In this document: piece by piece, positions 1 to 29,152 of the stretch
Layout of the letters: the number at the start of each line of letters is the position of its first letter
Position numbering within the stretch: the first letter of the stretch is position 1
Source of the DNA: a virus
IMG/VR virus record: IMGVR_UViG_3300020364_000316
Location: 1 to 29,152 of that record
Length of the DNA stretch: 29,152 nt
Strand: one strand, 5' to 3'
Program-made: the position numbers and the translations under genes
Notes under the pieces: generated by a model
The model's database searches: none
What the model saw: the letters and a program-made list of their open reading frames with translations, nothing else
Told to the model about the DNA's origin: nothing

Positions 1-581
1 CTTGGTACAAACTCTTTTAACCTATCAACTAAAAATGAAGTCTTATATAAGGCATCAGTTGAAAGTCTCTTATGCGGTGATTTACCACCTCTGTATAAGT
101 ATCCATAGGTTAACGGCATCATATCTCTGTTCCATAAATGCTTATCTCCTATATTTGGCATTATTGGAATATCTGTACTATGTTTTTGAACAAATTTACT
201 TTGTATATATTTTCCAATTTTAGTTAATAAAAGATACTCAACTGTTTGTTCCAATAATGCTTCTTTAATAATATTATCCCAATCTACCTTAGTCATATTT
301 ACTTGCTGATCTTCACATAAATAAATAACATAAGGTGTTTCAACTTGTTCACATAAACTAAGTGTTACTAATGCCCAATCCTTTTTTAACTCATTATAAA
401 AATATAAATTTGGAATGTATTTCTTATATGCATCTAAGACAACTTCAAAATTATTCGTATCATTAAAATTAACATAAAATGTATAATCCTTAAAAATTTC
501 ACCTAACTTTGGAAGATTATCCAATAAAACTTTAAGTCTTTCATCATTATTACATATAAAATTTTGAACAACACTAATCAT
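1..581 (-). CDS. Glycosyltransferase-like protein (3' end outside window)
   Basis: Reading from the ATG at 581, the minus-strand frame stays open for about 193 codons to the edge of the window, so the C-terminus is missing. The protein begins MISVVQNFICNNDERL, a typical first strand of a GT-A nucleotide-sugar transferase. It then has TPYVIYLCEDQQV, where an acidic pair after a hydrophobic strand sits in the DxD-like position. The start overlaps the GDP-mannose dehydratase stop by 8 bases (574-581), which fits translational coupling in the same operon. It resembles the next-but-one gene (1558-2298) in architecture, but I cannot assign a GT family. Donor and acceptor are unknown. The gene itself is well supported by its continuous frame and operon position; its function is only probable. 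Confidence 0.7.
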   Translation of the reverse strand, partial: MISVVQNFICNNDERLKVLLDNLPKLGEIFKDYTFYVNFNDTNNFEVVLDAYKKYIPNLYFYNELKKDWALVTLSLCEQVETPYVIYLCEDQQVNMTKVDWDNIIKEALLEQTVEYLLLTKIGKYIQSKFVQKHSTDIPIMPNIGDKHLWNRDMMPLTYGYLYRGGKSPHKRLSTDALYKTSFLVDRLKEFVP

Positions 582-1548
582 AAATTTTTAACCAATGGTC
601 AATCATTTCATCCATTAAAGTCTCAAAAGTATATTCAGGTTTCCATCCCAGAGTTTCTCTGAGTTTAGTAGAATCACCTTTTAAATATTTTAAATCTTCT
701 GGTCTCATAAATCGTTCATCTTGAGTTACATAATCTCTATAATCTAAATCCAAATAACTAAATACATATTCACACATATCACCAACTGAATTAGTAACTC
801 CTGTAGCACATACAAAATCATCTGGTTCTGTATGATTTATTATCATATGCATTGCTCTTACATAATCTTTTGAATGTCCCCAATCTCGATAAGAATCCAA
901 ACTTCCTAATGGTAATTTGTCTTGTAATCCATTTTTAATTCTTACTGCTGATTTCACAACTTTATTAGTTACAAAGTTAGAACCTCGTCTCGGTGATTCA
1001 TGATTAAATAATATTCCATTTACTGCAAATAATTTATGTGCAAATCTATAATGTCTAACAATGTTATAACCAAATACTTTAGCACAACCATAAGGACTTG
1101 TAGGCTCCATCCTTGTATCTTCTCTCTGATATCCATCTTCATCTACTGAACGACCAAACATCTCTGAAGATGATGCCTGATAAAATCTAGAATTAGGACA
1201 ATGATATTTAAAAGCTTCTAACATATTTAATACACCAAGAGCATTAGTTTGTACTGTAAATTGTGGAACATCAAAACTTATTCTCACGTGAGATTGGGCA
1301 CCAATATTATAAATCTCATCAGGTTTTATAGACCCCAACATCCGTTCTAAAGAACTAACATCTAACAAATCACCATACTCTGTTTCAACACCATTCCCAA
1401 CTAAATGGTCAATTCTACTTTCTTGATGTTCAGCTATGGAATTCCGTCTTACGATTCCGTAAACTTTATAGTCTTTTTCTAATAATAACTCAGCAAGATA
1501 ACTACCATCTTGTCCATTAATACCTGTTATAAATGCTTTTTTCTTCAT
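574..1548 (-). CDS. gmd: GDP-mannose 4,6-dehydratase
   Basis: This enzyme converts GDP-D-mannose to GDP-4-keto-6-deoxy-D-mannose, the first step to GDP-L-fucose and other 6-deoxyhexoses, in the cytoplasm. It is an extended short-chain dehydrogenase/reductase. The NAD(P)-binding glycine motif GINGQDG is at residues 9-15, the SSE catalytic segment at 127-129, and the YxxxK pair at Y153/K157. The family signature NHESPRRGSNFVT follows. At 324 residues it is slightly shorter than cellular versions (about 340-370) but appears complete. An AAGGA Shine-Dalgarno lies 8 bases before the ATG. The GDP-fucose synthase that would use its product is three genes upstream (2828-3736). GDP-mannose itself must come from the host, since no mannose guanylyltransferase is seen here. 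Confidence 0.96.
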   Translation of the reverse strand: MKKKAFITGINGQDGSYLAELLLEKDYKVYGIVRRNSIAEHQESRIDHLVGNGVETEYGDLLDVSSLERMLGSIKPDEIYNIGAQSHVRISFDVPQFTVQTNALGVLNMLEAFKYHCPNSRFYQASSSEMFGRSVDEDGYQREDTRMEPTSPYGCAKVFGYNIVRHYRFAHKLFAVNGILFNHESPRRGSNFVTNKVVKSAVRIKNGLQDKLPLGSLDSYRDWGHSKDYVRAMHMIINHTEPDDFVCATGVTNSVGDMCEYVFSYLDLDYRDYVTQDERFMRPEDLKYLKGDSTKLRETLGWKPEYTFETLMDEMIDHWLKIYD

Positions 1549-1557
1549 AACTAATCC

Positions 1558-2298
1558 TTATATTTTTATTATACTATGTGGTGATATTTCAAAACCTGAT
1601 GGTATACTTAATCCATAATCTTTAAAACTCTCTTCACAATTTGATGTTATATCACCTCTACTAGTAGATTCACCCATTATAATAGAATTATCCTCAACCA
1701 TATACCATTTTCCTTCCTTAGTTAACTCCCAAAAACTCTTTGCTTTTTCTGTTTTAAGTAGACGATCCATTTGCTTGGCACTTAATGGTTCATCAATACA
1801 ATCAAACATTTTTTTAATTACTTTAGAACGACAAAATTGATGATGCCATTGATATGTTATTTTAGTTTTCCTAAAAAATTTATAACCATTATATTCTAAA
1901 CAATCAGATTTATCAGCTATTCTATAATCTCTATCATATTGCCCATTGTACAAGCATACAGTATAAATACTTTTATCCAAAGTTTTAATAAATTCATAAG
2001 TATTGGTTGCTACGGTTTCATCTATATCTATTACATATCTATCATCAGTAGCCCAATAAATCCACTCTTCATCATCTATATTTTTCAATAAATTATTTAT
2101 CGTTTGTTTAAATTTTATTGATGTTTTTACTAATTCAACTTTATCTTTCCACTTATCTTTAATAAATTGTGGATAAGTATCATTATATGGTATAACAAAA
2201 ATAAATGGATTTGAAGGCCACAACTTTTGATATGTATGTACCATATGGTTAGCTATTTTATGATATTTATCACAAGATAAAACTATAGCTTTCATCAT
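1558..2298 (-). CDS. Putative GT-A-type glycosyltransferase
   Basis: This 246-aa protein starts MMKAIVLSCDKYHKI, a hydrophobic first strand followed by a loop as in nucleotide-diphospho-sugar transferases. At about residues 80-90 it has WIYWATDDRYVIDID, with an acidic DD in the place of the metal-binding DxD of GT-A enzymes. No family could be assigned by eye. Two ATGs in tandem (2298 and 2295) overlap the TGA stop of the upstream gene, with AAGGA upstream, so either may be used. Its neighbours are GDP-fucose genes and a methyltransferase, which suggests a sugar-transfer step on the same glycan. It may act on a fucosyl or related donor, but that is inference from position only. Confidence 0.6.
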   Translation of the reverse strand: MMKAIVLSCDKYHKIANHMVHTYQKLWPSNPFIFVIPYNDTYPQFIKDKWKDKVELVKTSIKFKQTINNLLKNIDDEEWIYWATDDRYVIDIDETVATNTYEFIKTLDKSIYTVCLYNGQYDRDYRIADKSDCLEYNGYKFFRKTKITYQWHHQFCRSKVIKKMFDCIDEPLSAKQMDRLLKTEKAKSFWELTKEGKWYMVEDNSIIMGESTSRGDITSNCEESFKDYGLSIPSGFEISPHSIIKI

Positions 2299-2825
2299 TT
2301 AAAATCCTTAACAAATAAATCTTCTTTAAGTCCAGATACTATTGTATCATTATATTCCAAAATAATAAATTCTGGATTTATTTCACTTAATTTAGATATA
2401 ACTAAATCCTTTGTTATTTTTTTCCAATCGGGAGCAGAATCTCCACCCATTAATCTAACATCATCTATTACTATTACATTATTTTTAACAGAATATTCTT
2501 TAATAATTTCTAGTTCTTTTAATAAAGGATTACTATTACCATGAGCATCTAACCAAAAAAATATAGGTTCATTTAACCCACTTAAAATTTTAGGTAATTC
2601 CACAGCAGAATTCCCTAAGTAAAGATTTATATTTTCATTCAATTTAAATTCTTTCTTACATTTATCATGAAGACCCTGTAGTATTTCAATTGAAAAAATC
2701 TCATCAAAATAATTCATTGCCCACCTAACACCATTTCCGTTTTGAGTACCAGTTTCAACAAAAATATTTTGTCTTTCTTCTCTAATTATCTCAAACATAT
2801 CCTTCTGTTCAATTTTTCCTAACAT
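2295..2825 (-). CDS. Class I SAM-dependent methyltransferase-like protein
   Basis: This is a 176-aa small Rossmann-fold protein. IFVETGTQNGNGVRWA (about residues 21-36) matches the glycine-rich AdoMet-binding motif I as found in the VETGT group of methyltransferases (Methyltransf_24-like). The acidic end of strand 2 is in FSIEI, NLYLGNSAVELP corresponds to motif II, and FFWLDAHG is a typical strand-4 motif. Enzymes of this type occur in polysaccharide clusters, where they may methylate sugars or act on nucleotide-linked intermediates. AAGGAAAT precedes the ATG at a workable distance. The stop overlaps the start of the next gene (ATGATG/TGA), so the two are probably co-translated. The substrate is unknown. 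Confidence 0.7.
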   Translation of the reverse strand: MLGKIEQKDMFEIIREERQNIFVETGTQNGNGVRWAMNYFDEIFSIEILQGLHDKCKKEFKLNENINLYLGNSAVELPKILSGLNEPIFFWLDAHGNSNPLLKELEIIKEYSVKNNVIVIDDVRLMGGDSAPDWKKITKDLVISKLSEINPEFIILEYNDTIVSGLKEDLFVKDFK

Positions 2826-2827
2826 TT

Positions 2828-3736
2828 TTATTTCCTTATAGTATTATAATTTTTATAAAACCATTCAACTGTTTCCCTCAATCCATCTTCAACAGAAGTA
2901 AATTGAAAATCTGGTAAATAAGATTTTAATTTTGCAATACTTGAAGGTTTTCTATATTGACCATCTGGTTTATCTTTATCCCATATAACATTACCTTTAA
3001 AATTCATATACTCAACTATTAAATCTACCATATCCTTAATAGATACCGGATTAGAAGTTGACAAAATAATAGGTTCATTATCTGAATAATTATTTATAGC
3101 CCACTCTACAAGTCTAGCAATATCCTTAGAATAAATGAACTCTCTAAGTGGTTTACCAGTTCCCCATATAACAAAATCAGTATTATTTTGTTGTGCCAAA
3201 TAACACTTATGAATTAAAGATGGTAAAACATGACCATTCTTAATATCAAAGTTATCATTAGGTCCATAAATATTTGTTGGTATTACAGTAACATATTCAA
3301 TACCATATTGTTCCCTGTATGCTCTAATTTGAATGTCTGCCATTCTCTTAGCATATGCATAAGGATAGTTTGAAAAATGTGGTTCACCTAAATGAACCTT
3401 TTCTTCTGATAATGGATATTCTACATCATCAGGAAAAACGCAAGTAGACAGAAAACACACTAATTTTTTTACTCCTACTACTCTAGCTGCTTCAATAACA
3501 TTTGTATTTATCATAATATTATCATAAAAGAACACACCTTTATGATTCATATTACCACCTAATCCACCAACTTTTCCTGCACAGTGAATTACTTTATCTG
3601 GCTTATGTTCTTTAAATATTCCTAAAGTTTCATTCCACCTTCGTAAATCACCATCTTTACTTGAAAGTTTAATTCCACCACTTATAGCAGAACCAACTAA
3701 TCCTGTTCCACCTGTTATTAATGTATTATCATTCAT
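2828..3736 (-). CDS. fcl: GDP-L-fucose synthase
   Basis: This is the bifunctional 3,5-epimerase/4-reductase that turns GDP-4-keto-6-deoxymannose into GDP-L-fucose using NADPH. The NADP-binding motif GGTGLVG is at residues 9-15. The family-typical VIHCAGKVGGLGGN segment is present, as is the serine of FLSTCVFP (S97) and the YxxxK pair Y126/K130 in YAYAK. IPTNIYGPNDNF is another conserved fucose-synthase stretch. It has 302 residues, close to the usual 310-320. GGAGATATTTAA precedes the ATG. Together with the dehydratase at 574-1548 it completes the two-step route to GDP-L-fucose. The genes between them encode transferase- and methyltransferase-like proteins that could use the product. Confidence 0.95.
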   Translation of the reverse strand: MNDNTLITGGTGLVGSAISGGIKLSSKDGDLRRWNETLGIFKEHKPDKVIHCAGKVGGLGGNMNHKGVFFYDNIMINTNVIEAARVVGVKKLVCFLSTCVFPDDVEYPLSEEKVHLGEPHFSNYPYAYAKRMADIQIRAYREQYGIEYVTVIPTNIYGPNDNFDIKNGHVLPSLIHKCYLAQQNNTDFVIWGTGKPLREFIYSKDIARLVEWAINNYSDNEPIILSTSNPVSIKDMVDLIVEYMNFKGNVIWDKDKPDGQYRKPSSIAKLKSYLPDFQFTSVEDGLRETVEWFYKNYNTIRK

Positions 3737-4323
3737 TTAAATATCTCCATATTTCTCAAATCTGGCCATTCAGATACGTCCCATTTCTTTGGTTCAGTTT
3801 CAATTGCTTTAGGTAACTTCCGCAATCCTTCAGTAGCAGTTTCGGGTGTCATATAATAATGATATCCAATTGTACTTATATTTTGATCTCTCCAAGGAAC
3901 ATCTGGATCTCTACCATCATAAGACATTTTTTTTAGTTCATCTTTTGTCTCTTTATCATCTAATAATACCATACCACCCCTTCCAAGATTCAAATGTTTT
4001 TGAAATTGAAAACTCAAACACATTAAAGTTCCAGGTATATAACTGTGCCTTTTCCATAAAACTGCAGCATCAATTATATTCGTTCCACCCAAATAATAAT
4101 AATCTTTCCAATCCTCTTCCTTCCATTCAAATTCAATCCCTATCTTCTTTGCCAAATTTGGAATTGATGGATAAGTATTTGGTGGAACTGTAAACTTATC
4201 TACCTCTTTATATCTTAAACATAATTCTATTGCATGTGTACAACAATCTATTGCAACTGCATAAGGAGAACCAAACCAGTGTGCTATTTTATTTTCGAAA
4301 TCCTTTATTTCTTTAAAACTCAT
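3733..4323 (-). CDS. Half-length DegT/DnrJ/EryC1-like aminotransferase
   Basis: This 196-aa protein aligns with the large PLP-binding domain of sugar aminotransferases of the DegT/DnrJ/EryC1/StrS family. YAVAIDCCTHAIEL (residues 21-34) matches the usual SGTxAL segment, and FTVPPNTYPSIPNLAKKIG matches the following helix region. Asp85 in IIDAA is in the place that contacts the pyridine nitrogen. Lys109 in SFQFQKHLNLGRGG is the Schiff-base lysine. YHYYMTPETATEGL resembles the NYRMT motif that follows. Family members are about 370-400 residues with a C-terminal small domain; that domain is absent here. The core motifs are intact and the frame is tightly coupled at both ends, so this looks like a compact phage form rather than a recent frameshift. 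Whether it still transaminates is uncertain. Confidence 0.78.
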   Translation of the reverse strand: MSFKEIKDFENKIAHWFGSPYAVAIDCCTHAIELCLRYKEVDKFTVPPNTYPSIPNLAKKIGIEFEWKEEDWKDYYYLGGTNIIDAAVLWKRHSYIPGTLMCLSFQFQKHLNLGRGGMVLLDDKETKDELKKMSYDGRDPDVPWRDQNISTIGYHYYMTPETATEGLRKLPKAIETEPKKWDVSEWPDLRNMEIFK

Positions 4324-5330
4324 AACATTTCTCTTTCATAATCTTCTCTTTTTTCTAAATCATCAAAAACTGTTTTCATATATTCCTTACTTATACCAAC
4401 ATTTGTATACTTATTTATCAATTCTAAAAATTCATTTTCATTTTTATATAAATCTCTAACCGCTGTTATATGTCTCATCTTATGTGGTTGCCATGCCCAT
4501 TCTAAAAACCTTATTACTAAATCATCTGTTTCATTAAGAAACGATAACTTACCCTCACCAATATAAGCCTCTGGTTTCATGACATCTTTACTTTCTTTTC
4601 TATCTAACATAACTTTTAAATATTCTTTGTTAACATCAATTGATATTTGCTGATGTGGTATATGATATGGAAATTCATCCATTATATCAAACCTAAAATT
4701 TAATCTCTTCGCTAATGGTTTAGTTACATCAATATGATTTCTACCTGTTTTTTTATTTACTTTAATATCATATTTATATTCCTTTAAAAACTCTAACCTA
4801 CCTAATATTATATCTGTTAGAGAATCTCTGTCTCTACAAATAATATCTAAATCATCATAGTCATAATAATTTGGAAAGAATTCTTCACTTTTAATTATAG
4901 CACAATCTTCTAAACCATCCATTATACCAACAATATCTATTAAATTAGAAAATCCAATATGTTTAAATTCTCCATAAACTTCATCAACTTTCACTTTACC
5001 AACTTTTTGTTTCAATAAACAAGCTAATCTATGATCTCCATCCCAAGACTCATATCTATGTCCTATACTTTTACACATAATTAACTCTGTATTATACATT
5101 GGACCTAAATAATCAAATGTTAAATAAAATTCTAAGTAATCCGATGTACTCATATAACCACTCTTAGCTCTACCTAACTCACCCATAAGTTTAACATATT
5201 CATCATAAGGTTCTCTTTCACCACACAAAAGTTTATAATGTGGAGAGTTTTCTATATGACATGGATATACTACACCATTCTCATTAAATAATCGCAATAC
5301 AATATCATCTATATTAATTGTTTTTATCAT
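4320..5330 (-). CDS. Two-domain protein: GxHR (ParB-like) plus nucleotidyltransferase-like
   Basis: This is a 336-aa protein with two visible modules. The N-terminal half carries SPHYKLLCG (about residues 29-37) and WDGDHRLACLL (96-106). The GxHRxA motif is typical of ParB/sulfiredoxin-like domains that bind or hydrolyse nucleotides. The second half has DYDDLDIICRD (157-167), then NHIDV (198-202), an arrangement like the DxD plus distal Asp of the polymerase-beta nucleotidyltransferase fold. The same pairing recurs in the C-terminal half of the gene at 10659-12305. Set in a glycan cluster, a role in transferring a nucleotidyl, phospho- or sugar-phosphate group is plausible but unproven. The start overlaps the upstream methyltransferase stop (ATGA-type coupling). 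Confidence 0.6.
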   Translation of the reverse strand: MIKTINIDDIVLRLFNENGVVYPCHIENSPHYKLLCGEREPYDEYVKLMGELGRAKSGYMSTSDYLEFYLTFDYLGPMYNTELIMCKSIGHRYESWDGDHRLACLLKQKVGKVKVDEVYGEFKHIGFSNLIDIVGIMDGLEDCAIIKSEEFFPNYYDYDDLDIICRDRDSLTDIILGRLEFLKEYKYDIKVNKKTGRNHIDVTKPLAKRLNFRFDIMDEFPYHIPHQQISIDVNKEYLKVMLDRKESKDVMKPEAYIGEGKLSFLNETDDLVIRFLEWAWQPHKMRHITAVRDLYKNENEFLELINKYTNVGISKEYMKTVFDDLEKREDYEREML

Positions 5331-5884
5331 TTAAGACATTCCACGTTTAAACTAATTAACGTTCCATTTTCTTTATCCATATGTGGAATGTATGCTTGTG
5401 AATGATCATCTAATTCTGAATGTTCAGTTTCTCTCCAATCATATTTCTTTACGTTCCTAAAACCAACGTCTTCTAATAAATCTTTTAAACTACTAAAATC
5501 ATAAACAGTTCTGTGATATATATATTTCGTATGATATGTTGGATCTTTTAACATCACCATTTTTCCATAAAGTGGACCTAAAAACTTTTCTAAATCATAA
5601 CTGTCAACTAAATACAATTTAGCCATTTGATAAAAATCAGGCACTGCAATTCTTAACATACCATCTATTCTTAAAACTCTTTTCCATTCTTTTAAAATTT
5701 GAACAATTTCTGCTCTATCAAAGTATTCTATTAGATGAGATGCATAAATTAAATCAACTGATTTATCACGATAATCTAAACTTATTACATTATGTGAATC
5801 CACATGTGGATATTCTGCACCATCAATGTGAGTCCAATCAGAACCAAAGTTTCTATTACCACATCCTAAATTTAATTTAACCAT
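5327..5884 (-). CDS. SAM-dependent methyltransferase (type 11-like)
   Basis: This is a 185-aa Rossmann methyltransferase. KLNLGCGNRNFGSDWTHID (residues 3-21) is AdoMet motif I followed by the acidic residue of strand 2. VDLIYASHLIEYF is the motif around strand 4, and RVLRIDGMLRIAVPDF is the conserved post-core segment of Methyltransf_11/predicted SAM-dependent methyltransferases common in polysaccharide loci. It overlaps the cupin gene upstream by 13 bases. Likely substrates are a sugar hydroxyl or a carboxyl or phosphate on a glycan intermediate, but the sequence does not say which. It is slightly shorter than many relatives (about 200-240). Confidence 0.82.
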   Translation of the reverse strand: MVKLNLGCGNRNFGSDWTHIDGAEYPHVDSHNVISLDYRDKSVDLIYASHLIEYFDRAEIVQILKEWKRVLRIDGMLRIAVPDFYQMAKLYLVDSYDLEKFLGPLYGKMVMLKDPTYHTKYIYHRTVYDFSSLKDLLEDVGFRNVKKYDWRETEHSELDDHSQAYIPHMDKENGTLISLNVECLK

Positions 5885-6375
5885 TTTTTAATTTTCCCCA
5901 TAACAGTACTATCTTCCTTTGGTTTATTCCAAGGGTATTTACTTCCATCTGGTGCATCCTTCCGTTCTTCTATAAAAACTTTATCTTTCTTTTGTCCAAG
6001 ATATGGACCTGTTTTATATTCGTATACAATCGTACCCTCTTCAAGACTTTCATATGTGTGTCCACCTCTTAAAGTAATTGAACAATCACCAGGTTCAAGT
6101 ATTGGTGTTTCCATAACACTATCGTTGATATCAAAAAGATAAACCTTAACTCTTCCTTTAATAACTACCCAAGACTCCTGAGTCATATTAGTAACTTTTT
6201 TATTTGGTATATGTCTATGTGGTTTAAACGTCTTACCCTTATCCATTTCAAAACAAGATACCTGAATATACTGCTTTTCATCTACTAAGTCTACTCTATC
6301 TGTTGTTATATCATCTACTCTATTAATTACATGCAATAACATTGATGGTTTTACTTTTGAGTATATCTCCCTCAT
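5872..6375 (-). CDS. Cupin-domain protein
   Basis: This is a 167-aa single-domain cupin. FKPHRHIPNKK holds the HxH of cupin motif 1. ESWVVIKGRVKVYLFD is the strand and glycine region. LEPGDCSITLRGGHTYE is motif 2 with its conserved PGD and histidine. The C-terminal part (KYPWNKP) is proline- and lysine-rich and may pack on the barrel. In sugar-biosynthesis clusters small cupins act as epimerases or ketoisomerases (WxcM/FdtA-like) or as metal-dependent sugar-binding proteins, and the setting here favours such a role, but no diagnostic catalytic pair could be pinned down. A strong AAAAGGAG lies 11 bases before the ATG. Confidence 0.78.
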   Translation of the reverse strand: MREIYSKVKPSMLLHVINRVDDITTDRVDLVDEKQYIQVSCFEMDKGKTFKPHRHIPNKKVTNMTQESWVVIKGRVKVYLFDINDSVMETPILEPGDCSITLRGGHTYESLEEGTIVYEYKTGPYLGQKKDKVFIEERKDAPDGSKYPWNKPKEDSTVMGKIKKWLN

Positions 6376-8138
6376 AACTTTATTAGCTCCTTTTCATAAG
6401 TTTCTAATTTTTCTATATACAATGTAAAAATCTCATAGTCCATAGTTCCAACCTCACCACTATCTTTTAATATTTGTGTTAAATTATTTATAAACCCTGA
6501 ATGTTTATCTTTCCACTGAGAACCATCAAATTCAATCACAACATCATTATCTTTATCCTCTGTTATATACCTAACTCTTTCAGTTAAATCATATAAGGTA
6601 TTTGGTTGTTCAGCCTTAATATAAGATTCAATATCATTAGGATCAACATCACTGTAAATAACGGAACACCAAGGTTCTAATGCAGCCATAAGTTCTGGAG
6701 TACAATTATATATTGAAAATGCTACATCATATTTCGGTGGAATTATTGGATACATTAACTCATCGTGCATCACAAAATGTCCCCATTTTCTAACAAAGTT
6801 TCTTGTACTCCTACGATTTTGTTTTAACCATTCATCACTCTCTCTACCTTTCATAAAAACCTGTCCATCTGGATTTCTTATAGCCCCATCTTTGAATCTA
6901 CTACCACGACTTGTCATATGATATACCAAACCTTTCCAAGTCTGTTTTAAATCATAACCTGCTAATACAAACCGATTGAATATATCTGAATCTTCTTTTG
7001 ATTGTGGGGCAAATAATGGGTCATGTCCACCTATTGCTAAGAAGTCATCTTTGTACATAGCCCATGGTGCGAATATTCCACGAGTTGTTTCATCTTCTCT
7101 CGTTGATACGTGCTCTTCCCAAAAATTCCATAATTCATGTTCTTTAAATTCTTCAGGTTCTATCCCAAAATCCATTATTATCTTTTCTGGTCCATCAGGA
7201 TGTAGTGGTGGTTCTACTCTCGTTGCACTTACAACAACTCCTCTTTTAATATGTTTAAATACTTCTGTATCCAAACCTGGTAAAGTGTACATATCTGCAT
7301 GATATATCATAATGATATCATTTGTAGCCATATCTACCAACTTATCATATAATATAGTATGACCTAATCTATTGGGACCTTCGTTTCTATGAATTTTTAC
7401 ATTGTAATCTTTGTCTGCAATCTCTTTCATCCATTCCCAAGTACCATCATTTGAGAAATCATCTGCCCAACATATCTCATGTCTATATCCTAAATTCTTA
7501 CGAATGCTATGATATGACCATTTAAGATATTTTAAGTTATTTCTACTCGGTTGTATAAAACTTATCACTCTATTCGAATCTACCTCATTCTTTAACTTCA
7601 CTAAAAAATCTTTTAATTCTGGTGGTTTAATTTTAGCTTGATGTTTATCTAAATCATATAAATCATCCATTTGATACACCGATTCGAGGTCAATTAGACT
7701 TAATTTTTCATCTACCTTTATAATATTAAGTGGAACGAGGTCGTAATAAAATAGGTTAGTATCTTTAATAGTCTCTTTTAAAAGTGTCAGGAAACCCTCA
7801 GGAACCACCTTAAAATCGAATTCTGAGTCTGATAATAGTTTACCCTCTTTAGTTACATATCCAACTACATCTTCATCATCGTAAATTAAACCAATAAGAG
7901 CTGGAGCTAATTTATCAAAAAATCCAGCCTCATATGCAGTTATAAAATTCTGTCTTCTAATATAACCCTTATTAAAAACCTTATAATAAAGTTTATTTTT
8001 CTTATCCCAATAAACTGCTCTACCGTGATTTATACTCTCATTATTTGAAGTACTTAAATCTCTAACAACTCTATCTAATTTATTTATTATTAATGCACAC
8101 TTCTTTAAGTCTAATTCTGATAATTGATATTTATTCAT
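6372..8138 (-). CDS. Kinase-like/GT2 fusion protein
   Basis: This is a 588-aa multidomain protein. Residues about 38-155 resemble a small protein-kinase-like phosphotransferase (as in lipopolysaccharide kinases): K53 in LYYKVF, E70 in AYEAGFF, D133 and N138 in YYDLVPLNII, and D150 in SLIDLES sit in the order ATP-Lys, Glu, catalytic Asp/Asn, metal Asp. Residues about 190-450 form a GT2 domain: FIQPSRNNLKYL start strand, DDFSNDGT (226-233), the DxD-type HADMY (280-284), IGGHDPLFAPQSKEDSD, and a terminal basic segment. About 110 further residues from KYDVAFSIYNC onward form a third, unrecognised domain. The enzyme could phosphorylate and extend the same glycan. The stop overlaps the cupin start (ATGA) and the start overlaps the dehydrogenase stop. 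Confidence 0.78.
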   Translation of the reverse strand: MNKYQLSELDLKKCALIINKLDRVVRDLSTSNNESINHGRAVYWDKKNKLYYKVFNKGYIRRQNFITAYEAGFFDKLAPALIGLIYDDEDVVGYVTKEGKLLSDSEFDFKVVPEGFLTLLKETIKDTNLFYYDLVPLNIIKVDEKLSLIDLESVYQMDDLYDLDKHQAKIKPPELKDFLVKLKNEVDSNRVISFIQPSRNNLKYLKWSYHSIRKNLGYRHEICWADDFSNDGTWEWMKEIADKDYNVKIHRNEGPNRLGHTILYDKLVDMATNDIIMIYHADMYTLPGLDTEVFKHIKRGVVVSATRVEPPLHPDGPEKIIMDFGIEPEEFKEHELWNFWEEHVSTREDETTRGIFAPWAMYKDDFLAIGGHDPLFAPQSKEDSDIFNRFVLAGYDLKQTWKGLVYHMTSRGSRFKDGAIRNPDGQVFMKGRESDEWLKQNRRSTRNFVRKWGHFVMHDELMYPIIPPKYDVAFSIYNCTPELMAALEPWCSVIYSDVDPNDIESYIKAEQPNTLYDLTERVRYITEDKDNDVVIEFDGSQWKDKHSGFINNLTQILKDSGEVGTMDYEIFTLYIEKLETYEKELIKL

Positions 8139-9006
8139 CTACTACTGCTCTCCCTTTCATTTCTTCCCAATCTCTATTTTTTCTAACCTTATCATTAGTT
8201 TCTAATACTCCCGATAAAACATTAATATAAAGACCTAACGAATTTTCTACAGCTACACTTATTAGTGCATTTAAATCTTTGGGTAAACAATGTCCACCAA
8301 ATCCAAACTCATCATCTGGACCTGGAACTGTTAAATGTGATTTGCCTATCCTATCATCATATAAAACATACTCTACAACCTTATCATAATCTATATCTAA
8401 CTTCTCACAAATCTTATAAATTTCATTAGCAAATGATACTTTTGTTGCCAAAAATGCATTAATAAAATACTTAACCATTTCTGCCGTATTTGAACCTGTT
8501 TTAATAATAGGTGTTGTAGGATATATTCTTGAATATAATTGTTTAAGAGTTGTAGTTTGTGGTCTCGGACCTCCCAGTATAATACGTTTAGGATTTTTTA
8601 TATCTTCTAAAAAGTGTCTTTCAGTAAGAAATTCAGGATTAAAAACTACAGTAACTACTCCTCGTTTCTTTTTATATTCTTTATTCAACCTTTCAGTAGT
8701 TCCTGGTGGAACAGTTGATTTTATTACTACTGTTTTTAATTCTGAATCTGGATTATACCATCTACCTTTAGCAGTTTTATTAATATCTTTAATTACTTTC
8801 TCTACTATAGATGTATCACAACTACCATCTTTTTTCATTGGCGTTGGAACACATACAAATATAACTTCTGACTTTTTAATTACATCATCAACTTTAGTAC
8901 TCGACCCATTACCATTTGTATCATATGTTCTAACTTTATAATGTGGTGAAAGAACCGAATGCATAGCCTTTCCTACATAACCAAATCCTATTATACCTAT
9001 CTCCAT
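8131..9006 (-). CDS. Short UDP-glucose/GDP-mannose dehydrogenase-family protein
   Basis: This is a member of the nucleotide-sugar 6-dehydrogenase family, which oxidises C6 of a UDP- or GDP-sugar to a uronic acid using two NAD. GIIGFGYVGKAM is the NAD-binding GxGxxG. VCVPTP, STVPPGTT, NPEFL and the FGFGGHCLPKD segment with the catalytic cysteine (C240) are all present. An open frame extends to 9030, but GGAG lies six or seven bases before the ATG at 9006 and the protein then begins at the NAD-binding strand, so I take 9006 (291 aa). Classical enzymes have about 390-450 residues; the C-terminal Rossmann domain that helps bind the nucleotide sugar is missing. Whether another protein supplies it is unknown. 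The 5' end overlaps the GT at 8997-9905. Confidence 0.88.
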   Translation of the reverse strand: MEIGIIGFGYVGKAMHSVLSPHYKVRTYDTNGNGSSTKVDDVIKKSEVIFVCVPTPMKKDGSCDTSIVEKVIKDINKTAKGRWYNPDSELKTVVIKSTVPPGTTERLNKEYKKKRGVVTVVFNPEFLTERHFLEDIKNPKRIILGGPRPQTTTLKQLYSRIYPTTPIIKTGSNTAEMVKYFINAFLATKVSFANEIYKICEKLDIDYDKVVEYVLYDDRIGKSHLTVPGPDDEFGFGGHCLPKDLNALISVAVENSLGLYINVLSGVLETNDKVRKNRDWEEMKGRAVVDE

Positions 9007-9905
9007 TGTAACTCCCAATTTTCTAACCATTCTTCTTCAGTATAAAATCTTTCAAACCTTTCTCGAGAAGTTTGACTACACATATTATAAAATTTATTCT
9101 GTTTTAACTTATTAGCAATTTCTACTGCATGATCCAAATCACCAACTTTTACTGTAGTAAGTGGATGGCAATTCTCCTGCGTATCCAATCCTTTATAACC
9201 AATACAAGGAATACCATGCCAAGCACAATTCATAGCAAATGTTCCAGCAGCATGTGTTCTCATTAAATGAACACCTATATTAAACTGACTAAGTGCTACA
9301 ATCCATTCTCTCCAATTCATATAAGGCATATACTTAATATCTTCAATTGCATCCTCTTGAGGTTGTTTTCTTCCCATAGACGGGGCCCAAATTGGATCAC
9401 CTATTTCTCTCGCCACAATATAAGAATCAAATCCACCATACCAACTAACAAAGTTTCCACCAATGATAACTGCATCACCCCACTCACTTCTTGGAACTAA
9501 GTTATATGGTATCATCAAACTTCTCATCACTCTTACATCCTTACAACCTAATCCTAAATAATAATTTACATCAGATTCATTATGACAATAAACCCAATCT
9601 GCATCCATCAAGGTATTATAATAATGAAACTGCTTATCTATCTCATAATCTTGAAAGTACCAATGTGGACCTTCTTGCATTACTGCCACCTTATCACAAC
9701 AACCTCGTATATAATTTAAACTTACTTTTGGTTGTTCCTTTGGAATAATAACAATACCTAAATCAAAATGTTCCTGTGGTCTGGCATGTAAACTACACAT
9801 TGGTGCATCGAGTGCCAAACACCATGCCACTTCTGTACGAGAGTTTGGAAAGTTTTTTGGATACTTTTTATTATCCCCTGTTTCTGAAAAGAATGCTACT
9901 TTCAT
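8997..9905 (-). CDS. Putative GT-B-type glycosyltransferase
   Basis: This is a 302-aa protein with a GT-B-like pattern. The N-terminal half ends in VYCHNESDVNYYLGLG, a typical inter-domain stretch where a predicted acceptor domain checks for a sensed position. The C-terminal half has VIIGGNFVSWYGG, FNIGVHLMRTHAAGTFAMNCAWHG and IPCIGYKGLDTQENC, like the donor-binding domain of GT4-like enzymes, though a clean E-x7-E is not visible. It is shorter than usual GT4 proteins (about 350-400). AGGAGTTATACGG precedes the ATG. Neighbours are a nucleotide-sugar dehydrogenase and GT-A enzymes. The donor is unknown; a uronic-acid donor is a guess from context. Confidence 0.68.
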   Translation of the reverse strand: MKVAFFSETGDNKKYPKNFPNSRTEVAWCLALDAPMCSLHARPQEHFDLGIVIIPKEQPKVSLNYIRGCCDKVAVMQEGPHWYFQDYEIDKQFHYYNTLMDADWVYCHNESDVNYYLGLGCKDVRVMRSLMIPYNLVPRSEWGDAVIIGGNFVSWYGGFDSYIVAREIGDPIWAPSMGRKQPQEDAIEDIKYMPYMNWREWIVALSQFNIGVHLMRTHAAGTFAMNCAWHGIPCIGYKGLDTQENCHPLTTVKVGDLDHAVEIANKLKQNKFYNMCSQTSRERFERFYTEEEWLENWELQWR

Positions 9906-10666
9906 CCGTATAACTCCTTATAAGTTCTTCTTATCCAATAATTTGCATCTCTACCCATATCATTTTGTGGTATAGCATTAAAATGATATACCCAACCTGC
10001 ATCTAAAAAATGTAATTCATCAGTCCACCAACATTGTTTATCTATATATAATAAATTTTTTCTAAATAAATCCTGTAAATTATAGCAATTTGGTAATATT
10101 TTTACATCAACCTTATTTTTATTTAACATAAAATTCAATATAGTTTGGTCTGTAGCCGTTTTTAACTTACTAATAGTTTTATTAATCCAATCACTATTAT
10201 CAGAATAATATTCTCTCATAGTATTAAAAAACCCTTTATGTGAATCATTGACAATCTGAAACCCTCCGTTAATATATGTCCAAGGTTTAACCTTCCTTTT
10301 ATCAAATAACTCTTCACCAAATCCTTTTATACTTCTTAATACCCATTCATAATCTCCATCATTCATCACTCCACAATATTTACCTTCAGATTCTTCAAAG
10401 AAATTAGAACAATCTGGATGAACTATTGTATCAGCATCAACCATAAGAATTTGGTCATATTCAATATTATTAGATTCTAATATATCAAACAAATAATATC
10501 TTTGCCAAGTTATTTTCATATAATCTATTGGATATAATAACTCATCTAATACTAACAATTCACTATTATTTTTATTACACCATTGTTTCCAACTATCAAT
10601 AGAATAGTCATAAGAAGAACCTCTTTCACTTATTTTTATAGCTGGAATGAATACTACATTATTCAT
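9902..10666 (-). CDS. GT-A glycosyltransferase
   Basis: The open frame extends to 10828, but the first 54 codons lie inside the preceding gene. The ATG at 10666 overlaps that gene's TAA (10659-10661), and the protein then begins MNNVVFIPAIKIS, a normal first strand, so I take 10666 (254 aa). YDQILMVDADTIVHPDC holds a clear DxD (DAD) metal-binding site. TYINGGFQIVNDSHKGFF and TATDQTILNFML match the acceptor/donor motifs seen in GT8-like and related GT-A transferases. HFNAIPQNDMGR near the end includes a histidine in the place often used for metal binding. Donor and acceptor are unknown. Confidence 0.78.
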   Translation of the reverse strand: MNNVVFIPAIKISERGSSYDYSIDSWKQWCNKNNSELLVLDELLYPIDYMKITWQRYYLFDILESNNIEYDQILMVDADTIVHPDCSNFFEESEGKYCGVMNDGDYEWVLRSIKGFGEELFDKRKVKPWTYINGGFQIVNDSHKGFFNTMREYYSDNSDWINKTISKLKTATDQTILNFMLNKNKVDVKILPNCYNLQDLFRKNLLYIDKQCWWTDELHFLDAGWVYHFNAIPQNDMGRDANYWIRRTYKELYG

Positions 10667-12305
10667 TAAAACCCCATTCTTCTTTTGTAAATACATTAAA
10701 TGGATAACCCTTATATAATTCCTTAACTTTGAAATTATAAATTCCTTCCCAATCTGTTTTATCTCTTTCACTGGATTTATTTTTTCTAGCGAAATAAAAC
10801 CGTGGTTGTAAAAAGTTATAACCATCAATTATTTTACTATAATTTTTTATTAAATCATCATCACTCTGTGCATCAAAGTATGCAAATTTTAATCTATTGA
10901 GTGAAAATATTTCTACATTTCCTTTCTTAATATGTTCAACCTCTCCACCTAATAACTGATTTCTCAGTGCTGTAGAAACTATTACATCTACATCATCATT
11001 TTGTCTAATTCCCATTAATGTAAGAATAGCACTTTGTGTTAAAGTATATTCTTCCCTCGGAAATCCCATAGAATCCAATTCTAAAATATTTCTAAGTTTA
11101 GAAACTGGAGAATAAACTCTATGTATACCATCCTTCTTACGTGGTTTATTATAAATATTATCCTTTAACATATAAAAAGGAAAATATTTTTCACCCCTTA
11201 TTAACCTGCCTATCATAGCACAGGCTCTATGATAACCGTGTCTAATAAATCCATTATCAAACTCTACAGGACTATTTCTAAGAAACTTTTCTATATCTAA
11301 ATCAGACATATCTTTCCTTTTCTTAAAATAATCTTCAGTTAAATTATGCCATCCAATCTCATGATGGTCATCAATATCATACTTAAATCCAGCCATCATT
11401 GTATTATAATATTGCCAATTAGTTGAATCTAATTTAACCTTCTGTCTATTTTTTTCATTCTTCCAATAATTTACAACATCACCAACTGTTTTTAACTTGT
11501 AGTCATTTAAAATAACTTCCTTTCCACCGCCACCTGATTGTAATTCCATTTGTAAAAAATAATCTAAATTAATAGGTTCGTATTCAATTTTAGTTTTCTT
11601 TCCTTTTCCTGTATGTTTTCCTAAACTTAAAAACCATTTATTGTTTCTTGAATCACCTTCCAAATAACTAAATTTTAAATCAGTTTTCCACGCCGCATAA
11701 TTAAAACTTAATTGATCTCTTTTACTGTTATACTTTATTTCATTCCACCACTCTTCCATAGTCTCAATACAATCTTTTTCATTATGTTTCCGTAATATAA
11801 TCATTCCTGTAATTAAACCATTATTCTTAGGATATCCTTCTTTTTTATATCTATCAATTTGATTTTTTATTAATACAGGATTATCCTTATAATTACCATT
11901 ATTTTTCTTACCTAATTGAAAAATAGCATCAGCTTCCTTATAAATACAATTTCTAGGGTCAAGTTTATTCTGTGCATGATCAAAGAAAGATACATTACAA
12001 CTATTAATTAACTGATCTATATTACCCCTAACTGTTAAGTTACCATCTATAAAAATACTATACTCATATTCATTTAAAAACCTATGTGGTAAAATTTTAT
12101 ATCTTTTAGCACTTCTCGTTAAATCTGTATAATAAGGTGTACACTTCCTAATTTCCCATACATCTGAACTTAAATTTTCACTATCAGTAAAACAAATGTA
12201 GTCCCACCCTTTATCAATAAAATGTGGATCTACTAAAGTGTCATAATCACCAAATATAGTTGTATATATAACTTTACTGTTCATATATTTGACCAAATAG
12301 CTCAT
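10659..12305 (-). CDS. DUF616-like glycosyltransferase fused to GxHR/nucleotidyltransferase-like module
   Basis: This is a 548-aa fusion. Residues about 8-235 look like a DUF616/TOD1-type transferase: VIYTTIFGDYDTL (12-24), WDYICFTDS (34-42), YEYSIFIDGNLTV (80-92) and RDQLSFNYAAW (196-206). The C-terminal part carries RHGYHRACAMIGRL (355-368) and, some 70 residues later, MGIRQNDDVDVIVS (431-444). These are a GxHRxA motif and an acidic DDxD motif like those of the separate protein at 4320-5330. Methionine 8 (12284) is an alternative start; neither candidate has a clear Shine-Dalgarno, but ATG at 12305 makes a 4-base overlap with the upstream stop. The order suggests one enzyme transferring a sugar and the other handling a phosphate or nucleotidyl group. 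Confidence 0.72.
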   Translation of the reverse strand: MSYLVKYMNSKVIYTTIFGDYDTLVDPHFIDKGWDYICFTDSENLSSDVWEIRKCTPYYTDLTRSAKRYKILPHRFLNEYEYSIFIDGNLTVRGNIDQLINSCNVSFFDHAQNKLDPRNCIYKEADAIFQLGKKNNGNYKDNPVLIKNQIDRYKKEGYPKNNGLITGMIILRKHNEKDCIETMEEWWNEIKYNSKRDQLSFNYAAWKTDLKFSYLEGDSRNNKWFLSLGKHTGKGKKTKIEYEPINLDYFLQMELQSGGGGKEVILNDYKLKTVGDVVNYWKNEKNRQKVKLDSTNWQYYNTMMAGFKYDIDDHHEIGWHNLTEDYFKKRKDMSDLDIEKFLRNSPVEFDNGFIRHGYHRACAMIGRLIRGEKYFPFYMLKDNIYNKPRKKDGIHRVYSPVSKLRNILELDSMGFPREEYTLTQSAILTLMGIRQNDDVDVIVSTALRNQLLGGEVEHIKKGNVEIFSLNRLKFAYFDAQSDDDLIKNYSKIIDGYNFLQPRFYFARKNKSSERDKTDWEGIYNFKVKELYKGYPFNVFTKEEWGFNE

Positions 12306-13171
12306 AAATAAATTTCATTTTTAATAAAATTACCCCCAATAGGAAATTGTCTTTGTGCTGTGTGCACCTCTGAATATCTACATACAGTTTGCATAGTACC
12401 ACATTGATTTCCTACATTTAACTTTGCCTTTGATCTAATATACAATTGTATTCGTATATCCATATGTCTTAAATCCAAAGCCTTATTTATAAAATTAAAT
12501 GGTGTATCTTTTAACTGTTTAAAAGAATAATAAAAATACGGAAGTGGATTATCTTTTAATACCTTCGTAATCTTTTCAGTATCACTATTATAAGATTTTT
12601 CATCATACTTTCCACATTGAGTTCCAAACCTATCAGAAATTAAAAGTGCTCCAAATTCATCACTACCAACTGTTTCACTTATGATTGAATCTCCAATACC
12701 TATTTCTTTATCAGACCAATATAACTCAGGTTTATTATCTACATACTCATTTGGTTCAAATTGCCAGAATTTTAAAATTTGTTCAACTAAAGGAACATTA
12801 GGATTATCTTTCTCATATATACGATAATGGTCATGAAATATTTCACCACGAATATAATCCTTAAATGAATCTACATAAGGATTATTTTTAAAAATGATTT
12901 CCATATTATTATGTGAATAACTAAGTAACGAGTAAACCATTTCTTTTGATGATACATAAACTTTACAATCAGGATACTTTTCTTTAAGTAATCGAGGCAT
13001 TGCAGATATAATTCCCCAATCACCGATACCGTGCGCCATTCTTAAAATCGTAAATTGTTGAGATTCTAAATACTCATCTGGTATCCGTAATCCCTCAGAT
13101 TGTTCAAACCCTAATTTTTCAACCTCATCTACGTGATAAAGTTTATTGTCTATTATTCTCCAAAATATCAC
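12302..13171 (-). CDS. GT9 heptosyltransferase-like protein
   Basis: This is a 289-aa protein read from a GTG at 13171, 29 bases inside the upstream gene. FTILRMAHGIGDWGIISA followed by LLKEKYPDCKVYV matches the N-terminal glycine-rich motif of GT9 enzymes such as heptosyltransferases. NVGNQCGTMQTVCR near residue 255 resembles their C-terminal SNDSGPMHLA motif. GT9 enzymes use ADP-heptose or related donors to build the lipopolysaccharide core. Sequence drift is large, so the precise substrate cannot be read off. No in-frame ATG lies near the 5' end before the GT9 motif, which supports a GTG or other non-ATG start. The presence of a GT9 protein points to an outer-membrane glycan target. Confidence 0.68.
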   Translation of the reverse strand: MIFWRIIDNKLYHVDEVEKLGFEQSEGLRIPDEYLESQQFTILRMAHGIGDWGIISAMPRLLKEKYPDCKVYVSSKEMVYSLLSYSHNNMEIIFKNNPYVDSFKDYIRGEIFHDHYRIYEKDNPNVPLVEQILKFWQFEPNEYVDNKPELYWSDKEIGIGDSIISETVGSDEFGALLISDRFGTQCGKYDEKSYNSDTEKITKVLKDNPLPYFYYSFKQLKDTPFNFINKALDLRHMDIRIQLYIRSKAKLNVGNQCGTMQTVCRYSEVHTAQRQFPIGGNFIKNEIYL

Positions 13172-13772
13172 TATATAACCTGTTTTGTTGTTCTTGTTTA
13201 TCTATTGTCTTATGATGATATAAACTTAATTCTTCATGTGGTGGAAGATGTGAATATTCTTTAGTTCCTACAATATATTCATGAACTTTTCTTGTCCAAT
13301 GAATTGAATCTACATTTCTATATACTCGTGCTTGATAATCTGGATAGTTTACCCAACCTTTACTACTAACTTTCCATCCCCATTTGTCTATATGTTCCTG
13401 TGTAATACCTTCAACTGTATTTACTCTTGGTATCCAAACCAAATCAACATCATTCATTTCTAATATAGTATGTATTTGTTCCATTAATATTTCATGTGGA
13501 ATTTCATCTGCATCTAGATGAAATATATACTCACCATCACACATTGACTTTGTATGATTTTTTAAATCTGAAAAATTGCCACTAAATTCATATGGATGCC
13601 AACTAAATCCAATATTACTTTTCAAATATTCTTCTATATCTTTAGTGCCATTGTTAGTGTCATAAGTAATTACTATTTCATCTTGTAACTCTTTATGTTT
13701 CAATAAAAACGTAACTAATTTTTGTAACTCATCTTCTTCATTACAAACGGTAATCGCATAACTTATTTTCAT
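13143..13772 (-). CDS. GT2-family glycosyltransferase
   Basis: This 209-aa protein is clearly a family 2 transferase of the WaaE/LgtF type. It begins ISYAITVCNEEDELQKLV (residues 3-20), continues with DEIVITYDTNNGT, has NFSDLKNHTKSMCDGEYIFHLDADE containing the DxD (DAD), and ends ARVYRNVDSIHWTRKVHEYI. Such enzymes add a hexose to lipopolysaccharide core or other glycans. AGGTAGATAA precedes the ATG, and the stop lies within the GT9-like gene. The length is a little short compared with 250-aa relatives, but the motifs are intact. Confidence 0.88.
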   Translation of the reverse strand: MKISYAITVCNEEDELQKLVTFLLKHKELQDEIVITYDTNNGTKDIEEYLKSNIGFSWHPYEFSGNFSDLKNHTKSMCDGEYIFHLDADEIPHEILMEQIHTILEMNDVDLVWIPRVNTVEGITQEHIDKWGWKVSSKGWVNYPDYQARVYRNVDSIHWTRKVHEYIVGTKEYSHLPPHEELSLYHHKTIDKQEQQNRLYSDILENNRQ

Positions 13773-14318
13773 TTATCTACCTGGATGAACTCTCGGTTTT
13801 CTTCTACCATACTTTGATTCAAGGAATGTCCATATTTCTGTCATCAAATCAGGATCCAAAGTATATATAAGTCTACACGTAACCTTCCTTAACTCTTTAA
13901 ACTTATATGTTCTATATGCTTTTCTTATTTTAGAAAGTGCTAAAATACGTTGAGGACCAAAATGTTGTATAGTTCCAGCACCAAACTGTAAACCATCCAT
14001 CATTTTTACACTACCCATTTTAGTTCGTTTTAAAAATAATGGGTCAAGAACAAGAACTAACCTTCGTTTTTTATTAGATCCAGCCCCATATACAAATTGA
14101 ATTAAATCTCCTTTTGCAACGTCAATCCAATCAATTAATCCTGCCTTTTTTAGTATTTCCTCACCTTTAGGAGTATCTTTTGCAACTTCCTTTAATTTAG
14201 GATGTTTATCTGATTTTGGTTTATCTTCTTCTTCTTTAGATTTTAATTTCTTTTCTGCTTTTTTTACTTTTTTATCAATACCATCAAGCAATTCATCCAT
14301 TAAACTTTTTTCTGCCAT
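13773..14318 (-). CDS. Lysine-rich protein of unknown function
   Basis: I do not recognise this 181-aa protein. Residues 1-55 are dominated by Lys, Glu and Asp and look like a charged, probably helical linker. A more compact region follows, with KGDLIQFVYGAGSNKKRRLVLVLDP (a strand-rich, SH3/KOW-like look, not established) and a basic C-terminus KYGRRKPRVHPGR. No signal peptide or membrane segment is visible. It sits between the zinc-ribbon gene and the GT2 gene without a gap (AAAGGATTTATAAA before the ATG). Its basic tail is compatible with binding nucleic acid or an acidic glycan. It may be a phage structural or packaging protein interrupting the glycan cluster. Confidence 0.75.
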   Translation of the reverse strand: MAEKSLMDELLDGIDKKVKKAEKKLKSKEEEDKPKSDKHPKLKEVAKDTPKGEEILKKAGLIDWIDVAKGDLIQFVYGAGSNKKRRLVLVLDPLFLKRTKMGSVKMMDGLQFGAGTIQHFGPQRILALSKIRKAYRTYKFKELRKVTCRLIYTLDPDLMTEIWTFLESKYGRRKPRVHPGR

Positions 14319-14319
14319 T

Positions 14320-14763
14320 TTATAAATCCTTTACAATGCCCATATCTTTACAGGCGTCTAAAAATTCATTCTGACCATAAATATTAGCAGATTCTACATC
14401 TAATCGTTTTTCCTCTCCATTATACTTTTCTCTATCTTCTTCTGGAATATCTACAACTTTAGCATATTTCCAACTCCATTCATCGTGAGTACCCTCAGGA
14501 AAGATTATACCTTTTGGACCCATATTTAAAACACTTGGAATCCACACAATATCTCTTTCCCAATCTGCAATTTGTAACTCTACTATTAATTGTGGGGATG
14601 CTTCTAATGAAGAAAGTAACTCATCACTACCATATTTAAATTTAGAATTGCTTGTATAACCACATTGAAAACATAAATAACTATGAAAATTATCCTCTAC
14701 TACATATTCATCAAAACACTGTGATTTTGATTTACATACAGGACATTTTATTTTTGATTCCAC
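14320..14763 (-). CDS. Zinc-ribbon protein, unknown function
   Basis: This is a 147-aa protein read from a GTG start at 14763. It opens with KCPVCKSKSQCFDEY and then YLCFQCGYTSNS, giving two CxxC pairs (residues 8/11 and 31/34) of a classic zinc ribbon. The remaining 110 residues (IVWIPSVLNMGPKGIIFPE and WSWKYAKVVDIPEEDREKY) have no motif I recognise. Paired with the lysine-rich gene downstream, it forms a two-gene insert among glycosyltransferase genes. A zinc ribbon of this kind often serves in nucleic-acid or protein binding. AGAAGG lies upstream of the GTG. Confidence 0.78.
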   Translation of the reverse strand: MESKIKCPVCKSKSQCFDEYVVEDNFHSYLCFQCGYTSNSKFKYGSDELLSSLEASPQLIVELQIADWERDIVWIPSVLNMGPKGIIFPEGTHDEWSWKYAKVVDIPEEDREKYNGEEKRLDVESANIYGQNEFLDACKDMGIVKDL

Positions 14764-14764
14764 T

Positions 14765-16099
14765 TCAATTTACCTTCTTCAACGTAGGTAATGTAATCTT
14801 TGGTGGTTCTGTATCTTTTACTTTCTTTAATTTTGGAAGTTTTAACTTAACTTCCTTCGGAAATTCAGGAACATTATCGTCAAGAATTTTCTCAAAAATT
14901 TCAGTCATTTTATTAAGGGAAAATCTAGATTTATTTATTGTTCCTTGCTTTGCTGAATTTAAAGCAAAACGTTTATAATTTTGAAATACATTTTTTAAAA
15001 CTTTCGAAGCCATTTGATAATTAACCGTAAACCAATAAGAATCTTTAACATAAATTCCCTTTTGAAATGATTGTTTACTTACCTTCTTCATAGAACCACT
15101 CAAAAGAACAGATAAATTCTTAGTAAGAAAATCAACATGTCCACTCCAATTCGGTGCTATAACTGGTTTTTGACTAATTGATGCTTCTAACAGTGGTCTT
15201 CCAAATCCTTCACCGTGAGTAAATGTTACATGAGATTTTACTTTAGGATGATTATATAACTCATTCATTTCATCATCTGTTAAATCTCCATGCAATAAAT
15301 AAATATTTGGTAATACTTTAGCATCTACAGTATTTTTTATATCTTCAATTTTAACTAACATTTCTCGTTTATCTATTAAAGAAAACGTAGCTCCACTTGA
15401 TTTCATTAAAAGTGCAGGACTATTTTTCACATTCTTAAATGTTTCTAAAAATGTTTTAACTAACATACCTAAATCTTTTCTATCATTTCCCAAGTCTCCC
15501 TGTAACCAATGTCCTACAAACAAAAAACAGAAATCTTCTTTTATTTTTGAAAATTTATCAGTTAATTCCTTTGAAAATACTTTAGTTTTCTTAAAAATAT
15601 TAGTATCAGTTCCTTCAAATAAAACTTCTATGGGTTTATTAACTTTAAGTTCACCTATCTTTTCTTTACTTTGTTCATCAACTCTATCAAATGACATATT
15701 TTCTAAAGTTTCTTTTGTAAACTTAGAAGGAACTATATTTAAATCCATTCTATTCATTCCCTCAACCCACTCTGGTGGACATGCAGTTGTTTCAATACCC
15801 GCAGTAATACCAATATTATACTTTGCAACCGGCTGAAATTCATTTGGAATAACAATATGAATATGAACATCTGGTTGTTTTTCTAAATTTACATCAACCA
15901 TTAATCTATCTATAATAACTTTATCATTAGGATCTGCATCATTTAATGCATTTTGTGGTGTTGTTCCCCATCTAACTGGAAAAATTTTAACATTATACTT
16001 ATCCATTGAAATCAAAGATCTACAAATATCTCTACTATGTGAACCATAACCACTCCGTGTTGCAACAGGAGCAGTAACTAAAACTAAAGGTTTACTCAT
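14765..16099 (-). CDS. GT4-family glycosyltransferase with basic C-terminal tail
   Basis: This is a 444-aa GT-B enzyme. The N-terminal domain begins VLVTAPVATRSGYGSHSRDI, a usual acceptor-domain start with its glycine loop. CFLFVGHWLQGD is the start of the donor domain. EGFGRPLLE (297-305) carries the E-x7-E that contacts the nucleotide sugar in GT4 enzymes. After about residue 405 the protein has an extra lysine-proline tail with two similar blocks, KLPKLKKV and TLPTLKKV, which are not part of the fold and may dock to an acidic partner or membrane. An AGGAAGGA Shine-Dalgarno precedes the ATG. It is downstream of the second GT4 gene with an 11-base gap. Confidence 0.88.
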   Translation of the reverse strand: MSKPLVLVTAPVATRSGYGSHSRDICRSLISMDKYNVKIFPVRWGTTPQNALNDADPNDKVIIDRLMVDVNLEKQPDVHIHIVIPNEFQPVAKYNIGITAGIETTACPPEWVEGMNRMDLNIVPSKFTKETLENMSFDRVDEQSKEKIGELKVNKPIEVLFEGTDTNIFKKTKVFSKELTDKFSKIKEDFCFLFVGHWLQGDLGNDRKDLGMLVKTFLETFKNVKNSPALLMKSSGATFSLIDKREMLVKIEDIKNTVDAKVLPNIYLLHGDLTDDEMNELYNHPKVKSHVTFTHGEGFGRPLLEASISQKPVIAPNWSGHVDFLTKNLSVLLSGSMKKVSKQSFQKGIYVKDSYWFTVNYQMASKVLKNVFQNYKRFALNSAKQGTINKSRFSLNKMTEIFEKILDDNVPEFPKEVKLKLPKLKKVKDTEPPKITLPTLKKVN

Positions 16100-16110
16100 A
16101 ACTATCCTTC

Positions 16111-17481
16111 CTATACTTTAACAATTTCATATCTATTTCTTGGTGTCCATTTATCAAATGCAGTATCCATTTTATCTATAAAATTTTGACACATCATTTC
16201 TGCCGTCATACCTGCTTTTTCACTAAAAGCATATTCTCTACCTAATTCCCCACATCTTTTTCTTTCTTCATCTCCCATATCATACCATTCTTTAATTTTA
16301 TCTGCAGTATCATCCCACCTACATCTATCATCAAAAATATATGGTGTTGGAATTGAACCCACTAATGAAATAGAAGAAGGAAATACTGGTTTTGCCCATT
16401 CACCACATTCTTTATATCTACCATCATGGTTTGATCCCCATTCAGTAGTATAATCATCTACCGTTAAATATGAACCATCATCTTTCTTAAAACCACATTG
16501 ATCCTGTAAACCACCTGTAGTATTTACTATAATAGGAGTTTCTGTTAATAAACTTTCAGTAGTACTTAATCCCCATCCTTCATTAGATGCAATATTAATT
16601 GTAACATCAGCCATATTATAAAGAAAGTTCATATGTTTATTATCTAATTTTTGATCACTAAAATATATTTTTATATCAGGTGCAACTGCCTTAACCAATT
16701 CAGGTAAATCTGTACCATTCTCATCACGTGGTTGTGTATGCATTAGTAAAGCACATTTATCAGCTTTTTCTTTTGGTAACATATCACAGAATGTTTTAAA
16801 TGCCAGAACAATATCACCTGGCATTTTTCTACGAATATTTCTACTATTATAAAGTACTATAAACTCTATTTCTTTATCAGCTAAGCCAGCCCTAAATGAT
16901 TTAAGTTCTTCCCAATCTTCGTGTAATGAAGTAATTGGAAAAAACGATTCAGTATTACATCCATGTGGAACATAAGTAACTTGCCAATCTTCATATTCTG
17001 TTCTAACATTTTTTACAATATTTACTGTCTGTCTCGAAATATTCATAAGAAGGTCTACAGAATCATAAAAATTACGATTATACATTGGAAAGGGTAAATC
17101 GTCCCATATGTTATAATAATATATTGGAACGTGTTGTCTGATTTCATGTTCCATTTGAAATAACCATCCCCAGAATCTTGGGTCTGTATAAATAAGAAGG
17201 GCATCAACTTGATGCCTTACTATTAAATCTCTTACTATTTCTTGATTTCCATAACCACTAGTAGGATATATCATCAATTCAGCATCTTCAATACCTGTTT
17301 CTTCTCTAACAGATTCGTTCATATCAACAATCTTACCTGCTTCTGGATGTTTGATTGCACCACCTATTTGAACCCAATTATAATGCTGTAATGTACCTAA
17401 AACTATTTCTCTCGACATTGTGCCAACTCCCGATGACATTCTTAAATCATCTGAGAGTAACATAATTGTTCTCTTCGCCAT
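16111..17481 (-). CDS. GT4-family glycosyltransferase
   Basis: This is a 456-aa GT-B enzyme. RTIMLLSDDLRMSSGVGTMS (residues 4-23) is the N-terminal glycine loop, FIVLYNSRNIRRKMPGDIVLA opens the donor domain, and EGWGLSTTE (301-309) is the E-x7-E donor-binding motif. Between them, YYYNIWDDLPFPMYN suggests an acceptor pocket. It is the first gene of the glycan block in the direction of transcription, with AGAGAGGTTTT before the ATG. It is complete and full length for its family. The product glycan is unknown, but two different GT4 enzymes side by side suggest successive additions to one chain. Confidence 0.88.
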   Translation of the reverse strand: MAKRTIMLLSDDLRMSSGVGTMSREIVLGTLQHYNWVQIGGAIKHPEAGKIVDMNESVREETGIEDAELMIYPTSGYGNQEIVRDLIVRHQVDALLIYTDPRFWGWLFQMEHEIRQHVPIYYYNIWDDLPFPMYNRNFYDSVDLLMNISRQTVNIVKNVRTEYEDWQVTYVPHGCNTESFFPITSLHEDWEELKSFRAGLADKEIEFIVLYNSRNIRRKMPGDIVLAFKTFCDMLPKEKADKCALLMHTQPRDENGTDLPELVKAVAPDIKIYFSDQKLDNKHMNFLYNMADVTINIASNEGWGLSTTESLLTETPIIVNTTGGLQDQCGFKKDDGSYLTVDDYTTEWGSNHDGRYKECGEWAKPVFPSSISLVGSIPTPYIFDDRCRWDDTADKIKEWYDMGDEERKRCGELGREYAFSEKAGMTAEMMCQNFIDKMDTAFDKWTPRNRYEIVKV

Positions 17482-17494
17482 AAAACCTCTCTAT

Positions 17495-17641
17495 TTAATC
17501 ATTTAGTAACTGTTTCTTATCTTTTTCTTCTTTTGGTTCATACTTTTTTAGATGTGCTTCTATATTTTCTAATCGTTCTTCCATCTTAATTAAAGTATTG
17601 TAAATCTTATCAAGTATTTTTAATGTTGGTAACCCGTTCAT
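17495..17641 (-). CDS. 48-aa coiled-coil-like small protein
   Basis: A short frame from ATG at 17641 to TAA at 17495 encodes MNGLPTLKILDKIYNTLIK, then MEERLENIEAHLKKYEPKE and a charged tail. Leucine and isoleucine recur at heptad-like spacing through residues 7-32, which suggests a short dimeric or trimeric coiled coil. The ATG shares one base with the TAA of the ribbon-helix-helix candidate (TAATG), a tight coupling that supports it being real. The function is not known; a partner of the small upstream protein is possible. Confidence 0.55.
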   Translation of the reverse strand: MNGLPTLKILDKIYNTLIKMEERLENIEAHLKKYEPKEEKDKKQLLND

Positions 17642-17835
17642 TAAAATTGACTCCCACTTATTTGTAAATTGTCATATGTATCTATTTTAGATTTAAATTC
17701 TTCATCTCCTACATATAAGTCCATTGTACGATTAACCAGTTTTTGTAATGTAAAATCATCCCTCAAACAAATTACCTTAAACTTTTTATATAAATCTTCT
17801 ACTATTTTAACAGTAGTTAACTTTGTAAAATACAT
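17641..17835 (-). CDS. Ribbon-helix-helix-like small protein
   Basis: This is a 64-aa protein. TKLTTVKIVEDLYKKFKV (4-21) followed by LQKLVNRTMDLYV (30-42) fits the strand-helix-helix plan of Arc/CopG/MetJ-type DNA-binding proteins: a short N-terminal strand, then two helices separated by a turn. If so it would bind DNA as a dimer and could regulate phage transcription. GGAG lies five bases before the ATG. A gap of 35 bases upstream, the second longest inside the operon, holds a 15-base AT element also seen upstream of the clamp gene. The assignment is by pattern only. Confidence 0.6.
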   Translation of the reverse strand: MYFTKLTTVKIVEDLYKKFKVICLRDDFTLQKLVNRTMDLYVGDEEFKSKIDTYDNLQISGSQF

Positions 17836-17852
17836 AATATCTCCATTCTCTG

Positions 17853-17867
17853 TATATACATATATAT
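17853..17867 (-). promoter_or_regulatory. Second copy of the 15-base AT element
   Basis: Identical over 15 bases (ATATATATGTATATA on the minus strand) to the element at 25359-25373. Here it lies 18 bases upstream of the RHH-like gene's ATG, in a 35-base gap between genes. Both copies lie in two of the few real gaps of the operon, which suggests a promoter or operator role, but this is inference. Confidence 0.25.
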
Positions 17868-17870
17868 CAT

Positions 17871-18275
17871 CTAATTAATTATTACAACCTTTTTATTAAG
17901 ACGATTGGCGTGTCCTACGGTGTTCATAGTACCCTTTGATTCCACACCTTCTGGTATAAACGCAACCACAACATCACTATATTCAACTATTTGCCTATTT
18001 CTCTTAAAGTAATTACTAACATAATATGGTTTATTATAATTATTTACTTCAAGAACACAATGCATATTATGAGCATAATGTGAAGGTGGAAACTCTGCAT
18101 ATTTCATATCAAATTCTAACGCAGATTTTTTAGCATATCCATCTGCACCAAACTGTTGACCACCACTTACTATCTCAACATTCTCTCCAAATTGTTCTTT
18201 TAAGTTGAAAATAAACTCTCTAATTTTTGATTTATTAGTATATCTTCTACTACCTACTATCGCCACTTTTTTCAT
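17871..18275 (-). CDS. SLOG-domain (YspA/DUF2493-like) protein
   Basis: A compact Rossmann-like nucleotide-binding protein. KVAIVGSRRYTN (residues 3-14 from the chosen start) is the first strand and glycine loop. VSGGQQFGADGYA is the second loop typical of the SLOG superfamily, and NRQIVEYSDVVVAFIPEG and GTMNTVGHA complete it. Members bind nucleotides or nucleotide-derived ligands, and several serve in phage-host signalling or nucleotide metabolism. ATG exists at 18281 and 18275; AGGA lies five bases before the second and overlaps the first, so 18275 is preferred (134 aa). The TAG of the gene upstream lies within the same ribosome-binding site. Confidence 0.82.
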   Translation of the reverse strand: MKKVAIVGSRRYTNKSKIREFIFNLKEQFGENVEIVSGGQQFGADGYAKKSALEFDMKYAEFPPSHYAHNMHCVLEVNNYNKPYYVSNYFKRNRQIVEYSDVVVAFIPEGVESKGTMNTVGHANRLNKKVVIIN

Positions 18276-18282
18276 AATCATC

Positions 18283-18915
18283 CTACTTTGTTTGTTTAGC
18301 TGTAAAATTTTTTCTTTTAGATTTATCTATCCATAGTTCGTGAACATTCATACTTTCATAATTTAATTCTATAGTATTTTTTATTTGATGTTTTTGATAA
18401 TATTTCCACATCTTATAAATAGCGTCTAAAAAATAACTATTCTTATCTACATGTTTATTAAAGATTTTTTCTGCATATTCATAACGTTTTTTACTTGATT
18501 CCCATACTGTTTTCATAAATATTTGATCACTAAGCCCTCTACCATATCTTATCTTATTTTTTCTCCAAACACTCGAAAGTATATCACTCCAATCTCTCAC
18601 CATAAACACCACCAAAATATCATCATCAACTAATTCGTGTATTTTATAAGTAAATGTAGGACATTGTGTAACTGCATTCTTTTTTAAAAGTAATTCAGAT
18701 ATGTTTCCTACACCTATAAATTTTTCATCAACGTATTTCCAACCCAAAGTATATGCTAAAGCCTTACCTGTAAAAGTAGTTCCACTTCTATTTGGGCCCA
18801 CCACTACTATACTATTACAATTTTTAAATAAATCTTCTTTATAATCAACTGCATCCATTTCAACTTGATATTTGTTAACTGTTTTAATATGATGTTCAAT
18901 TTCATTTCTGTTCAT
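18283..18915 (-). CDS. P-loop sulfotransferase-like protein
   Basis: The open frame begins at 18996 but the first 27 codons lie in the preceding gene. ATGs at 18921 and 18915 are more likely, giving about 210 aa. SIVVVGPNRSGTTFTGKAL is a P-loop of the kind found in sulfotransferases and related nucleotide-binding proteins, where the GPxxSGTT strand binds the 5'-phosphosulfate. ILVVFMVRDWSDILSSVWR resembles the second conserved region (the 3'-phosphate loop with RDxxxxxxS). The middle contains a long lysine-rich segment. In a glycan cluster a sulfotransferase would decorate sugars, though a kinase-like P-loop activity cannot be excluded. There is no strong Shine-Dalgarno for either start. Confidence 0.66.
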   Translation of the reverse strand: MNRNEIEHHIKTVNKYQVEMDAVDYKEDLFKNCNSIVVVGPNRSGTTFTGKALAYTLGWKYVDEKFIGVGNISELLLKKNAVTQCPTFTYKIHELVDDDILVVFMVRDWSDILSSVWRKNKIRYGRGLSDQIFMKTVWESSKKRYEYAEKIFNKHVDKNSYFLDAIYKMWKYYQKHQIKNTIELNYESMNVHELWIDKSKRKNFTAKQTK

Positions 18916-19345
18916 AATCATTTCTTTTTTGTTTCCTTTTAAATGGTTTTTCAGTTGTACAAAATTTAGCCACATCTTCAAATACATCAAGTCCATTTAA
19001 AATTCCATACCAATGATATCCTTCAGGATATATATATTTAAATCTAGTTATATATTCGTTAGTATTATCATCAGGAGTAATATCAAACCAAGTAAAATCA
19101 TTTACATTTTCATCGGATGTAGGTTTTATAGTTGTTTTATACTGTAACGTAGATTCCCATTTTAGGATAAAACTTTTTAATTCTTTTGGTTTAACTTCAC
19201 CTTCATCATACCAAAGTTTAAGTTTAAAAGGATAATGTAAACTTTTATATATTTCATTAACCCTCATAATTATTCTTTCTTGGTATCGTTCAGCTATAAA
19301 CTCTGATAATTTTAACTTTAAACTCATATTAAGAAATGTATCCAT
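18902..19345 (-). CDS. Protein of unknown function
   Basis: This is a 147-aa protein read from ATG at 19345, which sits two bases from the TGA of the nuclease gene upstream with GGTTGGGTGAT before it. The frame is open to 19414, but the extra residues lie within the upstream gene. It contains LKLKLSEFIAERYQERIIM (probably helical), LKLWYDEGEVKPKELKS, a WFDITPDDN turn and YPEGYHWYGILNG, then a basic tail KRKQKRND. No motif is recognised. Strong coding-like composition and its tight coupling on both sides support a real gene. Confidence 0.7.
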   Translation of the reverse strand: MDTFLNMSLKLKLSEFIAERYQERIIMRVNEIYKSLHYPFKLKLWYDEGEVKPKELKSFILKWESTLQYKTTIKPTSDENVNDFTWFDITPDDNTNEYITRFKYIYPEGYHWYGILNGLDVFEDVAKFCTTEKPFKRKQKRNDYEQK

Positions 19346-19346
19346 A

Positions 19347-20201
19347 TCACCCAACCTTTCTATCACATAAATCTGGTTTATTTTTATAATCACAAACCCT
19401 GCAGTTCTTATCACTTGGTACTTTATTATAAATATTATCTAAATTATATTCCCCATTATCTAAAAATGATTCATCAACAAACTGTTTAAACTTATTTATA
19501 ACTCTATTAATACTCGGAGTTCCATTTGCAGGTGTAAATAACTGAACTCTTTTCTGTGGAAAATCAACCTTTTCATAAAGTTTTCTTTTTACAATAAAAA
19601 ATTCAACATCAATTCTATCCATAGGAATATCAAACTGTTTAGAATAAAACTGTTTATACAATAATAACTGATTAGATTTATTCTTATCTGCTTTCATGTA
19701 TTTATTCCACCCCATTGTGGAAGTCTTAATATCTATAATCTTTATTCTATCTCTAACAGTATCCTTTATGACTAAATCAAGATACCCAACAAACTTTATA
19801 TTCTTTGGTAATTTATAATCCAAAGGAATTTCTACACCTAAAAGTTCATAACCACTTTTACTAAAATATTGACCTCTACGTTTTTTAACCCAATCTAATA
19901 TTATTACACCATGATTATAAAATTCACTCATTTCTTCCTGAGTGCATTGTGGTTCTTCCCATTCTTTAAAGTTCTCTTTCATTCTTTCTACCAACATAGA
20001 ATTCAAATCTAAATTGTCAGCAGCTTTAATAGTTTCTGTATACATAACCGTTAAGTATTTCTGTAATACTTCATGCATTGATGTTCCAAATAACGTATGA
20101 ATATTACCTGTAAAATCTCTAAGGTTATCTATATAATTTAGCTTCCACTTATGTGGACAGGAAGACCATTGAGAAAATTGACTGTAGCTAACTACTTTCA
20201 T
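19347..20201 (-). CDS. RecB/Cas4-like PD-(D/E)XK nuclease with probable Fe-S cluster
   Basis: This is a 284-aa nuclease of the RecB/Cas4 family. It starts with SYSQFSQWSSCPHKWKL, a conserved helix with C15, then GTSMHEVLQKYL. E124 in LLGVEIP, D142 in GYLDLVIKD and D157-x-K159 in IIDIKTS supply the catalytic triad of the PD-(D/E)XK fold, and QLLLYKQF has the conserved QxxxY. C267, C270 and C279 at the end, together with C15, match the four-cysteine 4Fe-4S arrangement of AddB/Cas4/Dna2 enzymes. It probably degrades or processes DNA ends during replication or recombination. It overlaps the DUF1599-like gene upstream by 4 bases. Confidence 0.88.
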   Translation of the reverse strand: MKVVSYSQFSQWSSCPHKWKLNYIDNLRDFTGNIHTLFGTSMHEVLQKYLTVMYTETIKAADNLDLNSMLVERMKENFKEWEEPQCTQEEMSEFYNHGVIILDWVKKRRGQYFSKSGYELLGVEIPLDYKLPKNIKFVGYLDLVIKDTVRDRIKIIDIKTSTMGWNKYMKADKNKSNQLLLYKQFYSKQFDIPMDRIDVEFFIVKRKLYEKVDFPQKRVQLFTPANGTPSINRVINKFKQFVDESFLDNGEYNLDNIYNKVPSDKNCRVCDYKNKPDLCDRKVG

Positions 20202-20602
20202 TTACCCCATTTACCATTTATTACAATTCGTGCTATAATTCCATAAACAGATAAATCTGCAAATGCATCTTCTACTGGTTCAGCTTGACCTTCTGAATCT
20301 CTACGAATAATTAAATTAACTAATCTATTTACTTTATCATTAATTCTAACAGTTAAAGCAGTAAGTGCTAATTTAACTTCCTTTTCATTTCTCAATTCAG
20401 TTCCCATAGAAATATTATGAGGACCATAATCGTGTTGCTTTACTGCAAATAATTCATATTGCTCCCGTTGTATCCTTTTGAATTCGTCCATCATTGTAGG
20501 ATATTCTTTTTCCATTATAGAAGTAACATCCAAGTTATCTTCTTTATTATTTCCATATGGTTGTTTATTTTTGGCTTCTTTTATCATCTTTGTCTTAGCC
20601 AT
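20198..20602 (-). CDS. DUF1599-like nucleotide-modification-associated protein
   Basis: This is a 134-aa protein. ELFAVKQHDYGPHNISMGTEL (starts about residue 50) and ALTALTVRINDKVNRLVNLI, followed by EPVEDAFADLSVYGIIARIV, are the pattern of the DUF1599 / nucleotide modification associated domain 1 family, an all-helical protein with MazG-like acidic and histidine residues. Family members are common in phages and are linked by neighbourhood to modified nucleotides. The upstream 68 residues include a lysine-rich start. AAGGAG lies six bases before the ATG. Its position between a ClpP-like gene and a nuclease, and near two Mom-like genes, fits a role in nucleotide-pool or base modification chemistry. 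Confidence 0.78.
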   Translation of the reverse strand: MAKTKMIKEAKNKQPYGNNKEDNLDVTSIMEKEYPTMMDEFKRIQREQYELFAVKQHDYGPHNISMGTELRNEKEVKLALTALTVRINDKVNRLVNLIIRRDSEGQAEPVEDAFADLSVYGIIARIVINGKWGK

Positions 20603-20603
20603 T

Positions 20604-21161
20604 TTACACTCCTTCTATTTTATCTATTATTTCATACTCTAAACACTGTTTTGCCGTTAAATACAAATCTGTTTTTGTTTTTTCAGCCCAATACTCTCTA
20701 GATTTAGCAGATACGTCTGATAATATTTTATTAATAGTTTCATGTAATTCTTTTAAATGATCCGAAGATTTAAGAATATCAGAAACCTTTCCTTCTTCAA
20801 AAATAGAACCTTCATGAATCATTACAGTAGCATTTTCAGACATACTTCTATCTCCAGTTCCACATGCTAAAATTACAGCTGCTGCCGACATAGCTGCTCC
20901 ATAACAACGTGTATTTACTTTAACATCAAATGATTGCATAAAATCAATAATTCCTAACATAGAATAAACATCTCCCCCATAAGATGATAATATTAAATTT
21001 ATAGGTTTATCTGAATTTACTCTTTTGCACACTTCAAATCTAGAACTTACATATCTAACATCAGTAATGTCTAATGAATCTGATAAGTAGACTACATTAT
21101 TATGTAAATCTAAACCATAATCTAATTCTTTATACATTAATTGCAACTCTTTATTATTCAT
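20604..21161 (-). CDS. ClpP-like serine protease (second of two)
   Basis: This is a 185-aa ClpP-fold peptidase (family S14). YGAAMSAAAVIL places the nucleophile at S92, MIHEGS the histidine at H116, and TDLYLTAKQCLEYEIID the aspartate at D165, the Ser-His-Asp triad in the usual order. ILSSYGGDVYSMLGIIDF matches the GGxxxxGxxI segment that shapes the oxyanion region. Host ClpP needs an AAA+ partner; none is in this window, so it may borrow the host's ClpX or act alone. A scaffold or head-maturation role has precedent among phage ClpP-like proteins, but the gene sits with replication genes here. AAGGAG precedes the ATG. Confidence 0.9.
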   Translation of the reverse strand: MNNKELQLMYKELDYGLDLHNNVVYLSDSLDITDVRYVSSRFEVCKRVNSDKPINLILSSYGGDVYSMLGIIDFMQSFDVKVNTRCYGAAMSAAAVILACGTGDRSMSENATVMIHEGSIFEEGKVSDILKSSDHLKELHETINKILSDVSAKSREYWAEKTKTDLYLTAKQCLEYEIIDKIEGV

Positions 21162-21768
21162 ACTTTCTCCTTACTCGCTTATCTAAATAATACACATAAA
21201 TGTGCTTTGATGGTAATTTTTTTACAAAGATATTAGGGTCTCCCGCATCATACCTTCTCTTAATTTCTCTACTATATGGACGTTTTCGTTGATTTAAGGA
21301 ACGTGAATGCATTTCCTTTCCATCTACCATTAAAATACTGCCCTTTCCAGTCTTTCCTTTGTATATGAAATTTGAAGCTTTATAAATCACTCCACTATGT
21401 CCATGATGAGGATCTGCAAATGATACTATAACTTGAATATCTGTATTTTTCTTTAACCATTTTAATGTCTGTCCTATAAAATAACTTTCTGTATTTGTTG
21501 GAGTATCATCAATACATACTAACCTTCTAAGTTCATATATTCTAAGTGGATCGTCAGGATTATACTTTTTAGCCGTTGCTGGCATTGAAGGCCATGCATA
21601 CATCATAGCACCTATCATAGTTGGTAAACCAAAATTCCCTTCTTTATATAACCCAAAACAATTAGTACTTTGAACTCCATTTACATTTTGAGAATAATGA
21701 TACTTTTCAATAAATGGTGCAATAGATCTACGAAGAACTTCTTCTACCGTAAAATCTCTAACTTTCAT
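21154..21768 (-). CDS. Mom-like GNAT-fold DNA-modification protein (second of two)
   Basis: This is a 204-aa protein matching the Mom-like family related to the phage Mu enzyme that modifies adenine. ELRRLVCIDD (79-88), NTESYFIGQTLKWLKK (92-107) and SFADPHHGHSGVIYKASNF (116-134) are the family's conserved string: an acidic-arginine start, a serine-asparagine helix and a DxxHxGxIYxAxN motif. An N-terminal IEKYHYSQ segment (20-27) is shared with the related gene at 23841-24611. Mom-type enzymes are acetyltransferase-like and add a group to the N6 of DNA adenine, shielding phage DNA from restriction. The start has no clear Shine-Dalgarno and overlaps the gp62-like stop. The exact chemistry is not established from sequence. 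Confidence 0.76.
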   Translation of the reverse strand: MKVRDFTVEEVLRRSIAPFIEKYHYSQNVNGVQSTNCFGLYKEGNFGLPTMIGAMMYAWPSMPATAKKYNPDDPLRIYELRRLVCIDDTPTNTESYFIGQTLKWLKKNTDIQVIVSFADPHHGHSGVIYKASNFIYKGKTGKGSILMVDGKEMHSRSLNQRKRPYSREIKRRYDAGDPNIFVKKLPSKHIYVYYLDKRVRRKYE

Positions 21769-22238
21769 CGCAAATTAAGTTTCTTATATTCCTTAGGATC
21801 CACACCATAACTTTGTATTAGGGTTAAAAGATCTTGTTTACCTTGCTCTGAAAGATAATATATCTCTAAATAAGATATTGCTTCAGACTCACTTATTTCA
21901 AAGTGTTTTGCAACAAGATCTATTACCCATTGTTCATGATTCATATTCTTCTTTCCTTTTACATATTTTAAAAATTGATTTCTTCTTGGTAAAATATCTC
22001 TATAAACTCGATATAATTCTTTTGAACTTAATGGATATTTTTGAACTTCATTAACTACTTCTATCCAATCACTTTTCATAGATAAAAACCGATTAATCAT
22101 ATAGTTCGTCCAACTTTTTACTTCATAATCTTCATAATCTTCAAGTCGTTCCTTCTGACTCGTCAGTAGATCCTTTGTCCACAACCACGGCGCTTTCTTT
22201 TTTACGGAAGATCGCTTCCCACTTTTTACCCCACTCAT
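21765..22238 (-). CDS. 62: Clamp-loader small subunit, gp62-like
   Basis: This 157-aa protein resembles T4 gp62, the small clamp-loader subunit that works with the gp44 ATPase to load gp45 clamps. WTNYMINRFLSMKSDWIEVVN (43-63) corresponds to gp62's stretch around ENALSQ, LPRRNQFLKYVKG to its PRGKRYGKW segment, and WVIDLVAKHFEISESEAISYL to its LLAKRYQVNTNDAIN segment, all by recollection of the family. It lies downstream of the gp44 and gp45 genes in the same order as in T4. It is shorter than T4 gp62 (187 aa). The frame begins 98 bases inside the small upstream gene; TTG near residue 19 (22184) is an alternative start. Confidence 0.8.
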   Translation of the reverse strand: MSGVKSGKRSSVKKKAPWLWTKDLLTSQKERLEDYEDYEVKSWTNYMINRFLSMKSDWIEVVNEVQKYPLSSKELYRVYRDILPRRNQFLKYVKGKKNMNHEQWVIDLVAKHFEISESEAISYLEIYYLSEQGKQDLLTLIQSYGVDPKEYKKLNLR

Positions 22239-22332
22239 CTACAGAGATACCTCTTCTGAGTTTATCACCTTTACCAGCCCCACTAACTCTCTTTTCCTTT
22301 TTAATTTTTGTTTCATTCTTTTTCTTTGACAT
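22141..22332 (-). CDS. Small basic protein with GKGD motif
   Basis: This is a 63-aa protein rich in lysine. SGAGKGDKLRRGISVDEWGKK (residues 17-37) followed by WEAIF is similar to a group of short phage proteins with a GKGDxxR start and a WxxxWexIF end that are known only as conserved hypotheticals. GAAGTTATCTA precedes the ATG, and the gene is coupled to the upstream ClpP-like stop. Its 3' 98 bases overlap the gp62-like frame, an unusually long overlap in this compact genome. The basic charge suggests nucleic-acid binding, but the function is not known. Confidence 0.66.
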   Translation of the reverse strand: MSKKKNETKIKKEKRVSGAGKGDKLRRGISVDEWGKKWEAIFRKKESAVVVDKGSTDESEGTT

Positions 22333-22934
22333 TAGATAACTTCATCTATTAACCTATATTTTAAACAAGTGTTAGCATCCCATAGTAAATCATGTTTCAA
22401 TATTTCATCTAACTTTCTCATTGGAACTTTTGTATACTCTTTATATACATTTTTAATAGTTTCCATCATTAAATCTAAATTCTTTTTCTCATCTTCTATT
22501 TCAGAATATTTTCCCCACAATGATGAAGATAGTTGATGAATCAACATATAAGAATTTCTACTCATAAATCGCTTCCCACCAACTACTGAAATAAATGTTG
22601 CTGCACTCGCACTAAATCCATCTACATAAGTTTCAACAGGAACTTTACATCTTAATACCGTATCCATTGATGAAATACCTGCGGTAATCGAACCACCACC
22701 TGAATTTATGAGTATTTTAATTGAAGGTGGATTTATGTCTAAATTATTTGCAAGGGTTAAACTTTTAGATTCTATCTCACCCACCTTTTTATTTAATTCT
22801 ACAACAGATTCTCGATTAACATTTGCATAAAAATAAATTTTATTTTCGTGAACTGCTATATGTTTTTCTTCTGGTTTTGGTTTTTGTACTAATTTTTGTG
22901 GGGCTTTCTTTTCACCCCAATATTTTTCGTCCAT
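22332..22934 (-). CDS. ClpP-like serine protease (first of two)
   Basis: This is a 200-aa ClpP-fold peptidase with a lysine/proline-rich N-terminal extension (about 30 residues). VDGFSASAATFI puts the nucleophile at S110, MLIHQLSS the histidine at H133, and HDLLWDANTCLKYRLID the aspartate at D182. ILINSGGGSITAGISSMD is the GG loop. It is clearly diverged from the second copy at 20604-21161. The gene separates gp44 from gp62. GGGAG lies eleven bases before the ATG. Why a peptidase should be embedded in the clamp-loader operon is not known; processing of a phage protein or of a host target is possible. Confidence 0.9.
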   Translation of the reverse strand: MDEKYWGEKKAPQKLVQKPKPEEKHIAVHENKIYFYANVNRESVVELNKKVGEIESKSLTLANNLDINPPSIKILINSGGGSITAGISSMDTVLRCKVPVETYVDGFSASAATFISVVGGKRFMSRNSYMLIHQLSSSLWGKYSEIEDEKKNLDLMMETIKNVYKEYTKVPMRKLDEILKHDLLWDANTCLKYRLIDEVI

Positions 22935-23851
22935 TATTTTATTACTCCCAATAGTTCAATTAACATAGCCATAGCATTGATCTCCTTATCAACTACCTGA
23001 CCATCACTTAACTCATACTTAGCAATTACTAAAATACATTCAGCTACATGACCCTTTCCATAACTATCTACTTCATCATATAATAATCTAAACAAATCTG
23101 CGAAATCTCTAATCTGAGAGTCTGCTACTAACTGTCTTATATTTTTAAATGCACTTTTTCTATCTTGTGTCTTTAATATTTCTAATAACTTTAACTTATA
23201 ATCATTCTCTACTATACTCTGTTTATCAACTACCAACTTACCATTAATGGACTGTCGTTGCGCAGAATTTATAACTCGTCTAATATCAGGGTATCCAGAA
23301 TTTACTAATATTTTCAAATCATCTAATTCATAAACAATATTTTCCTCTTTGAGAATCTGAACCATTCTTTGTGCAACTTCTGACCTAGAAGGTGGTATTA
23401 TTTGAAAAGACTGACAACGACTTTGTATTGGGTCTATGATCCTCTCTACATAATTACAAGTCAAGATAAATCTACAATGTTTTGAAAATGTTTCCATAAG
23501 GTTACGAAGAGCAGCTTGGGAATGAGGACTTATATAATCTACCTCATCTAAAGTAATAATTTTATTATCTTTAAAACCAATTGTAGAAGCAAAATTTCTA
23601 ACTTTAGGTATCAAATCATCAACTCTTCTTACATCTGATGCGTTAATATATAGATAATCACATTCTATCTGATTCACTAATATTTTTGCGAGAGTGGTCT
23701 TACCTGTACCAGCCTTCCCATATAGAAGAAGATGTGGTAAGTCGCCACTCTCTATATACACCGACACTTTACTTTTGAGATGATCGTTCCCAATGTATGT
23801 GTCGAGAGAGGAAGGCCGATATTTTTCTACCCATAATGTATTACTCGTCAT
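22934..23851 (-). CDS. 44: Clamp-loader ATPase, gp44-like
   Basis: The large clamp-loader subunit: an AAA+ ATPase that, as a tetramer with gp62, opens the sliding clamp and loads it at primer ends. WVEKYRPSSLDTYIG is the family opening, GKAGTGKT (45-52) is Walker A, LDEVD (101-105) is Walker B, TCNY (131-134) is sensor 1, and SRC (144-146) carries the trans-acting arginine finger that defines clamp loaders. It has 305 residues, close to T4's 319. AAAGGATTTT precedes the ATG, which overlaps the Mom-like gene by 11 bases. All key catalytic residues are present. Confidence 0.95.
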   Translation of the reverse strand: MTSNTLWVEKYRPSSLDTYIGNDHLKSKVSVYIESGDLPHLLLYGKAGTGKTTLAKILVNQIECDYLYINASDVRRVDDLIPKVRNFASTIGFKDNKIITLDEVDYISPHSQAALRNLMETFSKHCRFILTCNYVERIIDPIQSRCQSFQIIPPSRSEVAQRMVQILKEENIVYELDDLKILVNSGYPDIRRVINSAQRQSINGKLVVDKQSIVENDYKLKLLEILKTQDRKSAFKNIRQLVADSQIRDFADLFRLLYDEVDSYGKGHVAECILVIAKYELSDGQVVDKEINAMAMLIELLGVIK

Positions 23852-24611
23852 AAAATCCTTTTTCGTGTACTTCGTGTTTAATAACTTCTGCTTTATTGAT
23901 AGCTTCCTTTGGATAAGGTAACTGAGGATGTTTCAAGTTAGTAATAAATAGTTTCTTTTCTTTTCTACTACCAATAAAAAATAAATATCTATGTTTTTCT
24001 GCTTCCTTCTTTAACCAAAATGTATGTCCAATTCGATTTTTTAAATGTTCAGCATTACTACTACCATACATAGAGTAAACAGTTCTACTATGAATCCATT
24101 CTCCATCTTCTTCTATTTTCAAACTAAACGTAGGAGCCATTTGAATATCTCCACATCCTTGATACAACCAATTGGTTGCTTGATATATTTTTCCAGTATG
24201 ATTCTGCTCTGGATCGGCATATGAAATCAATACCTTTACATCTGGTGCATTTTTCTTTAACCATTTAAATGATTGTGAAATAACAAACGATTCTATATTT
24301 TTTCCATAATCATCATAAATAACTAACCGAGTTAGTTCCAATATATTCTTAGTAGTAAGTTCTAAGTCCTCTTTAAATATTGAACCTAGAACTCTTCTAC
24401 CTATTGGATATCCGTAAGCAATACATCCAATAAGTTTTTCTTCTTTTTCATTAAAAAACTTATGTTCATTATCAGATTGATAAAATATGCCTATTGGATA
24501 TCTACAAGAAGATAATCTACCACTATAGTGATTCTTCTCTATAAACTTCCTAGCTATTGGTTTTGAAACTAATCTAAGTGATACTTTTAAAGTATCAACA
24601 TACTCTTCCAT
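23841..24611 (-). CDS. Mom-like GNAT-fold DNA-modification protein (first of two)
   Basis: This is a 256-aa protein related to the shorter copy at 21154-21768. ELTRLVIYDD (92-101), NIESFVISQSFKWLKK (105-120) and SYADPEQNHTGKIYQATNW (130-148) repeat the same conserved string. An IEKNHYSG segment (24-31) is also shared. It carries about 70 further residues after the core that the other lacks. Mom-type enzymes modify adenine in phage DNA and thus protect it from restriction. It lies between gp45 and gp44 with a TAATG overlap at the start. There is no clear Shine-Dalgarno, so it may depend on translational coupling to the clamp. Which base and group it handles is unknown. Confidence 0.78.
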   Translation of the reverse strand: MEEYVDTLKVSLRLVSKPIARKFIEKNHYSGRLSSCRYPIGIFYQSDNEHKFFNEKEEKLIGCIAYGYPIGRRVLGSIFKEDLELTTKNILELTRLVIYDDYGKNIESFVISQSFKWLKKNAPDVKVLISYADPEQNHTGKIYQATNWLYQGCGDIQMAPTFSLKIEEDGEWIHSRTVYSMYGSSNAEHLKNRIGHTFWLKKEAEKHRYLFFIGSRKEKKLFITNLKHPQLPYPKEAINKAEVIKHEVHEKGFYDE

Positions 24612-25330
24612 TAGTCAACATCAGTAATTGCAACTAAATAATAAGTAGCATCATATTCATCTACTTTAAAATTTATACGTGCCAATCCTTGTTCACTAAT
24701 TTCAAGTACTGCACTTTCACATTCTTTATTTGCTACTAATACATCCTTAAATAAATCAGCATTAAAAGAAACTTTTTTCATATCAACATAAGTTTCTGTT
24801 TTTACTGGAATTGTAACTCTATTTGTATTTATCTTTGAATACCCAATAACTAATTTAACTACATCATTATCTGTTATCACAGTAAAACTATCCGTATCTG
24901 ATAATGCAGATTTTCCAGCTATAAATTTCTGAATAAAAGTATTATCAACTTTTACCTGTAATCCAAATTCTGGAAGATCTTTTAGTGATGGGGGATTATT
25001 AATAACCGATAAATCTGATAACATATAGTTAACTGTAGCATTAGAATCATCTACTTTTAATGCAATAGCCTTATCTCCAGCCTTCATCAAGTTTAATTCA
25101 ACGTCATCAGATAAAACTCCTAAAAGCTTAACCATTTGTTCTGTATCATAAACTCCAAGACTAATGTCTTCAAAAGACCATCCATTCATTGATAGTTCAC
25201 CTAAAAGTGATTTGTCTCCAGTCATAAATCTAGTCTGTAACTTTTTCTTACCACTGTTCAAAATGACTGAATTGACATTACCACCTAAATGATATTTATC
25301 AATAAACCGAGTCAATTTATGTTTATCCAT
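24611..25330 (-). CDS. 45: DNA polymerase sliding clamp, gp45-like
   Basis: This is a 239-aa T4-type sliding clamp, a processivity ring of three subunits around DNA. LQTRFMTGDKSLLGEL, VYDTEQMVKLLGVLSDDVELNL and FQKF-like segments in the second half fit the two-domain clamp fold of gp45; T4's is 228 aa. The overall strand pattern and the gene's position between polymerase and clamp loader are the main support, because clamp sequences drift widely. A strong AAGGAG lies at 25339-25344, with a TATAAT-like box at 25348-25353 just upstream. The 86-base gap before it is the longest in the replication block and may hold a promoter. Confidence 0.85.
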   Translation of the reverse strand: MDKHKLTRFIDKYHLGGNVNSVILNSGKKKLQTRFMTGDKSLLGELSMNGWSFEDISLGVYDTEQMVKLLGVLSDDVELNLMKAGDKAIALKVDDSNATVNYMLSDLSVINNPPSLKDLPEFGLQVKVDNTFIQKFIAGKSALSDTDSFTVITDNDVVKLVIGYSKINTNRVTIPVKTETYVDMKKVSFNADLFKDVLVANKECESAVLEISEQGLARINFKVDEYDATYYLVAITDVD

Positions 25331-25338
25331 TTTACTTT

Positions 25339-25373
25339 CTCCTTATTATTATAACCTATATATACATATATAT
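25339..25373 (-). promoter_or_regulatory. Candidate leader of the clamp gene: AT element, TATAAT-like box and Shine-Dalgarno
   Basis: On the minus strand this 35-base stretch reads ATATATATGTATATA (25359-25373), then TATAAT (25348-25353), then AAGGAG (25339-25344) ahead of the gp45 ATG. The same 15-base AT element is at 17853-17867 ahead of the RHH-like gene. A matching -35 box is not obvious. A phage-specific promoter is possible, but AT-rich composition makes such strings less surprising. Confidence 0.3.
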
Positions 25374-25396
25374 AAGTGAGTTTGTTCAAAATTAAA

Positions 25397-25446
25397 AGAA
25401 TCTTTCTATAGTCTTACTAGCAGAATCTTTCTATAGTCTTACTAGC
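25397..25446. repeat. Perfect 25-bp tandem duplication at the polymerase 3' end
   Basis: The 25 bases at 25397-25421 are repeated exactly at 25422-25446. The upstream copy on the minus strand encodes the polymerase's last residues and the second copy lies across and after its stop codon at 25417-25419. With one copy removed, the frame would read on as ...TIERFF and stop; with both it ends ...TIERFC. So the duplication swaps the final Phe for Cys without changing the protein length. Confidence 0.95.
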
Positions 25447-27924
25447 ATCAGTTGGTTCTCCCCAATCCATGGTATCGTAAAACATAGTTATTTTTTTCTT
25501 TAATGATTTACTATAAATTTTATCATAATCAACACTTTCTCTTATAAACGACAAAATTTCTATAGGGTCTTCATGACCTTTGTACGCTAAAGTTTCCAAT
25601 CCATATTGATTCTTTTTTAAATACACCCATTTTATTTTACTTATATTTTCTATCTTACTATACTTCTTATCTCTATTAAAATGTTTCAATAAATCATTGT
25701 ATGCAAGTGCAGCTTTAACGTGAACTGGAGCTCCTTTATAATATCTTGAAAACATAGAAGTATTTTGTTCATCTGCTTGCAAATATTTACTCATACCTTT
25801 TACTGTAGTAGGTGTTGCTATTTCATCTATATCCATAGTTTTCATTTTATCTTTAAAATTTAATATTCTTTCATCAATTTTTTCCTTTGGAACATCCGAT
25901 AATATATCTTCTAAAACTTCTTTAAGTATTAGTCTAAGAGCTGTAGGGAAATTGCTTCTAACTGTATCTATTCCCTTCATTAATATTTTATTAACCTTAA
26001 CTCCATTATCACTAATAATTTTCATTCCATATCTTTTCTTAACAATAAACAATCCAGATCTCGCTATAATTTCTTGCTTAATTTCAAATCTATGATTATC
26101 AATATTACAAAATCTCTTTGAAAATTGACCATACATTCTATTAATAAAACTTTGAACTTCTGATGCAATCTCACTAATTCTTTGAGTCATCATTACATCA
26201 CTTAATTTTTGATTTGGAAAACGTTTTTCAATTATAGGTAATGCAGAAAAGAACACTGAATCAGTATCAATATAAATACAATAATCTTTATCATCACCTA
26301 ATTCATTATTATAAAAATGATTACCAATAACTTTTGTATATTTAATTAATTCCTGTCCAGTAGTAGTAACTGCTTCAGCATTATCTAAATCATAAAAACG
26401 AAATACTGGCAATCCTAACACACCATACAATGAATTTAATACAACTTTTTGAATATACTGCATTCTATTAAAATACTGATACTTTTCCATATTATCTTCA
26501 TCTGCAAACTTTTTCATAAGCTTTCTATATTCATTTCTTTTATCAAACCACGATGAAAGTAGAGATGGTATTAAACCTTTTTTATTATTTCTATAAATTA
26601 CACCATTTGTAGAAATTGAAACGTTATTATTATCTAAATATTCTTTTAATTTTACCTCTGATAACTTAACTTCTTTACCACTTTTATTAACAAGAGTATA
26701 TGTTTTATTTATACCTGTTACAAACTCTCTAGCATTCCAACCATCTACTTTTCCAACCTTAGTCTCTGGGGATATATTTAAACTCATAATTGTAGATGGA
26801 TACATAGAGGTAATATCTAAATCATAAACCCATTCATATTTACCTCTTTGTGGATCTTGAACATAAGCACCAATAAACTTTTCATCCTTTTTAATTAATT
26901 CTTTTCCCCTTGGATCTTTATTTGGAGCAACTATACCTAACTTTTTTAAATATACCAAAATAGCTCCTTCAAGATATCTACTTGACATATGAATATCCTC
27001 ATAAGGAACATGACCTAAATGACAAATACCTCTAGCTATATCAATAAAATCTAACTTATCATTCAATTTTTTAACTAATCTAACGTCATGAATATTATAT
27101 TCAACAAATCTTTTTAAATCACTTTCATATAAATCATTAAGTGTACCTTCATAAGAAATTTTCTTTATCCCTAATTCACTATTTGCTATATCATCCAATC
27201 TGTATGAAGATTTTTGACTGAATGTAAATCGTTTATATAACGCTAAATAATCTAAACAAGATACTCCAGCAATTCCAAATTGTTGACGATAATTACTGTA
27301 ATGTACTTGATCAATATGAGAAAGACAGTTTGCTACATCTTGTCCTAATATTTGACTAGCTCTATTATACAGATATGGAATATCAAAATTATTAGTATTC
27401 CATCCACTTAATATAGTTGGTTGTATTTCCCTATATTTAACAAAAAACCTATTTAAAAGTTCTGGTTCACTTGAAAATGCTTCAACGGTTATGTTTTCAC
27501 CAAAATCTACATCTAAACTAAGAGATTCATCAAGAACATAACAGTAATATTTATCCATTATTGAATCATATAATGCGATAGATGTAATTTTATTTTCCGC
27601 TTTTGAAGGTAACGGAAACCCTTTAGTAACTTCAACTTCAATATCAAAAAACATAATACGATGACCTTCTGACATATCATCAGAATCAGTATAAGTATCT
27701 ACAAGGGTTCTCATTTCAGGATTAACATCAGATTCATATAACCCAGTTTGATTTTTTTCCCATTTATAAATTTTCTTTAATCTATCACCATATAACGATA
27801 CGTCTCTACCATTCCTATCTTTAATGTAAGCATAATGCTTATAGGGTAGAACTACATGACCTTTCCGATCATCCCAAATATGTACTTTCTTTTTGTAATT
27901 ATCGTAATAAATATTTTGAAACAT
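25417..27924 (-). CDS. 43: Family B DNA polymerase, gp43-like
   Basis: This is the phage replicative DNA polymerase with a 3'-5' exonuclease, 835 aa against 898 in T4. Exonuclease motifs: D94/E96 in FFDIEVE, the GWNTNNFD segment (174-181), and Y276/D280 in YNIHD. Polymerase motifs: A, DITSMYPS (370-377); B, KxxxNSLYG (493-501); C, YIDTDS (551-556), plus the KKRYG segment. All catalytic acids are present. The start is supported by an N-terminal domain like T4-type polymerases, but there is no Shine-Dalgarno: the sequence before ATG is GGGGTTTTTATAATCTAA. The C-terminal tail ERFC is altered by the 25-bp duplication; in T4-like phages the extreme C-terminus binds the sliding clamp. Confidence 0.97.
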   Translation of the reverse strand: MFQNIYYDNYKKKVHIWDDRKGHVVLPYKHYAYIKDRNGRDVSLYGDRLKKIYKWEKNQTGLYESDVNPEMRTLVDTYTDSDDMSEGHRIMFFDIEVEVTKGFPLPSKAENKITSIALYDSIMDKYYCYVLDESLSLDVDFGENITVEAFSSEPELLNRFFVKYREIQPTILSGWNTNNFDIPYLYNRASQILGQDVANCLSHIDQVHYSNYRQQFGIAGVSCLDYLALYKRFTFSQKSSYRLDDIANSELGIKKISYEGTLNDLYESDLKRFVEYNIHDVRLVKKLNDKLDFIDIARGICHLGHVPYEDIHMSSRYLEGAILVYLKKLGIVAPNKDPRGKELIKKDEKFIGAYVQDPQRGKYEWVYDLDITSMYPSTIMSLNISPETKVGKVDGWNAREFVTGINKTYTLVNKSGKEVKLSEVKLKEYLDNNNVSISTNGVIYRNNKKGLIPSLLSSWFDKRNEYRKLMKKFADEDNMEKYQYFNRMQYIQKVVLNSLYGVLGLPVFRFYDLDNAEAVTTTGQELIKYTKVIGNHFYNNELGDDKDYCIYIDTDSVFFSALPIIEKRFPNQKLSDVMMTQRISEIASEVQSFINRMYGQFSKRFCNIDNHRFEIKQEIIARSGLFIVKKRYGMKIISDNGVKVNKILMKGIDTVRSNFPTALRLILKEVLEDILSDVPKEKIDERILNFKDKMKTMDIDEIATPTTVKGMSKYLQADEQNTSMFSRYYKGAPVHVKAALAYNDLLKHFNRDKKYSKIENISKIKWVYLKKNQYGLETLAYKGHEDPIEILSFIRESVDYDKIYSKSLKKKITMFYDTMDWGEPTDASKTIERFC

Positions 27925-27938
27925 TTAGATTATAAAAA

Positions 27939-28003
27939 CCCCATTTTCGATACTGGAATATACAACTAAAACCCTATATAGATTCTTTTTATGGAAAATG
28001 GGG
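27939..28003 (-). promoter_or_regulatory. Long-loop 10-bp inverted repeat before the polymerase gene
   Basis: CCCCATTTTC at 27939-27948 is the exact complement of GAAAATGGGG at 27994-28003. In the minus-strand transcript the second arm is followed by TTTTTAT, 14 bases before the polymerase ATG. That is the form of an intrinsic terminator with an unusually long (45-base) loop. Its first arm overlaps the hairpin at 27999-28022, so the two cannot form at the same time. Possible attenuator; not tested. Confidence 0.4.
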
Positions 28004-28022
28004 AGTATATTTCAACTCCCCA
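27999..28022 (-). terminator. Probable intrinsic terminator after the TonB receptor
   Basis: An 8-bp perfect stem (TGGGGAGT at 27999-28006 with ACTCCCCA at 28015-28022) with an 8-base loop lies about 10 bases beyond the receptor's TAG. On the minus strand it is followed by a short ATTTTCC stretch, so the U-tract is weak. It would stop transcription from the receptor gene before the polymerase, unless the overlapping long-loop pairing forms instead. Confidence 0.5.
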
Positions 28023-28031
28023 ATAAGCCAT

Positions 28032-29152
28032 CTAAAAATTCACAGACATTCCTACATTAAAGTATCTTGGTGTTCCAAGAAATACTTCAGCATTATGTGC
28101 TGCGTGAACTTTGTCCCCATAGCTATTATATTGACTATGGTCCACTGCATCTTGTACAAATATTGCGTCTGTCGCATTAAATATATGTGCAAAAGCGGTG
28201 AAGTTATACCCACCAATAGTAGGTAGGGCATATGAAGCATGTAAATCCACTTTGGAATATCCAGGTGCTTTCCATACTTGTTCTCTATCTGCATCGGCGT
28301 CTGAACCATCATACTCTCTTGCGTCAGGACTCCAATCAGAATAATTATCATCATACTGATTGTATACTGCCTGTAATTGTAATCCTTTTACAGGAGTAAG
28401 AGTTCCAACAAGTGCGTAAGATGTTTGAGGTTGATCACCTACAAACAAACCATCAAGTGCGTAAGAATACGGAGTGGTTGTTTGTCCAATGACTTGACCA
28501 TCTTCGTTAAACTCATCTTCTTGATAGTTACCATCGGCATCACCATCGAACTTCCAAGTTCCAATACTTACTATAGCATCTAATCTAAGTAAATCAAGTA
28601 CTTGTGTAGAAGCTTCAACTTCAATACCTTGGTGTTTCTGATTAATTCCACTTAGGAATATAACATCAGTATCACCACTGGAACCTTGTCCAGATGTTAC
28701 AGATTTGGTAAGATTTCTGTCTTTCCAATCTGTACTGTATGCACCAACCTTGATATTTCCAACAGCTGACGAAAAGTTTACACCAGCTTCTGAGCTGACG
28801 AATCTTTCGTTTGCAGGATCTGAAGCAACTGTACCATCAAAATAAATTACATTATCCATGATGGGTGGTTTTTCAACAATACCAAAGTTACCAAAAACAC
28901 TAACGTTATCGGAAACATCGTACATTGCTCCACCTTTGAACTGAGTAGTACTAATAGCTTCAGCTTTTATTACTTCATCAGCAACTGTGAAATGATCTTG
29001 GTAAGAGTATTTAATACTTGATACTCCAGCCATACCATAAGCAGAAAGTGGACCTGAAGAATAAGATCCTTGCAGGAATCCACCTAACCAATCAACTGTA
29101 GTTTCATTGTGATAAGCAATAATATCACCTAACTCAACATTTTTACCATCAG
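28032..29152 (-). CDS. TonB-dependent outer-membrane receptor, C-terminal part (5' end outside window)
   Basis: The minus-strand frame is open from the window edge (29152) to a TAG at 28032, at least 372 codons; an internal ATG at 29033 is not the start. The protein is a run of alternating beta-barrel strands such as GGFLQGSYSSGPLSAYGMAG, LQAVYNQYDD and VDLHASYALPTIGGYNFTAFA. It has the receptor-typical HIFNATDAIFV turn near the end and finishes YFNVGMSVNF with a C-terminal Phe, as outer-membrane barrels do. Such proteins import iron chelates, vitamins or sugars, powered by TonB. The plug domain lies outside. The DNA is visibly less AT-rich than the phage genes, consistent with recent host origin. 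It runs in the same direction as the polymerase gene and is followed by a hairpin. A contig-assembly join is the main alternative. Confidence 0.85.
   Translation of the reverse strand, partial: DGKNVELGDIIAYHNETTVDWLGGFLQGSYSSGPLSAYGMAGVSSIKYSYQDHFTVADEVIKAEAISTTQFKGGAMYDVSDNVSVFGNFGIVEKPPIMDNVIYFDGTVASDPANERFVSSEAGVNFSSAVGNIKVGAYSTDWKDRNLTKSVTSGQGSSGDTDVIFLSGINQKHQGIEVEASTQVLDLLRLDAIVSIGTWKFDGDADGNYQEDEFNEDGQVIGQTTTPYSYALDGLFVGDQPQTSYALVGTLTPVKGLQLQAVYNQYDDNYSDWSPDAREYDGSDADADREQVWKAPGYSKVDLHASYALPTIGGYNFTAFAHIFNATDAIFVQDAVDHSQYNSYGDKVHAAHNAEVFLGTPRYFNVGMSVNF

Follow-up and report, generated by a model that had tools for sequence, protein, structure and literature searches.

The question raised by this locus is whether two proteins of a viral glycan operon, one free-standing and the other fused to a glycosyltransferase, carry copies of one mobile module, and which step of glycan assembly such a module may perform. 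The window, by which we mean the whole stretch of 29,152 bases of the virus record, encodes both proteins on the minus strand, on which all of its larger ORFs and all features of the window given below by coordinates also lie. P0001 (4320-5330) is a stand-alone ORF of 336 aa, in which DGDHRLA (D97 to A103) is followed about 56 residues on by DYDDLDI (D157 to I163). P0002 (10659-12305) is an ORF of 548 aa composed of a TOD1/DUF616-like glycosyltransferase domain and a C-terminal domain, and here HGYHRACA (H356 onward) is followed about 76 residues on by NDDVDVI (N436 onward). Among the 34 ORFs of the window, G.HR followed by DD.D at 40-90 residues occurs only in these two proteins. Shuffled ORFs of the window had a mean of 0.009 motif pairs per window (P = 0.009 for at least one), and two pairs in one window appeared in 0 of 4000 shuffles; in the fetched loci, which supplied 347 distinct ORFs with a length of 150 aa or more, the pair was confined to relatives of P0001 and P0002. 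The ordered motif pair, which the initial annotation had described at the right coordinates, is confirmed in both proteins as real and beyond chance.

The N-terminal half of P0002 had been taken for a DUF616-like transferase, and the Pfam search agrees with this: it matches TOD1_MUCI70 (PF04765, formerly DUF616) with 58.2 bits against a curated cut-off of 21.4 (E=1.1e-15), and also phrog_26101 (E=1.4e-15). This glycosyltransferase-like domain lies at 11604..12275 by the Pfam/PHROG ranges, and TOD1_MUCI70 accounts for P0002 residues 11-234 only. The C-terminal portion of about 305 residues (10662..11579; residues 243-548), for which we use the working name X, has no family match in Pfam, PHROG or NCBIfam, in line with the earlier remark that no named system was known, and searches of PDB sequences with the X and P0001 profiles gave nothing significant. 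The domain search that had been proposed was run on viral contigs, and relatives of X were found at 9, 31 and then 43 viral loci in successive rounds, while one bacterial MAG contig, which may itself be viral, encodes a further relative. In all, about 45 loci encode X, nearly every one of them viral, and no cultured phage record matches it.

X is combined with many different partners. TOD1-X is found in P0002 and its relatives, TOD1-X-kinase-like in L016 and L017, GT8-like-X-kinase-like in L028, L034, L035 and L037, X-kinase-like in L015, L018, L025, L026, L029, L031, L032, L040 and others, GT2-X in L030, L033 and L036 and also in L135 and L152, and kinase-like-X in L039, L041 and the group L141 to L151. 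In L038 X stands nearly alone and a GT2-like ORF overlaps it, so this locus was scored as GT2-X on the tree. In a tree built from 29 X domains every main clade is tied to a partner of its own, and the X-kinase clade contains one fusion to TOD1, which implies either two separate gains of TOD1 or more than one loss. Because six architectures exist and at least five architecture changes are required on the tree, there is good evidence that X is a fusion-prone module, joined to TOD1/DUF616, GT2 or GT8-like domains and to a kinase-like domain that precedes or follows it.

Two of these partner families also occur elsewhere in the window. The protein at 6372-8138 has a kinase-like N-half (7569..8138) of the same family as the X-fused kinase-like domains, with 32-48% identity to them, and its columns K, Y-D and I-D-L-E are invariant in 15 rows; no Pfam family matches this domain above the cut-off, the only matches being weak ones to Pkinase and ABC1. 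It is followed in the same protein by a GT2 domain (7206..7562; Pfam Glycos_transf_2, E=1.7e-14). A GT8-like gene (9902..10672; Glyco_transf_8 with E=1.2e-4, which falls short of the curated cut-off) overlaps the end of P0002, and in a sister clade (L028, L034, L035, L037) the homologous gene is joined to X.

An AlphaFold model of X built from 29 sequences has pLDDT 92.9 and pTM 0.90. Its C-half (10662..11111; residues 157-306 of X) was compared by VIA-align and matched TM1012 (Z 7.5, the top PDB match, spanning 119 residues), MenT1 (6.8), LnuA (6.1) and FKRP (4.4), all of these Z being under 8, where the tool warns that a match may reflect only a common arrangement. Among the matches listed, 19 chains reach Z of at least 5 to this half and nearly all are NTases; families missing from the list are not counted as excluded. 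Foldseek likewise ranks NTases first, with none at E <=0.001. Since the Z values are only moderate, the claim for X is limited to the fold, and the C-half is predicted from the model to have a nucleotidyltransferase (pol beta-like) fold. The predicted metal ligands are well conserved. In the DDVD motif (10986..10997; P0002 residues 437-440), D438 and D440 are invariant in 29 of 29 sequences, and at E465 (10911..10913), the predicted third acidic ligand, 28 of the 29 have an acid (E in 23, D in 5, H in 1). At the level of the predicted fold, the suggestion of a nucleotidyl- or phospho-transfer enzyme is supported. The G[GS] that usually precedes the acids in NTases reads QS in 28 of 29 X sequences, which departs from the hG[GS] pattern; the acidic motif reads GDLD in a divergent clade, and members of the kinase-X clade apparently have His for the third acid, with Gly or Ser replacing the leading Asp of their DDxD.

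Comparison with known systems places X beside two groups of enzymes. The minimal NTases of the TM1012, MenT, JHP933 and LnuA group match the model of X best (Z 5.4 to 7.5), and in X the D-x-D and the third acid are in place; X differs from them in its QS for G[GS], in an identity of 10-14%, and in lying outside any toxin-antitoxin or resistance context. LicD/FKRP enzymes (PF04991; FKRP 6kal, 6kak), which combine the NTase fold and Asp runs with CDP-alcohol donors (PMC11982090), align with the NTase fold of X at Z 4.4 and 4.1, and X has in common with them a conserved Asp run and a glycan context. LicD proteins share the Asp run and some of them do not have the hG[GS] motif (PMC11982090), and therefore QS in X is not decisive against the NTase superfamily. 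Unlike LicD/FKRP, X has an additional N-half containing HR and is fused to phage glycosyltransferases and kinase-like domains. The LicD Pfam model matched none of 10 X members at E up to 10, and the X halves aligned significantly with neither LicD (P=0.29) nor AbiEii profiles. Because X fails the LicD model, we leave it out of that family and regard it as a new domain variant inside the known NTase superfamily; we take the LicD/FKRP enzymes as its nearest functional model.

The N-half of X (11124..11579; residues 1-152 of X) contains the [GSN]-[YWF]-H-R motif (11226..11237; G357 to R360). H359 and R360 are invariant in 29 of 29 sequences, and the first position is S in 20, G in 6 and N in 3. 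KorB, of the ParB family, is alone among the matches listed for this half (Z 2.7 over 75 residues with rmsd 3.1, and Z 2.2). The ParB-CTPase fold has GxxR as its phosphate motif, and the ParB-CTPase/sulfiredoxin fold is commonly fused to other domains (PMC12704722). The HR motif of X may correspond to GxxR of proteins with this fold, such as ParB, SerK, SbnI and Srx, although the motif of X is mostly SYHR and the Z is 2.7 at best. With ParB sequence profiles the N-half of X gave no significant alignment, and the motif was out of register. Since the KorB Z is low, the profiles do not confirm the match and the glycine of GxxR is mostly Ser, the ParB reading of X is taken as a lead, and this half is possibly ParB/sulfiredoxin-like. 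The passages covered of the survey of the fold name no fusion to an NTase or glycosyltransferase (PMC12704722), and no description of a ParB-like and NTase pairing in glycan loci was found in the part of the literature covered.

The position of X in glycan operons is supported by its neighbours. The window encodes a GDP-mannose dehydratase, an epimerase, a UDP-Glc dehydrogenase, glycosyltransferase families and methyltransferases, and PIG-L and carbamoyltransferase genes lie near X relatives. From these neighbours and from what was computed for X (its family, the fold predicted for the C-half, the conservation of the triad and the repeated change of partner), we are about evenly inclined to accept that X is a metal-dependent nucleotidyl- or phosphotransferase that acts in phage glycan assembly as an enzyme of two parts. 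In such an enzyme the C-half would supply the NTase fold with its metal-binding acidic triad, and the invariant HR of the N-half, in a possibly ParB/sulfiredoxin-like setting, may bind the phosphate of a nucleotide. X would then transfer a nucleotidyl group, or a phospho-alcohol group in the manner of LicD/FKRP, onto a sugar or a growing glycan; the fused TOD1, GT2 or GT8-like glycosyltransferase would bring X to the acceptor, and a phosphorylated substrate may come from the kinase-like domain that is often fused. Catalysis, the substrate and nucleotide binding are thus what we infer for X. Large marine phages have long operons for sugar biosynthesis, and an unnamed domain that recurs in fusions with glycosyltransferases and with a kinase-like domain points to a chemical step that is probably common. 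Phosphodiester or nucleotidyl decoration is a candidate for this step, and X gives a concrete handle on it; with X, the fusion-prone, nucleotide-binding ParB-like fold may also gain a pairing with an NTase.

The repeated fusion of X to different enzymes would suit a targeting module, and QS in place of G[GS] and the clade with an altered acidic motif are consistent with X being an NTase-fold domain of reduced catalytic ability that serves the glycosyltransferases and kinase-like domains fused to it as a scaffold or binds the acceptor for them. We consider this unlikely, as the triad is kept in 28 of 29 sequences and H359 and R360 in all, which is more conservation than a scaffold needs, and we retain a transferase as the preferred reading of X.

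P0001 is a different case. Relatives with 47% identity (L044, L045, L046 and L049) are encoded in the contigs of L023 and L024, which carry X, and further ones are L047, in another contig, and L048, a fragment. These were obtained by searching the X-carrying contigs and then with a two-row alignment; P0001 patterns searched against viral contigs gave no relative, and none was found in phages, plasmids or 245 genomes of one phylum. A gapped DNA pattern for DG-HR and DDxD retrieved the known family, one chance match and a phage ParB-like protein (L054), which was rejected as unrelated to the family. P0001 is assigned to a separate, very rare family. Its DGDHR (5028..5042; residues 97-101) lines up with GxxR, the phosphate motif of ParB: in hhalign comparisons of the N-half with phage and bacterial ParB profiles, GDHR falls on GQHR/GERR, and the alignment scores of 25.5 and 20.5 each exceed those of 100 of 100 column shuffles. 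The claim of a ParB-like half is weakly supported, in X by two low-Z KorB matches and in P0001 by this register. Because neither P0001 nor its segments match any Pfam family, including ParB_N (PF02195), we call it ParB-like and not a ParB_N member. The NTase-like acidic motif DDLD (4845..4856; residues 159-162) is kept in all three family members aligned, and later aspartates of the C-half are invariant too. P0001 is probably a ParB-like plus NTase-like protein. A match of a P0001-relative segment to SbnI, a ParB-like serine kinase, was too weak to use (E 1.1).

P0001 belongs to a conserved cassette (3733..5884) of a methyltransferase (5327-5884), P0001 and a short DegT-like aminotransferase (3733-4323), the order of which is identical in L046 and L047; about 3 kb upstream, L046 also encodes an X protein. 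The DegT-like protein has 196 aa against 360 positions of the Pfam model, and its L046 counterpart has 197 aa. In L046 the genes of the DegT-like protein and of the GDP-mannose dehydratase are separated by an ORF of 239 aa (L046:6727-7443) with a C-terminal HNH-like stretch recognised by eye, and the window has other genes there.

X and P0001 may both derive from a single ancient module, ParB-like plus NTase, of which X would be the fused copy and P0001 the free one. The motif order and the operon are common to P0001 and the X protein, the N-half of P0001 aligns to ParB and the C-half of X is assigned to the NTases, and the best register of the two C-halves places DDLDI of P0001 on NDDVDVI of X. 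However, BLASTP of P0001 against P0002 gave nothing significant, the profile-profile comparison of X with P0001 found only a match of 13-14 columns at DDLDI with a probability of 0.8%, and when only the C-halves were compared 6 of 100 shuffles scored as well. The single-sequence AlphaFold model of P0001 is also poor (pLDDT 36), and the families are otherwise unlike. Since homology is undetected and the model has this pLDDT, a single shared module is unproven and, in our estimate, improbable. Of the mobile shared module proposed in the initial annotation, it is the mobility, for X, that is supported. A broader idea is that a nucleotide-gated transferase head, ParB/Srx-like plus NTase, is a reusable glycan-biosynthesis module specific to phages and plugged into unrelated glycosyltransferases and kinases, that P0001 is its free form and that it would attach a phosphodiester-linked group to phage glycans; this we put forward as a rather doubtful speculation.

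That the sugars go onto phage DNA through a hypermodification pathway, and not onto virion or cell glycans, would fit two Mom-family genes in the same window and the ParB-like, NTase and kinase domains that phage DNA-modification loci contain, but is very improbable, since the TOD1, GT2 and GT8-like partners lie inside a 17-kb series of genes for nucleotide-sugar enzymes and glycosyltransferases, and neither a base hydroxylase nor a DNA glucosyltransferase was recognised in the window.

Beyond the glycan genes, two different Mom-family DNA modification proteins are encoded at 21154-21768 and 23841-24611 (Pfam Mom, E 4e-41 and 3e-46), and two ClpP-like proteases at 20604-21161 and 22332-22934. 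At 28032-29150, adjoining the DNA polymerase gene, a TonB-dependent receptor-like protein is encoded by its C-terminal part, with a GC content of 38% against about 29% elsewhere. An X-carrying contig, IMGVR_UViG_3300025645_000038, encodes at the same place a TonB-dependent receptor-like protein with 59% identity and a Plug domain, and a phage-borne SusC-like receptor has been reported from a marine megaphage (PMC9723777).

Follow-up and report, generated by a model that had tools for sequence, protein, structure and literature searches.

A host-derived TonB-dependent receptor gene with a candidate pseudoknot RNA leader in the replication block of T4-like marine phages

Why should a virus carry, next to its DNA polymerase, a gene for a TonB-dependent receptor (TBDR), an outer-membrane protein of bacteria? 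The question is raised by the window, i.e. the whole stretch of 29,152 bp analysed here, in which all long genes are open frames on the minus strand (Table 1). The T4 gp43-type polymerase gene (polB), the sliding clamp and the clamp loader are all present, marking the window as DNA of a T4-like phage. We confirmed that the C-terminus of a TBDR lies beside this polymerase on the same strand, as the preliminary description had stated, with the gap, put there at about 108 bases, measuring 107 bp. The TBDR frame is truncated at its 5' side by the contig end, the N-terminal part and the 5' end of the gene lying outside the window; the fragment aligns to residues ~570-940 of full-length phage copies and taken alone (372 aa) yields no Pfam match. 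The window also encodes two separate proteins of the Mom DNA-modification family and two ClpP-type proteases, each of the latter near one Mom-family gene, and, in a long gene block, glycosyltransferases together with enzymes acting on sugar nucleotides (GDP-mannose dehydratase type, epimerase, DegT aminotransferase, UDP-glucose dehydrogenase type), which may serve a surface glycan or DNA modification.

Table 1. Features of the window (IMG/VR virus record IMGVR_UViG_3300020364_000316, 29,152 bp).
Feature	Position	Strand	Basis
TBDR, C-terminal 372 residues, barrel	28032-29150	-	open frame
Terminator-like GC-rich hairpin directly after the TBDR stop	27999-28022	-	scan hit TGGGGAGTTGAAATATACTCCCCA
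Intergenic stretch between TBDR and polB, 107 bp	27925-28031	-	sequence
polB, T4 gp43-type DNA polymerase	25417-27924	-	Pfam DNA_pol_B PF00136, PF03104; PHROG 262, E 5.1e-184
Sliding clamp, gp45-type processivity factor	24611-25330	-	PHROG 223
Mom-family gene	23841-24611	-	PF25680
Clamp loader, gp44-type AAA ATPase	22934-23851	-	Pfam AAA; PHROG 168
ClpP-type protease	22332-22934	-	
Mom-family gene	21154-21768	-	PF25680
ClpP-type protease	20604-21161	-	
Sugar-nucleotide enzyme and glycosyltransferase block	574-17481	-	

Relatives of the TBDR fragment are encoded on 103 viral stretches, and the TBDR-polB junction recurs in dozens of viral contigs, which supports the view that the phage really carries a TonB receptor. 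The usual gene order is nrdJ (encoding a B12-dependent ribonucleotide reductase), TBDR, terminator-like hairpin and polB. Among the non-redundant TBDR loci with at least 3 kb of downstream flank, polB was found within 2 kb downstream on the same strand in 21 out of 32; counted over all collected loci, which partly overlap, TBDR-polB occurs in 124 and nrdJ-TBDR in 168. Half (26/52) of the close polB relatives with an upstream flank of 3 kb or more carry the TBDR, which always ends within 2 kb of polB, and those without it have nrdJ at that site, sometimes with a glutamine synthetase assigned to the GlnII type by NCBIfam, below the curated cut-off. Thus the TBDR is a recurrent accessory gene with a favoured site and, being missing from about half of these relatives, is not essential. 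The largest TBDR contigs (216,422 bp and 131,840 bp) encode the T4 gp23 major capsid protein, the window being a fragment without gp23, and gp32 was found in eight of the nine TBDR contigs tested. In the 216-kb contig TBDR and nrdJ stand apart. The phage polymerase was found in none of 80 bacterial TBDR loci. Two further arrangements were observed around this site: in L311, L318, L325 and L358 glutamine synthetase lies directly upstream of polB, where other phages have the TBDR, and in L053 (1736-3301) a 521-aa flavin-enzyme frame, tryptophan halogenase-like by eye, is positioned upstream of the TBDR.

Full-length phage receptors comprise ~905-985 aa, have intact frames and are 61-90% identical to the window copy over the shared part. 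They are built of a signal-peptide-like segment (read by eye from the sequence), a carboxypeptidase-regulatory domain, the Ton-box-like segment EVLASRA, a plug and a barrel. CarboxypepD_reg scored above the Pfam cut-off in full-length relatives and Plug (PF07715) in five of them (E about 5e-13 to 9e-15), the window copy being truncated before the plug. An AlphaFold2 model of one full-length relative (pLDDT 83.1, pTM 0.79) has the barrel-with-plug fold, its best matches among solved structures being TonB receptors, which include FhuA complexes with T5 pb5 and with the superinfection-exclusion lipoprotein Llp. The substrate could not be read from the fold, as TM-scores to siderophore, PQQ and B12 receptors were too alike to choose between them. 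Membership in the SusC family was likewise rejected, the phage copy reaching 52.9 bits and a host copy 65.3 bits against SusC/RagA NCBIfam TIGR04056, far below its curated cut-off of 368 bits. Among PHROGs, part of the protein is matched by a single family, of unknown function, and a collection of named phages gave only matches below 30% identity, or of 36% over a short piece. Of 14 receptor-bearing phage contigs searched, 13 gave no TonB gene, so a TonB of the host would have to serve. The single positive among the 14 is a 108-aa protein (L421 1366-1692, on the contig of L044) that begins with a signal-peptide-like segment, has a TonB C-terminal domain (PF03544, E 9.2e-11) and could bind the Ton box of the receptor.

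The nearest bacterial relatives of the receptor belong to Fidelibacterota (Marinimicrobia/SAR406), where 97 out of 245 genomes have a strong TBDR match, mostly in single copy. In a tree with 38 phage copies these form one group within the Fidelibacterota receptors (SH-aLRT 100), and a second tree with 22 phage copies recovered one group again (support 100/100). The phage TBDR is thus nested in a bacterial clade and is under purifying selection in phages, with one exception to the phage grouping: the TBDR of L093 (986-3733), a 4.3-kb contig of a Fidelibacterota MAG, falls inside the phage clade, and the AU test rejects a phage-only clade (p 5.9e-5). This contig is without the pseudoknot leader described below, and has by eye an adjoining DegT-like gene; its TBDR may stem from a back-transfer or from a second acquisition, or the contig may be mis-binned. 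In Fidelibacterota the homologue stands among housekeeping genes (dnaG and yqeY types by eye), and deriving a substrate from these neighbours was rejected on that ground. From the ancestry of this one gene we take Fidelibacterota as the putative hosts of the phages; in the 245 genomes no close phage polymerase was found, only distant T4-like ones (30-37% identity) in four. The receptor DNA is indeed less AT-rich, as had been noted (37.8% GC vs 27.3% in polB, the excess lying mostly at codon positions 1 and 2), but this is not a sign of recent import, because the codon usage, compared with that of the polymerase as GC3, is phage-like: 0.20 in the window TBDR vs 0.15 in polB, within a range of 0.13-0.23 across the window genes. 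Mean GC3 is 0.23 for phage TBDRs, 0.21 for polB and 0.35 for Fidelibacterota TBDRs, the gene having ameliorated in the phages. Recent import from a host, judged from GC, was therefore rejected.

The phage gene has, in addition, control signals of its own. In the relatives of the window a 39-nt element is located a few tens of bases upstream of the TBDR start codon, composed of P1 (ACAGG/CCUGU), a 5-nt loop, P2 (GACRCA/UGYGUC) and an A-rich 7-nt loop, as in an H-type pseudoknot, and an A-rich stretch lies between it and the ribosome-binding site. Over 67 distinct leader sequences the pairing is kept in 97.8% of cells (P1 95.2%, P2 100%). Five pairs have changed on both sides, with 38 double-change cells vs 8.9 after shuffling, and when partners were slid the pairing dropped to at most 57.1%; sequence relatedness weakens the shuffle control, not the sliding control. 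The predicted H-type pseudoknot with two interleaved helices is thus supported by covariation. A pattern scan of viral contigs, with most letters fixed and the covarying P2 positions free to mismatch, placed the element, among the 174 sites listed (which include overlapping loci), before a recognisable TBDR in 173 and before a truncated TBDR start in one. With a covariance model, the 216-kb contig gave a single copy and six polB loci lacking the TBDR gave none; on the host side, 25 loci yielded no convincing match (best E 0.26) and 120 Fidelibacterota genomes no match, and the exact pattern is absent from all 245 genomes. A control of the leader by gp32, considered as a possibility, finds no counterpart in the gene 32 leaders of the TBDR-bearing phages, which are without the element. 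Rfam gave no plausible match to the leader at gathering or permissive thresholds, and the known riboswitch classes were rejected on this ground. We regard the predicted pseudoknot before the TBDR as a new, previously undescribed leader RNA. Many but not all leaders also have, upstream of the pseudoknot and at varying distance from it, a TTTCACATAC-like motif (e.g. L003 8219-8227); as a phage-wide promoter it was rejected, since only three sites occur in the 216-kb contig. At the other end of the gene, a GC-rich hairpin equivalent to that of the window follows the TBDR stop in nearly all phage loci, its stem being kept while the letters vary. In L079 (11120-11269) two tRNA genes directly follow the stop instead of the hairpin.

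The ancestry of the gene indicates that a forerunner of these T4-like marine phages acquired a complete TBDR from a Fidelibacterota bacterium. On balance we consider it somewhat more likely than not that the gene has been kept as a working auxiliary receptor for uptake during infection under control of the pseudoknot. The phage would make the receptor during infection, the host would export it and insert it into its outer membrane, and host TonB would energise it by way of the conserved Ton-box-like segment, so that a scarce nutrient could still be imported with the expression of host genes shut down. The timing or the amount of receptor made may be set by the pseudoknot together with the A-rich stretch, acting either as a translational operator or as a ligand-sensing switch. 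A working receptor made during infection is the simplest account because the domains are complete, the surface is host-like, the plug and the Ton-box-like segment are conserved, the gene is under purifying selection and it has dedicated control signals.

The main rival to uptake is superinfection exclusion or receptor replacement, by which the phage copy would displace, dilute or mask the receptor of the host and thereby keep competing phages, or the progeny of the phage itself, from adsorbing to the infected cell and its debris. TonB receptors are known to serve phages as receptors, the FhuA complexes with T5 pb5 and Llp being among the structural matches, and the sugar-nucleotide and glycosyltransferase block of the window could remodel the cell surface as well. 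A decoy or mask, however, need not keep the parts for energy coupling, and these are strictly kept: the plug has an identity of 0.89 within the phage copies, 0.91 within the host copies and 0.87 across the two, and the EVLASRA-like segment, a putative Ton box between the N-terminal domain and the plug, is retained across phages and hosts. Only four fixed differences separate phage from Fidelibacterota TBDRs in 939 positions, and the predicted loops, with limits approximated from predicted secondary structure, diverge no more between phage and host than they do from one host to another. Uptake and a block to superinfection had both been offered in the preliminary description; that plug, Ton-box-like segment and loops are conserved speaks for a working transporter and against exclusion, the only evidence to do so, and on these comparisons of sequence we regard exclusion as unlikely, if the most serious of the alternatives.

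An import of cobalamin or another corrinoid for the phage's own B12-dependent NrdJ appears less likely still. Such a role is suggested by the neighbourhood, as 28 of the 37 non-redundant loci with sufficient flank have nrdJ directly upstream of the TBDR and the nrdJ product scores above the cut-off of NCBIfam TIGR02505 for adenosylcobalamin-dependent ribonucleotide reductase. Yet nrdJ precedes polB with or without the TBDR, and on the host side cobalamin riboswitches are found in 118 of 149 Fidelibacterota genomes, while none of 30 such loci has a close TBDR homologue and the cobalamin riboswitch RF00174 is absent from eight host loci of the homologue. A receptor of the BtuB type is disfavoured as well, the cobalamin riboswitches of Fidelibacterota preceding other genes.

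That the TBDR is a functionless passenger of host origin heading for decay would agree with its being missing from about half of the close polB relatives, but is strongly disfavoured by the selection and covariation data, and we give this reading very little weight. The frames are intact, the gene has its own covarying leader and a kept terminator-like hairpin, and dN/dS is 0.163, lower than that of polB (0.238), ratios that are rough as many pairs are near synonymous saturation; over matched pairs TBDR pN is 0.66 of polB pN. An assembly chimera or bacterial contamination of viral contigs, which the preliminary description had considered and for which one could cite the window end inside the TBDR gene and the widespread bacterial homologues, is refuted and of negligible probability, because a second contig (IMGVR_UViG_3300035250_000518) matches the window over 10,157 bp including the junction with one mismatch (99.99%), the TBDR-polB arrangement is repeated in dozens of viral contigs, many of them with only 60-70% protein identity to the window genes, GC3 is phage-like and the leader RNA is absent from hosts.

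Returning to the working receptor, its presence suggests that phages with the TBDR affect import into the infected cell. Studies of how phages control host metabolism have so far dealt mostly with intracellular enzymes, and here a recurrent phage gene appears to change the outer-membrane traffic of uncultured ocean bacteria; the TBDR may also mark phages of Fidelibacterota. A wider reading, which we put forward tentatively as a possibility, is that widespread T4-like marine phages run their own uptake receptor within the replication programme by means of the new pseudoknot RNA, which would sense a small molecule or the state of replication and would represent either a riboswitch of a new class or, after that of gene 32, a second pseudoknot operator of the T4 type. 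The covarying leader offers a concrete handle, as its ligand or binding protein would show the timing of the TBDR and could reveal its substrate.

The layout of the leader resembles that of the gene 32 operator of T4, T2 and RB69, where an H-type pseudoknot upstream of the ribosome-binding site is followed by an unstructured A-rich stretch (PMC3014915); it differs in preceding a receptor gene and in having no protein known to bind it. In the literature we found a single paper that describes a TonB receptor of phages in this sense and none linking Marinimicrobia phages to TonB: a SusC-like TBDR in the marine megaphage Mar_Mega_1 and in LR745206 was proposed as an auxiliary gene for carbohydrate uptake (PMC9723777). 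The likeness lies in a phage-encoded TBDR in the ocean (PMC9723777). Unlike that of Mar_Mega_1 and LR745206, the TBDR described here has its place within a T4-type replication block, recurs across dozens of contigs, forms a clade derived from Fidelibacterota, has its own RNA leader and scores below the SusC/RagA cut-off, and the LR745206 protein is 29% identical to it over just 18% of the length. The core-type TBDR of Fidelibacterota (e.g. L085) is up to about 75% identical over the full length and shares the carboxypeptidase-regulatory N-terminus, the domains and the Ton-box-like segment; it differs from the phage gene in standing alone among housekeeping genes, in its higher GC3 and in the absence of the pseudoknot leader. 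T4-like cyanophages carry psbA and other host-derived auxiliary genes, and psbA, like the phage TBDR, is a host-derived gene under strong purifying selection across a T4-like group, although it encodes a photosystem protein and not a surface receptor. The phage TBDR is thus a host-derived auxiliary gene, which is a known kind, and the RNA leader is the new part.
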